A stretch of 64,000 bases of DNA, from the NCBI RefSeq assembly GCF_022760175.1, contig NZ_CP094326.1:2716804-2780803 (forward strand), in the 5' to 3' direction. The position numbers were made by a program, and so were the translations under genes. The DNA comes from Zhouia spongiae. Lineage in GTDB: Bacteria; Bacteroidota; Bacteroidia; Flavobacteriales; Flavobacteriaceae. Positions 1-64,000 of this stretch are shown one piece after another. The stretch's first letter is position 1; each line of letters opens with the position of its first letter. The notes under the pieces are model-generated. The model made no database searches. It worked only from the letters and a program-made list of their open reading frames with translations, and was not told the origin of the DNA.

Positions 1-1485
1 CCTGAAAGTTTTATATGCGCTACAGAAGAAGAGATTAATAAAGCCGTAGAAGAAGCACATGAAGCCTGGAAGATTTATAAAAATTCGAAAGCTCCGGAAA
101 AGGCTGAATTTTTAAGGGTTATAGCAGAGGAGATTGAGGCGCTGGGTGATCTTCTTGTTCAACGGGCAATGCTGGAGTCCGGACTTCCGGAAGGCAGGAT
201 TGTAGGAGAGCGGGGACGGACTTGCGGACAATTACGGCTTTTTGCGGAACTGCTGGAAGAAGGAAGTTGGGTAGAAGCCATTATCGATGAAGCAATACCT
301 GAACGACAACCACTTCCCAGAACAGATATCAGGAAGATGCTCCGGTCGTCAGGCCCCGTAGCGGTATTTACGGCAAGTAATTTTCCTTTAGCGTTTTCAA
401 CAGCCGGTGGCGATACCGCTTCTGCTCTGGCTGCTGGTTGCCCGGTGATAGTAAAAGCCCACCCTTCTCACTTAGGAACAAATGCATTGGTCGCAGAAGC
501 AATTTCTAAAGCAGTTGTAAAATGTGGGCTTCCAGGAGGAGTTTTTTCATCAATACAGGGTTCGGGACATGAGACAGGACAACGTTTAGTGCAACATCCG
601 TTAATTAAAGCTGTAGGTTTTACCGGTTCTTATAAGGGAGGAATGGCTATTGTTAAAGCCGCCAATGAACGTAACGAACCCATTCCTGTTTATGCAGAAA
701 TGGGAAGCACAAATCCAATTTTTGTGTTGCCTGAGAAAATAAAAAATGAAGCAAAAACTGTTGCAGGACAACTAGCCGTATCCGTAAACCTTGGAGCAGG
801 GCAGTTTTGTACGAATCCGGGATTGATCATTGTAGAAAATTGTGAGGGGCTGGATGTGTTTATGGAATCCATGAAACAGGAATTTCAATCGTTAGAAGCA
901 GCAACAATGCTTAATGAGGCAATTTACAAATCGTACGAAGCCAATAAACAAGATATAATTGATCAGAATCATGTGAACCCCATTTACAATGAAGAGAATG
1001 AAAATACGGAATGGAAAGGAAGACCGGCCGTAGCAAAGGTTACAGCCAAGGCATTTGTTAAAAACCCGGTATTGCATAAAGAGGTGTTCGGTCCATTTAC
1101 ACTGGTTATTGTCTGCAATGACAAGGCTGAACTTAACGAGGTAACTTTGGCTATGGAGGGACAGCTAACCGGCTCCGTTATTGGAACAGAAAAAGATATT
1201 GAAACCCATGAAAACCTAATAGAGAATCTTTCTCAAAAAGTAGGCAGGTTAATTTTTAATGGAGTTCCTACGGGCGTAGAGGTTTGTCATGCAATGCATC
1301 ATGGAGGACCATTCCCTTCAACATCGAACGGTAAATACACATCTGTAGGGACAGATGCTATCAAACGTTTTGTACGTCCGGTTTCCTATCAAAATGCTCC
1401 TCAAAATATTTTGCCGGATGCTCTTAAGGACGGTAATCCATTGAAAATATGGCGTAAAGTAAACGGGGCAATAACTAAAGATTAA
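1..1485 (+). CDS. 2,5-dioxovalerate (alpha-ketoglutarate semialdehyde) dehydrogenase, 5' partial
   Basis: NAD(P)-dependent aldehyde dehydrogenase, probably oxidising 2,5-dioxovalerate to 2-oxoglutarate as the last step of trans-4-hydroxyproline breakdown. The frame is open from base 1, so the N-terminus lies outside the window. Visible aldehyde dehydrogenase marks are the cofactor-domain segment FTASNFPLAFSTAGGDTAS, the glutamate in YAEMGSTNP (near codon 233 of the visible part) and the nucleophilic cysteine in GAGQFCTNPG (near codon 268). The loose E-M-G-S-T-N motif is typical of the ketoglutarate semialdehyde dehydrogenase branch. It sits 3 bases before the epimerase gene in a tight operon, which supports the pathway assignment. 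The preceding pyrroline-4-hydroxy-2-carboxylate deaminase would be expected upstream, outside the window. The family is certain; the substrate is inferred from context. Confidence 0.88.
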   Translation, partial: PESFICATEEEINKAVEEAHEAWKIYKNSKAPEKAEFLRVIAEEIEALGDLLVQRAMLESGLPEGRIVGERGRTCGQLRLFAELLEEGSWVEAIIDEAIPERQPLPRTDIRKMLRSSGPVAVFTASNFPLAFSTAGGDTASALAAGCPVIVKAHPSHLGTNALVAEAISKAVVKCGLPGGVFSSIQGSGHETGQRLVQHPLIKAVGFTGSYKGGMAIVKAANERNEPIPVYAEMGSTNPIFVLPEKIKNEAKTVAGQLAVSVNLGAGQFCTNPGLIIVENCEGLDVFMESMKQEFQSLEAATMLNEAIYKSYEANKQDIIDQNHVNPIYNEENENTEWKGRPAVAKVTAKAFVKNPVLHKEVFGPFTLVIVCNDKAELNEVTLAMEGQLTGSVIGTEKDIETHENLIENLSQKVGRLIFNGVPTGVEVCHAMHHGGPFPSTSNGKYTSVGTDAIKRFVRPVSYQNAPQNILPDALKDGNPLKIWRKVNGAITKD

Positions 1486-1488
1486 CAA

Positions 1489-2490
1489 GTGAAGAAACGT
1501 TTTTTTTGTATAGATGCCCATACATGCGGCAATCCGGTTCGTCTGGTGGCCGGTGGAGGTCCGGATCTGGATGGATCGAACATAATGGACAAACGGTTAC
1601 ATTTTCTGAAAGAATACGATTGGATAAGGAAAGGGTTGATGTTTGAACCCAGGGGACACGATATGATGTCAGGAAGTATTCTTTACCCTCCGTCTGATCC
1701 GAAGAACGATATAGGTGTTTTATTTATCGAAACCAGCGGATGCCTGCCGATGTGCGGCCATGGTACTATAGGAACAGTAACGATTATGATAGAGGAGGGG
1801 TTGGTAATTCCAAAAGTACCGGGGAAGTTGCGATTGGAAACTCCGGCCGGATTAGTGAACGTTGAATACGTACAGGAAAATGGCAAGGTAAAATCGGTAA
1901 AACTAATCAATGTAGCGTCTTTTCTTTATAAAGAAGAACTCATTGTTAATTGCCCCGACTTAGGAGCGTTAGTTGTAGATGTAGCCTACGGCGGAAATTT
2001 TTATGCTATTGTAGATCCACAGAAAAACTTCAAGGGAATTCAGCATTACAATGTTTCGCAACTGGTAACCTGGAGCCCGGTTATCAGGCAATTATTAAAC
2101 GAAAAATATGAATTCAGACATCCTGTCGATACCAATATTAATGGCCTAAGTCATATACTGTGGACGGGAGAAACAATTTCCGATAATGCTGATGCAAGAA
2201 ATGCAGTCTTCTACGGCGACAGGGCTATAGACCGCTCTCCTTGCGGTACGGGTACATCAGCGCGGATGGCACAATGGTATGCAAAGGGTAAATTAAAAGA
2301 AGGAGAGCATTTTGTGCATGAGAGCTATATCGGATCTGAATTTATTGGGAAAGTAGAAGGTGTTACAACATGTGGTAATTACACTGCTATAATTCCCAGT
2401 ATTACCGGTTGGGCTAAAATATATGGATACAATACAATTGTGATAGATGATGAAGATGATCCATATGCACATGGTTTTCAAGTAATTTAG
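1489..2490 (+). CDS. 4-hydroxyproline 2-epimerase (proline racemase family)
   Basis: Cofactor-independent epimerase converting trans-4-hydroxy-L-proline to cis-4-hydroxy-D-proline in the cytoplasm. The 333-residue length fits the proline racemase family. Both catalytic cysteines are present: Cys89 in the MCGHGTIG motif and Cys252 in SPCGTGTSA. The first is cysteine, as in proline racemases and hydroxyproline epimerases, and not the serine or threonine of trans-3-hydroxyproline dehydratases. Translation probably starts at GTG, 3 bases after the dehydrogenase stop; the next gene begins 1 base after its stop, so coupling is likely. Hydroxyproline rather than proline is preferred as substrate because of the flanking dioxovalerate dehydrogenase and D-amino-acid dehydrogenase. 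Confidence 0.9.
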   Translation: MKKRFFCIDAHTCGNPVRLVAGGGPDLDGSNIMDKRLHFLKEYDWIRKGLMFEPRGHDMMSGSILYPPSDPKNDIGVLFIETSGCLPMCGHGTIGTVTIMIEEGLVIPKVPGKLRLETPAGLVNVEYVQENGKVKSVKLINVASFLYKEELIVNCPDLGALVVDVAYGGNFYAIVDPQKNFKGIQHYNVSQLVTWSPVIRQLLNEKYEFRHPVDTNINGLSHILWTGETISDNADARNAVFYGDRAIDRSPCGTGTSARMAQWYAKGKLKEGEHFVHESYIGSEFIGKVEGVTTCGNYTAIIPSITGWAKIYGYNTIVIDDEDDPYAHGFQVI

Positions 2491-2491
2491 T

Positions 2492-3745
2492 ATGAGTAAA
2501 AAATCTGTACATATTATCGGGGGAGGAGTTATTGGTCTGTGTGCTGCATGGTACCTCAATGAGAGCGGAGCAGAGGTCACTGTAATTGATAAAGGAGACC
2601 TTAAGGATGGCGCTTCTCATGGAAATGCCGGAATGGTAGTACCGAGTCATGTGATTCCGTTATCCTCACCGGGTATGATATCCCAGGGTATAAAATGGAT
2701 GTTTGACAGTAAAAGTCCGTTTTATGTAAAACCACGGATAGACCTATCACTGTTGCAATGGACGTATAAATTCTACAAGTCTTGCAATGAAGCGCATGTA
2801 AGAAGGGCAATGCCTGCATTATTTCGTCTTAACGAATGGAGTAAGCAGTTGTATAATGATTTTGTACTCAGACCGGAATTTGAATTTGATTTTGTACAAA
2901 ACGGTTTGCTGATGTTGTATAAAACGGTGCATCAGGAAAAAGAAGAAAGAGAGCTTGCGGAAAAAGCCGGCGAAATCGGGTTAGAAGCACAAGTGATGGA
3001 TGCAACCGGAATTAAAAAACTTGAACCGGGTATTCAGCTGGATGTGCTGGGAGGTGTTTATTTTCCGGGAGATGCAAATTTGCACCCGAATAAGTTTATG
3101 GAACAGCTTGTACGAGCACTTGAAGAAAAAGGAGTTCGTTTTATGACAAACACAGAAGTTGTTGATTTCAGGACGCATTCCGGCAAAGTAAAGGAGTTAC
3201 TCTTTAAGGAAGGAAATCGTATTAAGGTTGATAATCTATTAATTGCCGGAGGATCATGGTCTTCCCGTTTACTGAAAAAGCTTGGAGTCAAAATTCACCT
3301 TCAAGAAGGTAAGGGGTACAGTGCAACGATAAAAAATGCAGATATAAAGCCGAATATTCCATCCATTCTGACCGAAGGTAAAGTAGCGGTATCTCCTATG
3401 GGAAAAGATCTTAGGATAGGGGGAACATTAGAGTTGGGGGGGATGTCTACAAACATAAATAAGAACAGGTTACAGGGAATTTTTGATAACCTGCCCAAGT
3501 ATTATCCGGATTTAAAATTGAATCTGAATGATATAAATAAGGTTTGGTATGGTTACAGACCTTGTACACCTGATGGTATGCCTTATATCGATAAGGTTAA
3601 AAGTGTAGAGAATCTTTTTGTAGCAACAGGACATGCAATGATGGGAATGAGCATGGGACCGGCTACAGGAAAGTTAATTTCAGAAATGATAATAGACAGC
3701 AAACAGTCTATGGATACAACATTGTTTGGTGTCGACAGATTTTAA
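2492..3745 (+). CDS. FAD-dependent D-hydroxyproline / D-amino-acid dehydrogenase (DadA-like)
   Basis: Flavoenzyme expected to oxidise cis-4-hydroxy-D-proline to pyrroline-4-hydroxy-2-carboxylate. The N-terminus carries a dinucleotide-binding Rossmann motif (HIIGGGVIGLCAAWYL) followed by an acidic end of beta2 (VTVIDKGD). The C-terminal part has the DAO-fold segments YGYRPCTPDGMPYID and ATGHAMMGMSMGPATG, which close the FAD site. The length of 417 residues is normal for DadA-type proteins. It is the last gene of the operon, starting 1 base after the epimerase stop. Soluble or membrane-peripheral location cannot be told; no signal peptide or membrane helix is visible. About 200 bases of convergent intergenic DNA follow, ending in a short taagag/ctctta hairpin at 3942-3956. 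Confidence 0.88.
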   Translation: MSKKSVHIIGGGVIGLCAAWYLNESGAEVTVIDKGDLKDGASHGNAGMVVPSHVIPLSSPGMISQGIKWMFDSKSPFYVKPRIDLSLLQWTYKFYKSCNEAHVRRAMPALFRLNEWSKQLYNDFVLRPEFEFDFVQNGLLMLYKTVHQEKEERELAEKAGEIGLEAQVMDATGIKKLEPGIQLDVLGGVYFPGDANLHPNKFMEQLVRALEEKGVRFMTNTEVVDFRTHSGKVKELLFKEGNRIKVDNLLIAGGSWSSRLLKKLGVKIHLQEGKGYSATIKNADIKPNIPSILTEGKVAVSPMGKDLRIGGTLELGGMSTNINKNRLQGIFDNLPKYYPDLKLNLNDINKVWYGYRPCTPDGMPYIDKVKSVENLFVATGHAMMGMSMGPATGKLISEMIIDSKQSMDTTLFGVDRF

Positions 3746-3953
3746 TTGGGTTTAGGTTGGTTGTGAAGAAGAAATCATGGTTGGTCTTAAGCAGGCGGAC
3801 TTTGGTTTCTTTTCTGTTTTAATTGGTAATAACAGTTATAAAAGCATCTCATAGAACGAGGGATAATACATAAATTGACCATAACTTAATGTTCAAGCCG
3901 GATTTTAAGCTTGAAAATTTTGGCTTTACTCCGGAAAGATTTAAGAGTTGCTC

Positions 3954-4814
3954 TTATTTTAACCGGATAGACCTGTATTCGGAGGGGGTTAGTTGTTTTA
4001 TTTTTTTGAACTGCCTGTTGAAATTCGAAAGATTTTTAAAGCCTACATCATAACAGATATTTTCAATAGTGTTTTTTTTATCCAGTAACAAGTTGCATGC
4101 AGATTCGATTCGAAGTTCATTTAAAAATTCAATATACGTCTTTCTCGTATGCAGTTTGAAATACCTGCTGAATTGCGAACGACTCAAATTAGCAATGGAT
4201 GCAATATCTTCAATAGTAATATCTTCTTCTAACCTATTAAAGGTATATGAAATGATATCGTTTAAACGTTGCCCGTCTTTTTCATTAATGGAAAACCGGT
4301 AAACGTCTGAATTAATATAGTTCTTGGAAGTTTTGTCGATTTCATTTAAAATATGGAGAAGTTGTATGATAAGCGCTGTGTTTTTTAGATCGACCATTTC
4401 TAAAATCTGTTGATGGATGTACTTATTACAATCATCAATAACTTTAATTCCCCGTTTACTCTTTCCGAGAAGGGCGTATATATTTTTTAGCTCAGGGATG
4501 TGAAAAAAATCGGAGCCAAATGAATTTTGATCAAAAAACAGGGAAACAGAATAAACGCCATTTGAATCAGGAGAAAAATAAGGTTTGGCACTTTTCATTA
4601 AATGTGGAATATTACTCCCCAGAATAAACGTATCGCCCGGATTAAACTGGACCATATTATTCCCGCTATATAAAATGCCCTCTCCCTTTTGGATTGTGGT
4701 CACCTGTATTTCATTGTGGTAATGAAGCCGATCGTAAAAGTGAGGTCCTTCATCTATTTGAACACGGAGGGAAGAACCTTCAGATTTAGGTATTTTGAAT
4801 GGGATAGGCTTCAT
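3954..4814 (-). CDS. AraC family regulator, cupin plus HTH
   Basis: A 286-residue transcription factor. Residues about 10-100 form an AraC-type cupin (YHNEIQVTTIQKGEGILYSG, then FNPGDTFILGSNIPHLM). The C-terminal 100 residues form two helix-turn-helix units: ITIEDIASIANLSRSQFSRYF and TIENICYDVGFKNLSNFNRQFKK, ending in the usual LTPSEYR. It converges on the hydroxyproline operon and is the only regulator beside it, so control of that operon by hydroxyproline or a derivative is a reasonable inference. Its start codon lies 14 bases from the stop codon of uvrA on the same strand, so it may be read through from uvrA. No operator was identified. Confidence 0.88.
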   Translation of the reverse strand: MKPIPFKIPKSEGSSLRVQIDEGPHFYDRLHYHNEIQVTTIQKGEGILYSGNNMVQFNPGDTFILGSNIPHLMKSAKPYFSPDSNGVYSVSLFFDQNSFGSDFFHIPELKNIYALLGKSKRGIKVIDDCNKYIHQQILEMVDLKNTALIIQLLHILNEIDKTSKNYINSDVYRFSINEKDGQRLNDIISYTFNRLEEDITIEDIASIANLSRSQFSRYFKLHTRKTYIEFLNELRIESACNLLLDKKNTIENICYDVGFKNLSNFNRQFKKIKQLTPSEYRSIRLK

Positions 4815-4828
4815 TTTGAATAGAAAAA

Positions 4829-7621
4829 TCAGGCATTAACAGGCTTAAGCTTTTCTTTTAAATATCGGGCAGTAAAGCTTTTCTTTTCTTTGATGATTTC
4901 TTCGGGGGTACCATTTGCAACCAGCTCTCCGCCTTTTTCACCACCTTCCGGTCCGAGGTCGATGATGTGATCGGCACACTTGATAAGGTCGAGATTATGC
5001 TCAATAACGATGATAGAGTGCCCTTTTTCGATGAGCGCCTCAAATGAGGTTAAAAGTTTTTGTATGTCGTGGAAATGCAGTCCGGTTGTCGGTTCATCAA
5101 AAATAAAAAGGGTTTTATCACTTGAATTTCCTTTTACAAGGAAAGAAGCGAGTTTAATACGCTGGGCTTCACCTCCTGAAAGTGTAGAAGAACTTTGTCC
5201 AAGAGTCACATATCCCAGCCCGACATCCTGTAGCGGTTGGAGTTTGTTTACGATTTTTGTTTGTTCGTACTTGCAAAAGAAATCAATGGCATCATCGATA
5301 GTAAGGTTTAAAATATCATCAATGTTTTTGTCTTCAAACTTAACTTCCAGGATCTCCTTCTTAAATCTTTTTCCCTTGCAGGTCTCACATTCCAGATGTA
5401 CATCGGCCATAAATTGCATCTCTATGGTAACTTCGCCTTCACCTTTACAAGTCTCACAACGTCCGCCATCGACATTAAATGAAAAATGTTTTGGTTTATA
5501 GCCACGTAATTGAGCTAGTTTTTGATCGGTAAACAGGCCACGGATATCATCATATGCCTTAATATAAGTAACCGGATTACTGCGGGAAGACCTTCCGATT
5601 GGATTTTGATCGACAAACTCGACAGAAGCTATAGAGTTGTAGTTGCCCTCAATTTTAGTGAAATGCCCGGGTTTCTCCCCATATCCTCCTGTTTCCTTCA
5701 GAATTGCCGGGTATAAAATCTTCTTTACCAAGGTACTTTTTCCACTTCCTGAAACCCCTGTAACAATGGTCAGCATGTTTAAAGGGAACTTCACATTGAT
5801 ATTCTTCAGGTTATTTTCCCGGGCTCCAATGATTTCTATATAATTTTTGGATGTCCGCCTTTTTTCAGGAACCTTAATTTCAAGAGTGCCGTTGAGGTAT
5901 TGTGCGGTCAGGGAATCACTTTGCAGTATGTTATTATATGTCCCTGTAGATACTACTTCGCCTCCATGAGTACCTGCTTCCGGGCCAATGTCGATAATTT
6001 CATCGGCCGCTTTCATAATATCTTCGTCATGTTCAACAACGATAACGGTATTTCCAAGATCCCGGAGCGATTTCAATACATTAATAAGCTTCTCGGTATC
6101 TTTAGGATGCAATCCAATGCTGGGTTCATCAAGTATGTACATAGATCCCACCAAACTACTGCCGAGGGAAGTAGCCAGGTTGATCCGTTGTGATTCACCC
6201 CCGGATAGTGTGTTTGACTTTCTGTTCAGTGTTAGATATTCTAAGCCTACATTAGATAAAAAAAGTAAACGGTTATTTATTTCTTTTAACAAACGGGAAG
6301 CTACTTTTTCGTCGTATTCAGATAGCTTCAATGAAGAAAAGAATGTCGCCAGCGAATGTAAGGGTGTTTCAACCAAATCAGTGATGGTTCTGTTACCAAG
6401 CTTAACATAATTCGCTTCAGGTCGTAGCCTTTTCCCCTGGCATGTGGTACATTTTGTTTTTCCCCGATAGCGAGAGAGCATCACCCGATTCTGGATTTTA
6501 TAACTTTTTTCTTCCAGTTCGGTAAAGAAGTCATTTAATCCGATAAAATATTGATTTCCTTTCCAAACCAGTTCTTTTTGCTCCTCTCTAAGTTCAAACC
6601 AGGGTTTATGAATAGGAAAATCAAATTTGTAGGCATTATTCACCAATTGGTCTCTGTACCAACTCATACTTTCCCCACGCCATGGGAAAATACAGTTCTC
6701 ATATACAGAGAGTCCTGTATTAGGAATAACCAGATCCTGATCGATACCGATAATGTCGCCATAGCCTTCACATGTTGGGCAGGCACCAAATGGATTATTG
6801 AAACTAAACAAATGAACATTTGGTTCCAGAAACTGGATTCCGTCTAATTCAAATTTATTAGTGAAGTGAGTTTGCAGTCCGGAAGGCAGTTCTTCAATAA
6901 TACATTCTCCTTTCCCCTCAAAATATGCTGTACCGGCGGCATCGGCCAATCGGTTAAAGAAATCCTCGTCTTTTCTTACAACAATACGATCAACCACCAG
7001 CAGGAAGTCATGATCTATCTCTTCATTTATATCATCAATACGGACCACCTCTCCTTTGTATTTGATTCTTGCATATCCCTGTTGGGCCAATATTTTCAAC
7101 ATCTGTAATACACTGCGGTCTTCGGGGATGTGTACCGGAGACATAAGCAGTAACTTACTGCCGTCCTTAAATCGGTTTACGTAATCGACTACATCAGAGA
7201 CCGTGTGTTTTTTTACTTCTTTCCCGGAAACAGGGGAGTAGGTTTTACCGATACGGGCATATAAAAGTTTTAAATAATCATAAATTTCGGTAGTCGTACC
7301 AACTGTTGATCTTGGATTGGTAGAATTAACCTTTTGTTCAATAGCTATAGCGGGGGCAATTCCTTTTATATAATCTACTTTTGGTTTGTCTAGACGTCCT
7401 AAAAATTGCCTGGCATAAGACGACAGGCTTTCAACATATCTTCTTTGCCCTTCAGCATATAAAGTATCAAAGGCAAGGCTGGATTTACCGGAGCCGGACA
7501 AACCGGTTATGACTACCAGTTTATTGCGGGGAATAGCTACATTGATATTTTTCAGGTTATGTAGTTTTGCCCCTTTTATAATGATATGTTGCTTTGGGTC
7601 TAATGCTAATATATCGGTCAT
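4829..7621 (-). CDS. uvrA: Excinuclease ABC subunit A
   Basis: Damage-recognition ATPase of nucleotide excision repair. Starting at ATG 7621 gives 930 residues, close to the usual 940; an upstream in-frame methionine would add 38 residues that resemble no UvrA N-terminus, so it was not used. Two ABC ATPase halves are seen: Walker A motifs [12 protein letters not shown] and [13 protein letters not shown], and signatures [14 protein letters not shown] and [14 protein letters not shown]. Zinc-binding cysteine pairs occur in [30 protein letters not shown] and CETCKGKRF. The segment after the first Walker A corresponds to the UvrB-binding domain, so this is the canonical UvrA rather than the shorter UvrA2 paralogue. 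The downstream AraC gene lies 14 bases away on the same strand. Confidence 0.97.
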
Positions 7622-7686
7622 AATTATTTTCAAAAAATAAGTAAAAATAGATATTGATGGCTTCTGCTCGAAAACCAATGAAAACC

Positions 7687-7694
7687 ACAAAGAT
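7687..7694 (-). promoter_or_regulatory. Candidate -7 box for uvrA
   Basis: Read on the minus strand this is TATCTTTG, matching the Bacteroidota TAnnTTTG box. It would give a leader of roughly 60 bases before the chosen uvrA start and supports rejecting the longer start upstream of it. No good -33 box was seen. Confidence 0.4.
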
Positions 7695-7760
7695 AATGAT
7701 CTATTTATTGCTTTAAAAGAGGATACTGCAAACAAAAAAAGTTAAAAAGTGGAGCCGAAA

Positions 7761-7793
7761 TTTGTATTTTTTAAGAATATGTTTTTATATTTG
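7761..7793 (+). promoter_or_regulatory. Primary-sigma promoter for the ECF sigma factor gene
   Basis: TTTG at 7761-7764, then 21 bases, then TATATTTG at 7786-7793. This fits the Bacteroidota primary sigma consensus (TTTG, 19-21 bases, TAnnTTTG). Transcription would start near 7800, giving a leader of about 105 bases before the ATG at 7909. Confidence 0.6.
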
Positions 7794-7850
7794 GTTGAAT
7801 AACCGTCTAAACAAAACGCCTATTTAACAAAATTACTTTTAAAGCATATC

Positions 7851-7872
7851 CGTTATTATTGGTTTAATAACG
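7851..7872 (+). promoter_or_regulatory. Inverted repeat in the leader of the sigma gene
   Basis: Perfect 8-base arms CGTTATTA (7851-7858) and TAATAACG (7865-7872) with a 6-base spacer, flanked by partly complementary TATC and GGATA. It lies between the predicted promoter and the sigma factor start, so it could be an mRNA hairpin or a protein-binding palindrome. Confidence 0.4.
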
Positions 7873-7908
7873 TTGGATAAGCCCGAATCTTATAAAAAGT
7901 GATTTTGT

Positions 7909-8490
7909 ATGGAACAATTGCCCAAAGACTCTGCTCTTATTAGACGATATCTGCAAGGAGAAGAACAAGCCTTGGAAATTTTAATCAACAGACATTCAGC
8001 CCGTATTTATAGTTTTATCTTTTCGAAGGTATGTGATCGCGACATAACTGAAGATATTTTTCAGGAAACTTTTATTAAAGTAATCAATACTTTAAAGAAA
8101 GGCAGGTATAATGAAGAAGGAAAATTTGTGCCCTGGGTGATGAGGATCGCTCAGAATTTAGTTATAGACCATTTCAGAAAGAATGTACGGATGCCTAAAT
8201 TTGAAGGCACCGACGATTTTAATATATTTACCGTATTGGGTGATACTGCATTAAATGTAGAAAAGCAGATTATCAAAGACCAGGTAGACAATGATATCCG
8301 TTTATTGATTGAGCAATTGCCGGAAGATCAAAAACAGGTGCTAATCATGAGGATGTATAAAGACATGAGCTTTAAGGAAATAGCCGATGTCACCGGTGTG
8401 AGTATCAATACCGCCCTGGGCAGAATGCGTTATGCAATTATTAACATGCGGAAAATTATAGAAAAGAATAATATTATTTTAACTAATTAA
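7909..8490 (+). CDS. RNA polymerase ECF-type sigma factor
   Basis: A 193-residue alternative sigma factor. Region 2 runs from about residue 20 to 95 (SARIYSFIFSKVCDRDITED, then FVPWVMRIAQNLVIDHFRK). Region 4 runs from about 130 to 185 (QLPEDQKQVLIMRMYKDMSF, then FKEIADVTGVSINTALGRMR). There is no adjacent anti-sigma factor gene with a membrane helix. Instead a 47-residue peptide follows 54 bases downstream and endonuclease III converges. The lack of an anti-sigma partner suggests control at expression level, perhaps through the leader hairpin. Divergence from uvrA leaves a shared upstream region of about 290 bases. Confidence 0.92.
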   Translation: MEQLPKDSALIRRYLQGEEQALEILINRHSARIYSFIFSKVCDRDITEDIFQETFIKVINTLKKGRYNEEGKFVPWVMRIAQNLVIDHFRKNVRMPKFEGTDDFNIFTVLGDTALNVEKQIIKDQVDNDIRLLIEQLPEDQKQVLIMRMYKDMSFKEIADVTGVSINTALGRMRYAIINMRKIIEKNNIILTN

Positions 8491-8544
8491 GCAATAAAGA
8501 GCGATAAGCCACGTTGATAAACTATAACATCCTAAAATATCAAT

Positions 8545-8688
8545 ATGGCAAATTTTTACTCTAAAGAATTTTTTGAAACAAAAGATTTAAAACCAAAAAG
8601 TGAAACAATAGATTTTCTGTTGAATTACTCCAGAGCTTTAAGTGTTATTGACTACAATGATATTCAGTTTGAAAGTATTTTGAACTAA
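8545..8688 (+). CDS. Conserved-looking 47-residue peptide downstream of sigma factor
   Basis: Short ORF from ATG 8545 to TAA 8688, beginning MANFYSKEFFETKDLKPKSE and ending in QFESILN. It lies 54 bases after the sigma factor stop and directly before a strong hairpin terminator, so the two should share a transcript. The composition is that of a real small soluble protein (charged N-terminal half, alternating hydrophobic C-terminal half; no membrane helix, no signal). From memory, similar peptides accompany this sigma gene in other flavobacteria, but this could not be checked here. Function unknown; a sigma-binding or accessory role is conjecture. Confidence 0.65.
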   Translation: MANFYSKEFFETKDLKPKSETIDFLLNYSRALSVIDYNDIQFESILN

Positions 8689-8703
8689 TTGACTGCGTAG
8701 TGT

Positions 8704-8741
8704 AAAAGACCTGTTGGAAACGAAAAGCTAACGGGTCTTTT
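8704..8741 (+). terminator. Intrinsic terminator after the sigma/peptide unit
   Basis: Stem AAAAGACCTGTT (8704-8715) against AACGGGTCTTTT (8730-8741) with one G-U pair, followed by more T residues. Its AAAA start makes it usable in both directions, so it may also end the convergent nth transcript. Confidence 0.75.
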
Positions 8742-9390
8742 TTGTTTTATAATAGTCGTCTATTACCGTTTTTCTTCCAATAGTTTTGGTTATTATATCT
8801 TTATCAATATCCCAGCCACGTGCCGGCGAGTACTGACGGCCATACCAGATAATCTGAAGATGCAGGTTGTTCCATTTATCTATAGGAAACAGTCTTTTCG
8901 CATCTTTTTCCGTTTGTACGACATTTTTACCGTTGGATAAGCCCCAGCGATACATCAGCCTGTGAATGTGGGTGTCTACCGGAAAGGCAGGGATTCCAAA
9001 TGCCTGACTGACCACAACACTGGCTGTTTTGTGACCTACACCGGGTAATGTTTCCAGAGCCTCCAGTTCTTCCGGTACTTCACCATTGTATTTGTCTATT
9101 AGTATTTGAGATAGTTCAGAAATAGCTTTAGACTTTTTTGGTGACAACCCTACCGGTTTAATGATCTCACGGATTTCTTCCACCGGCACTTTAGCCATTC
9201 GATAAGGATTGTCCGCTCTGTCAAACAAGACAGGAGTAATCTGATTTACCCGTACATCGGTGCTTTGAGCAGACAATAATACCGCAATCAATAAGGTATA
9301 AGGATCTTTATGATCTAGCGGAACAGGAATTTTCGGATATAATTCTTCCAGCTTATCAATTACAAAGTCAACTTTTTCTGCTTTCGTCAT
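8728..9390 (-). CDS. nth: Endonuclease III, without Fe-S cluster cysteines
   Basis: DNA glycosylase/AP lyase for oxidised pyrimidines in base excision repair; 220 residues. The helix-hairpin-helix LPGVGHKTASVV contains catalytic Lys121 and the downstream VDTHIHR contains catalytic Asp139. Substrate-handling motif LLSAQSTDVRVNQ is intact. The four-cysteine [4Fe-4S] loop that normally follows the last helices is absent: after IIWYGRQYSPARGWDIDK the chain reads on without a single cysteine. The rest of the protein is well conserved, so this looks like a functional cluster-less form rather than a decayed gene. It converges with the sigma factor unit. Confidence 0.93.
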   Translation of the reverse strand: MTKAEKVDFVIDKLEELYPKIPVPLDHKDPYTLLIAVLLSAQSTDVRVNQITPVLFDRADNPYRMAKVPVEEIREIIKPVGLSPKKSKAISELSQILIDKYNGEVPEELEALETLPGVGHKTASVVVSQAFGIPAFPVDTHIHRLMYRWGLSNGKNVVQTEKDAKRLFPIDKWNNLHLQIIWYGRQYSPARGWDIDKDIITKTIGRKTVIDDYYKTKKTR

Positions 9391-9399
9391 GTTTTATAT

Positions 9400-9429
9400 A
9401 AATTTGCTCAAATCCTTAGGAGCAAATTT
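9400..9429. promoter_or_regulatory. Perfect inverted repeat between nth and bcp
   Basis: Arms AAATTTGCTC (9400-9409) and GAGCAAATTT (9420-9429) match perfectly around a 10-base spacer. The left arm overlaps a TAAATTTG -7 box (9399-9406) pointing toward bcp, so a bound protein could block or recruit polymerase for bcp. The site is only 10 bases from the nth start codon, so it could affect nth too. Confidence 0.5.
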
Positions 9430-9487
9430 GCGATTTTTAATCAAAATAGTTCCTTTTAATTTCAATAAAACTTTAAAAAAATAGTCT

Positions 9488-9946
9488 ATGAATACATTAA
9501 AAGCAGGAGATAAGGTAAAGGCGTTTACCGTAAGCGATCAGGATGGTAATAAGATTTCATTATCAGATTATAAAGGAAAAAAGTTAGTGGTTTTCTTTTA
9601 CCCTAAGGCAAGTACCCCCGGCTGTACCGCCGAAGCATGTAATTTAAGGGATCATTATAAAGAGTTACAAGAAAAAGGATACGAGTTGTTGGGGGTCAGT
9701 GCAGATTCTGAGAAACGTCAATCTAATTTTAAGAATAAATACGAATTTCCATTTCCGTTATTGGCAGATGAAAACAAAGAAGTCATTAATATTTTTGGGG
9801 TCTGGGGACCTAAGAAGTTTATGGGGAGGGAATACGATGGTATTCATAGAAAAACATTTATCATAGATGAAAATGGAGTTGTAGAGCGGGTAATTGATAA
9901 AGTTAAAACGAAAGACCACGCAGCTCAAATTCTGGAAGAAGTATAA
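9488..9946 (+). CDS. bcp: Thioredoxin-dependent thiol peroxidase (Bcp/PrxQ)
   Basis: Cytoplasmic peroxiredoxin that reduces hydrogen peroxide and organic hydroperoxides. The 152-residue length is typical for PrxQ. The peroxidatic motif is STPGCTAEAC, with peroxidatic Cys46 and a resolving Cys51 five residues later, which identifies the PrxQ class that forms an intramolecular disulfide. It is a single-gene unit, with an inverted repeat upstream and a hairpin terminator directly after it. No signal peptide. Confidence 0.95.
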   Translation: MNTLKAGDKVKAFTVSDQDGNKISLSDYKGKKLVVFFYPKASTPGCTAEACNLRDHYKELQEKGYELLGVSADSEKRQSNFKNKYEFPFPLLADENKEVINIFGVWGPKKFMGREYDGIHRKTFIIDENGVVERVIDKVKTKDHAAQILEEV

Positions 9947-9962
9947 CTTTAAGAACAGTGCT

Positions 9963-10009
9963 CTGATGTCACCAGGGGCCTGGGTTGCCTCTGGGGGTCA
10001 GTTTTTTTA
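9963..10009 (+). terminator. Intrinsic terminator after bcp
   Basis: GC-rich stem CCAGGGGC (9972-9979) with GCCTCTGG (9987-9994, one G-U pair), extended outside by CTGA/TCAG and followed by seven T residues at 10002-10008. Confidence 0.7.
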
Positions 10010-10987
10010 ATATTTCAGTCCAATTTGATCTCTGATCTGATCCAGGGTTTTTATGAGCCGGAGGCTGAAATCATGGCTCATGACCGGACTTTCCTTCTTA
10101 CCATCGATGAGGAGCCGGTTAAAATGTTCAATTTCATAAGTATACCCTTTTGTATGATAGCCAAAATCGACTGTCTGGCTATCTGTTCCTGACAGGATGC
10201 TCACAGTTGTCGGGCCGTAAAAATTCTTGTTTATTTTTATGATCCCGTGTTCACAATAAAAGGTTGCAGTTGTAGGTGTGTTTTCTATGACAGTACTTTT
10301 CAATTGAGCAATCACTTGATCCGGATAAGTGAATTTTATTTGACACTGAGTGTCAATATTATTATCCAGAAAGTGGGCAGTAGCATCAATTTTATCCGGT
10401 ACTCCCAAGACAGACAATGCAGCAAATACAGGGTAAATCCCAATATCTAAAAGACTTCCTCCTCCGAGTTTTTTATCGAAAAGCCTGGATTTCTTATCGA
10501 ATTCAGATTTAAAACCGAAATCAGCTTCCAGTTTTTTAAGTTTTCCAAATTCATTTCTGTCAAGAAGTTCCAGAACATACCGGTAATGTGGCAAAAAATA
10601 AGTCCACATGGCCTCCATTAAAAGTACATTATTGCTTTTTGCCATGTAGATCATTTCTTTTACTTCGGCTTCATTCATCGCCAAAGGTTTTTCACATAGA
10701 ACTGCTTTTTTGTTTTTTAAACAGGCCAAAGCGTTTTCTTTGTGCAAGCTATGTGGTGTGGCGATATAAACAGCATCAATATTTTCATCTTTTAAAAGAC
10801 CGGCATAAGAATCGTATGCCTTTTGTACGTGGTGTTTTTCAGCAAAATTTCGTGCTTTAGAAGAATTTCTTGATCCAACAGCATATAACAGGCCGCTATC
10901 GACGGCTTGCATATCTTCAGCAAATTTTTCGGCAATATTGCCTAACCCGATAATCCCCCAACGTATCTTTTTATATTTGTTGTTCAT
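10007..10987 (-). CDS. Gfo/Idh/MocA family oxidoreductase
   Basis: NAD(P)-dependent sugar or sugar-derivative dehydrogenase of 326 residues. The N-terminal Rossmann motif is WGIIGLGNIAEKFA, followed by the family signature ATPHSLHKENAL and CEKPLAMNEAEV, whose lysine acts in catalysis. The C-terminal alpha/beta domain contains LGGGSLLDIGIYP. No signal peptide, so cytoplasmic. The start overlaps the end of the symporter gene by 17 bases, which implies translational coupling. A role in oxidising whatever the symporter imports is a reasonable inference; the substrate cannot be read from sequence. Confidence 0.88.
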   Translation of the reverse strand: MNNKYKKIRWGIIGLGNIAEKFAEDMQAVDSGLLYAVGSRNSSKARNFAEKHHVQKAYDSYAGLLKDENIDAVYIATPHSLHKENALACLKNKKAVLCEKPLAMNEAEVKEMIYMAKSNNVLLMEAMWTYFLPHYRYVLELLDRNEFGKLKKLEADFGFKSEFDKKSRLFDKKLGGGSLLDIGIYPVFAALSVLGVPDKIDATAHFLDNNIDTQCQIKFTYPDQVIAQLKSTVIENTPTTATFYCEHGIIKINKNFYGPTTVSILSGTDSQTVDFGYHTKGYTYEIEHFNRLLIDGKKESPVMSHDFSLRLIKTLDQIRDQIGLKY

Positions 10988-12698
10988 GACGGCTGGAAGT
11001 CATTAATTGAAAAATCAGAGCAAGTAAAATAACCGACAGGCACCCTATGAAGTTTAGCCATAAATAACTAAGTTTTTCTTGTCCTTCCGGTTGAATTCCG
11101 ATAGCAAAATAATAAGTAACGATGATAATTATCTGGGTAAGTATGGCAGCAATGAAAGTTGCATTGCCTTTAATGAATTTAATGAAAAATGCTATCAGGA
11201 AAATCCCCAGGATGTTACCGTAAAATATGGAGCCAATGATATTGACAAGTTGAATAAGGTTTTCAAAAAGAGATCCGAAATTGGCAAATAAAATTGCAAT
11301 GATCCCCCATAGGAACGTGAACCATTTGGTGGCCTTTAGAAAGTGTTTTTCAGTGCGTTCCTTTTTCTGAAAACGCTGGTACAGATCGATGGTTGTTATG
11401 GTTCCTAATGCATTTAACTCGGATGCGGTAGAAGACATGGCCGCAGATAGAATAACAGCCAACAATAAACCTATGAGTCCTTTAGGCAGATTATTCAGGA
11501 TGAAATGAATAAAGACATAATCCTTGTCATTTGTTTCAAGGTCTTTATTTACCGTATTGATTATTTTCTTGGCCGAATTACGGTATTCTTTTTCTTTTTT
11601 ATTAATTTCCTGAATATGTTGTTTGGCTTCAAGGGTCATGTCAAAATCTTTTACATCCAATACCGATGAAAAATGATCCTGGGCCATCTTTTTTTCCCTT
11701 TCGAGTTTTTTATAATCTTTTTCGAGCTCCTGATATTCCCGGGCTATTTCAGAATTCATTACAGCTTCCGTAGCTGCAGGATTAAAATTAAGAGGAGCAG
11801 GATTGAATTGATAAAAAACAAAAACCATGATTCCTACCAATAAAATAAAGAACTGCATGGGGACTTTGAGTAATCCGTTAAAAATAAGGCCCAATTGACT
11901 TTCTCTGACGGATTTGCCCGAAAGGTATCTTTGTACCTGGCTCTGATCGGTTCCAAAATAGGCCAACGCAAGAAACAAGCCTCCCGTTATTCCGCTCCAG
12001 AAAGTATATCGACTTGAAGTATCAAAGGAAAAGTCAACGATGTTTAATTTATCATTGGCACCGGCTATTTTAAGTGCCTTATAAAATGTAACATCATTGG
12101 GCAGGTAGCTCAAAATAAGAAAAAAGGCTATGAACATCCCCGTCATAATAACAAACATTTGTTGTTTTTGGGTAACACTCACCGCGTTTGTACCCCCCGA
12201 TACGGTATAGATAATAACCAAAACGCCAATGATGAGATTCAATGTTTTCAGATCCCATCCTAATACGGCAGAAAGGATGATTGAAGGTGCAAAAATTGTA
12301 ATACCGGCTGCAAGGCCTCTTTGAATTAAAAAGAGGATGGCCGCCAGCGATCGTGTTTTCAGATCAAACCTGCCCTCGAGGAATTCATAGGCGGTATATA
12401 CCTTAAGTTTGTGGTAAATCGGTACAAAGACCATACAGATGATGATCATGGCAAGAGGTAAGCCGAAATAGAACTGTACAAAGCCCATTCCGTCGTGAAA
12501 TGCCTGACCGGGAGTTGATAAAAAGGTAATAGCACTTGCCTGGGTAGCCATTACCGACAGCCCTACTGTCCACCATTTAGCTTCATTACCGCCCAGAATA
12601 TAGTCACTTACATTTTTACTTCCCCTCGTTTTAAAGTATCCGTAAAGAACAATAAATAACAGCGTACCCGATAATACAATCCAATCAATCGACTCCAT
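10971..12698 (-). CDS. Sodium:solute symporter (SSS family)
   Basis: Integral membrane cation-coupled transporter of 575 residues with about 13-14 predicted helices. SSS marks include the YILGGNEAKWWTVGLSVMA segment near residue 35 and the helix LIGLLLAVILSAAMSSTASE around 405-424. An unusual hydrophilic segment of about 80 residues (roughly 312-392), rich in Glu, Lys and Asp with heptad-like spacing (REYQELEKDYKKLEREKK), splits the helix bundle and looks like a coiled coil. It sits between a 33-residue membrane peptide gene upstream and a Gfo/Idh/MocA dehydrogenase downstream, all in one operon with a secreted deacetylase. Substrate unknown; sugars or amino sugars fit the context. Confidence 0.88.
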   Translation of the reverse strand: MESIDWIVLSGTLLFIVLYGYFKTRGSKNVSDYILGGNEAKWWTVGLSVMATQASAITFLSTPGQAFHDGMGFVQFYFGLPLAMIIICMVFVPIYHKLKVYTAYEFLEGRFDLKTRSLAAILFLIQRGLAAGITIFAPSIILSAVLGWDLKTLNLIIGVLVIIYTVSGGTNAVSVTQKQQMFVIMTGMFIAFFLILSYLPNDVTFYKALKIAGANDKLNIVDFSFDTSSRYTFWSGITGGLFLALAYFGTDQSQVQRYLSGKSVRESQLGLIFNGLLKVPMQFFILLVGIMVFVFYQFNPAPLNFNPAATEAVMNSEIAREYQELEKDYKKLEREKKMAQDHFSSVLDVKDFDMTLEAKQHIQEINKKEKEYRNSAKKIINTVNKDLETNDKDYVFIHFILNNLPKGLIGLLLAVILSAAMSSTASELNALGTITTIDLYQRFQKKERTEKHFLKATKWFTFLWGIIAILFANFGSLFENLIQLVNIIGSIFYGNILGIFLIAFFIKFIKGNATFIAAILTQIIIIVTYYFAIGIQPEGQEKLSYLWLNFIGCLSVILLALIFQLMTSSRHEQQI

Positions 12699-12701
12699 AT
12701 A

Positions 12702-12803
12702 TTAGCGGTTACCGGTCATTATCAGATAAAAAACAATTATATAAACAGCATTAGCAACAAGAACCAATGTGTACCATTTTTTCCATTCAAATTTATCCAG
12801 CAT
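12702..12803 (-). CDS. 33-residue single-helix membrane peptide
   Basis: ORF from ATG 12803 to TAA 12702. The peptide begins MLDKFEWKKWYTLVLV and continues with a hydrophobic stretch (residues about 12-28) before ending MTGNR. One transmembrane helix preceded by a basic/aromatic cytoplasmic face is clear. It lies 3 bases after the deacetylase stop and 3 bases before the symporter start, so it is embedded in the operon without free space. The spacing and design suggest a small companion subunit of the symporter, but no family was recognised. Confidence 0.65.
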   Translation of the reverse strand: MLDKFEWKKWYTLVLVANAVYIIVFYLIMTGNR

Positions 12804-12806
12804 CTA

Positions 12807-15350
12807 TTATCCTTTAATATTTTTATTACCTGTTTTAACCTGTTTTTTTCCGATAGAAAGCATGTTCGTAAAAAGTTTGTATGCACCGGGAACACCGGCA
12901 GGAAGCTCTCTAAAGAAACTTAGTCCCGTATAAATATAGTAACCTTTTCCATATCGAGCTACCAGTAAACTGCCTTTTTTAGGCGATTCGCCTTTATCAT
13001 GCATAGACAATACCGCGGTAAATTCATCTCCCCATTTATTCGGGAAGTATAAACCACGTTCTTGTACCCATCCGTTAAAATCACTTTGACTGATTTTGTT
13101 TGGGAAATTAATTAACGAATGGTTTTGTGTTAATACTTCAACAGCAGAGTTTTCATCAGTTACCCGGTCTCTTGATAGCTGCAACTGATAGGGAGCCAGG
13201 TTTTTTACCGGAAAATCACCGTTCCTCCATGTCGTATTATATTGTACGATGATAGTACCCCCTTGGTTAACATAATCTAAGAGGAATTTTTGTTTGAACT
13301 TTAATTCATCAACTACGTTATAGGCTCTTATCCCGACAACAACGGCATCAAACCTTTGCAAGTTTTCTAGGGTTATATCTTCAGGTGGAATAGTAATGAC
13401 GTTATATCCTATTTGTTGTAAGCTTTCAGGGATCGCATCACCGGCACCCGCGATGTATCCAATATGATCTCCCGCCTTTTCTATGTTTAACCGGACTACT
13501 TTTGCTTCAGAGGGGATCAGTACTGTTTGCGTGGGGATATGATCGTAGGCAATTTCAATTAATGCTCCGGAATAGGCATCCCCGTTAATACGGACTAAAG
13601 GCTTGATCGTTGCAACATTTTCATTGGCAGGAGGGGTGATCTGAAATGTCACGGTTTTTTCTTCTTTTTTATTATTGATCGAAAAATTGATGGTAGCCGG
13701 ACTGACCTTCCAACCTTCAGGTATCTCCAAAGAGATCCTGCCGGCAATATTGTCTTTAAGGGCTTTTACTTTAAGAGTCACTTCTTTCGCCTGTGCATCA
13801 GGGAAAATATTCACCTTGTCTTCAAATGCAGCAGCTACCGGAGGCAGGATTTCAAAGGGTTGGTATATTTCTCCTTTTGCCGGATCTGAAAACTTATATA
13901 CTACTTCTTTGGTTATAGGAATCGTTACTGAATTGTCGTATACCATATTAAAAGTGACGGAGAGTCCTCTCGGAGTTTCCGGTTTCCCTACCAGGCTCTT
14001 GTCTTTTACCTGATACATGCCTAGTTCAGGCTTTTCAGTTAACCAATAGGGAACGGTATAGGCCATTGATTTAGCTAGCGGAATTTCCAGGCTGATGTTT
14101 TCTCTCTGATTATTTTGAAGGGGTTTATGAAGGGATTGAACCCTGTTACCAGGATTGGCTATAACGCTTTTAAGCATCAAAGGAGTATCACTTCTGTTGA
14201 TAGCTTCCAGTGTGAGGTTGATTTTATCACCCGGATTGGCAGAGGCATCATCAGCGACTGCTTCTAAAAATAGTCCGGAGCAAGCTTCGATTATACGTTT
14301 AATTTCTTTTAACTTTAATGATCTCCAGTAGTCGTCTTCAATGTTTTCAATTAACCGGTATGCCTTTACCAATTGGGGAAGGTGTTCAGCAGGGTCCCTG
14401 AAGTTAAAGTTTTGCTCGATGTCTTTTAGTATAACTTCAATGGGTTTTCCGTTTTTTACCCGGGTCCACGTGGTGTTTATTCCTTCAAACAAGCTTGCTT
14501 TTCCATTAGTTTTCTCACCTTTTAAAAACTCCAGGTACTCTGTCTGATTCCCCCGGGAACCGATACTGCCAAATCCTTGCGACCTGTGTTGGCTCCTGCT
14601 TAAAGCAGCGATCTCATTATTAGAAACCCCTTTCAGGGGGTAATAGTTTCCAATTTCGAATTCAAATAAATTGGTTTTATCAGCCTTGTTAAAATTTTTC
14701 TGGCTACCATAGAACCACCAGGAGGTATTAAAAAATAATCTTTTTGGTTGCCATGCAATCGTGTTCGATAATTGGTCGGAGAACCTGGTAGGATCTCCGG
14801 AGAGATCAAAAGCTTCATAGGTCAACATGGCTGAAGAGGTATGGTGACCATGTGTTGTACCCGGAGACCGATGATCGAATCTGTTAATTATAATATCGGG
14901 GCGAAAATTTCTGATAGTCAACACTACATCCGATAACACTTTTTCCTTATCCCAGATCGAGAGAGTTTCATCGGGATGCTTGGAGTATCCAAAATCATTG
15001 GCCCGTGTAAAGAACTGTTCGCCGCCATCAATTCTTCTGGCAGCCAATAGTTCTTCCGACCGAAGGACACCCAGTAACTCCCGCAATTCCGTACCGATCA
15101 GATTCTGTCCGCCATCCCCCCTGGTTAGGGAAAGGTATGCGGTTCTTGCTTTAAGATCGTTCGATAAATAAGAAATGAGCCTGGTGTTTTCATCATCCGG
15201 GTGTGCGGCCACATACAGTACAGAGCCCAGGAAATTTAGTTTTTGGATGGCTTCGTAAATTTCTGTGGCTGTATATTTTTTAGGTTGTTGTGCCTTTAAG
15301 CATGGTGTGAAAAAGATTGCGGAAATAAGGAAAAAAATAATTTTTCGCAT
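12807..15350 (-). CDS. Secreted PIG-L family deacetylase with C-terminal GATase-like domain
   Basis: Zinc-dependent amidase of the LmbE/PIG-L family, exported. Start ATG 15350 gives 847 residues beginning with a signal peptide (MRKIIFFLISAIFFTPCLKA, cleaved before QQP); an in-frame methionine further upstream would hide the signal. The zinc motif AAHPDDE lies near residue 50 and HGHHTSS near 170, both as in PIG-L enzymes. The middle (about 370-620) has two beta-rich Ig-like segments, and the C-terminus (about 630-845) resembles a class I glutamine amidotransferase-like fold (FDAVVVGIRAYN, NQGGTIIVQYNTT). First gene of the operon with the symporter. Probable role: removing N-acetyl groups from a sugar outside the cytoplasm; substrate unproven. 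Confidence 0.87.
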   Translation of the reverse strand: MRKIIFFLISAIFFTPCLKAQQPKKYTATEIYEAIQKLNFLGSVLYVAAHPDDENTRLISYLSNDLKARTAYLSLTRGDGGQNLIGTELRELLGVLRSEELLAARRIDGGEQFFTRANDFGYSKHPDETLSIWDKEKVLSDVVLTIRNFRPDIIINRFDHRSPGTTHGHHTSSAMLTYEAFDLSGDPTRFSDQLSNTIAWQPKRLFFNTSWWFYGSQKNFNKADKTNLFEFEIGNYYPLKGVSNNEIAALSRSQHRSQGFGSIGSRGNQTEYLEFLKGEKTNGKASLFEGINTTWTRVKNGKPIEVILKDIEQNFNFRDPAEHLPQLVKAYRLIENIEDDYWRSLKLKEIKRIIEACSGLFLEAVADDASANPGDKINLTLEAINRSDTPLMLKSVIANPGNRVQSLHKPLQNNQRENISLEIPLAKSMAYTVPYWLTEKPELGMYQVKDKSLVGKPETPRGLSVTFNMVYDNSVTIPITKEVVYKFSDPAKGEIYQPFEILPPVAAAFEDKVNIFPDAQAKEVTLKVKALKDNIAGRISLEIPEGWKVSPATINFSINNKKEEKTVTFQITPPANENVATIKPLVRINGDAYSGALIEIAYDHIPTQTVLIPSEAKVVRLNIEKAGDHIGYIAGAGDAIPESLQQIGYNVITIPPEDITLENLQRFDAVVVGIRAYNVVDELKFKQKFLLDYVNQGGTIIVQYNTTWRNGDFPVKNLAPYQLQLSRDRVTDENSAVEVLTQNHSLINFPNKISQSDFNGWVQERGLYFPNKWGDEFTAVLSMHDKGESPKKGSLLVARYGKGYYIYTGLSFFRELPAGVPGAYKLFTNMLSIGKKQVKTGNKNIKG

Positions 15351-15425
15351 GTTAGTTGGTTTGTGTGAGTCTTCCAAATATAGAAAATATGATACCCTAA
15401 ACCGGACTTTTTAAAAATTCTTTAA

Positions 15426-15962
15426 CTAAATGCTGTCTGTAGCATCGTCATGACTTTCCTTATCTATTTTTGTCACGCCAATCTGAAGAAACAGATTATT
15501 GGGATAGGTGATGAGCTCTCCTTCGTCCGTTCTGATATGCATGTGGAATACTTTGATGTCTTCAATAATACCTTCTGTCGGAAAATCTTTGTTTAATATT
15601 TTTATACGATCACCTATTTTATAGGGAAAAGAAAAGAATAATATAACTCCGGCGGTAATATTACTTAAAATCGACCATTGAGCAAATAATGCGACCCCGA
15701 TGACTGCAAATACAGATGAAAGAACAAGTCCCAGGTCATTAAAATTCACGCCCCATACTAAGCTCAAAATGGCCAGTAGCAGGATAGAAAGCACTACGTT
15801 GATGTATTTAATGATAAGTGTGGTCCTTACGGTATTAAAATCACTTAGCACGCCAACTTTCCGGGCAGCTTTATGAAAGATATAGCGTACAATCACTAAA
15901 ATGATGATAGTGATTGAGGTTTGTAAGAGTTCGTCTTGGTAAGAAGTGAAAAATTCCCTCAT
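15426..15962 (-). CDS. Small mechanosensitive channel (MscS family)
   Basis: A 178-residue MscS-type channel with three predicted helices: about 15-31, 52-70 and a pore-lining third helix from about 75 to 115 (VLSSVFAVIGVALFAQWSIL). A short MscS beta domain follows (FPYKIGDRIKI, then GIIEDIKVFHMHI). It lacks the long C-terminal cytoplasmic vestibule of full-length MscS (about 286 residues), as small flavobacterial homologues often do. The gene starts 3 bases after the maf stop, so it is the last gene of that operon. Confidence 0.87.
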   Translation of the reverse strand: MREFFTSYQDELLQTSITIIILVIVRYIFHKAARKVGVLSDFNTVRTTLIIKYINVVLSILLLAILSLVWGVNFNDLGLVLSSVFAVIGVALFAQWSILSNITAGVILFFSFPYKIGDRIKILNKDFPTEGIIEDIKVFHMHIRTDEGELITYPNNLFLQIGVTKIDKESHDDATDSI

Positions 15963-15965
15963 GGC

Positions 15966-16553
15966 TTACTCCACTATTGTTTTTAACGTTTTATACAGCA
16001 AATGTACCGGTAATCCAACTACATTAAAGTATGATCCTTCAATTTTTTTAATACCAACGAGTCCTATCCATTCCTGAATACCGTAGGCACCGGCCTTGTC
16101 AAATGGCTTGTAATTCTGAATATAAAAGCGAATTTCTTCTTCTGTTAACTCATTGAAAAATACTTTTGTTATGGAATTTACTGTTTTTTGAATCTTGTTG
16201 GTGGTCAGGCAGATAGATGTGATGACTTCATGAGCATTACCCGATAGCGATTGGAGCATTTCGAAAGCCTCTTGTTTTGTTTTAGGTTTTCCTAGTGCCT
16301 GGTTGTTGTGCCAAACAATTGTATCTGAGGTGATTAATATATCATTTTCGCTTAAAGTTTCCTTAAAGGGAATTGCTTTTAATTGAGCTAAAAAATCAGG
16401 AATGTCGCTGTAACGAAGTCGATCCGGACAAATTTCTTCAACCGGTTTTAAGCGTATTTCGAAGTCCAGTCCAAGGTCTTTAAAAAATTTCTGACGCCTG
16501 GGAGATCCTGAAGCCAGGATCAGATGATGGTTTTTTAAAATATCGTTCAGCAT
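15966..16553 (-). CDS. maf: Maf family nucleotide pyrophosphatase
   Basis: Nucleoside triphosphate pyrophosphatase that hydrolyses dTTP, UTP or modified nucleotides. The 195-residue protein opens with the Maf signature LILASGSPRRQKFFKDLGL and has the catalytic region SDTIVWHNNQALGKPK and FDKAGAYGIQEWIG. Cytoplasmic. It lies in a four-gene minus-strand operon (DUF2520 protein, KdsC-like, Maf, MscS), an order common in flavobacteria as far as remembered. Confidence 0.93.
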   Translation of the reverse strand: MLNDILKNHHLILASGSPRRQKFFKDLGLDFEIRLKPVEEICPDRLRYSDIPDFLAQLKAIPFKETLSENDILITSDTIVWHNNQALGKPKTKQEAFEMLQSLSGNAHEVITSICLTTNKIQKTVNSITKVFFNELTEEEIRFYIQNYKPFDKAGAYGIQEWIGLVGIKKIEGSYFNVVGLPVHLLYKTLKTIVE

Positions 16554-16570
16554 GAAAAAATAGCAGTTAA

Positions 16571-17116
16571 TTAATCGTATTGGGCATCTTTTTCTTCATC
16601 ACCATTCCACTTTCCCTGTACCTTTAATACTTGTTCAATAATGTCTCTCACACAGCCTTTTCCTCCTTTTTTATGAGAAATATATTTCGATATTTCTTTG
16701 ATCTCTGAAGCAGCGTCATTAGGGCAGCAGGGAAGGCCGATGAGTTTCATGACCTCTAAATCCGGGATGTCATCTCCCATATACATCACATTTTCAGCTT
16801 TAATATCATAAATATCGAGATATTCGTCAAGCTGTTCCGTTTTATGATGCGTACCAAGGTAAATGTCTGTAACTCCTAATCCCCGAAGACGTTTTCTGAC
16901 ACCTTCATTGCTTCCTCCTGAAATAATGCACACATTATAACCTTTCTGTATCGCAGTTTTTAGGGCATAACCATCGCGGGTACTCATTTTACGGAGCATA
17001 TCCCCATCTGTGGTAACCAGTACGGAGCCATCGGTCAGCACACCGTCGACATCAAAAATAAAAGTGGTTATGTGTTCAAGATATTCTTTATAACTTTTCT
17101 CTTCCATAGGTTTCAA
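16571..17116 (-). CDS. kdsC: KdsC-like HAD phosphatase (KDO-8-phosphate phosphatase)
   Basis: Tetrameric C0-type HAD phosphatase expected to convert 3-deoxy-D-manno-octulosonate 8-phosphate to KDO for lipopolysaccharide. The 181-residue length is typical and the capless HAD motifs are visible: FDVDGVLTDGSV (motif I with both aspartates), CIISGGSN (motif II) and MGDDIPDLEVM (motif III). Two methionines, at 17116 and 17107, could serve as start; both overlap the upstream DUF2520 gene (by 29 or 20 bases), so the two are translationally coupled. Paralogous C0 enzymes act on other nine-carbon sugars, so the substrate is likely but not certain. Confidence 0.88.
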   Translation of the reverse strand: MKPMEEKSYKEYLEHITTFIFDVDGVLTDGSVLVTTDGDMLRKMSTRDGYALKTAIQKGYNVCIISGGSNEGVRKRLRGLGVTDIYLGTHHKTEQLDEYLDIYDIKAENVMYMGDDIPDLEVMKLIGLPCCPNDAASEIKEISKYISHKKGGKGCVRDIIEQVLKVQGKWNGDEEKDAQYD

Positions 17117-17855
17117 TTAAAGACCGAGTCATCAGCTCGTAAATTTCCTTATGAGTTTTATTGTTTAATTGTTCAAGTTGCGAATTTATGGTTTTTTCGT
17201 CATTTCTTCGCGCAGGCCCGGTTTGGGCATTTACTGGGTTTATTATTTGCACTTTTTGTGCCGTTTCTTGAATTAATGGTTGTAAAATTTCAAAAGGGAT
17301 ATGGTGTTCGAGGCAAATTTCATTTCCGATATGATACAGATGGTTTACAAAGTTATTTACAAAAACTGCGGCTATATGCATGGCTTTTCTTTGTTCGGAG
17401 CTGATAAAATAAGTTTTTGGGGTTATAGCCTTTGCTACTTTTTCAAGGATCGTTTCATCACCTTTGCTTTCAGCTTCAAGACAAAGAGGAATCTTATTGA
17501 AATCTACGGCTTTTTCTTTTGAAAAGCTCTGGAGCGGATAAAACACTCCCCGTCTGTTTTTTGTATTTAGAGCAGCCATAGGTGTACTCCCGGACGTATG
17601 GACAACCAGTTTGTTTTTTAATTGAAGCTGATCAGACACTTGTGCTATAGCATCATCAGAAACAGCAATAATATACAGATCGGCATCGATCAGTTCTTTG
17701 AGATTGTCGGTAATAATGGGGTTCATGTTACCCACATTGTTTTTAGATATATTTCTGCTGAATATTTGAACAACCTTTATCTTTTTCGTCTGTTGAAATG
17801 CATTAAAAAGATGCGTAGCAACGTTGCCTGTTCCAAGAAGTACCACTGTAGTCAT
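17088..17855 (-). CDS. Rossmann-fold DUF2520 (F420-dependent oxidoreductase-like) protein
   Basis: A 255-residue protein with an N-terminal NAD(P)-binding motif VVLLGTGNVATHLFNAF and a C-terminal helical DUF2520 domain (MHIAAVFVNNFVNHLYHIG). The architecture resembles ketopantoate and pyrroline-5-carboxylate reductases but the biochemical function of the family is not established. First gene of the operon with the KdsC-like phosphatase, which it overlaps by 29 bases. Confidence 0.88.
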   Translation of the reverse strand: MTTVVLLGTGNVATHLFNAFQQTKKIKVVQIFSRNISKNNVGNMNPIITDNLKELIDADLYIIAVSDDAIAQVSDQLQLKNKLVVHTSGSTPMAALNTKNRRGVFYPLQSFSKEKAVDFNKIPLCLEAESKGDETILEKVAKAITPKTYFISSEQRKAMHIAAVFVNNFVNHLYHIGNEICLEHHIPFEILQPLIQETAQKVQIINPVNAQTGPARRNDEKTINSQLEQLNNKTHKEIYELMTRSLIETYGREKL

Positions 17856-18165
17856 TCAGCTAAATTAATCATATAATTTGTTTAGTGATAGTGAAAGGAA
17901 AAGAAAAAACAGCTGTTGTTGCTTTTTGAGTTTTAGACGCACGATACTGTAATTGAGTGTACGAATATTACCTATAGTCTGTTATAGGGTATTGTATTTC
18001 TTCCGGTGACGTGATAAATAGAACTTGAATCCTTAAACTGTTTGGCAATGATTTGCATGTTTGCTCTCTGTACGAATCTTTAAGTATTGTTAATAACTAT
18101 GAGAATCCATATTTAAACCCTATTTTTGCACACTGAATTCAAATCAGAAACTTATTTATACTTCG
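17856..18165. other. Divergent intergenic region, 310 bases
   Basis: Separates the DUF2520 operon (minus) from ccsBA (plus). No coding potential was seen. A TATTTTTG box at 18121-18128 points toward ccsBA. An imperfect inverted repeat (ACCTATAG / TTATAGGGT) lies around 17970-17990. Nothing else was identified. Confidence 0.5.
18121..18128 (+). promoter_or_regulatory. Candidate -7 box for ccsBA
   Basis: TATTTTTG matches TAnnTTTG and lies 37 bases before the ATG. No TTG was found at the expected 19-21 base distance, so only the -7 half is supported. Confidence 0.4.
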
Positions 18166-21100
18166 ATGGAAGACCTTCTTAAAAAAACACTCTTCTCTAC
18201 TCGTTTAATGGCTGTTTTATTTGTAGTTTTTGCTGTAGCCATGGCCTTCGGAACTTTTATAGAGAGCTGGTATAGTACGGATACGGCCCGTATATGGATA
18301 TATAATGCCTGGTGGTTTGAAGCTATTATGGTATTTTTTGTAATAAATTTTATAGGAAATATTAAAAAGTACAAATTGCTTCAATGGGGTCAGTGGCCTG
18401 TTTTATTACTTCACTTATCATTTGTTGTAATTATTCTTGGAGCGTTTGTAACGCGTTATATAAGCTTCGAAGGAATGATGCCTGTAAGAGAAGGAGAAAC
18501 GGCAGATTATATCCTGACGCATAAAACATATCTTTCTGTAATGGTTGATGGAGAAATGGATGGAGAAATGCGTCGTAAAATGTTACAAGAGGAGGTTTTA
18601 ATAACATCTGAAGCAGAAAAGTCAAGCCTTCCGTGGAAGTCAGATTTTAACGGACAACCTTTTAAAGTTTCGTATGCAGGGTTTATAAAAGGTGCTGAAG
18701 AAGGACTTATTGAAGATGAGAACGGAGATACGTATCTTAAAATAGTAGAGTCAGGAGGGGGCGAACGCCACGATCATTATTTGAAAAAAGGGGAGGTTTC
18801 CAGTATACATAATGTACTTTTCGCTTATAACAAACCGACTGACGGAGCTATTAATATAAATATAACGGATACCCTGAGTACGATTAAGTCTCCTTTCGAA
18901 GGTGAATACATGCGTATGGCAGATCAGGCGAAAGGAATGTTGGTGAAGGATAGTTTGCAGGAATTGCAGATGCGTTCACTTTATTCGGCAGCGGGCATGC
19001 AGTTTGTTTTTCCTGAAGGACCTGTAAAAGGAAATTACGGGGTGGTGGAAGCGAAGGAGAAAAATCCGAATATGCAGGATGCTATTATTATCGATGTTAG
19101 TGTCGGAGAAGAAACCAGGCAGGTGAAGCTGTTGGGAGGCAGAGGTTTTATTAACGATCCGAAGACAATAAATCTGGGTGGACTCGAGTTTCATTTATCC
19201 TATGGGTCTATCCGCCATCAATTACCATTCAGTATTCAATTAAATGACTTTATAGCTCAAAAGTATCCGGGAACCGAAAAGGGATATGCTTCTTTTGAAA
19301 GCAAGGTTACCGTATTGGATGAACGTCCGTTCGATTATCACATATACATGAATCATGTCTTGGATCATCGTGGCTACAGATTCTTTCAGGCTAACTTCGA
19401 TCCGGATGAAAAAGGCTCCGTATTTTCAGTAAATCACGATTTCTGGGGCACCTGGATTACTTATATAGGGTATTTCTTGTTATACACAGGTTTAATGGGG
19501 ATTATGTTCTTTGGGAAAACAAGATTTAGGGAACTTGGGAAAAAACTGGAAAAGGTTAAGGCTAAAAAAGCTACCTTATCGGGTATTTTAGTTTTCTTTT
19601 TTGCACTCAATGCGTTTGCTCAGGATAATCATCAACATACTGATGATCACGCGCATACTAATGAGCAGCAACATTTGCATAATATGGTGCCTTCTGCTGC
19701 TCAGGTAGACTCAGTATTAAATGCAACTATCATTTCAAGAGAACATGCTGATAAATTCGGAGAACTGGTAATTCAGGATGACGGCGGACGTATGAAGCCT
19801 ATTAATACCTTTGCCGCCGAAATGTTCCGTAAACTTCATAAAAGTAATACTTTTAAAGGAATGGATCAGGACCAGGTAATGCTTTCCATGATGCAGAATC
19901 CATCCCTCTGGTACCATGTGAATTTTATATATGTTACGACAAAAAATGATAGTATTAATAAAATAATAGGGGTTCCTAAAGAGCAGGAATTTGTGAAGGC
20001 AACAGATTTTTTCGATCAAAAAGGAGGGTATAAGTTGGCTCCTTATCTTCAGGAAGCTTATGCTACAAATACACCCAATCAGTTTCAGAAAGCTTTTAAA
20101 GAATTTGATTTAAAACTGGGACTATTAAACAGGGCGTTAAGTGGTGAGATCATGAAGATTTTTCCGCTTACCGAAGACGAAAACAACAAATGGATTTCCA
20201 GAACAGAGTTTAATACAGGTCAGTTCAAGGTTCAGGATTCGCTTTATGCCAACTTTATTAATAATTCCATTCCGTATTATTTAATGATGTTGCGGCAGGC
20301 TAAAACCACCGGTGACTATGCCGAAGCTGATAAAATGCTAGAAGCATTTAAACAAAACCAAAAGAATTATGGTAGTGATGTATTGCCATCAGAGAATAAA
20401 ATAAAGACTGAAATCTTATATAATAAAATAAACATCTTTGAGAAGTTAATGATGTATTATCTTCTGGTAGGTTTGTTAATGTTTGTTTTAATTATTATAC
20501 AGATATTCAAAGAAGCCAGGTGGACTCACAAGTTTATTACAGGAGGTAAGTTTATATTGTTCGCTTTGTTTGTTCTGCAAACGGCAGGTTTGGCATTCAG
20601 GTGGTACATTAGTGGTCATGCTCCTTGGAGTGATGCATACGAAAGTGTGATCTATGTGGCCTGGGCTACCATGGGAATGGGCTTGCTATTTGCCCGTAAG
20701 AGTGATATGACGGTGGCAGCTACTGCCTTCGTAACAGCAATCGTATTATGGGGAGCTCATATGAACTGGCTCGATCCTTCAATAGCAAACCTGCAACCGG
20801 TACTTGATAGTTATTGGTTAATGATACACGTAGCTGTGATTGTAGGTAGCTACGGACCTTTTACGCTGGGAATGATTCTCGGGTTGGTAGCCTTATTTCT
20901 AATGATCTTCACCAACGATAAGAATAAGAAAAAAATGCAACTGGCTCTACAGGAAATAACCATTATAAACGAACTGGCCTTAACCGTAGGTTTGGTAATG
21001 TTGACCATAGGAAATTTTTTGGGTGGACAATGGGCTAATGAAAGCTGGGGACGCTACTGGGGTTGGGATCCAAAAGAAACATGGGCGCTAATCAGTATTA

Positions 21101-21387
21101 TGGTATACGCCTTTGTGATCCACATGCGACTTGTTCCAGGTTTAAGGGGGCGTTGGGCCTTTAATTTTGCCAGTGTTGTGGCCTATGGTAGTATTATGAT
21201 GACTTATTTCGGGGTGAATTTCTATCTGGTAGGGCTTCACAGCTATGCTAGTGGTGATAAAGTAATAACGCCTACATTTGTGTATTATTCAGTGGCTTTC
21301 GTAGGATTAATAGGGGCGATCAGCTACTGGAGAGCCAAAAAATATTATAAAAACGGGAACGGAGTAAAGAAATCTAAATTAAAATAA
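18166..21387 (+). CDS. Fused ResB-CcsA cytochrome c synthase (CcsBA)
   Basis: System II cytochrome c maturation protein that carries heme across the inner membrane and attaches it to apocytochromes. The 1073-residue chain joins ResB/CcsB (about 1-470, with helices near residues 12, 45, 72 and 432) to a CcsA half (about 760-1070). The heme-handling tryptophan-rich motif is SWGRYWGWDPKETWALIS near residue 970, and external histidines occur in the CcsA helices. Between the halves, just after a signal-like FFALNAFAQ, lies a histidine-rich stretch (about 487-505: NHQHTDDHAHTNEQQHLH). Fusions of this type are usual in Bacteroidota. Monocistronic. Confidence 0.93.
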   Translation: MEDLLKKTLFSTRLMAVLFVVFAVAMAFGTFIESWYSTDTARIWIYNAWWFEAIMVFFVINFIGNIKKYKLLQWGQWPVLLLHLSFVVIILGAFVTRYISFEGMMPVREGETADYILTHKTYLSVMVDGEMDGEMRRKMLQEEVLITSEAEKSSLPWKSDFNGQPFKVSYAGFIKGAEEGLIEDENGDTYLKIVESGGGERHDHYLKKGEVSSIHNVLFAYNKPTDGAININITDTLSTIKSPFEGEYMRMADQAKGMLVKDSLQELQMRSLYSAAGMQFVFPEGPVKGNYGVVEAKEKNPNMQDAIIIDVSVGEETRQVKLLGGRGFINDPKTINLGGLEFHLSYGSIRHQLPFSIQLNDFIAQKYPGTEKGYASFESKVTVLDERPFDYHIYMNHVLDHRGYRFFQANFDPDEKGSVFSVNHDFWGTWITYIGYFLLYTGLMGIMFFGKTRFRELGKKLEKVKAKKATLSGILVFFFALNAFAQDNHQHTDDHAHTNEQQHLHNMVPSAAQVDSVLNATIISREHADKFGELVIQDDGGRMKPINTFAAEMFRKLHKSNTFKGMDQDQVMLSMMQNPSLWYHVNFIYVTTKNDSINKIIGVPKEQEFVKATDFFDQKGGYKLAPYLQEAYATNTPNQFQKAFKEFDLKLGLLNRALSGEIMKIFPLTEDENNKWISRTEFNTGQFKVQDSLYANFINNSIPYYLMMLRQAKTTGDYAEADKMLEAFKQNQKNYGSDVLPSENKIKTEILYNKINIFEKLMMYYLLVGLLMFVLIIIQIFKEARWTHKFITGGKFILFALFVLQTAGLAFRWYISGHAPWSDAYESVIYVAWATMGMGLLFARKSDMTVAATAFVTAIVLWGAHMNWLDPSIANLQPVLDSYWLMIHVAVIVGSYGPFTLGMILGLVALFLMIFTNDKNKKKMQLALQEITIINELALTVGLVMLTIGNFLGGQWANESWGRYWGWDPKETWALISIMVYAFVIHMRLVPGLRGRWAFNFASVVAYGSIMMTYFGVNFYLVGLHSYASGDKVITPTFVYYSVAFVGLIGAISYWRAKKYYKNGNGVKKSKLK

Positions 21388-21613
21388 CGGTATTTAATGT
21401 GTAAGAGGTGCTGCCTCTGAAGTGAATTAAGAGGGGATGTTGTGAGGTAGATTCCTTCGATGATCGCATTAGTATGGCATTTTATATTTGCGGGAAGTTT
21501 AATCGTATTGAATTTCTGAAAACCCGGAAGGAAAGATGAACTGTTTCGATTTTTAGACTTCATGGCATATCAGTCGGTTCGATACAGCTTTATTTGCATG
21601 TATATAAAAACTC

Positions 21614-23584
21614 CTATCGTACCGGAATCTTTAAAATAACCTGGGTTCCTGAAGGGGTATTGTTCTTGTATAAATCTATGATATTCAAACTATGCATATT
21701 GGCGAAGTTTTTTGAGAAGTTGGCTAAACGCTCTCTGGTCAGTGCAATTCCAATAGACTTGGTTTGAGTATTTTTTTTCTCGGTTTCAATTTTCATGGTT
21801 CGTTCACGGCCAATCCCATTATCTAAGATACTGATCTCCACAAAGTCATTGGAGTCTTTATGTACACTCAGTTTTAACGATTTGTCCCCTTCTTTGGCTG
21901 ATAATCCGTGCCATAAAGCATTTTCAATAAAAGGTTGCAAGGTAAGTGAGGGTATTTTAATGCTGTCGAGATTCAAAGAGTCGTCAATTTCCACCTGATA
22001 GTCTATTTCATTGCACAGACGGATATTCTCAATATTCACATATAGCTGCATGGTCTTTAGTTCATCAGCTAAGGATATCTCTTTCTCCATAGAGGTCGAT
22101 AAAATGGTTCGGATAAGTTTAGAGAACTGGTCGAGGTAAGCAACAGCGCTCTTCTTGTCGTTTTTTAACATGTATAGCTTTATAGAGAGCAGTGAATTGA
22201 ATATGAAGTGCGGATTCATCTGCAGACGCAATAATTTTTGTTCCATACTCAGAAACCGTTTCTCACCTGCAAGCTTTTTTTGCCTGTAGAGAATGATCAA
22301 AAAGGCAATGGTTAACAGCGAAAACATAATAATGAACATAAATATTTTGTTTCGCTGTTCGAGTTGAATGTTTACAATTTCATTTTCTTTTTCAAGAAGC
22401 TCGATCTGTGCTTTCTTTTTTTCAACATCGTATTTGGTAAGCAGGTCGAACATATAGCGTTGGTTGCTTTCGTTCAGGAATTGTTCTTCCTTGGCCTGGT
22501 ACAGGCGGTTGTATTTTAATGCTTCTTTATAATCGTTTTGAGATGCATATAGATTAGACAAGTGTTTGTAAGCTTCAGCTTCGAATGATTGTAAGTTGTT
22601 TTCCTTCGATATTTTTAAGCCTTCATTTAAATGTTCTAATGCAACTGCATAATGCTCGAGTTCAGTATTTGCCCATCCGGTGCTGACATGAGCCATTGCT
22701 ATATAATATTTATCGCCAATAGCTTCTGATGTTTTTAATGTCGGTCTTATTAACTCCAGCGCTTTTTGATAGCTGCCTTGCTTCAGGTATACTTGAGCAA
22801 TGCTATTATTGCAGATAACTTTTCCTAAATCTGAATTTATTTCCTCGTTATAAGCCAGCGACTTTTTGTAATAGGTTAAAGCCTGGTCAAAAATCCCCCT
22901 GGCTTCATATGTGTAGCCTATATTGTGGTAATTAATGGCTAAACCTAGTTTACTATGGATAAATTCTTCCAGTGAAAGTGCTTTTCTGAAGTATTCTTCG
23001 GCACTTTCATATTGCTTTAACGTTAGGTAGATATTACCTATACTGTTGTATGAAATGGTAATAGATTTGGTAATATATTCACTTTTTAACGGACTGTTTT
23101 CAGCAATACTGAGCGCCATCTGGTGTCTGTCAAGAGCCATCCGTACCTGATCCATCCTTCTGTAAACCACCCCAAGCATGTTTAAGGAAGATGCTTTCAA
23201 TTCGTCATTATCAATTTTGCCTGCCATCTCAAAACTCTTATTATGCAGATGAATGGCTCTTTGATATTCAGATTTATCCCTGAAATAAATTCCCAACAGG
23301 TTATTGGCAAATGACTGTCCTTCGATATAGTTTTCCTGTTCTGATTTTAATAATAGCGTCTGGATTTTGGTCGTATCTCTTCGATACCTCATGATGTACT
23401 TTGAGATAGAGTCTGTCGAAGAGAACTTCTTTCTTAATACATATGACAGGTCGGTTTGAAAGCTGTGTTCCTGTGCTTTTACACAAAAAGAAACTATTAA
23501 CCCAAAAATTACGGTCAATAGAATTTTTAATGTAAACCTTTCCCGGTTCAATGTTCCAGAGTTGTGTATTTGATTAATAAGCAC
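21614..23584 (-). CDS. TPR sensor histidine kinase, LytS/His_kinase family
   Basis: Membrane sensor kinase of 656 residues. An N-terminal signal or anchor (ILLTVIFGLIVSFCVKA) is followed by about seven tetratricopeptide repeats (roughly 90-370; for example YHNIGYTYEARGIFDQALTY). A coiled coil then leads to one transmembrane helix (about 408-428, FMFIIMFSLLTIAFLIILY). The His_kinase phosphoacceptor region reads MNPHFIFNSLLSIKLYML and the ATP-binding part has LQPFIENALWHGL and ISILDNGIGRERT. These kinases normally sit next to a LytTR response regulator; here the neighbours are ccsBA and an MFS gene, so the partner must be elsewhere. Ligand unknown. Confidence 0.9.
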   Translation of the reverse strand: MLINQIHNSGTLNRERFTLKILLTVIFGLIVSFCVKAQEHSFQTDLSYVLRKKFSSTDSISKYIMRYRRDTTKIQTLLLKSEQENYIEGQSFANNLLGIYFRDKSEYQRAIHLHNKSFEMAGKIDNDELKASSLNMLGVVYRRMDQVRMALDRHQMALSIAENSPLKSEYITKSITISYNSIGNIYLTLKQYESAEEYFRKALSLEEFIHSKLGLAINYHNIGYTYEARGIFDQALTYYKKSLAYNEEINSDLGKVICNNSIAQVYLKQGSYQKALELIRPTLKTSEAIGDKYYIAMAHVSTGWANTELEHYAVALEHLNEGLKISKENNLQSFEAEAYKHLSNLYASQNDYKEALKYNRLYQAKEEQFLNESNQRYMFDLLTKYDVEKKKAQIELLEKENEIVNIQLEQRNKIFMFIIMFSLLTIAFLIILYRQKKLAGEKRFLSMEQKLLRLQMNPHFIFNSLLSIKLYMLKNDKKSAVAYLDQFSKLIRTILSTSMEKEISLADELKTMQLYVNIENIRLCNEIDYQVEIDDSLNLDSIKIPSLTLQPFIENALWHGLSAKEGDKSLKLSVHKDSNDFVEISILDNGIGRERTMKIETEKKNTQTKSIGIALTRERLANFSKNFANMHSLNIIDLYKNNTPSGTQVILKIPVR

Positions 23585-23850
23585 TTTACAGTAAGAAATA
23601 AACTTGATTAAAAATTATAATATATTTTGAAAAAGACAAGCAAAGATCGTTAAAAAGGGGGAAAATCCTATATTTTGAGTGTTTGAGGAACAGGATTTTA
23701 ATTCTTTACCCGATAGCAGGGATTTAATTCTGGCACGAATATCGGGAGCTCAGACGCTTGTCCCTGTGAAAGAGGCGATATATTACAGGGACTGTAAAGA
23801 TATCTGGTCAGGTGTGAAAAGTATGGAATTGTGCCGTTGAAAATATACTT

Positions 23851-25008
23851 TTATGTCTTCGAAGGTGTTTTTAAGATGTGCTTCCCCGTGGTACTTAAAA
23901 CAGCTATGAAGGCCCCTACAATGGCGATAAGCATAAAAGAAACCCTTAGGTTGAACTGTTCTGCAACGAAACCGATAAGGGGAGGACCGAACAGAAAACC
24001 GAAATAAGCTATGGTTGAAACCATGGCTAATGCTATTCCCGGACTGTATGACTCAGATCGTCCTGCCATTGAAAATGCGAGCGGGATAACCGAAGATGTT
24101 CCTGCACCAACTAATAAAAAACCTACCGTTGCAAAAATAATAGAAGGAAACAGGACGGAAATCAGCAACCCTGTGAATATAAGGGCACCACTGAACTGAA
24201 GCAATATGATGGCTCCATAACGTTGTGTAAAATGATCTGCTATAAATCTTCCTGTAGCCATAGTGCTCATAAATGCAATATATCCCAGTGTCATAAGACT
24301 GGCATCTGCATGTACTATTTTGTCAAAATACACACCGCTCCAATCGAACATACAACCTTCACACATCATTCCGCAAAAAGCTATAATACCGACTCTTAAT
24401 AAAAGACGATCAGGTTTTTTTAAAACCATGCTGCTATCGGTCGATTTATTGACATCTTCTGAAAGCATATTGCCATAAGCGAATACGATTATAAAAAAAC
24501 ACAGTATGCCAATAATAAGAAAATGAAGAAAAGGAGATATTTTTAGATCAATCATGGCAGCACCGATAACCCCGCCGACAAAACCGGCAAGACTCCACAA
24601 TCCGTGGAAAGAGGCCATAATGGTTTTTCCATAACAAAATTCTACACCAATGGCCTGGGTGTTAACAGCAATGTTTGTGAGGTTGCCAACCAGACCGAAC
24701 AGGATTACAGCACCAATAAGCGTTATTATAGAATCAGCCATGCCCAATAAGGGCAGGAACAAGGCATATAAAATAGCGGAAAAGACAACCACCTTCTTAC
24801 TGCCAAATTTATGTACCATCCAACCGGCTAAAGGTAAAGCCACCAAAGAACCGGCAGGCAGGCCCAACAGTACGCCACCAAGCTGACCTTCATTGAGGCC
24901 AAGTGCATTTTTAATATCCGGAATCCTGCTGGCCCAGCTGGCAAAACAAATCCCGCTTAAAAAGAACATAGCACTGACCGCTACCCTTTTTTTTAAATTT
25001 GAATTCAT
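23851..25008 (-). CDS. MFS transporter
   Basis: Twelve-helix major facilitator of 385 residues. The N-terminus (SAMFFLSGICFASWASRIPD) and the loop GWMVHKFGSKKVV resemble the YbjJ/fucose-permease-like branch of MFS proteins. A proline/glycine-rich central helix (SLAGFVGGVIGAAM) is present. It is a single gene with 266 bases to the sensor kinase downstream and a long intergenic region upstream. Substrate cannot be assigned. Confidence 0.85.
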   Translation of the reverse strand: MNSNLKKRVAVSAMFFLSGICFASWASRIPDIKNALGLNEGQLGGVLLGLPAGSLVALPLAGWMVHKFGSKKVVVFSAILYALFLPLLGMADSIITLIGAVILFGLVGNLTNIAVNTQAIGVEFCYGKTIMASFHGLWSLAGFVGGVIGAAMIDLKISPFLHFLIIGILCFFIIVFAYGNMLSEDVNKSTDSSMVLKKPDRLLLRVGIIAFCGMMCEGCMFDWSGVYFDKIVHADASLMTLGYIAFMSTMATGRFIADHFTQRYGAIILLQFSGALIFTGLLISVLFPSIIFATVGFLLVGAGTSSVIPLAFSMAGRSESYSPGIALAMVSTIAYFGFLFGPPLIGFVAEQFNLRVSFMLIAIVGAFIAVLSTTGKHILKTPSKT

Positions 25009-25602
25009 GGCTTAAGAAACAAACTAGGTTCGTTGTATCGGCAAATTTTATTAAAAAAGTTGATGAGAAACAACTCCCGGCATCATAAAAATGAAAAGGA
25101 TAAAAAAACAGTTCCTATATCGATAATTATTAAAATTAATTATTTAAAAAATACAGAATATCCGTAATTACTCATAAAACTGCTCGTGAGCCTGAACTTG
25201 TTTTAGATCTTTGTAAAATGTTGATTTGCAAACAGCACAAGATACTGAAACAAGTTCAATATAACGAAAACAAGCTGTTGAGACTATAAGTGGATAATCA
25301 ATTAAAAAATAAGAACCAATAATGATTCCCTTCAAAAACAACAGCTATAGTCCGGAATCTCTTTATTTTTCAGGGATACCGAAAAAAGCATAAAAAGGTG
25401 TTGTCTTTTTGAAAAAAAGCAGCACCTTTGTCATATGATTCTGATAGCGATAATAGCAGACTGAAGTACCGGACACTTTCGGTACTGACCAATAACAACC
25501 GACGGGTGATAAAGAGTGCGGATTGGCCTTTTAACTTGGCATGATATTCCACGATATTCTTTCCCCAAATTAATTACTTTTATTTTTTAATCGCTTAATC
25601 TA
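25009..25602. other. 594-base divergent intergenic region with two hairpins
   Basis: Lies between the MFS gene (minus) and the MATE gene (plus). No convincing gene. Two stem-loops lie close together: AAAGGTGTTGTC paired with GCAGCACCTTT (about 25396-25432, with G-U pairs) and AGTACCG (25465-25471) with CGGTACT (25480-25486), loop 8. Short open stretches in this part carry no start codon or are broken by stops. A small RNA or decayed gene is possible; neither is shown. Confidence 0.4.
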
Positions 25603-27009
25603 ATGACATCGAGTAAATATAATATCAAAGAGATTTTTAACCTTTTTAAAGATGCTGTTTCAGGTAAAGAAATGGACTATACCCGGGGAAGCATCCGTAA
25701 GGCAATATTTATGCTTTCCATACCAATGATATTGGAAATGTGTATGGAATCGGTTTTTGCCTTAGTAGACATAGCTTATGTATCACGGGTAAGTACGAAT
25801 GCTGTTGCTACGGTCGGACTTACCGAATCGGTAATTACTTTAGTATATGCTGTAGCTGTCGGACTTAGTATGGCTGCGACGGCAGTTGTTGCACGTCGGA
25901 TCGGGGAAAAGGATAATGCAGGAGCGAATCAGGCAGCAGTTCAGATAATCTTATTGGGGAGTATCGTTGCCGTTGTGGTAAGTATTATAGGGATTTCTTT
26001 TCCCAAAGAAATTTTGGCTCTTATGGGAGGAGAAACCGATTTGATTGAAGAAGGCTACAGGTATACACAAATCTTGTTCGGAGGAAATATAACCATAGTA
26101 CTTTTGTTCCTGATTAATGCAATTTTTAGGGGGGCAGGGAATGCCTCTATGGCCATGTGGGCACTGGTACTGTCTAATGGTCTTAATATTATACTGGACC
26201 CCATTTTAATATTCGGGTTTGGCCCTGTTCCGGCATACGGTGTTGCCGGAGCAGCAATAGCGACCACAATCGGCCGTGGAACTGCAGTTATTTTTCAGTT
26301 ATTTGTATTGTTTTATGGAGCAACACGTATTAAGTTGGCCTATAGAGACCTGGTGGTCAGAACGAAGGTAATGCTGAACCTGATTAAAGTATCTCTGGGA
26401 GGAATCGGGCAATTCATAATAGGAACATCAAGCTGGATCTTCCTGATGCGGATTATTAGTGAGTTTGGTAGTGAAGTATTGGCAGGTTACACCATTTCCA
26501 TCCGGATTATGATGTTTACTATAATGCCCTCATGGGGTATGAGTAATGCCGCGGCAACCCTGGTCGGACAAAACCTGGGAGCGAATCAGCCGGACAGGGC
26601 AGAGGTTTCCGTATGGAAGACCAGTAAGTACAATGCTTATTTTATGATTCTGGTTTCGTTGCTGTATTTGTTTTTTGCAAATACCATAATCGGATGGTTT
26701 AGTGACGTGCCGGAAGTGGTAAAATACGGAGCCATGAGCTTACGGATAGTTGCTGCAGGCTATGTGCTATATGCCTACGGGATGACTATAACAAATGCTT
26801 TTAACGGAGCAGGGGATACCAGAACACCTACCATTATTAATTTTTTCTGTTTCTGGATGTTTCAGTTACCGTTCGCTTATATAGCAGCGCTTTCTTTTGA
26901 CTGGGGACCAAAAGGTGTTTTTTGGGGAATTATGCTTGCCGAATCGCTGATAGCCCTGGTTGCGATCTATTGGTTTAAAAAAGGTAAATGGAAGCTGGTA
27001 AAAGTTTAA
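25603..27009 (+). CDS. MATE family efflux transporter
   Basis: Multidrug and toxic compound extrusion protein of 468 residues with twelve predicted helices. Typical segments: IRKAIFMLSIPMILEMCMES at the N-terminal helix, GLSMAATAVVARRIGEKD after helix 2 and MSNAAATLVGQNLGANQPDR in the second half, both matching the MATE repeat. Cation-coupled drug or metabolite export at the inner membrane. Single gene with a clear terminator after it. Confidence 0.93.
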   Translation: MTSSKYNIKEIFNLFKDAVSGKEMDYTRGSIRKAIFMLSIPMILEMCMESVFALVDIAYVSRVSTNAVATVGLTESVITLVYAVAVGLSMAATAVVARRIGEKDNAGANQAAVQIILLGSIVAVVVSIIGISFPKEILALMGGETDLIEEGYRYTQILFGGNITIVLLFLINAIFRGAGNASMAMWALVLSNGLNIILDPILIFGFGPVPAYGVAGAAIATTIGRGTAVIFQLFVLFYGATRIKLAYRDLVVRTKVMLNLIKVSLGGIGQFIIGTSSWIFLMRIISEFGSEVLAGYTISIRIMMFTIMPSWGMSNAAATLVGQNLGANQPDRAEVSVWKTSKYNAYFMILVSLLYLFFANTIIGWFSDVPEVVKYGAMSLRIVAAGYVLYAYGMTITNAFNGAGDTRTPTIINFFCFWMFQLPFAYIAALSFDWGPKGVFWGIMLAESLIALVAIYWFKKGKWKLVKV

Positions 27010-27030
27010 CCTGGTTCTTGACTGGTACAG

Positions 27031-27066
27031 AAACCGAGACTCTTGAGATAAAGAGTCTCGGTTTTT
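27031..27066 (+). terminator. Intrinsic terminator after the MATE gene
   Basis: Perfect stem AAACCGAGACTCTT (27031-27044) with AAGAGTCTCGGTTT (27051-27064), 6-base loop, then further T residues. Works mainly on the plus strand. Confidence 0.88.
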
Positions 27067-27153
27067 AAATTATAGTTATAATAAAATACGGAATTGTTGT
27101 TATGTATGATTTTTAAGGTATAAAGGCGTTTATGATCAATAATTCCGGATAAT

Positions 27154-29778
27154 TTAAATTTGTATACGCCTGTTCTGTTCTTTCGAAGCACTGATATCTT
27201 TAATTTCTTTAAAAAAACCGGTTTCCGGATTCCGAATTATAAGCCGGTGATTTTTCAATGAAAAAGTTTTAGGGGTGAAAGATTTGCTATTGACTCTCAG
27301 GCTATAAACAAGTATGTCTTTTTCGTCGTATAGTTCTATTACAGGGTTTGAAACGTTCACAAATTGCAACCCGGGCATCCATCCTTTTGCTTTCTTGCCA
27401 TAGTTTTGATCTTGTTTTATTACGATAGGCCATCCGTCGTATTGACCATCCGGATTGATTGATGGATTTACATATCTTGGCCAGCATTCAATTTTAATTT
27501 CCCGTTTCGTTTTATCAAAAACAATAATTCCATAACCTGTGACCCGATCGTAAATAACAGAAGGTTTTTTATGCGTTTTATATGGGTTCGCGGCAGATAC
27601 TACAGTCAGTTTATTGCCAAAGGCATCGTCAAAATCACCGGTATATAAGGGTCTTCCCAGTAGTGGTTTATGACCATGACTTAAGGGTGGCCACCACCGT
27701 CGCGGCCAGATATTATTAAGAGCCGGTGCGGCGAATGCAAAACCGGAATCCCCGTATTCGTCTACGCCATACTGTATGGTAGCCGGTAAATGCTGATCAC
27801 CTGCTATATGAAAGGCAAATGATTTGCGAATCGTTTCGATGGCTTTATTCCTGCCTTTTTGAGGCCATCCGTTAGAATCCATATCGGCCATTGGCATATC
27901 ATCTGGTATATAATGACCTTTTTCCGGTATTGGAAGCCTGGGGTTAACTTCGTCTATCATTGTACCTTTTGGCAAGGTTTGTAAAGTACAAAAAGTGGTT
28001 TGTGAAATGACAGCTTTCATTTGTGCTCCGTTCCAATTGGTGGTCCAATCATCTAAAAAACGGATTTGTCTTTCGCCCAATAGGGCTGCTTCTATATGTG
28101 AATGATCCTTAATGTTAAAATCCGGATTTTGGATAAAACCGTTCATTACTTTTGCTTCCGGAGGGAGTACATTTTTTGGAGCGGATTTAAATTTGCGATC
28201 TTCCAGGATAGCAAAACTGATGTTACCGTAATTCCAATGTGTATAATAAACACCAATATGCTGTTTAACAGGTGTTGCATCATAAGGATCCGGAAGGTTG
28301 CTGGTTTGTGTTTTCTGAACGACGTTTACCCATGCTGCGGGCATTTTATATCCGCCGCCGTCCTGAGAATTATATCCCCATCCTTTATTAACAGAAGCTT
28401 TCTTTCCTGCTTCACCCCATACATTACCATGATAGACATCGTGATCGTCAGGAAGAAAAGCCGATGGAATATTTTTGAAAATATCCCGGTACGACCAGCC
28501 GAACATATACCATTTGTGTAAATAATCCAAAATAGATTTTTCCAATGGTCCTTTCTGATACCTGAACCCCCCGTGATTTTCATAAAACTGATCTCCAAGA
28601 AAAAGCGCCAGGTCAGGACGATGTTTTAAAGTATTTTCTACAACTTCATTATTTGGGAATCCATAATGGCAATTGCAACTAAAGACGGCCGCTTTTAATT
28701 GATCGTTAAAAACCGGATTAGCGGCAATAATACCTTCATAAGAGTATTTTTCAATATTGTCTTTTAAAGGAAGCTCAAGTACTACCTTATAGGGAATATC
28801 CTTGTTTTCGTTCCATTTGTTTTTTCTGAAATGAGCTGTGCGTGAAAGAGGGTCTATTACTGATTGTGCAATTGTCTCCCATTTATTATGTTTAAAAACC
28901 TGCAATATAACCTTATGATTTTTAATTTTTTCAACAGGAGCTAACTGAGTCGTCATTTTAAGAACCCCTTCATGTAGTGTATATTGTGAGAAGCAAATTG
29001 GGCCAAATGTTTGTTGAAGTGAGGCTTTTAATTTCTTTCCTGAAATATTCCAGTCATAAAAGAAGCCTGCCGGAGTGTCTTTTTCTTCTTTATTAGAAGT
29101 GAAATCTGATAATAATGCGATGTTGCCTACCAGGTCTTGTGACGAAATGTTTTTAAGTTCTATCCTGTCTAGGATGTTGTTGTTTAATGTGCTAACAGCA
29201 TAGAACTCTGCATTGTATGTGTCGTTGTTTTTCCTGGCATTTAATGTTAACCGAACAGGGACGTTGGGGTCTATGGGGATGCTTCCGGTTTTATCGCCTA
29301 TGAATATATTTCCATTAGTGTATATGCCAGCTTCTAAACCTTTCCCAAAAATGGCATCTCTTCGATAATCTTGAAACGTTACCGGGCAAGGATAATCTCC
29401 GGCTTTAGCGCCGATTCTAAAGCCAATTCTGTCCTTTAAACTGTTTGTCTTGGCAGTAAGCTCTATAGTGATACTGGTTGAAAAATCTCCAGGGTGTTTA
29501 CCTAACTGATATTGAAGTTGATGGAGAGTTCTGTTGGCACCACATACAACACACGCTACTTTCCCATTCCTTATTTGCCAGTCCTGCAACCGGTTACCCC
29601 AAAAACCCGGACCTGTCCAATTTATATCCGGCCACCTTTCCCAGCTGCTTTTTACGGATAACACACTGTTTTTATCAGCTTTAACTTTTGATTCATTTTG
29701 CCATATTTGAGTATTTCCAGCCATGGGTATCGAGGCTAGTCCTAAAAACATGGTTTTAAGGTATTCTTTCCTGTTCAT
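27154..29778 (-). CDS. PhoD-like alkaline phosphatase/phosphodiesterase
   Basis: Exported metallophosphoesterase of 874 residues from ATG 29778. The start gives MNRKEYLKTMFLGLASIPMA, a Tat-like leader with RK in place of RR; a longer reading frame upstream lacks any signal. Residues about 50-230 form a beta-rich, lectin-like domain. The PhoD-type metal-site motifs follow: FSCNCHYG, LALFLGDQFYENHGG near 430, FLPDDHDVYHGN near 475 and FHIAGDQHLP near 665. It lies 154 bases after susD on the same strand and is probably the terminal gene of the SusCD operon, suggesting that the imported substrate is a phosphate ester or that phosphate release is the purpose. Confidence 0.85.
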   Translation of the reverse strand: MNRKEYLKTMFLGLASIPMAGNTQIWQNESKVKADKNSVLSVKSSWERWPDINWTGPGFWGNRLQDWQIRNGKVACVVCGANRTLHQLQYQLGKHPGDFSTSITIELTAKTNSLKDRIGFRIGAKAGDYPCPVTFQDYRRDAIFGKGLEAGIYTNGNIFIGDKTGSIPIDPNVPVRLTLNARKNNDTYNAEFYAVSTLNNNILDRIELKNISSQDLVGNIALLSDFTSNKEEKDTPAGFFYDWNISGKKLKASLQQTFGPICFSQYTLHEGVLKMTTQLAPVEKIKNHKVILQVFKHNKWETIAQSVIDPLSRTAHFRKNKWNENKDIPYKVVLELPLKDNIEKYSYEGIIAANPVFNDQLKAAVFSCNCHYGFPNNEVVENTLKHRPDLALFLGDQFYENHGGFRYQKGPLEKSILDYLHKWYMFGWSYRDIFKNIPSAFLPDDHDVYHGNVWGEAGKKASVNKGWGYNSQDGGGYKMPAAWVNVVQKTQTSNLPDPYDATPVKQHIGVYYTHWNYGNISFAILEDRKFKSAPKNVLPPEAKVMNGFIQNPDFNIKDHSHIEAALLGERQIRFLDDWTTNWNGAQMKAVISQTTFCTLQTLPKGTMIDEVNPRLPIPEKGHYIPDDMPMADMDSNGWPQKGRNKAIETIRKSFAFHIAGDQHLPATIQYGVDEYGDSGFAFAAPALNNIWPRRWWPPLSHGHKPLLGRPLYTGDFDDAFGNKLTVVSAANPYKTHKKPSVIYDRVTGYGIIVFDKTKREIKIECWPRYVNPSINPDGQYDGWPIVIKQDQNYGKKAKGWMPGLQFVNVSNPVIELYDEKDILVYSLRVNSKSFTPKTFSLKNHRLIIRNPETGFFKEIKDISASKEQNRRIQI

Positions 29779-29932
29779 ATGTTTAATGATAAAGGGGGAT
29801 TTACAGATGAGAGATAGAAGACAATTCCCTTTGTGAAGAGTTGTTCGTTCTTTTAAAGGGAAATTGCCTTGACCAACCAAATTTAACTAAGTTTTCTAGT
29901 TTAAAACCTTGTATGAATGATGAGGACTATTA

Positions 29933-31687
29933 TTAATAACCTGGATTCTGAATTAGATTAGGGTTGGTGTTTATCCAATCAAGATGTATCGGTAAATAAT
30001 AGCGTTCCATACCAAACGATCTCGTTACACTTTCTGCATTTTTAAGGGTAATCATATATCTGTCGGTATCTAAATTATATTTAAAAGTTAAGCCTTTCAT
30101 TCTTACTCCATCCATTTTTTCCTGAGCGATTCTCCATCTTTTTAAATCCCAGTAGCGGTGTTCTTCAAATGCAAGTTCTACCTGTCGTTCATTTCTCAGG
30201 TTGTCTTCTGATACGCTCATCAATGCCGGTACTCCTGCCCTGTTTCTTATAGCATTAAGATCGGTTAGAGCCTCGTCTTTTTTGTCTAGGTAAAAAGCCG
30301 CTTCAGCATGGTTGAGTAATATTTCAGCATATCTGAAAACATAAAAATTCTGGCCTGAAGCATTTGCGATCGGGTTTGTATTTGACTCATCTACTTTTTT
30401 TCTGACTAAAAGGGAAGTGTTTCGTACGTTTCGAGGCGGAGCAGCAGCCGGCCATGGCGTTCCGTCTCTGTCCAGAGTACCGCTGTTTACCGTAACAACC
30501 TCCCCGTTAGTATTCGTATAAGTCGTGCTAACGTGAAAATAGACTGTACCGCCTTGCCATTCGTATTCCGGATAATATACCGATGCTCTGAACCGGGGAT
30601 CGCGCATCCCGAAAAATTCATTGATATCCCAGGAATTTTCATCAGTTAGCTCATCTCTTGATACGCCAGTAATGGGGCTCCCTTCTACAAAACCGTAGAG
30701 TTCTACAAAATCGTAGAACACCGGATAGTTGGAATTCCATGAAGCGCTGAAACCTTGTGGGGTTGCCAGGTTATCGAAAGAATGGCCTTTTACAAAAGGT
30801 TCAAATACTTTTGCAAATATGACTTCGTCATTTTCTTCATCTAAAAACAGTTGAATATAATTTTCAACTTTATCATCGCTTTTATCGTATAAAACATACC
30901 CCCCCTCATTTATGATTTTTTGAGACGCGTCATAACTTCTTTGGTAATACGTATTTGCTTCAGTAGCTGCAATTCCAACAATTCCTTCAAGTTGCATCTC
31001 ACCAAACATTGCAATGCTGGCAGCATAAAGCATAGCTCTACTTTGTAATGCCAGGGCAGTAAATTTATCGGCCCGACCGTTAACACCACTTTTAGCATCT
31101 GGAAATAACGGCAAGATGTCATTTATCTCGTTATAAATAAAGTCGTACACTTCCTTTTCGGTATTTCGGGAGGGGTAGAGTTCCTCAGTCGGGTCAGTAT
31201 CATTTTGAACCTTTGTCACTATGGGAACCCCGCCGTAACGTCTGACCAACTCAAAGTACATATAAGCTCTTAAAAATCTGGCTTCAGCTATTTTTGCATT
31301 TATATAGTCCCGGGTAAAAGAAATACTGTTTTCAATATTCTCAAGCAGGTAATTTACATCCCTGATATTACCATACGGCCAATAAGTTAAAGACCCGCCA
31401 CCGTTTTCTTCAGAATATGTCCTTAAAACAGCCTGATTAGGTGTTTGCCAATTGGCGAAAGCAGTATGTTCTGCCCCGACCGCAGCAATGAGTCCCATTG
31501 CATTATTGCCTTCTCCACCTAAATCTTGAAATCTGATAGCTTCATATATTTTTGCTAAATAAGCTTCGGTAAGGTTTTCATCTTCAAAAACCACATCCTC
31601 AGAAATAAAGTTGGGTTCTTTGGTAAGATCTTTATCGCAGCCTGTAAATAAAGCTGCTATTATCATGATTAAAAATATATTTTTCAT
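29933..31687 (-). CDS. SusD/RagB family outer-membrane substrate-binding lipoprotein
   Basis: Surface lipoprotein that captures the ligand over the TonB-dependent channel. Start ATG 31687 gives 584 residues with a lipoprotein signal: MKNIFLIMIIAALFTGCDKD, lipid-modified Cys at 17. The N-terminal SusD-like TPR region (RDYINAKIAEARFLRAYMYF) and the RagB C-terminal segment (RYAEILLNHAEAAFYL, then NERQVELAFEEHRYWDLKRW) are both present. It follows susC by 48 bases. Ligand not deducible; the PhoD-like enzyme downstream hints at an organophosphate. Confidence 0.93.
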   Translation of the reverse strand: MKNIFLIMIIAALFTGCDKDLTKEPNFISEDVVFEDENLTEAYLAKIYEAIRFQDLGGEGNNAMGLIAAVGAEHTAFANWQTPNQAVLRTYSEENGGGSLTYWPYGNIRDVNYLLENIENSISFTRDYINAKIAEARFLRAYMYFELVRRYGGVPIVTKVQNDTDPTEELYPSRNTEKEVYDFIYNEINDILPLFPDAKSGVNGRADKFTALALQSRAMLYAASIAMFGEMQLEGIVGIAATEANTYYQRSYDASQKIINEGGYVLYDKSDDKVENYIQLFLDEENDEVIFAKVFEPFVKGHSFDNLATPQGFSASWNSNYPVFYDFVELYGFVEGSPITGVSRDELTDENSWDINEFFGMRDPRFRASVYYPEYEWQGGTVYFHVSTTYTNTNGEVVTVNSGTLDRDGTPWPAAAPPRNVRNTSLLVRKKVDESNTNPIANASGQNFYVFRYAEILLNHAEAAFYLDKKDEALTDLNAIRNRAGVPALMSVSEDNLRNERQVELAFEEHRYWDLKRWRIAQEKMDGVRMKGLTFKYNLDTDRYMITLKNAESVTRSFGMERYYLPIHLDWINTNPNLIQNPGY

Positions 31688-31735
31688 CTCTTTATGTTTA
31701 ATTTTAGACAACAATAAATGCTTCTGAGTACAGCT

Positions 31736-34700
31736 CTATAAGCCTAGCTGTACCCCAAACGAATAAGTTCTGAGTAAAGGTGCATTAAACGCATTTGGGG
31801 CTGAAGACTCTTCCGGATCAATGGCATTTTTGTAAATGCCCAGGTTTGAAAAAGTAATTAGATTGTCTCCCGATACATAGAACAGTACTTTAGTAAAGCC
31901 AATAGTTTTAATTACTTCTTTTGGTAAATTGTAAGATAAATTGGCAGTTTTTAATCTAAAATATGTTCCGTCTTTTAACCAGAAATCAGACGCGGCATTA
32001 TTCCATTGCCTGCTCCCGCTTCTTTCATAAGCAGGTAGTTGTGCATTGGGGTTGTTTCCAATTCCTGGGTTTGAAGGATCTTGTGTCCAGCTATATTTTG
32101 TGTGTAAGGTAAGAGGCACTTGTTCATTTGAGAAAGGCGCTCTTAACAAACCATTGACGTTGACATTAAACCTGGAAGCTCCTTGCCATAGCATTGAAAG
32201 GGAGAAGTTTTTATAAGAAAACCTGGTGTTTAGAGAGTATGTTATTTCCGGATTGGATCCGTATCCCATTTGGTATCTGTCTGCCCTGTCAATTATATTA
32301 TCGCCATTGAGATCTGAATAACGAATATCTCCGACTTTAGGCGTACCATTAAGGCCGGCGGTACCTCCTTCGATGGTGTATTGAGACAAGTAATCGTCTA
32401 CTTCTTGCTGGGTATTGAACAAGCCGTTGGATTTGTAACCAAACCATCTGTTTACCCATCTTCCGGAGCGTTGGTCAAATTTCACCTGTACCGGATCGGT
32501 TTCGTCAATTTCTTCTAAGTAGTCTTCGTATTTTTCGCGGGAAAAACCTATTCCGGCATTGAGGTCGATCTTAAAGTCATTAATTTGTGTTCTGTATCCC
32601 AAAGCAGCATCAAAACCTCTGTTACTCCTGCTATCAGTATTAACAAGTGGCAGGTTGGCACCGAAAGTATTAGGAAGGCTAACCAATGGTCTTCTTAAAA
32701 GACCTTCCCTTTTCCTGTAAAAGACATCTAAATTTGCATACAGCTTCCCTTTGAACAACGAGAGATCCAGGCCGGCATTGTATAAGGTTGTTTCTTCCCA
32801 GGTAATGTTAGGGTTAACAATACCGGCAGTTCTGATAACGGGAACATATTCACCATCAATAATATAAATGTCATTCAATTCTTCATAACCGGTTAAAAAG
32901 TCAAATGCCGTGTTGCTGACATTATTATCGATACCTGTTTCACTATAACTTAATCTTAACTTAAGTTCATCGACAGAAGTACTGTTTAAAAAGTCTTCTT
33001 TGGCAATATTCCAACCTGCCATTACAGAAGGAAAATATCCCCACCTGACATCTGTTCCGAATTTAGAACTGGCATCGGCACGTAATGTGGCTTCGAACAG
33101 GTATTTTTCTTTGTAATTGTAATTCAGCCTTCCTGCAAAACTAACACGGGTGTACTCTATGTCTCTTCCGGTACCAGAGGTTGATGTCAGATCTTCAGGG
33201 CCGTTTATCTGAGGGATTTGCGTAGTAAGTAAATCTCTTCTGGAAGCCCCGAGAGAATTGTATGTATTGTCTTCTTTTTCACCAAAAACAAGAAGCCCGA
33301 TTTGATGATCATTAAATGTATTGTCAAACTGACCATATAATCTCGATAAGATCCTCCTTCTTGGTCCGTCACCGCCATTCACTGATTTACTGAATGAATT
33401 AGTTAAAATGGTAGCTTCTTTCGTATATCCGTCAAAATCTTCAGTTACAGCGGCAGGATCGTAACTCCAGACGTCGTACGGCTGATTTAAGGTTTCATTG
33501 CTTATTGTTCTCAACCTGACGTTGGTCTTTGCTCCCAGCGTAAGGCCTTCTAAAAATTTCGGACTGTATTTTAGCTCAAGTGCAGCGGTAAGCGTTTCAA
33601 CTTTTGTTTTATTGTACCCGGCAAACTTTTTTTGTGACCTGGCTACGGGGTTCCTTTGGCTGAATCCTGTATAAGGAGCTCTGTCTTTATCCGGAAGTTC
33701 ATAAGCATATATGGGCTGAGAGGTACGAAGCTCATTCCAGATTTCACCCAGGCTTCCCGATGCATAGTCCCTGTCTTGATCGATGTATTGACTGGTAAGG
33801 CTCATTCCTAACTCGTCGGTAATGTCAACATCCAGATTGTTGGTTACGGTCATTTTATTATATTGATAATCGCCATTAAAGATTCCTTGCTGACTTAATG
33901 TACCTACAGAAGTAAAATACTTTACATTTTCGCTGCCACCCCTCAAACTGAAATTATGGCTTGACAGGGGAGACCCCGAATTTCGAAGTAGCCCGTCTAC
34001 CCAGCTATAACTTGGCTTCTGACCAGAGCTATAGAGCTCCAGGTTCTCTTCTGTAAATAAAGTACCATAATTAATATCCTGATTAGGGTTTGCCGGGTCA
34101 TATTGAGTATTAAAAACAGCATTTCTACCTGTCTGGATAAAATCGGAAGCATTTACCTGTTCAGGAAAAGTCAGTCGCTGTTGTAATCCGTAATAACCAT
34201 GATAATTGAAACTGGACTTCCCTTCTTTTCCTCTTTTTGTGGTTACCAGGATGACCCCATTACCGGCTCGGGCCCCGTAGATAGCAGCTGATGCATCTTT
34301 CAAAACAGTAATAGATTCGATATCGTTTGGATCTAATCTGTCAAAGTAAGATTCAATACCGTCGACAATAACCAAAGGCTCTCCAAACCCCCTTATACTT
34401 AAAGAAACATTACCTTGACCCGGTAATGACGGATTTTGATTGGTAATTAACCCCGGTACTTGACCAATCATCAAATCCTTCACATTGGTTGCGGGTATTG
34501 AAACAACATCGTCGGCTTTAATGCTTGATACAGCACCGGTAACATTCAGTTTTTTTTGCGTTCCATAACCCACCACGACAACCTCGTCCAGGGTAGATGT
34601 TTCGGTAATTAAGATAATATCAATATTCGTTCTTCCATTTATTGGAACTTCCTGAGTTTTGAATCCTACAGAGCTAACTATCAGAATTGCATTTGGGTTT

Positions 34701-34984
34701 GGCGCCGAAAGATTAAATATTCCATCAAAATCGGTTGCAACACCTATGTTAGTTCCTTTGATAACAACACTCACACCGGGAATAGCGATTCCTTCTTCAT
34801 CGGTTATTTTACCCGAAATATTAGTTTGAAAGCGGGTGTTGTTTTTAAGATGATTCTCTTTGAGTACAGTGTGGTTAAAACCATACACAGAAGCGCATAA
34901 CAGTAAAGCCAAAGTATAGACCGGCCCCTTTAAAAAACGATTCTTGGGCAACAATACTCCCTTGTTAAATAGTTTAGTTCTCAT
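31736..34984 (-). CDS. SusC/RagA family TonB-dependent outer-membrane receptor
   Basis: A 1082-residue beta-barrel importer. After an N-terminal signal region (GPVYTLALLLCASVYGF) comes a carboxypeptidase-regulatory-like domain (ISGKITDEEGIAIPGVSVVI). The SusC TonB-box-like ETSTLDEVVVVGYGTQKK follows, then the plug with the family signatures SIRGFGEPLVIVDGI and VLKDASAAIYGARAGNGVI, and the barrel ending in a terminal leucine-rich strand (RTYSFGVQLGL). First gene of the SusC-SusD-PhoD transcript, divergent from a propeller-type regulator that is likely its activator. Confidence 0.95.
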   Translation of the reverse strand: MRTKLFNKGVLLPKNRFLKGPVYTLALLLCASVYGFNHTVLKENHLKNNTRFQTNISGKITDEEGIAIPGVSVVIKGTNIGVATDFDGIFNLSAPNPNAILIVSSVGFKTQEVPINGRTNIDIILITETSTLDEVVVVGYGTQKKLNVTGAVSSIKADDVVSIPATNVKDLMIGQVPGLITNQNPSLPGQGNVSLSIRGFGEPLVIVDGIESYFDRLDPNDIESITVLKDASAAIYGARAGNGVILVTTKRGKEGKSSFNYHGYYGLQQRLTFPEQVNASDFIQTGRNAVFNTQYDPANPNQDINYGTLFTEENLELYSSGQKPSYSWVDGLLRNSGSPLSSHNFSLRGGSENVKYFTSVGTLSQQGIFNGDYQYNKMTVTNNLDVDITDELGMSLTSQYIDQDRDYASGSLGEIWNELRTSQPIYAYELPDKDRAPYTGFSQRNPVARSQKKFAGYNKTKVETLTAALELKYSPKFLEGLTLGAKTNVRLRTISNETLNQPYDVWSYDPAAVTEDFDGYTKEATILTNSFSKSVNGGDGPRRRILSRLYGQFDNTFNDHQIGLLVFGEKEDNTYNSLGASRRDLLTTQIPQINGPEDLTSTSGTGRDIEYTRVSFAGRLNYNYKEKYLFEATLRADASSKFGTDVRWGYFPSVMAGWNIAKEDFLNSTSVDELKLRLSYSETGIDNNVSNTAFDFLTGYEELNDIYIIDGEYVPVIRTAGIVNPNITWEETTLYNAGLDLSLFKGKLYANLDVFYRKREGLLRRPLVSLPNTFGANLPLVNTDSRSNRGFDAALGYRTQINDFKIDLNAGIGFSREKYEDYLEEIDETDPVQVKFDQRSGRWVNRWFGYKSNGLFNTQQEVDDYLSQYTIEGGTAGLNGTPKVGDIRYSDLNGDNIIDRADRYQMGYGSNPEITYSLNTRFSYKNFSLSMLWQGASRFNVNVNGLLRAPFSNEQVPLTLHTKYSWTQDPSNPGIGNNPNAQLPAYERSGSRQWNNAASDFWLKDGTYFRLKTANLSYNLPKEVIKTIGFTKVLFYVSGDNLITFSNLGIYKNAIDPEESSAPNAFNAPLLRTYSFGVQLGL

Positions 34985-35062
34985 ACATAAAAAATTATTG
35001 GTTAAAAAGTCATTTGGTCTTAGCAGCTAATAAAACAATATGGTTTTTGAGTAGTGCATGTC

Positions 35063-35070
35063 CAAACTTA
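35063..35070 (-). promoter_or_regulatory. Candidate -7 box for susC
   Basis: Reads TAAGTTTG on the minus strand (TAnnTTTG). It is 79 bases before the susC ATG. The upstream -33 element is poor, as expected for an activator-dependent promoter. Confidence 0.45.
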
Positions 35071-35108
35071 TATCAATAAATTCTAGACGAACAGGGTGTT
35101 TGGGTATA

Positions 35109-35144
35109 CATTTAGGTTACATTTATATTTCATTTAGGTTACAT
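35109..35144. repeat. 14-bp tandem repeat, likely activator half-sites
   Basis: CATTTAGGTTACAT occurs twice without mismatch, at 35109-35122 and 35131-35144, with start points 22 bases apart (two helical turns). Measured from the proposed susC -7 box the copies lie about 40-80 bases upstream, the usual position for an activator. The regulator gene begins about 100 bases to the right. Confidence 0.6.
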
Positions 35145-35245
35145 AGCAGGTGTTTTTTAAATAAATAGTATCATTGTATAATGTTGTTTTAAAGAGTTTT
35201 ATGTTGATTATATATACCTTTTTTAAAAATGTTAAAAATTACATA

Positions 35246-38200
35246 ATGAGTTTCGTCAGGTTAAGTGCTTTATTTCTGTTTTTTATTCTTTTCTCTTGTA
35301 AGGTTACAGGACAGCATATTCGGTTTAAGTATGTTAATAAGGATACCGGGCTCTATGATAATTTAATAAAGAGCATTGTACAAGACGATAAAGGAACCGT
35401 TTGGATAGCAACTAGTTTGGGGGTTAACAAGCTTGACGGGAATGAAGTTAAAAAGTATTCTTTGAGTAATGGTACTGCGGCTGTAGTAAACATGTTGTAT
35501 GAAGATTCCAGGAGACAGCTTTGGGCGGCTACAGAGTTCGGGCTCTATAAATATAATTCCGGTACGGACAGATTCGACTATTGGGAATCAATAGATCCTA
35601 AATTAAACGAAGCCCTTAAATCAGATATTTTCGAAATTTTAGAGGCCGATGATGGCAGTCTTTTGATAATCAATTCTCATGGATACGTTATTAGGTTTTC
35701 AGAAACCAATGATTTTAAAACTACATTTTATTCGTATAAAGATACCAATGGCAAGAGGCTTTACATGAAAACTATGGCAAAAGATGCTGATGGAAACCTA
35801 TGGTTAGGCACAAATGATGGAAGGTTATTACAGGTTTCAGACAACCGGCTGGTTACGACCGGGTTTGCAAAAACAAAAAACGAATCTGCGATTCAGGTTA
35901 TCGTTTTCGACGATCAAAACCAGTTATGGATCGGAACCTCAGGAAACGGGCTTTTCCGATTTAATCCTGCAACCAGGGATTATAAACATTATTACAAGAG
36001 CAATAATAACGACGTATCAAAAAGTATTAACGATAACATCATTTTATCATTATACGTAGATAAACAAAACAATTTATGGATCGGTACCGACAGTGGAGGG
36101 CTTAATTTATATCAGATTGATGAAGATACTTTTTCCTATATAAATAGCCTGGCTATTCCTAATTACTCAATACCGGACAATTCAATTTCATATATAACCC
36201 AGGGGTATGGTGATATTATTTGGGTCGGAACGATACATGGCGGCGTCAGTTATTTTAAAAATGAATTAGTTCTGAATAATATCTCACCTGTGAAACTCAA
36301 ATTTCCTAAAAACGACCAGCAGGGGTCTGTGGTTTTAAAAGACAAAAAGGGAAATTTATGGGTTTCTGCGGGCAGGAACGGATTAAGGATGTATGATCCC
36401 CGAAGCGGAAGAACAAAAGTTTTTATCGATGACCCTGATTCTCAAACAGATTTAAATGGTAATATTATAATATCGCTTTTTGAAGACCCTAAAGGCAGGA
36501 TTTGGATTGGAACATATTGGAATGTTTTAAACATATACGACCCTGAAAAAGATAAATTTATAGCTTTTCCTAAACAGGATCATACACGAGGGACTTTTGC
36601 TATAGAAAAAGATGATGAAGGTCGTATATGGCTCGGGTGTAATTCGGGGATTTATATTTATGACACAGACCTGAATCTCATAAAATCAATTCAAAAAGGA
36701 GGTGCAGAAGGGTTAACTTCCAATACTGTTAAGGCATTGTATAACGATGTTAAAGGCGATATGTGGATAGGTACCAGGGATGGATTAAATATATATCATA
36801 AAGAGAATGATAAGTTCGAAAAATTCTTTTTTGATGTTGATGACAGTACTTCGTTGAGCTGTGATAATATTGTTTCAATAGCAGGGAACGAGGATTTATC
36901 AATATTGATAGGTACCTATGGGGGAGCCTTGAATGTTTATTCAAGAGAAAAGAAAAATTTTAAGAGAATAGGGGCTGATGAAGGTTTGAATGGAGAAATT
37001 ATCAGGGGGATTAATATCGATAATGATAAAAATGCATGGTTGAGTACAAATTCAGGGTTAAGTAAGATCTCCCCTGATTGGCAAATAGAGAACTTTGATA
37101 TAGAACATGGAATACATGGCTTTAATGGAGGAAAGGCTCTATTGGTAAATGATACAATGTATATGGGAAACAGTAACGGGTTAACCTATTTTAATCCTTC
37201 GAAGATGGTATTTGATTCGCTGTCCCCTAAAATTTTTATTACCAAGTTAAGGTTGTTGGAAAATAAAACATTTGAAGAAATACCTTTTTCAGTGATAGCC
37301 AACAACGAAGAAGAAATTCCTGAGGTGATGATGCTTCCCGATAATGACTTGATATCGGTACATTTTGCAACGTCAGATTATTGGACCTCAGAAAAAAATT
37401 CTTTCGTATTTATGCTTGAAGGGCTGAATGATAACTGGCAGAGTATACAAAAGCAAAACATTCTGACTTTTGCCAATCTTGCCCCGGGCAATTACCTTCT
37501 TCGTATAAAAGTAAATCCGGAAAGCAATACAGAGGATGTTCAGGAAGCAATGCTAAAAATAGTTGTTAAGCCTTCTTTTTTTCAAATGGGAGTAGTAAGA
37601 CTTGGGTTATTGATGTTTGTGTTTACAGGAATCATATTCTTGTTTGTTTGGAGAGATCGCTATATCAAAGCACAAAGAAACAGGCTTGAATTTTTGGTAA
37701 AAGAAAAAACAAAAGAAATTAAGCGTCAGGAAGAGGAAGCTTTTAAGAAAGATCTGGCCCTGCTTGAAGCCGAGAAAAAAAACCAAGAACTGCATCGCAA
37801 AAGACTTAGAGAAGAACTTAATTTTAAAATAGAGGAACTTACGAATTATACCTTGCGAACGCTACAAAAGAATGATTTGCTTATTGGGATTAAAGAAATG
37901 CTTGTGAAAGCCAAGAGCAACCCAAAACCGCAAAAGATACAAACTTCTGCAATCGTAAGTATGATAGACGATAGTCTGAGGTTTGATAAGGATTGGGAGG
38001 ATTTTTACACATTGTTTAATCAACTGCACCCGACTTTTATAAAAAGCTTGAAAACGCAGCATCCGGAATTGTCTGAGCGAGAAATAAAATTGTGCTCACT
38101 TATTAAATTAAAGTTTACATCACAACATATAGCTACTTTATTTGGTATTTCCTTGAGTTCTGTTAAAGTTGCCAGGCATCGTCTGAGAAAAAAATTGTAT

Positions 38201-38248
38201 TTAAGTAAAGATGAAGATTTTGAAACTTTTTTTGAGACCTTTAAATAA
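35246..38248 (+). CDS. Membrane propeller/Y_Y_Y regulator with C-terminal LuxR-type HTH
   Basis: One-component transmembrane regulator of 1000 residues. An in-frame ATG 72 bases upstream is possible, but ATG 35246 begins directly with a signal (MSFVRLSALFLFFILFSCK, possibly a lipoprotein). About twelve Reg_prop blades follow (GTVWIATSLGVNKL, NQLWIGTSGNGLFRF, GRIWIGTYWNVLNIY and others), forming two beta-propellers in the periplasm. A Y_Y_Y domain (SFVFMLEGLNDNWQSI) precedes one transmembrane helix near 782-802 and a coiled coil. The cytoplasm holds a LuxR/GerE-like HTH (LSEREIKLCSLIKLKFTSQH, then FGISLSSVKVARHRLRKK). No histidine kinase or receiver domain is present, unlike hybrid HTCS regulators. 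Divergent from susC; the tandem repeat between them is its probable target. Confidence 0.88.
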   Translation: MSFVRLSALFLFFILFSCKVTGQHIRFKYVNKDTGLYDNLIKSIVQDDKGTVWIATSLGVNKLDGNEVKKYSLSNGTAAVVNMLYEDSRRQLWAATEFGLYKYNSGTDRFDYWESIDPKLNEALKSDIFEILEADDGSLLIINSHGYVIRFSETNDFKTTFYSYKDTNGKRLYMKTMAKDADGNLWLGTNDGRLLQVSDNRLVTTGFAKTKNESAIQVIVFDDQNQLWIGTSGNGLFRFNPATRDYKHYYKSNNNDVSKSINDNIILSLYVDKQNNLWIGTDSGGLNLYQIDEDTFSYINSLAIPNYSIPDNSISYITQGYGDIIWVGTIHGGVSYFKNELVLNNISPVKLKFPKNDQQGSVVLKDKKGNLWVSAGRNGLRMYDPRSGRTKVFIDDPDSQTDLNGNIIISLFEDPKGRIWIGTYWNVLNIYDPEKDKFIAFPKQDHTRGTFAIEKDDEGRIWLGCNSGIYIYDTDLNLIKSIQKGGAEGLTSNTVKALYNDVKGDMWIGTRDGLNIYHKENDKFEKFFFDVDDSTSLSCDNIVSIAGNEDLSILIGTYGGALNVYSREKKNFKRIGADEGLNGEIIRGINIDNDKNAWLSTNSGLSKISPDWQIENFDIEHGIHGFNGGKALLVNDTMYMGNSNGLTYFNPSKMVFDSLSPKIFITKLRLLENKTFEEIPFSVIANNEEEIPEVMMLPDNDLISVHFATSDYWTSEKNSFVFMLEGLNDNWQSIQKQNILTFANLAPGNYLLRIKVNPESNTEDVQEAMLKIVVKPSFFQMGVVRLGLLMFVFTGIIFLFVWRDRYIKAQRNRLEFLVKEKTKEIKRQEEEAFKKDLALLEAEKKNQELHRKRLREELNFKIEELTNYTLRTLQKNDLLIGIKEMLVKAKSNPKPQKIQTSAIVSMIDDSLRFDKDWEDFYTLFNQLHPTFIKSLKTQHPELSEREIKLCSLIKLKFTSQHIATLFGISLSSVKVARHRLRKKLYLSKDEDFETFFETFK

Positions 38249-38280
38249 CCCCCTTCAAGCCAGAGAAGGGGCGTTATTTT
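38243..38280. terminator. Bidirectional terminator between regulator and tex
   Basis: AAATAACCCCCTTC pairs with GAAGGGGCGTTATTT (one bulge) around the loop AAGCCAGA. It overlaps the stop codon of the regulator and ends at the tex stop; A-runs and T-runs on both sides allow it to serve both convergent genes. Confidence 0.8.
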
Positions 38281-40406
38281 TAATCAATCATGGATAATTG
38301 TATTCTTTTTCTAACGATGTCAACCTCAATTACTTTGACCTCTACATGCTGATGTAGTTGTACTACCGAATTGACATCGCTGATAAATTCATTGGCAAGT
38401 TTCGAGATATGCACCAAGCCACTTTCTTTAATACCGATATCGACGAAGCATCCAAAATTAGTGATGTTGTTGACAATACCCGGAATTTTCATCCCTGCTT
38501 TAACATCGTCAATAGTTCTTAAACCCGGATCAAATTCAAAGACCTTAGCTTTTTTCCTCGGATCTAGCCCCGGTTTTTCAAGCTCTTTAACAATATCTGT
38601 AAGCGTAGGCAACCCAACTGTTTCGGTAGTGTATTTCTGAAGATCGATTTTTTGTATGAGCTCCTTGTTTCCAACCAACTTATCCAAAGACACTTTTTTG
38701 TCTTTTGCCATTTGCTCTACAATAGCATAGCTTTCCGGGTGTACTGCCGAGTTGTCTAACGGATATTCAGCATTCGCGATCCTTAAAAAAGCAGCACTTT
38801 GTTCAAAAGCTTTAGTGCCAAGCCTGGGAACTTTCAGCAATTCTTTTCGAGTTTGTATACTCCCGTTTTCTGAGCGGTATTTAACTATATTTTCAGCCAG
38901 TCCGGTTCCGATACCTGATACATAACTTAGTAGTGGGGCAGAGGCTGTGTTCACATTAACACCAACGGAGTTTACGCAGCTCATGACTACCATATCGAGT
39001 TCTTCTTTTAATTTGGTTTGGTCTACATCGTGCTGGTACTGGCCGACCCCAATCGATTTTGGATCGATTTTTACCAATTCAGCCAGCGGATCCGCTAAAC
39101 GGCGGCCAATAGAAACAGCACCACGTACTGTCACATCGTAACCTGGAAACTCCTGACGGGCTATTTTGGAGGCTGAATAAACAGAAGCCCCTGCTTCGTT
39201 CACTACAAAAACCTGAAGATCCCTGTCGAAACCTGTTTTTTTTATGAAAGCTTCCGTTTCCCTCGATGCAGTTCCGTTACCGATCGCAATGGCTTCAATA
39301 TTATAGGCATTCACCAGCGATCTTACCTTTTTCATAGCCTGGGTCGTTTCCCGCTGTGGTGGATGTGGGTATATGTTCTCGTTGTGTTTTAAGTCGCCAT
39401 TCTCATCCAAACAAACCACTTTGCAACCGCTTTTAAAACCAGGATCGATGGCCAGAATACGCTTCTCCCCAAGAGGAGCCGCTAAAAGTAGTTGACGTAA
39501 GTTGGAAGAGAAAACCTGTATGGCTGCTTCATCGGCTTTTTGCCTGGCTTCTTTTAATACTTCATTCGAGATTGCAGGGTCTAACAAGCGTTTAAAAGCA
39601 TCTTCAATGGCGATAAACACCTGATTGGTACTGCTCTCAACATCCGTTTTTATAATGATATTGTCTATAATACCGATCGCTTCTTCTTTATCAACTTCTA
39701 TTTTTATACGGACGATATCTTCATTTTCGGCACGAAGCATGGCCAGTAAACGGTGCGAAGGCGCCCGGTGTAACGGCTCGTTCCAGTCAAAATATTGTTG
39801 AAACTTTAGCGCGTCATCACTATCCTTTTTATCTTTGATAACCTTACTCGTAATAATGGCCTTTCTGGTGTAAAGATGCCTTAATTTATTGCGAACCCAT
39901 TCATTTTCATTGATCCATTCCGCTATAATATCACGGGCCCCTTGTAAGGCCTCTTCGGCAGTGTTCACCTGATCATTTTTGTAGCGTTTTGCCGTTAGCT
40001 CAATATGATCGTCCTGCTGTTTCATAATAATTTTAGCCAGGGGTTCCAGCCCTTTACTTCTTGCCTTTGAAGCCTTGGTGGTCCTTTTCTTTTTATAAGG
40101 CAGATAGAGGTCTTCCAGCTGGGTTAAAGTTTCCGCCAGTTCGATCTTCTGTTGCAGATTTTCGGTTAAAGCCTCTTGCTCTGTTATCGCTTTTAAGATA
40201 GCCTGTTTACGTTTTTCCAGCTCTTCAAAACCTTGCTTTAGCTTGGAGATAGTTGAAATCTGTACCTCATCGAGGTTTCCGGTCATTTCTTTTCGGTATC
40301 TCGATATAAAAGGAATGGTACTGTCTTCCTCTAAAAGTTTTATAGTGTTTGCAACCCCTTTTTCGGGTAGTTGCGAATGCTTTATAACGTATTGTAGTAA
40401 TTGCAT
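38280..40406 (-). CDS. tex: Tex family transcription accessory protein
   Basis: Cytoplasmic nucleic-acid-binding protein of 708 residues, normal for Tex. Visible parts in order: N-terminal helical Tex region (STIPFISRYRKEMTGNLDEV), YqgF/RNase H-like domain (KRILAIDPGFKSGCKVVCLD), helix-hairpin-helix pair (NTASAPLLSYVSGIGTGLAE, then KELLKVPRLGTKAFEQSA) and a C-terminal S1 RNA-binding domain from about residue 635 (NITNFGCFVDIGIKESGLVH). It binds RNA and influences transcription elongation. Monocistronic, convergent with the propeller regulator. Confidence 0.96.
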   Translation of the reverse strand: MQLLQYVIKHSQLPEKGVANTIKLLEEDSTIPFISRYRKEMTGNLDEVQISTISKLKQGFEELEKRKQAILKAITEQEALTENLQQKIELAETLTQLEDLYLPYKKKRTTKASKARSKGLEPLAKIIMKQQDDHIELTAKRYKNDQVNTAEEALQGARDIIAEWINENEWVRNKLRHLYTRKAIITSKVIKDKKDSDDALKFQQYFDWNEPLHRAPSHRLLAMLRAENEDIVRIKIEVDKEEAIGIIDNIIIKTDVESSTNQVFIAIEDAFKRLLDPAISNEVLKEARQKADEAAIQVFSSNLRQLLLAAPLGEKRILAIDPGFKSGCKVVCLDENGDLKHNENIYPHPPQRETTQAMKKVRSLVNAYNIEAIAIGNGTASRETEAFIKKTGFDRDLQVFVVNEAGASVYSASKIARQEFPGYDVTVRGAVSIGRRLADPLAELVKIDPKSIGVGQYQHDVDQTKLKEELDMVVMSCVNSVGVNVNTASAPLLSYVSGIGTGLAENIVKYRSENGSIQTRKELLKVPRLGTKAFEQSAAFLRIANAEYPLDNSAVHPESYAIVEQMAKDKKVSLDKLVGNKELIQKIDLQKYTTETVGLPTLTDIVKELEKPGLDPRKKAKVFEFDPGLRTIDDVKAGMKIPGIVNNITNFGCFVDIGIKESGLVHISKLANEFISDVNSVVQLHQHVEVKVIEVDIVRKRIQLSMID

Positions 40407-40536
40407 GGTGTTAAATTAGTTAAAGAAGCCATTTCGACTGTTACTCTAGAAGTTGCCTTCTAACCAAAATCTCTTTGTCAACTGCAAAAATGCTGAAATA
40501 TTTAAAGATAGCATAGTATCTTGCCTAAGATATTTA

Positions 40537-41277
40537 TTATTGCTTTTCGCCTGAAGTAAGCTCTTTCTTGTACTCCTTGCTGATCTCGACCAATCGATCT
40601 AAAAGCAAGAAGTGGTTTTCTGTTTTCAGGAGTTCATCATTGATTTGTTGATTTTCACAAAAGAATAAAAAAAGATTCTTCTGATCAGGGGCAATTCTTA
40701 AACTTTTAGAAAGTAGTTTTTCGTTGAATAGGGTATGATTTTTAAATAAAGAGTCTAATGATCTGAATGAGATGTATTTTTGTGTAGCCTCTTTACTTTT
40801 TTTAAACAGGCCTATCAGTAAAGAGGCTGCTTTTATTAGATCCAGGTTGGTATCAGGCGTAAGTCCGTATTTTAATGGATCCCGTTTCATATCTTCTTTT
40901 AGTTGTTGAGTTATGTTCTTATTGTACTCATCTATATCAATATTTTTGGGGATAAATTTTTCAGTAAGCTCAACAGCCTGCAATTCATGTATTCTTTTCT
41001 TCAGCACAATTACCTGTATGTCGTTTAGATGTCCGGATTCAATGTTTAATGACTTTAGCTCATGATTATAGGAACTGAACAGGATGCTGTCGTTTATTTT
41101 GGCTTTTATGGCAAAATTCCCGTTTTCTCCTGAATAAACAGTTTTACCGTTTGTGAGGTTTACTACTTTAATCCCGGCTAGTCTGGAACTTTCATCATAA
41201 ATAATCCCGGATAAATTTTGAGTGAATGAAAATAAGGGTAAAAAAATAATAATCAGTAAAAATTGCTGCTTGAACAT
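40537..41277 (-). CDS. Exported CarboxypepD_reg-like domain protein
   Basis: A 246-residue protein with a signal peptide (FLLIIIFLPLFSFTQ) followed by a carboxypeptidase-regulatory-like beta sandwich (LSGIIYDESSRLAGIKVVNL, GENGNFAIKAKINDSILFSS) and an alpha-helical remainder without recognisable motif. Such proteins are frequent in Bacteroidota and have no known enzymatic role. Divergent from the glutathione peroxidase gene. Confidence 0.75.
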   Translation of the reverse strand: MFKQQFLLIIIFLPLFSFTQNLSGIIYDESSRLAGIKVVNLTNGKTVYSGENGNFAIKAKINDSILFSSYNHELKSLNIESGHLNDIQVIVLKKRIHELQAVELTEKFIPKNIDIDEYNKNITQQLKEDMKRDPLKYGLTPDTNLDLIKAASLLIGLFKKSKEATQKYISFRSLDSLFKNHTLFNEKLLSKSLRIAPDQKNLFLFFCENQQINDELLKTENHFLLLDRLVEISKEYKKELTSGEKQ

Positions 41278-41493
41278 GTTTGCCGGTTAGAGATTACAGC
41301 TTTAAACATAAGCTATTTCATACGTGCAATAAGTGTATTTTTATTTATTTTAACGATTTTTCCCCGTTATTAATAGCCTTTTAAGAAATTTACATAGGTT
41401 TTCCCGGCATTGATTTCATGCAGTAATAAACTTTTGTTATTCATCTTGAACCTTGCACCATATTTCTTAACTTTAAGGAAAAATAAAACAAAA

Positions 41494-42087
41494 ATGAAAA
41501 GACTAGTTTTAGCCATTGTGGTGGTGCTTATAGTGAGTTGTAAATCAAAAGATAAACAGAAAGAATCTGTCCGGAAAGTGGCAGAAAATAAAGAGCAAAC
41601 GATGCAAAAAGAAGATATTTACCAGTTTAAAGTAGAAGATTTATACGGAGATTCATTTGATTTTGCTTCTCTGAAAGGTAAAAAGATCATGATTGTGAAT
41701 ACGGCCAGTGAATGTGGTTTAACCCCGCAGTACGAAAATCTTCAGGAATTATACGATACCTATAAAAATGACAATTTTATTATTGTTGGGTTTCCCGCCA
41801 ATAACTTTGGAGGACAAGAACCGGGTTCCGATGATGAAATAGCTGCTTTTTGTAAGAAGAACTATGGAGTAACCTTCCCTATGATGTCTAAAATATCGGT
41901 AAAAGGAGACGATATGCATCCTGTATACCGGTTTTTAACTCAAAAGGATAAAAATGGGTTAAAAGATTCGGAAGTACAATGGAATTTTCAAAAATACCTG
42001 ATCGATAAAGAAGGGCATCTGGTAGAGGTAATTGATCCCAAAACACTACCAATAGACGAAAAGATCGTAGATTGGATTGAAGAATAA
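41494..42087 (+). CDS. Glutathione peroxidase family lipoprotein
   Basis: Thiol peroxidase of the glutathione peroxidase family. Starting at ATG 41494 gives 197 residues with a lipoprotein signal (MKRLVLAIVVVLIVSCKSK, lipid Cys16); the longer frame upstream would bury it. Catalytic Cys74 is in NTASECGLTPQYENL, with the partner motifs GFPANNFGGQEPGSD and WNFQKYLID. Cysteine rather than selenocysteine. Anchoring outside the cytoplasm suggests an envelope role. It lies ahead of a sulfur amino acid gene and bshB1, a plausible thiol-redox group, although a 53-base gap leaves co-transcription open. Confidence 0.9.
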   Translation: MKRLVLAIVVVLIVSCKSKDKQKESVRKVAENKEQTMQKEDIYQFKVEDLYGDSFDFASLKGKKIMIVNTASECGLTPQYENLQELYDTYKNDNFIIVGFPANNFGGQEPGSDDEIAAFCKKNYGVTFPMMSKISVKGDDMHPVYRFLTQKDKNGLKDSEVQWNFQKYLIDKEGHLVEVIDPKTLPIDEKIVDWIEE

Positions 42088-42140
42088 AAAACAATCAATA
42101 GTAACATCATAACCTGATAATCTATAACAATAATACATAC

Positions 42141-43310
42141 ATGAAGGCAAAAAACTTAAAGCTCAATACTGTTTGTACTCATATTGGCGAATTGAAGGAC
42201 GAGCAATTTAAAGGAGCTGTGTCGCCACTATATATGAGTACCTCGTATGCCTATGAAAATGTAGAGATCAAACAATATCCACGCTATTTCAACACGCCAA
42301 ACCAGAGAGGGCTGGCCAAGAAGATAGCAGCTTTGGAACATGCTGAGACGGCATTGATCTTTGGTAGTGGAATGGCTGCAATAAGTACTTCCTTATTGGC
42401 TTTTTTGGGCAAAGGGGATCATGTAGTTATGCAAAATCAATTGTATGGCGGCACACATAATCTGATAGTAGAAGAGTTTGATAAATTTGGCATAGCGTAT
42501 ACCTTTACTGCTGGTGTCGAAGAGCAAGACTTTAAAAACGCCATCAAGCCCAATACCAAAGTTCTGTATATAGAAACCCCCTCCAACCCTTTGTTAACAA
42601 TTGTAGATATTCAAATGGTGGCAAATCTGGCCAGGAAATACAACCTGGTGTCAATGATAGATAATACTTTTGCCAGTCCGGTGAATCAGAACCCTGTCGA
42701 TTTTGGGATCGATATTGTAATCCATAGTGCAACAAAATATCTGGGAGGGCATTCTGATATTTTAGCCGGAGCGGTCTGTGGCTCTAAAGAGCATCTTAAG
42801 GAGATTCACAGCCTGGCAAAGAATCTGGGCGGGAGCCTGAGCGATTATACAGTTTGGTTATTAGAGCGCAGTATAAAAACACTTGGAATACGAGTAAAGG
42901 CCCAAAACAGGAATGCGAGACGAATAGCCAAGCACCTTAAAAAGTTGCCGGAAGTTGTAAAAGTGTATTATCCGGGCCTTAAATCCCATCCCGATTATGA
43001 GCTGGCAAGGGAACAAATGAAAGGATTTGGCGGAATGATGTCTTTTGAATTGATAGAAGATATAGACCCGGTAGCATTTGTCAACAAGTTAAAATTAATA
43101 AAACCTTCGATGAGCCTGGCCGGGGTTGAAAGCACAATCTTGTCACCTGCAAAAACATCTCACGCCTTATTAAGCTCGAAAGAAAGGACAGCTATGGGGA
43201 TTTCAGAAAACATACTCCGGTTTTCTGTAGGAATAGAACATAAAGACGATATAATAGCAGACATAGAACAAGCCCTGGCAAAAGTTAAAAAGCAAACAGT
43301 TACGACATAA
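42141..43310 (+). CDS. PLP-dependent trans-sulfuration enzyme (methionine gamma-lyase / cystathionine gamma-synthase type)
   Basis: Cys/Met metabolism PLP enzyme of 389 residues. The N-terminal signature YMSTSYAYENVEIKQYPRY and the PLP lysine Lys199 in HSATKYLGGHSDILAGAV are diagnostic. Substrate-binding and C-terminal segments ESTILSPAKTSHALLSS and GISENILRFSVGIEH are as in the methionine gamma-lyase/cystathionine lyase/synthase group. The exact reaction (elimination or replacement) cannot be decided by eye. The bacillithiol gene bshB1 starts 12 bases after its stop, so the two form an operon linking cysteine supply to bacillithiol. Confidence 0.9.
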   Translation: MKAKNLKLNTVCTHIGELKDEQFKGAVSPLYMSTSYAYENVEIKQYPRYFNTPNQRGLAKKIAALEHAETALIFGSGMAAISTSLLAFLGKGDHVVMQNQLYGGTHNLIVEEFDKFGIAYTFTAGVEEQDFKNAIKPNTKVLYIETPSNPLLTIVDIQMVANLARKYNLVSMIDNTFASPVNQNPVDFGIDIVIHSATKYLGGHSDILAGAVCGSKEHLKEIHSLAKNLGGSLSDYTVWLLERSIKTLGIRVKAQNRNARRIAKHLKKLPEVVKVYYPGLKSHPDYELAREQMKGFGGMMSFELIEDIDPVAFVNKLKLIKPSMSLAGVESTILSPAKTSHALLSSKERTAMGISENILRFSVGIEHKDDIIADIEQALAKVKKQTVTT

Positions 43311-43322
43311 TTTTTATAATAA

Positions 43323-44045
43323 ATGAAATTAGATATATTGGCATTTGGTAGCCATCCGGATGATGTAGAATTAGGATGCGGAGCTACTATTGCAAAAGAA
43401 ATATCCTTTGGAAAAAAAGTTGGAGTTGTCGATTTAACCCGTGGAGAACTGGGAACCAGAGGATCTGCCGAAATAAGAGATAAAGAAGCATCGGCATCAG
43501 CAAGAATATTGGGAGTCAGTGCCCGGGAAAATATGGAATTTTCCGACGGGTTTTTTGTAAATGACAAAGTGCACCAGTTGGAGATCATTAAGATGATACG
43601 TAAATATCGCCCGGAAATCGTATTGTGTAATGCCATTGACGACAGGCACATAGATCATGCAAAGGGAAGCAAATTAGTAAGTGATGCATGTTTTTTGAGC
43701 GGACTCAGAAAAATTGATACAAAGTTCGATGGAGATGATCAGTGGCAGGAGGCATGGCGCCCAAAGTTTGTATACCATTACATTCAATGGAAAAATATAA
43801 AGCCGGATTTTGTGGTAGATGTGTCTGGTTTTATCGATAAAAAAATAGAGGCTATAAAGGCCTATTCATCTCAATTTTTCGACCCAGGTAGTGAAGAACC
43901 CCAGACACCAATCAGTAGTGTTAACTTTTTTGACAGCGTAAACTATAGAGCCAGGGATCTGGGCAGGTTAATTGGTGTAGAACATGCCGAAGGATTCACA
44001 GTGGAAAGATATTTGGGAGTCAATAGTTTAAGTGATCTGGTGTAA
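43323..44045 (+). CDS. bshB1: Bacillithiol biosynthesis deacetylase BshB1
   Basis: Zinc-dependent deacetylase that removes the acetyl group from GlcNAc-malate to give GlcN-malate in bacillithiol synthesis. The 240-residue protein carries the LmbE/PIG-L zinc motif SHPDDVELGCG (His11, Asp14) and the third ligand in DDRHIDHAKGSKLV. The signature GVVDLTRGELGTRGSAEIR matches the BshB1 subfamily rather than generic PIG-L proteins. Cytoplasmic; co-transcribed with the PLP enzyme. Its presence means the cell probably uses bacillithiol as low-molecular-weight thiol. Confidence 0.93.
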   Translation: MKLDILAFGSHPDDVELGCGATIAKEISFGKKVGVVDLTRGELGTRGSAEIRDKEASASARILGVSARENMEFSDGFFVNDKVHQLEIIKMIRKYRPEIVLCNAIDDRHIDHAKGSKLVSDACFLSGLRKIDTKFDGDDQWQEAWRPKFVYHYIQWKNIKPDFVVDVSGFIDKKIEAIKAYSSQFFDPGSEEPQTPISSVNFFDSVNYRARDLGRLIGVEHAEGFTVERYLGVNSLSDLV

Positions 44046-44109
44046 ATTTTTATTAAAAAATCTTTTGTAAAACCGGATAATATTATACATTTGCATCCGC
44101 AATAAAGAT

Positions 44110-44184
44110 GGTGGTTGTAGCTCAGCTGGTTAGAGCGCTGGATTGTGGTTCCAGAGGTCGCCGGTTCGAACCCGGTCTTCCACC
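44110..44184 (+). tRNA. tRNA-His (GTG)
   Basis: Cloverleaf is readable: acceptor GTGGTTG at 44111, D-arm GCTC...GAGC, anticodon stem CTGGA/TCCAG with loop TTGTGGT (anticodon GTG, histidine), T-arm GCCGG-TTCGAAC-CCGGT. A G at 44110 can act as the extra 5' G-1 opposite C73 at 44184, the hallmark of tRNA-His. CCA is not encoded. The acceptor contains two T-T oppositions, as remembered for other Bacteroidota tRNA-His genes. Confidence 0.95.
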
Positions 44185-44189
44185 CAATA

Positions 44190-44220
44190 GGCCTTCGAAA
44201 TTAATTTTGAAGGCTTTTTT
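44190..44220 (+). terminator. Intrinsic terminator after tRNA-His
   Basis: GCCTTC (44191-44196) pairs with GAAGGC (44209-44214), extended by an AT-rich inner stem, and is followed by TTTTTT. Confidence 0.8.
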
Positions 44221-44257
44221 GTTTTCTGGGTTTGAGTTTTTTGGATCATCCTGGAAT

Positions 44258-44401
44258 TGGATCAATCTCAAAAGTTGTGTTTATGCAAAGGAGCTTCTCT
44301 TCAAACACCAACGAACTACGATAACTCATTAATACAGTTTATGTTACCTTATAAAAAGCATTGTGAAAGTGGATCATACCCAATGGTTGTGTTTATGCAA
44401 A
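44258..44401. repeat. Imperfect 32-bp direct repeat, likely IS end debris
   Basis: Two copies at 44258-44289 and 44370-44401 agree at 27 of 32 bases, with an identical core GTTGTGTTTATGCAAA. The second copy runs into the stop codon of the transposase remnant on the minus strand (TTATGC reads GCA-TAA), so both look like the 3' end of the same insertion sequence type. Confidence 0.5.
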
Positions 44402-44641
44402 AATTGTAGTTAATCTATAAAGGAAGAATTCTACATTTTTCACTCCTCTAAACTGTGCTCTGAACGCTTTTATTTTAGCATTGAAAGCTTCAGCCGAAGC
44501 ATTGGTGCTCCTGTTTATAAAATAATTCAAGATCGATTTATAGTTCATAGTTATCGTATTAGCTATGGTGTTAGATAATGGCCATCGGTCCTCACAATAG
44601 AACCATATAGAATTAAACTTCGATGGTCGGGTATAGCCGGT
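44393..44641 (-). pseudogene. C-terminal remnant of an ISL3-like (ISAon1-type) transposase
   Basis: Minus-strand frame ending at the TAA at 44393-44395. It reads SNTIANTITMNYKSILNYF, then INRSTNASAEAFNAKIKAFR, then GVKNVEFFLYRLTTIFA. This resembles the C-terminal end of ISL3-like transposases found in flavobacteria (motif NRSTNASAE.FNAKIKAFR). Only about 80 codons remain before an in-frame stop at 44642-44644; the catalytic domain is missing, so the copy is dead. The match was made from memory of the family. Confidence 0.6.
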
Positions 44642-45134
44642 TTAATTGTTGTGTCCGATCTGAATTTTGGGTAACCTGAATGAAAGTACCAGTAAAAGCG
44701 ATCAGATGTGGTTCAACATCAGAATACCGGATTTATAGGGGTTGTTTCCCTGCCTGTTCTTTATTAATCGATGCAAGTTTGAAAGATTTAGTTTTATTCA
44801 GGTCACTCATAACATCTTTTGCAACTGGGGACGTATTTATTCAAATACTTAACAAAAAAATTTCCGGATAACATGGTATTTAACAGTTATTGGCTAAAAA
44901 ACTGTAAGGCTATTCTGTTGTAATAAAGTAATATTATTTATTTTACAGGGCGAAACGTGTATTAACGAGAGATTTATGTAAGATCAAAGCTAAATTTCCG
45001 GTTTTTAGAATTAGGAAGACAGGTACTTTACTTGCTGGTTTTCAGGTTAATGATGTGAATTTACAGCGTATATTGATGTCTTGAATATCAACAGCTGATT
45101 TTAATATAATCAAAACTTAAATATCTAATTTAAA
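44642..45134. other. Gene-free stretch upstream of the DUF1080 gene
   Basis: 493 bases in which no believable gene was seen; a 63-codon open frame at 44680-44871 has no recognisable features. This may be more mobile-element debris. The final part must contain the promoter of the DUF1080/Gfo-Idh pair, but no good TAnnTTTG box was located. Confidence 0.4.
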
Positions 45135-45950
45135 ATGAAAAGAAGACAAAAGAAATGGAGGAAGTATCCTGTTTATCTGGTGATAGGGATACTTGCTTTT
45201 TCATGTAAAACCGAAAAATCCAAAACAGGGCCTGAAAAAGAAGCAACTGAAGAGGTGGTTGCTGATACAGAGAATTGGATCTACTTGTTTGACGGTACTA
45301 CAACAGAAGGTTGGAGAGGGTATAATATGGATTCGCTTCCACCGGGATGGACAATTAAAGATAAGGTCTTGACTTTTGATACTGAGCTTGGGTTGGAACA
45401 GGACTATACAGGAGGAAAGGATATTCTTTATGGAGCTGAGGAGTTTGAAAACTTTGAACTATATATAGAATGGAAGCTCCCGGAAGGAGGAAACAGTGGT
45501 ATTTTTTACCATGTGAAGGAAGGATATGACGGGCCTTACGTGGTGGCGCCGGAATATCAGCTTATAGATGATGAAAATTATGCCAGTATCCATGATTTAA
45601 CTGAATACAACCTTAGTCTTGGATATACAGATAAGCCAGAAGAATTGAAACCGTTGCAACAAACGGGAGCCGATTATGCCATGCACCCGCCAGATCCAAA
45701 TAAGGTTTTAAATCCGGTTGGAGAATGGAACAGCTCGAAAATTGTATTTACCCCTGAAAGAGTAGAGCATTGGTTAAATGGTAAAATGATTCTTTCTTTT
45801 GTGCCATGGGATGAAGCTTGGAATGAAAAAAAGAACTCCGATAAGTGGAAAAATAGTCCTGATTACGGGAAATTTAAATCAGGCTATATTGCTTTACAAG
45901 ATCATGCGAGTCCAATATGGTTTCGCAATATAAAAATTAAGAAATTATAA
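45135..45950 (+). CDS. DUF1080 family lipoprotein (3-keto-glycoside hydrolase/lyase type)
   Basis: A 271-residue exported protein with a lipoprotein signal (VYLVIGILAFSCKTEK, Cys near 24) and a DUF1080 jelly-roll domain related in fold to GH16: YLFDGTTTEGWRGYN, FELYIEWKLPEGGNSGIFYH, PEYQLIDDENYAS and EHWLNGKMI. Some DUF1080 proteins act on 3-keto-glycosides made by Gfo/Idh/MocA dehydrogenases. The next gene, 18 bases downstream, is exactly such an exported dehydrogenase, which supports that reading. Reaction and sugar remain inferred. Confidence 0.85.
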   Translation: MKRRQKKWRKYPVYLVIGILAFSCKTEKSKTGPEKEATEEVVADTENWIYLFDGTTTEGWRGYNMDSLPPGWTIKDKVLTFDTELGLEQDYTGGKDILYGAEEFENFELYIEWKLPEGGNSGIFYHVKEGYDGPYVVAPEYQLIDDENYASIHDLTEYNLSLGYTDKPEELKPLQQTGADYAMHPPDPNKVLNPVGEWNSSKIVFTPERVEHWLNGKMILSFVPWDEAWNEKKNSDKWKNSPDYGKFKSGYIALQDHASPIWFRNIKIKKL

Positions 45951-45968
45951 TCCATTAATGACCGAATA

Positions 45969-47399
45969 ATGAATAAAAGAGAGTTTATTAAAGTCACTAC
46001 AGCAAGTGCAATAGGTGTTGTGTTGGCACCATCTATATTGAATGCGTCTGCTACAAAACAAAGATTGCGAACGGCACATATTGGGGTAGGTAATATGGGA
46101 ATGGAAGATCTTACTGCTGTTTCTTCGCATAATGCAGTCGATGTGGTAGCGCTATGCGATGTCGATGCTGTAAATCTATCCAGGGCTCATAAAATGTTCC
46201 CTAAGGCACGTGTGTTTTTCGATTACCGAACAATGCTGGAAGAAATGAAAGAAGAGATAGACGCGGTTATTGTTTCTACTCCGGATCATACTCATGCACC
46301 GGCATCCATGATGGCTATGGAAATGGATAAACCTGTTTATTGTCAGAAGCCTTTAACGCATTATGTGTCAGAATCAAGAGAAATGAAAAAGCTGGCTGCA
46401 GAAAAAGGTTTGGTTACTCAAATGGGGATACAGGTACATTCTTTTTATGATTATAAACTGGCAACACTTCTGATCCAGTCTGGAATTATAGGGAAGGTAC
46501 ACACAGTTCATGCCTGGTCGCCAAAAAACTGGGGGTATGACGGCCCTGTACCTCAGGGAGAAGACCCGGTTCCTTCACAGTTGGATTGGAATTTATGGCT
46601 GGGAACCTCTGCAAAACGACCGTATAAAAAAGACATGTATCACCCGGGTAACTGGAGAAAATTAATGGATTATGGGTGCGGAACTCTTGGAGATATGGGA
46701 GTACATATTTTTGACACTCCCTACAATGCACTCGAACTGGATGTACCGAGAACGATCATGACACAATGCAGGCCTTCCAACGGTTTTGGGTATCCTGAAA
46801 ATAATACCGTAACATATGAGTTTCCGGGTACTAAATATACTACCAGATCCTTAAAGTGGGTGTGGTATGACGGTAAAGGAGCTCCGGACATGCACAAGGA
46901 TCTGGTGTTACCGGGTTTTGCGGGAAAAAAAGCGAAGAAAGACGATACCGGAGAAGCAAGCGTAGAGGAGAAGATGTCTTTAGACGCCAAAGTTGCAGCA
47001 GCAAATCAATTGCCGGAGCAAGGGGCGATGTTTGTCGGAGAGAAAGGGCGTTTATTGTTGCCGCACTTTATGCAGTTACCAAAGAAGATTGTACGTGGTA
47101 AGTATGTTGATATCTCTAAGGAAATAACAGCTTTGTCTGAAAAATATAATCTGGGCGAACCGGTTAGGAATTATCAGAGCGAAGGACCAAAACATTATCA
47201 TCAATTTGTAGATGCATGTTTAGGGAAGGGGGAAACTACAGCTCCTTTTGATTATGCTGCCCGTTTAACTGAAACCATATTGTTAGGGACAATAGCAGGC
47301 AGGTTTCCCGGAGAAACCTTGCATTGGAATGCCGAAACGGCGCGGTTTAAAGAAGAAAAAGCTAATAAGTATCTGGCAGGAGAATATCGGAAGTTTTAA
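45969..47399 (+). CDS. Exported Gfo/Idh/MocA family oxidoreductase
   Basis: NAD(P)-type sugar dehydrogenase of 476 residues with an export signal. The leader MNKREFIKVTTASAIGVVLA resembles a Tat signal but has KR where RR is usual. The Rossmann motif RTAHIGVGNMGMEDL and the catalytic-lysine region STPDHTHAPASMMA with YCQKPLTHYVSESREM follow; the Gfo C-terminal part has GCGTLGDMGVHIFDTPYNAL. Exported members keep a tightly bound cofactor and oxidise or epimerise glycosides in the periplasm. Paired with the DUF1080 gene (18 bases), it probably supplies a 3-keto sugar to that enzyme. Substrate unknown; mannosides are suggested by the neighbourhood only. Confidence 0.87.
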   Translation: MNKREFIKVTTASAIGVVLAPSILNASATKQRLRTAHIGVGNMGMEDLTAVSSHNAVDVVALCDVDAVNLSRAHKMFPKARVFFDYRTMLEEMKEEIDAVIVSTPDHTHAPASMMAMEMDKPVYCQKPLTHYVSESREMKKLAAEKGLVTQMGIQVHSFYDYKLATLLIQSGIIGKVHTVHAWSPKNWGYDGPVPQGEDPVPSQLDWNLWLGTSAKRPYKKDMYHPGNWRKLMDYGCGTLGDMGVHIFDTPYNALELDVPRTIMTQCRPSNGFGYPENNTVTYEFPGTKYTTRSLKWVWYDGKGAPDMHKDLVLPGFAGKKAKKDDTGEASVEEKMSLDAKVAAANQLPEQGAMFVGEKGRLLLPHFMQLPKKIVRGKYVDISKEITALSEKYNLGEPVRNYQSEGPKHYHQFVDACLGKGETTAPFDYAARLTETILLGTIAGRFPGETLHWNAETARFKEEKANKYLAGEYRKF

Positions 47400-47775
47400 T
47401 TCACCTGCATATATAGAAACATCCTGACCATGCCTGAGGCGTTGATGCAGGCAGCTATGGTAACAGTATTGTTTCTGATAATAGTATTTAATGCGGTTTA
47501 AGGTTCCTTTTACAGGGATTTTAAATCGCTTCTTTATTTAACTTTCAAACTGTTGTATATCAATATTCAGGCAGTACATGTGCAAAAATAAATGCGTGTA
47601 ACGGATTTAATTTGTTAGATCCGGTCACTTTGTTTATAAGGTTGATTGTTGAAACATTTGTGCAGGATCATAGAAAATTGATTCTTTCTTGCTAATATTG
47701 TTGTTTATTTAGTGATGATAACGTTATGTCGATCAATGAATAAATGCCATAAATTATATATTCAATAAAAGTAGA
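47400..47775. other. 376-base intergenic region before the GntR gene
   Basis: No recognisable gene. A 23-codon hydrophobic ORF (47430-47501, MPEALMQAAMVTVLFLIIVF...) is present but unsupported. The region should hold the promoter of the GntR gene. Confidence 0.4.
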
Positions 47776-48531
47776 TTGATTTTGAAACCGAAGTTAGTAA
47801 AGTACATAGACCATTCTTCCGAAGTTCCATTGCACAAACAGATCGAGAAAGTATTGCGTATGTTGATCAATACAGGAGATTATGATTTGGGCAGATTATT
47901 ACCCAGTGAAATAGAGCTAAGTAATATGTTTGGTGTTTCTCGGAGTACGGTTCGTCAGGCTTTTAATACTCTGGTGAACGAAGGTTTGCTGGAGCGTAAA
48001 CGAGGTAAAGGAACTGTAGTGGCCCAAAATGGAAATATAATAACGCAACTGAATGAGTGGATTTCCTTTTCAAAAGAGATGAAACGAAAAGGGATCAGGA
48101 TCAAGAATTATGAAGTTCGTTTCCAGGAGGTTGAATGTGATGAAGAACTGGCGAAGGTATTTGAAGTGCCTGTCGGGAAAAAAGTAAAAAAACTAACGAG
48201 GGTTAAAGGAGATGAGTCAGTTCCTTTTGTGAAGTTCGAATCATGGTTTCATCCCAGAATCCCCATATCTGACAATCACGATTTCTTAAAACCGCTGAAT
48301 GATATTCTTGAAGAAGCATACTCTATCATCCCTATGCGGTCATCTGAAGAAGTGCAGGCCATCCAGGCGAATGATGAATTGGCTGAAGTCCTGCAAGTTA
48401 AAAAAGGAATGCCTCTGTTGTATCGAAAGCGTATTGTATATGATGCAGGTATGCGGATCATTGAATATAACAAATGTTACTACAGGCATGATAAAATGAA
48501 GTATAAAATAGATATTGTTAGGAGTGTCTGA
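47776..48531 (+). CDS. GntR family regulator, HutC/UTRA type
   Basis: A 251-residue repressor-type regulator. The N-terminal winged HTH (HKQIEKVLRMLINTGDYDLG, LLPSEIELSNMFGVSRSTVR) is followed by a UTRA ligand-binding domain (about 90-245; VGKKVKKLTRVKGDESVPFV, LYRKRIVYDAGMRIIEYNKC). No ATG is available in frame; translation probably starts at TTG 47776, or at TTG 47782. It lies just ahead of the GH92 cluster. HutC-type palindromes upstream of the first (48846-48855) and third (57081-57090) GH92 genes are candidate operators, with a mannose-derived metabolite as possible inducer. Confidence 0.88.
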   Translation: MILKPKLVKYIDHSSEVPLHKQIEKVLRMLINTGDYDLGRLLPSEIELSNMFGVSRSTVRQAFNTLVNEGLLERKRGKGTVVAQNGNIITQLNEWISFSKEMKRKGIRIKNYEVRFQEVECDEELAKVFEVPVGKKVKKLTRVKGDESVPFVKFESWFHPRIPISDNHDFLKPLNDILEEAYSIIPMRSSEEVQAIQANDELAEVLQVKKGMPLLYRKRIVYDAGMRIIEYNKCYYRHDKMKYKIDIVRSV

Positions 48532-48594
48532 TGTGTTTGACGGATTGACAACAGCTGTATTCTTCTTCTTATTAAGGACCTAAATCTTTAAAGT

Positions 48595-48792
48595 AAACTA
48601 CCTCTGAGCAAGCTCACGAGAGGGTCGAGCGTAAAAAAATGGCATAGCGTACTCTTTTTAGTGATGGAGTAGCCCGCTCATGAGCCAAACATTTCGGATG
48701 TGTGGCCCCGTAAAATTCCGCTAGGAGGATTTCAGAGGAGCAAGTGCCGGAGCTACCGATAGCTATACGGGGTAAATCAGGATTATCGGGTA
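48595..48792. repeat. Structured intergenic element, probable dispersed repeat
   Basis: Non-coding stretch visibly richer in G and C than its surroundings. It contains CCTCT...AGAGG (48601-48605 with 48619-48623), the palindrome GCTCATGAGC (48676-48685), CCCCGTA (48706-48712) complementary to TACGGGG (48766-48772), and CCGATA (48756-48761) complementary to TATCGG (48784-48789). The last two stems overlap in extent and could exclude each other. It resembles dispersed intergenic repeats of flavobacteria, but no second copy was found in this window. Confidence 0.45.
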
Positions 48793-48831
48793 AAAAATAC
48801 AAACTTAAGATGATAGATTTATTTTAAATGT

Positions 48832-48858
48832 TATATTTGTACAAATGTCTGTACATTT
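48832..48858 (+). promoter_or_regulatory. GH92 operon -7 box with overlapping GntR-type operator
   Basis: TATATTTG (48832-48839) fits TAnnTTTG. It runs into the palindrome ATTTGTACAAAT (48835-48846) and then AAATGTCTGTACATTT (48843-48858), whose core TGTCTGTACA (48846-48855; TGTACAGACA on the other strand) differs from the HutC-type operator TGTATAGACA at one base. The operator would cover the transcription start, as expected for repression. Confidence 0.55.
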
Positions 48859-48871
48859 AAAATTTTGATTT

Positions 48872-51800
48872 ATGAATAGCAAAATTCTTATTCTGATAAT
48901 TAGCTTGTTTAGTGCTTTTGGGTGTTTGGCTCAGGAGAAGATTGTCTGGCAAATCGGAAAAGCCGATAATAGCGGGAACGAATTTGCGCTGGCACCGTCT
49001 TCGTACGAACATTTTTTAGAAAAAGATTTTGGTTGGGAAGACAGGTACTATCTGGTTGGCTATTCAAGCGATCGGAAAGATTTTCCGTATGTGTTACCCG
49101 GAGCGATAGACTATTGGGGAGGAACCTCAGGTTTGGCCGGAATAAGACCCCATGAGATCAATGTATTATTTGGCGTTGACGACAAGCCTGAAACAGGAAA
49201 ATACCGGTTGCTGGTCGATATTCTTGACTGTAGTGCCAAAGAAGCACCGTATTTAAAAATCACCGTAAATGACAGATCGTGGAAATATCGGCTGAAGAGA
49301 GGAAACGGCGATCAGGTTCTGAATGGGAAAAATGAAAATGCCGGGGAGCAGTTAATTACAATTGATTTGGATGCAGACCTGATTAAAAAAGGAGGGAATA
49401 AAATTCAATTCACCACTTTGGAAGGCAGCTGGCTGGTGTTTGATAACATTCGCTTCTACGGTCCTGAAAAAACGAGTATAACGGTTCCTGAAAATGCTTT
49501 TATAAGGAACGTAGCTACGGCTACCTACGAAATAGATAAAGGGGGGAGCCGTTTTCAGCCTCTTTTGATAGATGTTCAGCATTTGGAGGGAATGCCTGAG
49601 TTAAAAGTAAAGCTTGATGGAAAACCTGTTTTTAGTGAAAGGATTGAACAGGGCAGATATGTTTTTGAGGTGCCGATGCCGGCGGTTAAAACGTCTGTAG
49701 AAAGTGCATATGAAATTTTAATTAACGGACAGGTTGTAGAGAAGGGAACGGTAAGCAGAAGCCTTCAGAAACTTGCAGCTCCTTCAGATTATGTCGACAC
49801 TAAAATTGGTACAGGTCATTCCCGATGGATGATAGCGCCGGGGCCATGGATGCCCTTCGGAATGGTTAAAATAAGTCCGGACAATCAAGATGAAGGATGG
49901 CAGGCAGGGTACCAGCCAACATTTGAAAGTATCGGCACATTCAGTCATATCCATGAGTGGACAATGGCCGGTTTGGGGACTTTCCCCACCAACGGAAGGC
50001 TGATAACAGAAATGGGAAAACAAGAAGACCCCGATAGTGGTTACCGGTCACGTATCGATAAAACTACAGAACAAGCCCCTTTAGGGAGTTATTCGGTGCA
50101 TTTGAGCGATTATGATATAAAAGCAGAACTTACGGCAACCACCAGATGCAGCTTTCAGCGATATACGTATCCAAAAGACGATTTAAATTCCAGAATTTTA
50201 GTAGATCTGAAAATACCGGGAGAATACGGTTATGAAATAGAAGAGGCCTATTTCAAAATGATCAGCGATTATAAAATAGTGGGGTACAGCAAGCAAGTAT
50301 CACGCCATATCTGGGGCGAACAATACTATAGAAAACAAATGGTGGAAGATGGAGATGAGCCCAAAGAATGGGACGATATAAGCCAGCACTATACAGTACA
50401 TTTTGTGATGGAGTTTGACCGGCCCATAAAGAGATTTGGAGTGCGGACAGATGGTAAAGAGAAGGGGGATATTGTTATTATAGATAAATCAGAGGAACTA
50501 AAAACAGACCATCCTGAAAGCGCTGTGGCATTTTTAGAGTTCGATACTTCCGGATATCAGGTGGTTCAAACAAGAACAGGGATTTCGTATGTAAGTATTG
50601 AAAATGCGGAAATGAACCTTGAAAAAGAAGTTTCAGATCCTTTCGGATGGAGTTTTGAAAAAGTTCGTCAGCATCAGGTTCAAGCCTGGGATCGTTTATT
50701 CGACAGGGTAAGGATCACCACGACAAACAGAGAAGAAAAAAGAAGGTTTTATTCTAATATGTACCGGGCTCTGGTAAGTCGTAATATCTTTAGCGATGTT
50801 GATGGAAGCTGGGTAGATGCAACGGAAAATGTGCAAAAATTTAATGATCCGGGAGATGTTGCTTTAGGGTGCGATGCTTTCTGGAATACATTCTGGAACC
50901 TGAATCAGTTTTGGAACCTGGTAACTCCTGAATGGTCATCGAAATGGGTTAAGTCTCAGTTGGCCATGTATGATGCCAATGGCTGGCTGGCTAAAGGTCC
51001 GGCAGGAATGGAGTATATTCCTGTTATGGTGGCAGAACATGAAATTCCGCTGATTGTGGGAGCGTATCAGATGGGTATTCGTGATTTTGACGCGGAGAAA
51101 GCTTTTGATGCTGTATATAAGATGCAAACTGCTACAGGGGAGAAAGTAGGAGGAGGTTATGCGGGAAACAGGGATCTTGGCACTTATTTAAAATATAAGT
51201 ATGTACCTTATAACAAGGGAAGGTTTTCAAATACCCTGGAGTATGCTTTTGATGATTATGCGGTTTCTCAACTGGCTAAAGCACTCGGAAAAAAAGAGAA
51301 GTATCTTGAGTTTGCAGACAGAGCCGGCTGGTGGAAAAATGCAATCGATCCGGAAATAGGATTTGCAAGATTAAGGCATTCGGACGGTTCGTGGTATAAA
51401 GATTTTGACCCGATCAGATCGGGAGGTAATCATCAGTTTGTTGAAGGGAATGCATGGCAGCTTACTTTCTTTGTCCCTCAGGATATTCCTGCACTTGCAG
51501 AAATTATTGGTGAAGAAAGGTTTACGAAGCGTCTCGATGATGGTTTTGCCATAAGCAGCAACTGGAGGTACAATGCTCCCAATGAATTGTACTGGGATTT
51601 TCCTGTTATTCAGGGAAACCAGCAATCAATGCATTTTGCTTACCTTTTTAACTGGGGTAAAAAGCCGTGGCTTACTCAAAAATGGAGTAGAGATATATTA
51701 GACCGTTTTTATGGTTATGGCGTATCCAATGCCTATTTGGGAGACGAAGACCAGGGGCAAATGAGTGCATGGTTTATAATGTCGTCTATCGGATTGTTTC

Positions 51801-52102
51801 AAACAGATGGAGGAACAAGGGTAAATCCAATCTATGAAATAGCCAGTCCTTGTTTTGAAGAAGTGGTCATTAATCTTGGAGAAAAATATGGAAGAGGAAA
51901 GAACTTTACCATTAAAGCCAAAAATGTATCCCGAAAAAATAAGTATGTGCAGAGCGCTGTATTAAATGGCAAAAAACTCGATAATTTTTGGTTTCCTGCC
52001 AGCGAATTGTTAAAAGGAGGGACACTGAAATTGATAATGGGTGCTACTCCAAATAAAAAATGGGGGGTAAAAGAGATGCCTCCTAAAACCAACAAACAGT
52101 AA
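48872..52102 (+). CDS. GH92 family alpha-mannosidase with N-terminal carbohydrate-binding-like domain
   Basis: Exported enzyme of 1076 residues. Signal: ILIISLFSAFGCLAQ. Residues about 22-200 form a beta-sandwich resembling the accessory domain of rhamnogalacturonan lyases (YRLLVDILDCSAKEAPYLKI). The GH92 region starts near residue 305 (SDYVDTKIGTGHSRW, MPFGMVKISPDNQ). The expected acid glutamate is present in FVEGNAWQ (near residue 858) and the base motif is DEDQGQMSAWF. GH92 enzymes are calcium-dependent inverting exo-alpha-mannosidases. The motif FSHIHEWTMAGLG replaces the usual SHTHLSGTG, so linkage specificity should not be assumed. First gene of the mannoside cluster. Confidence 0.88.
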   Translation: MNSKILILIISLFSAFGCLAQEKIVWQIGKADNSGNEFALAPSSYEHFLEKDFGWEDRYYLVGYSSDRKDFPYVLPGAIDYWGGTSGLAGIRPHEINVLFGVDDKPETGKYRLLVDILDCSAKEAPYLKITVNDRSWKYRLKRGNGDQVLNGKNENAGEQLITIDLDADLIKKGGNKIQFTTLEGSWLVFDNIRFYGPEKTSITVPENAFIRNVATATYEIDKGGSRFQPLLIDVQHLEGMPELKVKLDGKPVFSERIEQGRYVFEVPMPAVKTSVESAYEILINGQVVEKGTVSRSLQKLAAPSDYVDTKIGTGHSRWMIAPGPWMPFGMVKISPDNQDEGWQAGYQPTFESIGTFSHIHEWTMAGLGTFPTNGRLITEMGKQEDPDSGYRSRIDKTTEQAPLGSYSVHLSDYDIKAELTATTRCSFQRYTYPKDDLNSRILVDLKIPGEYGYEIEEAYFKMISDYKIVGYSKQVSRHIWGEQYYRKQMVEDGDEPKEWDDISQHYTVHFVMEFDRPIKRFGVRTDGKEKGDIVIIDKSEELKTDHPESAVAFLEFDTSGYQVVQTRTGISYVSIENAEMNLEKEVSDPFGWSFEKVRQHQVQAWDRLFDRVRITTTNREEKRRFYSNMYRALVSRNIFSDVDGSWVDATENVQKFNDPGDVALGCDAFWNTFWNLNQFWNLVTPEWSSKWVKSQLAMYDANGWLAKGPAGMEYIPVMVAEHEIPLIVGAYQMGIRDFDAEKAFDAVYKMQTATGEKVGGGYAGNRDLGTYLKYKYVPYNKGRFSNTLEYAFDDYAVSQLAKALGKKEKYLEFADRAGWWKNAIDPEIGFARLRHSDGSWYKDFDPIRSGGNHQFVEGNAWQLTFFVPQDIPALAEIIGEERFTKRLDDGFAISSNWRYNAPNELYWDFPVIQGNQQSMHFAYLFNWGKKPWLTQKWSRDILDRFYGYGVSNAYLGDEDQGQMSAWFIMSSIGLFQTDGGTRVNPIYEIASPCFEEVVINLGEKYGRGKNFTIKAKNVSRKNKYVQSAVLNGKKLDNFWFPASELLKGGTLKLIMGATPNKKWGVKEMPPKTNKQ

Positions 52103-52116
52103 AAAACAATTAAGAC

Positions 52117-53181
52117 ATGAAAATGAGATTATTACTTTTTTTATTCGCTATTTCCTTCATTGGTTGTGAAAATTCAGAACAAGAGCAAAACAAAGTAGAA
52201 AACATTGTATTAATAAGTATAGATGGTTTACGATGGCAGGAGGTTTTTAAAGGTGCAGACTCACTTTTTACAGAAGACAAGCACTTTTGGGCAAATACCG
52301 AAGCCGAAAGAAGACAAAAATTAATGCCTTTTTTTTGGAATACAATAGCTCAAAAAGGACAACTGTATGGGAACAGAGACCTTGGTAACAAGGCAAATGT
52401 AAAGAATAAGTATTGGTTTTCTTACCCGGGCAGAAGCGAAGCACTTTGTGGTTATTATGATCCTAAAGTTAATTTAAACGAGTATCCAAACAACCCCAAT
52501 GAAAACGTTTTAGAGTTCATTGATGAAAATGAAAGTTATAAAGGAAAAGTGGTGACTTTTGCATCGTGGGAGGCTCTTGGCAGGGTTTTAAATCGCGACC
52601 GGAACGGCATGCTTGTAAACTTACCAGGCGAAGATGTGCAAGAAGGCTCTGAAGCACAAAACCTTCTAAACGAACTGCAACATCTAATACCGGAATACCA
52701 CCATGATTGTAGACCGGATGAGTTAACATATATGATGGCAAAAGCCTATATACAAGACAAACACCCAAAAGTTGTCTATCTCGATTTTGGAGATACCGAT
52801 ATCTTTGCGCACGATGGCGAGTATGGTAAATATTTAGACGCAACCAATCGCACCGATAAGATGATATCCGATTTATGGGAATCACTCCAGAATGATCCTT
52901 TTTATAAGGATAAAACGGCATTACTGGTTTATACAGATCACGGTAGAGGAATAGATGATTACGGATGGAAACACCATGGCGATGCAATACCTGGTAGCGA
53001 TGAAGTATGGCTTGCTGCATTAGGCCCTGGAATACCAAATCTCGGAGAAGTAGCTCGTGATGGTCAAATTTATCAGGACCAAATAGCGCAAACTGCAGCC
53101 AATATTTTAGGATTTACCTTTGAGGCTGATCATCCCGTTGGTAACAGTATAGAAGGAGTGTTTGTTACCAAAAAAGATTAA
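52117..53181 (+). CDS. Alkaline phosphatase superfamily lipoprotein
   Basis: A 354-residue exported metalloenzyme with a lipoprotein signal (LLLFLFAISFIGCENSE). Metal ligands of the alkaline phosphatase/NPP superfamily are visible: LISIDGLRWQ, LDFGDTDIFAHDGEY, VYTDHGRG and GWKHHGD. The likely nucleophile is the serine in SYPGRSEALCG; there is no CxPxR sulfatase motif. It sits 14 bases after one GH92 gene and ahead of another, so removal of a phosphate or phosphodiester decoration from a mannan or glycan is a fair inference. It could also be a phosphodiesterase of unrelated use. Confidence 0.82.
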   Translation: MKMRLLLFLFAISFIGCENSEQEQNKVENIVLISIDGLRWQEVFKGADSLFTEDKHFWANTEAERRQKLMPFFWNTIAQKGQLYGNRDLGNKANVKNKYWFSYPGRSEALCGYYDPKVNLNEYPNNPNENVLEFIDENESYKGKVVTFASWEALGRVLNRDRNGMLVNLPGEDVQEGSEAQNLLNELQHLIPEYHHDCRPDELTYMMAKAYIQDKHPKVVYLDFGDTDIFAHDGEYGKYLDATNRTDKMISDLWESLQNDPFYKDKTALLVYTDHGRGIDDYGWKHHGDAIPGSDEVWLAALGPGIPNLGEVARDGQIYQDQIAQTAANILGFTFEADHPVGNSIEGVFVTKKD

Positions 53182-53308
53182 CTGTCTGTAAAAGTTGTGT
53201 TCATTTACTTTATGAGCATACAGGAATATAATTTTTGTGCCCCGTGTTTTTTACAGAGAGGTGCTTACAAATACGGTACTATGAATAAGTTAATTTCAAT
53301 ATGACGGC

Positions 53309-55723
53309 ATGAAATATGAAATAAACAAACATAAATGGCTGGTGATTATTTTTTTCTTAATGGCATTGCTGGTTGTCAGCTGTAGTAAAAAAGAAAAAAT
53401 AGAAAAACCTTTGGTAGCGCTGACACAATATGTGGATCCGCAGATTGGCTCGGTGCATGGACGATGGTTTTTTTATACCCCGGCGGCACGACCATTTGGA
53501 ATGGCCAAACTAGCGCCACATACCAATGGTTATAATAGTGCAGGAGGATGGGGGCCTACGGGATACGACGATCGGCATACCTCAATAGAAGGCTTTGGAC
53601 ATTTTCATGAGTTTCAGATAGGAGGATTGGTATTCATGCCCACAGTCGGAAGTGTAAAAACTGTTCCGGGAACACTGGAAGATCCGGACTCAGGATATCG
53701 ATCACGCTTTAATAAACCCACAGAGCATGCGGAGGTAGGGTATTATCGAGTTCGTTTAAACGACTATCAGATAGAAGCAGAAATAACAGCCACTGAAAGG
53801 GTAGGTTTTCACAGATATACTTTTCCAAAGACCGATGAGGCAAACCTGATTATAGATATTGGACACAAGCAGGGAGAAAGTGGTGATGTGACCGATGCCT
53901 TTGCACAATTGGTAAATGAAAATGAAATTGAAGGTTATATAGAAACATATCCGGAGTATGTGAAATTTTGCGATCCGGGTAAGCGGGTTAAAATGTATTT
54001 CGTTGCCAGGCTCAGTAAAAAACCACTTGCCGTGGGAGCTTTTAAAGATACTGTCCAGAACATTGATGTTCCAAAAACGGAAGGAACGGATAACGGACTG
54101 TTCCTGAGGTTTTCAATGCAGGAAGGGGAGCAACTCGAAATACAAACCGGATTAAGTTACACCTCCGTTAAAAATGCAAGGTTAAATTTAAATGTAGAGG
54201 CTGCAGAAAGAACCTTTGATGATGTCCATAATGAATCAAAGGTAGTATGGAACCAAAAGCTCAATAATATTGTAGTAGAAGGAGGTGAAGAGAAAGACAG
54301 AATTAAATTTTATACCGGCTTGTACCATGCGTTACTGGGACGGGGATTGGCCAGCGATGTTAATGGAAATTACCCAATGGCAGATGGCGGAATAGGACAG
54401 ATTTCCCTAGACGAAAATGGGAAGCCTGCCTATCAACATTATAATACGGATGGAATGTGGGGAGGTTTCTGGAACCTAAGCCAATTGTGGGCACTGGCAT
54501 TCCCATCCTATTTTAAAGAGTACTTGCAATCGAATATCGATTTATATAAGAAAAGAGGCTGGTTACATGATGGTGAGGCAGCCGGAGTTTATACTAATGG
54601 GGTACAAACTAATTTTCAGGGGCTGCTCATAGCCTCAGCTTACAATGTCGGTATCAGGGATTTTGATATTCAATCGGGATATAAGGCTGCATTAAAGAAC
54701 GAACTGGATTATCACGACCGTAATCTCGGGAATGGTAAATATGATCTCAGTTACTTTGTAAAAGATCATTACATACCTCATAAAGATACTATCATTTCTA
54801 ACGGATGGGTGTTTAATTTCGGAGCCTCACATACTTTGGAATATAGTTTTAGTTCTTATGCAGTAGCCCAAATGGCGAAACAGTTAAAGGATAGTATCAG
54901 TTATAAAAAACTGATAAGTCAGGCTGGGTATTACAAGAACTTATTCGATGAAAAAACAAAATTTATAAGGCCAAAACTCGAAAACGGTAATTTCATTCAG
55001 GATTTTGATCCGATGAAGGGATGGGATGGTTTTCAGGAGGGGAATGCATTCCAGTATACCTGGTATGTGCCTCATGATGTGCAGGGACTCATAAATCTGA
55101 TGGGAAAGCAGCTTTTTAATGAACGCCTTGAACAAATGTTTACAGCTGCACGAAAAAGCATGTTCGGAGGCGGATCAGAAGAAATACACAGTTTTTCAGG
55201 AGTAGAAAAATTATACAATCATGGCAATCAGCCGTGTTTGCATAACCCCTGGCTTTTTAATTATTCAGGAAAACCGTGGCTCACTCAAAAATGGGTTCGA
55301 ACTATTTGTAATGAGTTTTATGGTACAGAAGCTTTGCACGGCTACGGAGTTGGACAAGATGAAGATCAGGGGCAATTGGGAGCGTGGTATGTGATGGCCG
55401 CGATGGGCTTGTTTGATGTTCAGGGGCATAGTAATTCCGATCCTACATTTCAGTTCGGAAGTCCGCTTTTCGATAAAATCAGTATCAAGTTAGATTCGCA
55501 ATATTACCAGGGCAATGCGCTGGTAATAGAAGCGGTGAATCAAGATCCCGATAATAAATATATTCAGGCAGCTGTCTTTAACGGAACGCCTGTAAACACA
55601 AACTGGATTTCCCGGAAGCAACTGATGAAAGGGGGAAAACTCATCTTTACATTAGGAAAAGAACCAAATAAAAACTGGGGCGTGCAATCACTGCCTCCAT
55701 CAATGTCTAACCTTAAAAATTAG
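53309..55723 (+). CDS. GH92 family glycosidase, lipoprotein
   Basis: An 804-residue GH92 protein with a lipoprotein signal (LVIIFFLMALLVVSCSKKE). The fold starts at TQYVDPQIGSVHGRW and PFGMAKLAPHTNG. The acid residue is conserved in FQEGNAFQYTWYVPHD (Glu near 577) and the base motif is DEDQGQLGAWYVM. At the expected SHTHLSG position it reads GFGHFHEFQIGGLVF. It is the most diverged of the three GH92 proteins here, suggesting another linkage or substrate. Followed 12 bases later by the (alpha/alpha)6 protein, so co-transcribed with it. Confidence 0.87.
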   Translation: MKYEINKHKWLVIIFFLMALLVVSCSKKEKIEKPLVALTQYVDPQIGSVHGRWFFYTPAARPFGMAKLAPHTNGYNSAGGWGPTGYDDRHTSIEGFGHFHEFQIGGLVFMPTVGSVKTVPGTLEDPDSGYRSRFNKPTEHAEVGYYRVRLNDYQIEAEITATERVGFHRYTFPKTDEANLIIDIGHKQGESGDVTDAFAQLVNENEIEGYIETYPEYVKFCDPGKRVKMYFVARLSKKPLAVGAFKDTVQNIDVPKTEGTDNGLFLRFSMQEGEQLEIQTGLSYTSVKNARLNLNVEAAERTFDDVHNESKVVWNQKLNNIVVEGGEEKDRIKFYTGLYHALLGRGLASDVNGNYPMADGGIGQISLDENGKPAYQHYNTDGMWGGFWNLSQLWALAFPSYFKEYLQSNIDLYKKRGWLHDGEAAGVYTNGVQTNFQGLLIASAYNVGIRDFDIQSGYKAALKNELDYHDRNLGNGKYDLSYFVKDHYIPHKDTIISNGWVFNFGASHTLEYSFSSYAVAQMAKQLKDSISYKKLISQAGYYKNLFDEKTKFIRPKLENGNFIQDFDPMKGWDGFQEGNAFQYTWYVPHDVQGLINLMGKQLFNERLEQMFTAARKSMFGGGSEEIHSFSGVEKLYNHGNQPCLHNPWLFNYSGKPWLTQKWVRTICNEFYGTEALHGYGVGQDEDQGQLGAWYVMAAMGLFDVQGHSNSDPTFQFGSPLFDKISIKLDSQYYQGNALVIEAVNQDPDNKYIQAAVFNGTPVNTNWISRKQLMKGGKLIFTLGKEPNKNWGVQSLPPSMSNLKN

Positions 55724-55735
55724 CTTACCATAACG

Positions 55736-57031
55736 ATGAAGAAATTATTAGTAACCGGAATAGCAATAATGATAACTGCGTGTTCTTCAAACAAAGAAGA
55801 TAAAAAACTGGCGGCAGAGATATTGTCCGACAAGAATTTTAAAGAAGTAACAGAAAAAGCTCTCGAAGTCGTTAAAACCGGATTTAATGCAGGTGATGGT
55901 TATGGCGAGGTGTGGATTAGGGATTACAATACATTTATTGAATTATCGGCAGAAGTATTTGATCACAATACGCTTAAGGAGAATCTATTAGTGTTCTTCA
56001 GGTTACAGGGAAATGATGGAAATATTATAGACGGGTTTATTCCAAAAGAAAAAGCAGTAGCAACAGAGGGCGGGTATCAATACATATATTCAGATCTCGA
56101 ACCCGACTATTGCGGACATAAAAATACAGTGGAAACAGACCATGAAAGTTCTCTGGTACAGGCTGTCTACAGATATGTGAAAAAGACAGGAGATGCCGAT
56201 TTTCTGAATGTTAAAGTAGGGGATGCTACGGTGGCTGAACGTATAGAAAACTCGATGACATTTTTAATGAATGAACGCTGGAGTGCTAAATACGGATTGA
56301 TCTATGGAGCCACTACTGCCGATTGGGGCGATGTACAACACTCACATCCCTGGGGAGTATATATTACTGAAGACACCCATTATTGTGTAGATATCTATGA
56401 TAATGCCATGATGCTGATTGCCCTTGATAACATGATGGAGTTAATACCTGTGACTAAGGTCAAATGGGGGCCAATTCGTAATGAAATTGCTAAAAATACA
56501 ATGCAGGTTTTGTGGGATGATGAACACCAGAAATTTATCCCTCATGTTTATTTAGACGGATCCCCTTATCCGGATGATTTTAATGAAAATGAAATTTACT
56601 ACCACGGGGGAACAGCAGTAGCTATTGAGGCAGGGTTATTGAATAAGGAACAGATCAAAAGTGCTCTCGGCAAAATGATAGCAAATGTAAAAGCATCCGG
56701 AGCAGGTTCCATAGGTTTAACGATGTACCCTCCATATCCTGACTGGGCTTTCGAAAACAAGGGGATGTACCCTTACGGCTACCAGAATGGAGGCGATTGG
56801 ACCTGGTTTGGAGCCAGAATGATCCAACAGCTTATCCGCTATGGTTTTGTAAAAGAAGCCTATGAGCAAATGCAGCCTATGACTGATCGTGTCGTAAAAA
56901 ATAATGGCTTTTTTGAATGGTATACAGTAGATAATAAACCTGAAGGCTCCGGTACTTTCAGAGGATCGGCAGGTGTACTTTATAAAGCTATTCAGCAGTT
57001 TTACGATTGGGCTGCAGAAGTAGAAAAATAA
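55736..57031 (+). CDS. Unassigned (alpha/alpha)6-barrel glycosidase-like lipoprotein
   Basis: A 431-residue protein with lipoprotein signal (LLVTGIAIMITACSSNK). Helical repeats and acidic aromatic motifs (GYGEVWIRDYNTFIEL, VETDHESSLVQAVYRYV, GATTADWGDVQHSHPWG, GGDWTWFGARMIQQL) point to a six-hairpin glycosidase fold like that of GH37, GH63 and GH125, but the diagnostic motifs of none were recognised. Candidate catalytic acids are the Asp of WIRDYN, the Asp of TADWGD and the Glu of FFEWYT. It is located between two GH92 genes with a 12-base gap upstream, so it should act on the same glycan. Confidence 0.7.
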   Translation: MKKLLVTGIAIMITACSSNKEDKKLAAEILSDKNFKEVTEKALEVVKTGFNAGDGYGEVWIRDYNTFIELSAEVFDHNTLKENLLVFFRLQGNDGNIIDGFIPKEKAVATEGGYQYIYSDLEPDYCGHKNTVETDHESSLVQAVYRYVKKTGDADFLNVKVGDATVAERIENSMTFLMNERWSAKYGLIYGATTADWGDVQHSHPWGVYITEDTHYCVDIYDNAMMLIALDNMMELIPVTKVKWGPIRNEIAKNTMQVLWDDEHQKFIPHVYLDGSPYPDDFNENEIYYHGGTAVAIEAGLLNKEQIKSALGKMIANVKASGAGSIGLTMYPPYPDWAFENKGMYPYGYQNGGDWTWFGARMIQQLIRYGFVKEAYEQMQPMTDRVVKNNGFFEWYTVDNKPEGSGTFRGSAGVLYKAIQQFYDWAAEVEK

Positions 57032-57080
57032 GAGATTACGTTATGCACAGCTTTTTAAAATCATTTTCACAACGCTAATT

Positions 57081-57090
57081 TGTTTAGACA
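57081..57090. promoter_or_regulatory. Candidate second GntR/HutC-type operator
   Basis: TGTTTAGACA differs at one base from the HutC-type operator TGTATAGACA and agrees at 8 of 10 positions with the site at 48846-48855 (read as TGTACAGACA). It lies 40 bases before the third GH92 gene in the only gap of this part of the cluster. Confidence 0.45.
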
Positions 57091-57129
57091 TTTAAACATA
57101 TAAAACACCTTTTAATCAACCACAATACG

Positions 57130-59415
57130 ATGAGAATTTTAATATTGATACTTCATGTTTTCCTTTTTATAAATATAAGCTTTGGTCAATTCACCAAAAC
57201 GCCTTCAGAGTACGTTGATGTATTTATGGGAACTTCCAATTCAAGATGGATGTTAGGGCCTTATGCAACCGTACCGTTCGGAATGATACAGTTGGGTCCG
57301 GACAACCAGGGCAACCAATGGATGGGTGGTTATGAATATGCAATAAACAGTGTTTCTGGGTTTAGCCATATACATGCCTGGACCATGGCTGGGTTACGCA
57401 TGATGCCTACAACTGCAGACCTGGTAATAGAAGATCGTCCGGTTGATGCACCTTATAAAGGAGCCAATGCCGGATATCATTCCCGGATATTGAAAGAAAG
57501 TGAAAAAGGTTCGCCCGGGTATTATTCGGTATACCTGTATGATCATGACGTGAAAGCTGAAATAACGGCCACTACCCGTTGTGGTTTCCAGAAATATACC
57601 TTTCCAGAGAAAAAAGAATCCCGGATACTGATTGACCTGTTGATACCTTCGGAATACGGAATGAAAATAAATGATGCCAGGATTACCAAAGTCAGTAATA
57701 CGGAAATAGAAGGCTATGCAGATTGTGTAAGCTCGTGGTGGAACAATTACAAACTGCATTTTGTGCTGCAGTTTAGTAAACCGTTTAAAATAATGAATGG
57801 CTGGAACGAGGGGAAAGAGCAAGACGATATTACTGAAATAACAGGAAAGAACGATATTGGAGCCTATGTGATCTATGAAACAGAGAAAGATGAAGAAATA
57901 TTGGTGAGATCAGGAATATCGATGGTGAATATAGACCAGGCCAGGTTAAACCTGGAAACGGAGATCACCATTCCTTTCGGATGGGACTTTAATGCCGTTG
58001 TTAATAATGCTCAGGAAGCATGGAACAAAATCCTGAAACGTATAAACGTAGCAGGCGGCACTGAAGAAGACAAAATAAAATTTTACACGAATCTTTACAG
58101 AGCCTATGCGGCAAAACAAACATGGAACGATGTGAACGGAAAGTATATGGATCCTTGCGAAAACGAGCAAGAGTCCGCTAAAGGCGTAGCTATGTATGGC
58201 GGTGATGCCTTTTGGAACTCGTTCTGGAACCTTAATGGTTTGTGGTCGCTGGTTACTCCCGATATTACTAAAAACTGGGTAAATACACAGCTGGAATTAT
58301 ATGAGAAGACAGGATGGACGGGGAAAGGACCTACCGGATTGGAATACTCAGGAATTATGGAGGGATCACATGAGATGGCCCTGATGTTGAGCGCCTATCA
58401 GAAAGGGATTTATACTGAAGACCCCGGGAAACTGTATGAGGCCATGAAGAAAAATGTGACCGTTAGCGGCATTAACCACGAATGTGGCGGACATGCAGGG
58501 AATCCGGGCTTGGATAATTATATAAAATACGGATATATGCCTATGGATAAGGGAGTTACCAATAAAACCCTCGACTATGCTTTTGATGACTGGTGTGTAG
58601 CTCAGATGGCCAAGGCCGCAGGCTATAGAAAAGACTATAAATACTTTATAAAACGTTCCGAAAATTATAAAAATTCATTTCATCCTGAATATAGATTTAT
58701 AGTTCCCAAAGATAGTAAGGGAAAATGGAAGGAAAATTTTAGTGCTTTCGATAACTATAGCTTCATTGAGGGGAATAGCTGGCAATATTCATTGTATGTA
58801 CCGCATGATATCCCGGGGGTAATAGATTTAATAGGAAAAGATCTGTTCAATCAAAGGCTGGAAGAAGGGTTTAAAAAATCAAAAGAACACAAATATGCAG
58901 CCCACGCACTGGACAGAACCGGAGGAAGAAAATCAGAGTATTACATCAATCATGGTAATCAGGTAAATATGCAGGCCGCGTGGTTGTTCAATTATTCCGG
59001 GAAACCATGGCTGACGCAAAAATATACCCGAGATATTATGGAAACTTATTACGGGTCGACTCCCTACCACGGTTGGGAAGGCGATGAGGATGAAGGACAG
59101 ATGGGAGCTTGGTTTGTAATGAGTTCGATGGGGTTATTTGAGATGAATGGAGGAGGGGATGCAGATCCTGTGCTTGATATCAGTAGTCCGCTGTTTGACA
59201 AGATTGTCATAAAACTTGATGAGAATTATTATCCGGGAAATGAATTTGTAATTGAGACTCTAAACAATTCCAAAAAAAATATTTATATCCAATCTGCGAC
59301 ACTCAATGACAGGGCGTTAAGGTCTTGCCGGATAAAATATAAAGACTTGGTTAAAGGAGGTAAATTGGTCTTGATAATGGGAGACAGGCCCAACATAAAC
59401 TGGGGGAAGCACTAA
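57130..59415 (+). CDS. GH92 family glycosidase
   Basis: A 761-residue exported GH92 protein with a classical signal (ILILILHVFLFINISFGQ) and no lipobox. Start of the fold is SEYVDVFMGTSNSRWM followed by VPFGMIQLGPDNQ. The acid glutamate is in FIEGNSWQYSLYVPHD (near 547) and the base motif is DEDEGQMGAWFVM. The variable loop reads FSHIHAWTMAGLRMM, close to the first GH92 protein of the cluster, so these two are nearest relatives. It ends 9 bases before the ROK-isomerase fusion. Confidence 0.88.
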   Translation: MRILILILHVFLFINISFGQFTKTPSEYVDVFMGTSNSRWMLGPYATVPFGMIQLGPDNQGNQWMGGYEYAINSVSGFSHIHAWTMAGLRMMPTTADLVIEDRPVDAPYKGANAGYHSRILKESEKGSPGYYSVYLYDHDVKAEITATTRCGFQKYTFPEKKESRILIDLLIPSEYGMKINDARITKVSNTEIEGYADCVSSWWNNYKLHFVLQFSKPFKIMNGWNEGKEQDDITEITGKNDIGAYVIYETEKDEEILVRSGISMVNIDQARLNLETEITIPFGWDFNAVVNNAQEAWNKILKRINVAGGTEEDKIKFYTNLYRAYAAKQTWNDVNGKYMDPCENEQESAKGVAMYGGDAFWNSFWNLNGLWSLVTPDITKNWVNTQLELYEKTGWTGKGPTGLEYSGIMEGSHEMALMLSAYQKGIYTEDPGKLYEAMKKNVTVSGINHECGGHAGNPGLDNYIKYGYMPMDKGVTNKTLDYAFDDWCVAQMAKAAGYRKDYKYFIKRSENYKNSFHPEYRFIVPKDSKGKWKENFSAFDNYSFIEGNSWQYSLYVPHDIPGVIDLIGKDLFNQRLEEGFKKSKEHKYAAHALDRTGGRKSEYYINHGNQVNMQAAWLFNYSGKPWLTQKYTRDIMETYYGSTPYHGWEGDEDEGQMGAWFVMSSMGLFEMNGGGDADPVLDISSPLFDKIVIKLDENYYPGNEFVIETLNNSKKNIYIQSATLNDRALRSCRIKYKDLVKGGKLVLIMGDRPNINWGKH

Positions 59416-59424
59416 AACATAAGA

Positions 59425-62118
59425 ATGGCTGAAACAAAAAAGAAATATGCAATTGGTGTAGATATAGGAGGATCCCATATTGCAACTGCCGTGGTAGATA
59501 TTCAAAACAGGAAGGTTATTCCGGAAACTAAAATCCACGTGCCTCTTGATTCAGGCCAGAATGCCGGTAGCATACTTGAAATTTGGGTTAGGACCATAAA
59601 GGAGAGTGTGCAAAGAGCAGGTAATTTACCTGTTTGGGGTATTGGCTTTTCTATCCCGGGGCCGGCTGATTATCAACAGGGAATTTTAAAGATAAAAGGA
59701 TGTAATAAGTATGAAAGCCTGTTTGGCATTGATATAAAAACACTTTTAGCAACAAAACTAAAGGATTGTCTGATCGATCCTGATAACATAGTATTCATTA
59801 ATGACGCCAGCGGGTTTTTATTGGGAGAAGTATGGTCGGAAGGTCTGGAAGACGATAACATAGTAGCCATTACTCTGGGAACAGGTATAGGTTCGGGATT
59901 TATGCAGAATGGATCTATTGTTTCTGATGCTGAGAACATTCCTGAGTATGGAGAGATCTATAATCTGCCTTATAGGGCACGTACGGCTGAAGACTGGATA
60001 TCGACCCAATGGTTCTTAAGCAGATATGAAGAAATATTTAAGGCCGGTGTCCAGAACGTAAAACAAATAGCCGAAGCGGCCGCCTATGATGAAAGGGCGC
60101 AATTCATATTTGAAGAATTCGGAATGAACCTGGGGAGTTTATTATTTCCCGTACTTGAGAAGTTTGATGCCGATTTGCTAATACTAGGAGGTAATATAAC
60201 AAAAGGGTATTCCTTGTTTAAGGATACATTCGAGAAAGCATTTAATGATGCCCCCCCTAAAATACATTTTGCTAGAGAAACTGAAAATGCCGCAATACTT
60301 GGGGCGGTTAAAAATTTGATAATCATGGATGAAACTAATGTAAAAAGAAGAGAAACCGAACAAATTTTAATGCCGGTAAGGCAATCCGAAAAGGTGCAGG
60401 AAGGGTATAATATATTTCCTTCTTTTGAAATTGAAAAAGGAGTCATAGTACAAGGCTTTGATACTTTAGCTCGAGAGATCTCAAAGTATAAAAAAGTGTG
60501 TATAGAGGGGTATGTGGGTGTAGATTGGGATTTTTTTATCGGGAATCTATCGAAAGCACTCCATGCTCTCGAAGTTGAGAACATAGCCTGTTCGGTTTTT
60601 TCGGCCTATAAAAATGAATCCGAAATAGAAGAAATGATATCCCCTTTTTTAGGAGGCGATGATCCAGTTTTTGGACGTTTGTTTGAGGGAGAACTGGAAA
60701 GTTTTATCGATGTTGATAAACTCAGTTCCATAAAAGCTGATGACAATTGTCTCTCAATTATATACGGACCGGGAGCTTCTTTAGGTAATTGGGATGCCAA
60801 ACTGATTTATATAGATATCCCTAAAAATGAGATTCAATACAGGTCGAGAGCAGGTTGGGTAACAAATCTGGGAGTTCAGAATCCAATACCTCCAAAGCCA
60901 CAGTATAAAAGAATGTTCTTTGTAGACTGGCCGGTTTTGAACAAGCATAAAAAAGACCTTTTAAAGGATATAGATTATATTATTGACGGTCAATATCTAA
61001 ATGATATTTCATGGTGTAGCGGAGATACTTTCAGGTTGTCTTTGAATCAAATGTCTAAAAACGCATTTAGGGCTAGACCATGGTTTGAACCGGGTGTATG
61101 GGGAGGTGACTGGATTAAAAAAAATATAGCAGGACTTTCTCAGGATGTTGTAAATTATGCCTGGTCTTTTGAGCTGATAGTACCGGAAAACGGAATTGTG
61201 TTTTCATACAAAGGAGTAAACCTCGAAGTGTCTTTCGACTTTCTGATGTTTAATGACAATAAGGCCATTCTTGGTGATGCGGCAAAGACCTTTGGAACAG
61301 ATTTTCCTATCAGGTTTGATTTTTTAGATACATTTAACGGCGACAAGCTCTCCTTGCAATGTCATCCTTCTCCTAATTTTATAACGGAGCAGTTCGGCGA
61401 AAGGTTTACTCAGGATGAGACCTATTATATACTGGATGCAGAACCTGATGCGAAAGTATATTTAGGTTTTCACGAAAATATAGATGAGGATGAGTTTCAT
61501 AGAGCATTGAACAAGAGTCACAACGATTGTACGCCAATGGATGTTGAAAGCTTTGTGCAGGTACATCCGGCTAAAAAACACGATCTGTTCCTCATCCCAC
61601 ACGGTACGGTACATTGTTCCGGGGAAAACAATTTGGTGCTGGAAATAAGCAGTACCCCTTATATTTATACTTTTAAAATGTACGATTGGATGCGTATGGA
61701 TTTAAACGGACACCCCAGGCCATTGAATATAGAGAGAGGTATGGCCAATCTGAATTTTGATTGTAAAGGAGATGTGGTAAAAGAAGAGTATATTTCGAAA
61801 CAAACTGTAGTAGAAGAAAATGAAGACTCGAAAGTAATCCGTTTGAGTACACATCCACAGCATTTTTATGAAGTTTACAGAATGGAATTTAAGAACCGGA
61901 TTCATGTAACCGGAAATAATCAGTGCCATGTGTTGAGTTTGGTTGAAGGAAATTCTATAGAAGTCATAACGGGAGATAGAAAAATGATTGTCAAGTATGC
62001 GGAAACTTTTGTAATCCCGGCTGAATCCGGCTCGTATAGGATTAACAATCTGGGACCAGGGATGGCCAAGGTTGTTAAATCGTATGTTAAACCAGAAGTA
62101 TGTAATCATGAATTTTAA
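59425..62118 (+). CDS. Fusion of ROK sugar kinase and class I mannose-6-phosphate isomerase
   Basis: Cytoplasmic bifunctional candidate of 897 residues. Residues 1-300 form a ROK kinase (IGVDIGGSHIATAVV, ITLGTGIGSGFMQNG, ADLLILGGNITKGYSLF). Residues about 325-500 resemble a nucleotide-kinase-like P-loop domain with a degenerate Walker A (CIEGYVGVDWD near 358, no GKS/T). Residues about 520-897 form a type I phosphomannose isomerase cupin with metal ligands in QCHPSPNF (near 643) and HGTVHCSGENNLVLE (near 727). The ROK zinc-finger cysteines common in glucokinases are not seen. Most likely role: mannose to mannose-6-phosphate to fructose-6-phosphate in one protein. It overlaps the porter gene by 11 bases. 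Confidence 0.85.
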   Translation: MAETKKKYAIGVDIGGSHIATAVVDIQNRKVIPETKIHVPLDSGQNAGSILEIWVRTIKESVQRAGNLPVWGIGFSIPGPADYQQGILKIKGCNKYESLFGIDIKTLLATKLKDCLIDPDNIVFINDASGFLLGEVWSEGLEDDNIVAITLGTGIGSGFMQNGSIVSDAENIPEYGEIYNLPYRARTAEDWISTQWFLSRYEEIFKAGVQNVKQIAEAAAYDERAQFIFEEFGMNLGSLLFPVLEKFDADLLILGGNITKGYSLFKDTFEKAFNDAPPKIHFARETENAAILGAVKNLIIMDETNVKRRETEQILMPVRQSEKVQEGYNIFPSFEIEKGVIVQGFDTLAREISKYKKVCIEGYVGVDWDFFIGNLSKALHALEVENIACSVFSAYKNESEIEEMISPFLGGDDPVFGRLFEGELESFIDVDKLSSIKADDNCLSIIYGPGASLGNWDAKLIYIDIPKNEIQYRSRAGWVTNLGVQNPIPPKPQYKRMFFVDWPVLNKHKKDLLKDIDYIIDGQYLNDISWCSGDTFRLSLNQMSKNAFRARPWFEPGVWGGDWIKKNIAGLSQDVVNYAWSFELIVPENGIVFSYKGVNLEVSFDFLMFNDNKAILGDAAKTFGTDFPIRFDFLDTFNGDKLSLQCHPSPNFITEQFGERFTQDETYYILDAEPDAKVYLGFHENIDEDEFHRALNKSHNDCTPMDVESFVQVHPAKKHDLFLIPHGTVHCSGENNLVLEISSTPYIYTFKMYDWMRMDLNGHPRPLNIERGMANLNFDCKGDVVKEEYISKQTVVEENEDSKVIRLSTHPQHFYEVYRMEFKNRIHVTGNNQCHVLSLVEGNSIEVITGDRKMIVKYAETFVIPAESGSYRINNLGPGMAKVVKSYVKPEVCNHEF

Positions 62119-63454
62119 AATTGTATTTATTGCATTTGCGGCTGCACTGGCCGGATTTTTGTTTGGGTTTGACACTGCAGTGATTTCAGGCACAGTTGAA
62201 TTGGTTAAGGAACAATTTAACCTTTCTGACGCCGGAATAGGCTGGTATGTTAGCTGTGCATTGGTAGGTGCTATTTCCGGTGTGGTATTTTCAGGTTACC
62301 TGAGTGATAAATACGGCCGTAAATTTATGTTGATGCTATCCGGGGCCCTGTTTTTAATCTCAGCTCTGGGATGTACAGTTTCAGGGTCTTTTACAGAGCT
62401 GGTACTTTATCGGTTAATAGGAGGTGTTGCCTTTGGGGTTGCATCTATGGTTTCGCCATTATACATCAGTGAAATTTCTCCGGCTCATATGCGAGGAAAA
62501 TTGGTGTCGGTCTATCAGCTGGCTATTACACTTGGAATCCTTATAGCCTATTTTAGTAATTACTGGACGTCTCTCGCTCATGAAAGAGGACAGGATTCCG
62601 GTTTTTTTCTGGCAAAACTTCTATATGGGGAACAATATTGGAGAGGCATGTTCTTTAATGAGGTATTTCCGGTGATTTTATTTTTAGGGTGCTTACTCTT
62701 TATCCCTAAAAGTCCGAGATGGTTGATGGTAAAAAACAGGATAGATGCCGCCAGACAGATCATAGATGCATATCAAATAGAATATCAACAACAGAAAACG
62801 GAGGTTAAAGAAGAAAAAACAGGTTTTTTTAAACTGGTAAAAGGAATTTACCGGCGTCCGATGCTTATAGCCATATTCTTGATGGTTTTCTCCCAGATAT
62901 GTGGTATTAATGCAATTATTTATTACGGTCCCAGTATTTTGAATGAAGCCGGATTTACCCTGGGAGATGCCCTGGGAGGGCAGGTAACAATAGGTTTTGT
63001 GAATGTTGTTTTTACGTTTGTTGCAATCTATACCATAGACAGGTGGGGCCGAAAACCTCTTTTGAGGTTCGGTGCAACAGGTGTTATTTTGTCATTGTTG
63101 CTGATTAGTCTCATGTTCTTTCTGGGAGACAGCTATGCTAATTATGTTATAGTAGGAATACTGCTATATATTGCGTGTTATGCTTTTTCTCTGGGACCGG
63201 TTCAGTTTGTGATCGCATCTGAAGTATTTCCGACAAATATCAGGGGCAGGGCGCTGACTATAAGTACATTGTTTTTATGGGGAACAAATGCCATAGTTGG
63301 ACAGACTTTTCCAATGATATTATCGGAGTTAAAAGCTCCGCTTACTTTTTTGCTTTTTGGGGTAATCTGTATGCCGGCTATATGGATTATTAAAAAATAT
63401 ATTCCGGAAACAAAAGGAAAAACCCTGGAAGAAATAGAAAATTCATGGAAATAA
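62108..63454 (+). CDS. MFS sugar porter
   Basis: Twelve-helix sugar:proton symporter of 448 residues from ATG 62108 (an earlier in-frame start would overlap the previous gene by 47 bases). Sugar porter signatures: GFLFGFDTAVISGTVEL, GYLSDKYGRKFMLM, PLYISEISPAHMRGKLVS, PKSPRWLMVK, DRWGRKPLLR and IPETKGKTLEEIE. The start overlaps the kinase-isomerase fusion by 11 bases, so transport and phosphorylation are coupled in expression. Mannose is the likely substrate from context. Last gene of the cluster, followed by a strong terminator. Confidence 0.92.
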   Translation: MNFKIVFIAFAAALAGFLFGFDTAVISGTVELVKEQFNLSDAGIGWYVSCALVGAISGVVFSGYLSDKYGRKFMLMLSGALFLISALGCTVSGSFTELVLYRLIGGVAFGVASMVSPLYISEISPAHMRGKLVSVYQLAITLGILIAYFSNYWTSLAHERGQDSGFFLAKLLYGEQYWRGMFFNEVFPVILFLGCLLFIPKSPRWLMVKNRIDAARQIIDAYQIEYQQQKTEVKEEKTGFFKLVKGIYRRPMLIAIFLMVFSQICGINAIIYYGPSILNEAGFTLGDALGGQVTIGFVNVVFTFVAIYTIDRWGRKPLLRFGATGVILSLLLISLMFFLGDSYANYVIVGILLYIACYAFSLGPVQFVIASEVFPTNIRGRALTISTLFLWGTNAIVGQTFPMILSELKAPLTFLLFGVICMPAIWIIKKYIPETKGKTLEEIENSWK

Positions 63455-63478
63455 AGGATTTTAAGAAAGATCAATATT

Positions 63479-63516
63479 AAAAGAGGCCGTCTAAGAATAT
63501 TAGGCGGCCTCTTTTT
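63479..63516 (+). terminator. Intrinsic terminator at the end of the mannoside cluster
   Basis: AAAGAGGCCGTCTAA pairs with TTAGGCGGCCTCTTT (one G-U pair) around GAATA, followed by T residues. The arms begin with AAAA and end in TTTTTT, so it can act in both directions. Confidence 0.85.
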
Positions 63517-63619
63517 TAGCGTTTTCAAGGGCTTCCATTTGCTTTAAAAATTGGTGACACCGAACTAGCCCTGCTACATTATGGAAATTACGCGATGTTC
63601 GTTCATCTAATAAGCCGCT
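63500..63619 (-). pseudogene. Possible C-terminal coding remnant on the minus strand
   Basis: A minus-strand frame without start reads SGLLDERTSRNFHNVAGLVR, then CHQFLKQMEALENAKKEAA and stop. The Lys/Glu/Ala-rich ending looks like the C-terminus of a real protein and the frame breaks upstream (stops at 63620-63622 and further). It may be debris of a transposase or other gene that used the terminator from the other side. No family could be named. Confidence 0.35.
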
Positions 63620-64000
63620 TTATTCTTTTGCAGTTCTTAGAACTTCTTAGACAAGAGATCTTTTAACATTTGATGAAACTGTCATTCTGCATGTCGGTTT
63701 AATGGTTTATAGCTTAAAAATTCAAACCCTCTTGCTTTTATTGAGGTTTCAAGGGAATGTTAGTAAAGAATGTTTAGACGTAATGACTCTCCTTCTAAAC
63801 TTTATTAATTATGGGCTGTCCTTACTTTTTGTGTGGTTTTGTCGAATGTTAGTGAGTTTGTAAAATTATATTTTAGCTTCTCAAATTTCAATGAAATGGA
63901 AAGGAATATTATCATAGTTTAACTAAGGAAATTTTAAAATGTTATTAATAAATTAATCTGATTTGTTAAAAACATTTACTATAAAAAAGATATTTCTATT
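63620..64000. other. Gene-free right end of the window
   Basis: AT-rich sequence with short frames broken by stops on both strands. No promoter, tRNA or repeat was recognised. It may continue the remnant at 63500-63619 in decayed form. Confidence 0.4.

Follow-up and report, generated by a model that had tools for sequence, protein, structure and literature searches.

A recurrent fusion of a ROK sugar kinase with a long-form phosphomannose isomerase that carries a kinase-like middle domain without Walker A

The window (the whole 64,000-nucleotide stretch of DNA that was analyzed) encodes at 59425-62118, on the plus strand, a single 897-amino acid chain with a ROK sugar-kinase domain (residues 1-302), a middle domain (residues 322-548) and a class I phosphomannose isomerase (PMI) cupin domain (residues 549-897) in that order. 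The fusion likely joins a ROK gene to a long-form PMI gene to give a dedicated catabolic mannose enzyme that would carry mannose through mannose-6-phosphate to fructose-6-phosphate. The fusion is real and recurrent, both of its ends belong to known families and the pathway is an ordinary one. A specialist would find it new that a long isomerase form of wide distribution combines a kinase fold lacking the P-loop with an isomerase site lacking the proposed catalytic lysine. A literature search on the fusion, the long isomerase, the middle domain and the genomic setting, conducted mostly without subscription papers, gave no description that was recognized, so one may have been published.

The open reading frame listing gives an ATG start for the frame, and a simple estimate from the base composition of the window puts the chance of 897 open codons at ~2e-28. 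The ROK domain is encoded by 59425..60330, delimited by Pfam ROK, VIA and an alignment of 51 ROK rows, and is followed by a junction or linker (residues 303-321, 60331..60387) placed from the ORF starts of split loci and alignment A3. The middle domain (60388..61068) is defined by AF2, Foldseek and VIA, and the cupin domain (61069..62115) by its match to the structure 1qwr and by VIA, all on the plus strand. The linker sequence RRETEQILMP corresponds to the N termini of stand-alone long isomerases, such as MKRNTSQHLIP in L050 and MRKTEQEIMP in L085. AlphaFold2 predicts the whole chain with a mean pLDDT of 93.6 and a pTM of 0.92, using alignment A4, in which the window's own chain is combined with 14 of 18 solo ROK rows and with 61 of the 79 rows of isomerases.

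Scanning genome contigs yielded at least 570 relatives, of which the best 80 were fetched; L101 ends at a contig edge and is excluded from all counts of 79. The full ROK-middle-PMI chain is present in 19 of these 79 loci, the rest having separate genes. This answers the search for the same fusion elsewhere that an earlier note on this DNA had asked for and, together with the open reading frame itself, bears out the note's claim of one 897-residue ROK-middle-isomerase chain. Other genomes encode this architecture at full length too, so the chain is not an assembly error. The idea that a sequencing error has joined two genes in the reading draws on the split genes often seen in relatives and on a 901-codon frame in a GC-rich genome that merely mimics the fusion; it is refuted by the uninterrupted frames of 871-913 amino acids in the 19 relatives, each of which BLAST matches to every one of the three parts, and by a RefSeq plasmid record that annotates the fusion as one protein. 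Among 394 Bacteroidota genomes, a long isomerase is found in 29 at E <= 1e-40 and the full chain in 5, the window's own included, and a sixth genome (G494) has the kinase and isomerase parts on different contigs. Within the window's own order (196 genomes), the full chain occurs in 2, again with its own included, and the isomerase without a kinase in the same match in 4.

The ROK profile of Pfam (PF00480) matches residues 10-295 with 69.8 bits compared with a cut-off of 22.9, and the ROK part of the predicted model superposes onto ROK-family chains with VIA Z scores of 24.0-29.3. The best PDB match of the segment by E-value is a glucomannokinase. The motif DIGGSH lies at residues 13-18 and the catalytic ND pair at 126-127, with Asp127 as the catalytic aspartate; Asp13, Gly15, Gly16, Asn126 and Asp127 are invariant in the 20 fused rows of alignment A3, and the ND pair is present in 21 of 21 fused rows, in agreement with the complete ROK kinase described in the earlier note. 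The fold, the DxGG motif and the catalytic Asp are shared with the ROK sugar kinases (glucomannokinase 1woq, NanK and glucokinases), whereas the fusion has DIGGSH rather than DIGGT and lacks the zinc motif CxCGxxGC. This motif is usual in ROK proteins, though not in all. All 21 fused rows lack it, and so do 29 of 30 solo ROK rows; these solo rows were picked by BLAST with the window's own ROK domain and thus represent ROK kinases with a bias. The L005 kinase has the motif, as does, by eye, the L006 kinase, which is outside the compared set. The missing zinc motif is not counted as excluding a ROK kinase because the profile match and the catalytic residues are in place. Homology and gene context point to mannose as the substrate of the kinase, and in PMC5673643 the ROK glucokinases of a planctomycete are proposed to phosphorylate mannose. 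A repressor role for the ROK part was considered and rejected, as the domain appears to start near residue 7 and would leave no space for an N-terminal DNA-binding domain.

Residues 541-873 align with the Bacillus subtilis PMI 1qwr (E 1.3e-13), the closest solved relative by sequence, and the cupin part of the predicted model superposes onto 1qwr with a VIA Z of 30.3 (311 residues aligned, rmsd 2.6). The match to TIGR00218 manA (E 9e-9, 35 bits) is below the 116.2-bit equivalog cut-off. The metal ligands of Bacillus amyloliquefaciens BaM6PI, Gln98, His100, Glu118 and His175 in PMC4718643, correspond in the alignment to Q645 and H647 (QCHP, 61357..61365), E665 (61417-61419) and H730 (61612-61614), on the plus strand. 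All 85 long forms and all 14 short PMIs compared, the latter from the window's order, retain them, so that the isomerase metal ligands are present as had been proposed. Three other active-site positions differ. In PMC4718643, Lys116 of BaM6PI is assigned the proton transfer from a docking model; at this K-x-E position, two residues before the ligand Glu, a glutamine (Q663, 61411..61413, plus strand) is found in all 85 long forms and a lysine in all 14 short PMIs, a difference that the earlier note does not mention. Where the short PMIs have a lysine (14/14), D632 is present in 83 of the 85 long forms, and where they have an arginine (14/14), K751 is present in all 85; Arg630 is an addition of the long forms (85/85). 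Asp632 and Lys751 would be the equivalents of K86 and R274 of the Salmonella PMI, which are named as mutated in PDB titles; in the literature on Salmonella PMI residues no paper on K86/R274 mutants was found. A set of 28 long-isomerase loci agrees with the altered positions but overlaps with the genes already compared: L114, L117 and L138 are L003, L004 and L007, while L113 is probably L044 and L115 probably L078. Alignment A2 excludes L034, L037, L053 and L066.

The archaeal structure 1zx5 also seems, from the alignment, to be without the K-x-E lysine, indicating that the family at large does not always have this residue and that an enzyme without it need not be inactive. The domain is homologous to the class I PMIs and may work like them without being a standard member, and the long forms may be a branch with altered chemistry. 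With B. subtilis ManA (1qwr), BaM6PI and Salmonella ManA the fusion shares the cupin fold and the Gln/His/Glu/His ligands; it differs from them in the additional middle domain of ~225 residues, in Gln663 for Lys116 (BaM6PI numbering) and in the changed Asp632 and Lys751. The long-form proteins named class I mannose-6-phosphate isomerase by NCBI (~580-600 amino acids) have the same middle domain and altered active site in those compared, and to these the fusion adds the kinase.

The middle domain modeled alone by AF2 has a pLDDT of 92.6. Foldseek matches this model to 3c8u (the best, E 1.4e-5, TM ~0.5), nicotinamide riboside kinase (NRK1, 2.4e-4), uridine-cytidine kinase and pantothenate kinase, with E-values ranging to ~1e-3 and TM scores of 0.4-0.5 on the query. 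Superposition onto P-loop kinases gives VIA Z values of ~10-12.8 with rmsd 3-4, those to pantothenate and nicotinamide riboside kinases being 11-12.8. The domain is thus predicted to have a uridine/nicotinamide-riboside/pantothenate kinase fold, which it shares with these kinases; it differs from them in lacking Walker A and in that no sequence similarity was found. No Pfam or NCBIfam family matched the window's middle segment. In sequence searches of Pfam and the PDB, the window copy gave no match, and other members gave scattered weak ones (best E 0.015), none of them to a P-loop kinase family of the predicted fold. Comparing profiles with uridine kinases from the window's own genome and from relatives, with 15 of 27 extra loci added (plus-strand hits; L138 repeats L007), likewise gave no sequence link, and the P-loop assignment therefore comes solely from structure prediction.

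The segment CIEGYVGVDWD at residues 359-369 contains no GKS/T. In the model a strand spans 357-362 and a helix starts at 368, which places GYVGVDWD (residues 362-369, 60508..60531, plus strand) where GxxxxGK[ST] would be, and the strand-helix order and the aligned ranges suggest that it occupies the P-loop position. According to the 85-row counts, this place is conserved as GYxGVxW(D/E), with G365 in 83 of 85 rows and W368 in 64 of 85 (Phe or Tyr in 18 of the remaining 21), and the motif is common to fused and split proteins. A second conserved stretch, PKNEIQxRxRAG, follows a strand, and its Q471 and R473 are each present in 85 of 85 rows. None of the 91 middle-domain rows, fused or not, contains the Walker A pattern G....GK[ST]. 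The earlier note's reading of a P-loop-type domain without the Walker A GKS/T accords with these counts and with the predicted fold. A silencing of the domain on the way to the fusion is not supported, since isomerases that stand alone also have this domain, with an identical non-Walker motif; Walker A being absent whether fused or not, the fusion did not silence it. The middle domain is a standing part of the long-form PMI: it is found in 20 of 296 Bacteroidota genomes, in one place each and always inside a long isomerase. An active kinase was rejected for the middle domain on the same 0 of 91 count; most likely the domain has no catalytic role and serves the isomerase as a structural, lid or ligand-sensing part. 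There is a lesser but real chance that it is not merely structural and still binds a nucleotide or sugar phosphate, tuning the isomerase or the kinase as a sensor. The strong conservation of GYxGVxW and PKNEIQxRxRAG, loops where P-loop kinases bind ligands, speaks for such binding, and PKNEIQxRxRAG following a strand would be like the arginine-bearing lid of these kinases; the missing Walker A and the lack of a profile link to uridine kinases speak against it, and loop conservation could equally serve packing.

The genes around the fusion place it in what is probably a mannose-catabolic operon. The order, with the GntR, GH92 and sugar-porter genes all on the plus strand, is a GntR/UTRA regulator (47776..48531, Pfam) and, after a gap of 340 bases, a first GH92 gene whose product has a CBM-like domain at its N terminus (48872..52102, Pfam GH92 461.1 bits), a 354-amino acid protein, a second GH92 gene (53309..55723, 445.2 bits), a 431-amino acid protein, a third gene of the GH92 alpha-mannosidase family (57130..59415, 458.5 bits) that ends 9 bases upstream of the fusion, the fusion itself and a sugar-porter MFS gene (62108..63454, Pfam Sugar_tr 364.1 bits, TIGR00879 354.4 bits compared with a cut-off of 237.8) that overlaps its last 11 bases. 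These neighbors, and similar ones in relatives, support a mannose-catabolic setting. Of the 19 fused relatives, all among the 80 best of at least 570, 16 have a sugar porter no more than 300 bases away and 8 have a GH92 match in the fetched stretch, some of these stretches being short. GntR homologues near fused or split isomerases elsewhere account for 43 BLASTP matches, 42 at 39-51% identity and one at 29%. On plasmid p1 of Flammeovirga kamogawensis the order is GntR, fused gene, sugar porter, hypothetical protein and GH92, and the fused gene is annotated only as "ROK family protein". PMC3878776 describes ManR of Bacteroides thetaiotaomicron, whose predicted GntR-controlled regulon covers alpha-mannosidases, the uptake of mannose and its conversion to fructose 6-phosphate; the window locus has the same outline, with a GntR regulator and genes for these proposed functions. 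The window's own genome has 8 GH92 matches, a single ROK match, which is the fused gene, and one short PMI (L002) elsewhere; the only ROK match together with a separate short PMI fits a dedicated catabolic copy.

In the proposed scheme the GH92 enzymes would free mannose outside the cytoplasm and the sugar porter encoded just downstream would import it; the ROK domain would then phosphorylate mannose at C6, and the metal-dependent cupin domain would convert mannose-6-phosphate to fructose-6-phosphate. Both the substrate and this order of reactions are deduced from homology and context. That mannose-6-phosphate would pass between the two domains without being released, as the earlier note envisaged, is a further possibility. 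The GH92, sugar-porter and GntR neighbors and the homology to ROK and PMI proteins count for a dedicated mannose enzyme. The residues Gln663, Asp632 and Lys751, the manA score below its cut-off and the presence of GH92 near only 8 of the 19 fused relatives count against it.

The same end product would be reached if the cupin first isomerized mannose that is not phosphorylated, and the ROK domain then acted on the resulting fructose as a fructokinase. This reverse order is very improbable, although ROK proteins do include fructokinases and the fructose-related reading can point to NF007108 and NF045550, which match the ROK part far below their cut-offs. The absence of the proposed catalytic lysine and the lysine in place of the arginine of short PMIs suggest that phosphate handling may differ; however, Lys751 retains the positive charge and Arg630 adds another, each in 85 of 85 long forms, and both the glucomannokinase found as best match of the ROK segment and 1qwr, itself a mannose-6-phosphate isomerase, favor the phosphorylated route. 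Also improbable, to a lesser degree, is a long-form isomerase that acts on another phosphosugar, or that is poor or inactive with a regulatory role, leaving the mannose-6-phosphate step to the short PMI L002. Such a role would account for the second PMI in the genome and for the K to Q, K to D and R to K exchanges that the compared long forms show in their active site, but the four metal ligands are kept throughout, their strict conservation argues for an active enzyme, and mannosidase, sugar-porter or kinase neighbors recur. The mannose to fructose-6-phosphate enzyme remains the preferred reading of the fusion.

The kinases that accompany the isomerase in relatives bear on this pathway. Among the 79 loci (from the best 80 of at least 570), besides the 19 fused, a ROK gene lies within 300 bases in 8 and farther away in 10, and a BadF-type kinase within 300 bases in 8 and farther in 3; neither a ROK nor a BadF kinase is present in the fetched stretch of 31. 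The BadF profile was built from the 8 loci that it then finds, one of which (L107) is a frame overlapping the isomerase, and the independent evidence is Pfam on the neighbors: of 10 chosen neighbor proteins (9 loci, mostly of other phyla), 8 are BadF kinases, one is a URO-D protein and one is a GH2 protein with a mannosidase domain. The neighbors in L005 and L006 belong to the usual ROK type that has the zinc motif. That different kinase families accompany the same isomerase is the best argument for one pathway, and the 31 loci without a nearby kinase are an argument against a single kinase-isomerase pathway. In records of Arthrobacter citreus, Hymenobacter and Parabacteroides, the kinase and isomerase are separate neighbors and the product is named class I mannose-6-phosphate isomerase; Hymenobacter sp. 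DG25B has GntR, SusC, SusD, ROK, PMI and sugar porter, all as separate genes.

Gln663 and the middle domain go together, in 85 of 85 long forms and 0 of 14 short PMIs from the window's order, which suggests that the retired kinase domain may contribute to the working site of the isomerase. A broader proposal, which is rather unlikely in full, is that the proteins annotated class I mannose-6-phosphate isomerase include a branch in which Lys is replaced by Gln with matching Asp632, Arg630 and Lys751, the kinase fold without a P-loop acts in the working site as a lid or substrate clamp, and ROK or BadF kinases have been added as neighbors or by fusion. If true, this would be a new way of building an isomerase, with a mannose-to-fructose-6-phosphate converter here in one protein. 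In widespread proteins annotated as ordinary mannose-6-phosphate isomerase, the active site is unusual and is accompanied by a degenerate domain resembling a kinase, and the long forms make a direct test of the lysine's proposed role possible. For Bacteroidota that degrade alpha-mannosides, the fusion is proposed to provide a single protein for the two cytoplasmic mannose steps.

The fusion would have joined a ROK kinase gene to a long-form isomerase gene that already had the middle domain, the two adjoining each other in some relatives. In the isomerase tree a single clade for the 21 fused rows is rejected (p-AU 0.0002), with 6 changes of label; in the kinase tree a single fused clade is not rejected (p-AU 0.14). 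Repeated fusion and one fusion with later splits are both possible origins, the latter being suggested by Flavobacterium hibernum (L065). The start Met of the L065 isomerase lies within the linker of the fused relative L064, the two isomerases are flanked by the same GntR and sugar-porter neighbors, and L065 has probably lost its kinase part.

The fused gene of Prevotella sp. 10(H) (locus L104, 6017-8755) lies distant from the other fused genes in the isomerase tree, and a stand-alone Bacteroidales kinase (L054) has its best match, at 43%, in the ROK part of this same chain. The Prevotella gene perhaps represents a second, independent fusion, although the kinase tree does not reject a single origin. 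Fusions are overcounted when judged by frame length alone. In the GC-rich genome of L131 a 901-codon open frame imitates a fusion (ROK-like gene region and frame at 542-1486 and 565-3267) and was rejected as one, the ROK-like gene truly being in a different frame and adjoining the isomerase.

At eight loci the long isomerase (middle domain plus isomerase cupin) has a BadF-family kinase as its partner. One of these loci comes from an unassigned bacterium and the others from Chloroflexota, Actinomycetota and Deinococcota; the kinases are placed at L097 10991-11950, L040 6921-7916, L047 8754-9746, L061 8761-9744, L062 8767-9768, L072 8776-9699, L073 6504-7493 and L056 7828-8865. Both of the two kinases checked match NagK_SO3507 below cut-off, and in L097 a GH2 mannosidase-like gene sits between kinase and isomerase. 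A possible reading is that these kinases form an unrecognised mannokinase group. One sub-branch has, after the long isomerase, a gene for a cupin glucose-6-phosphate isomerase (L007 3141-3920, PF06560; L006 3280-4074, assigned by eye), which suggests an onward path to glucose-6-phosphate.

Within the window, a 354-aa protein (52117-53181, + strand) flanked by two GH92 genes shows weak metalloenzyme/phosphodiesterase matches, with none in NCBIfam and PDB searches at the thresholds used. A 431-aa putative lipoprotein (55736-57031, + strand; called by eye) gave no matches in Pfam or PDB and none above a cut-off in NCBIfam. It is a candidate uncharacterised mannoside-active enzyme, and BLASTP places homologues at the isomerase loci of 27 of 80 relatives, these being the best 80 of at least 570.
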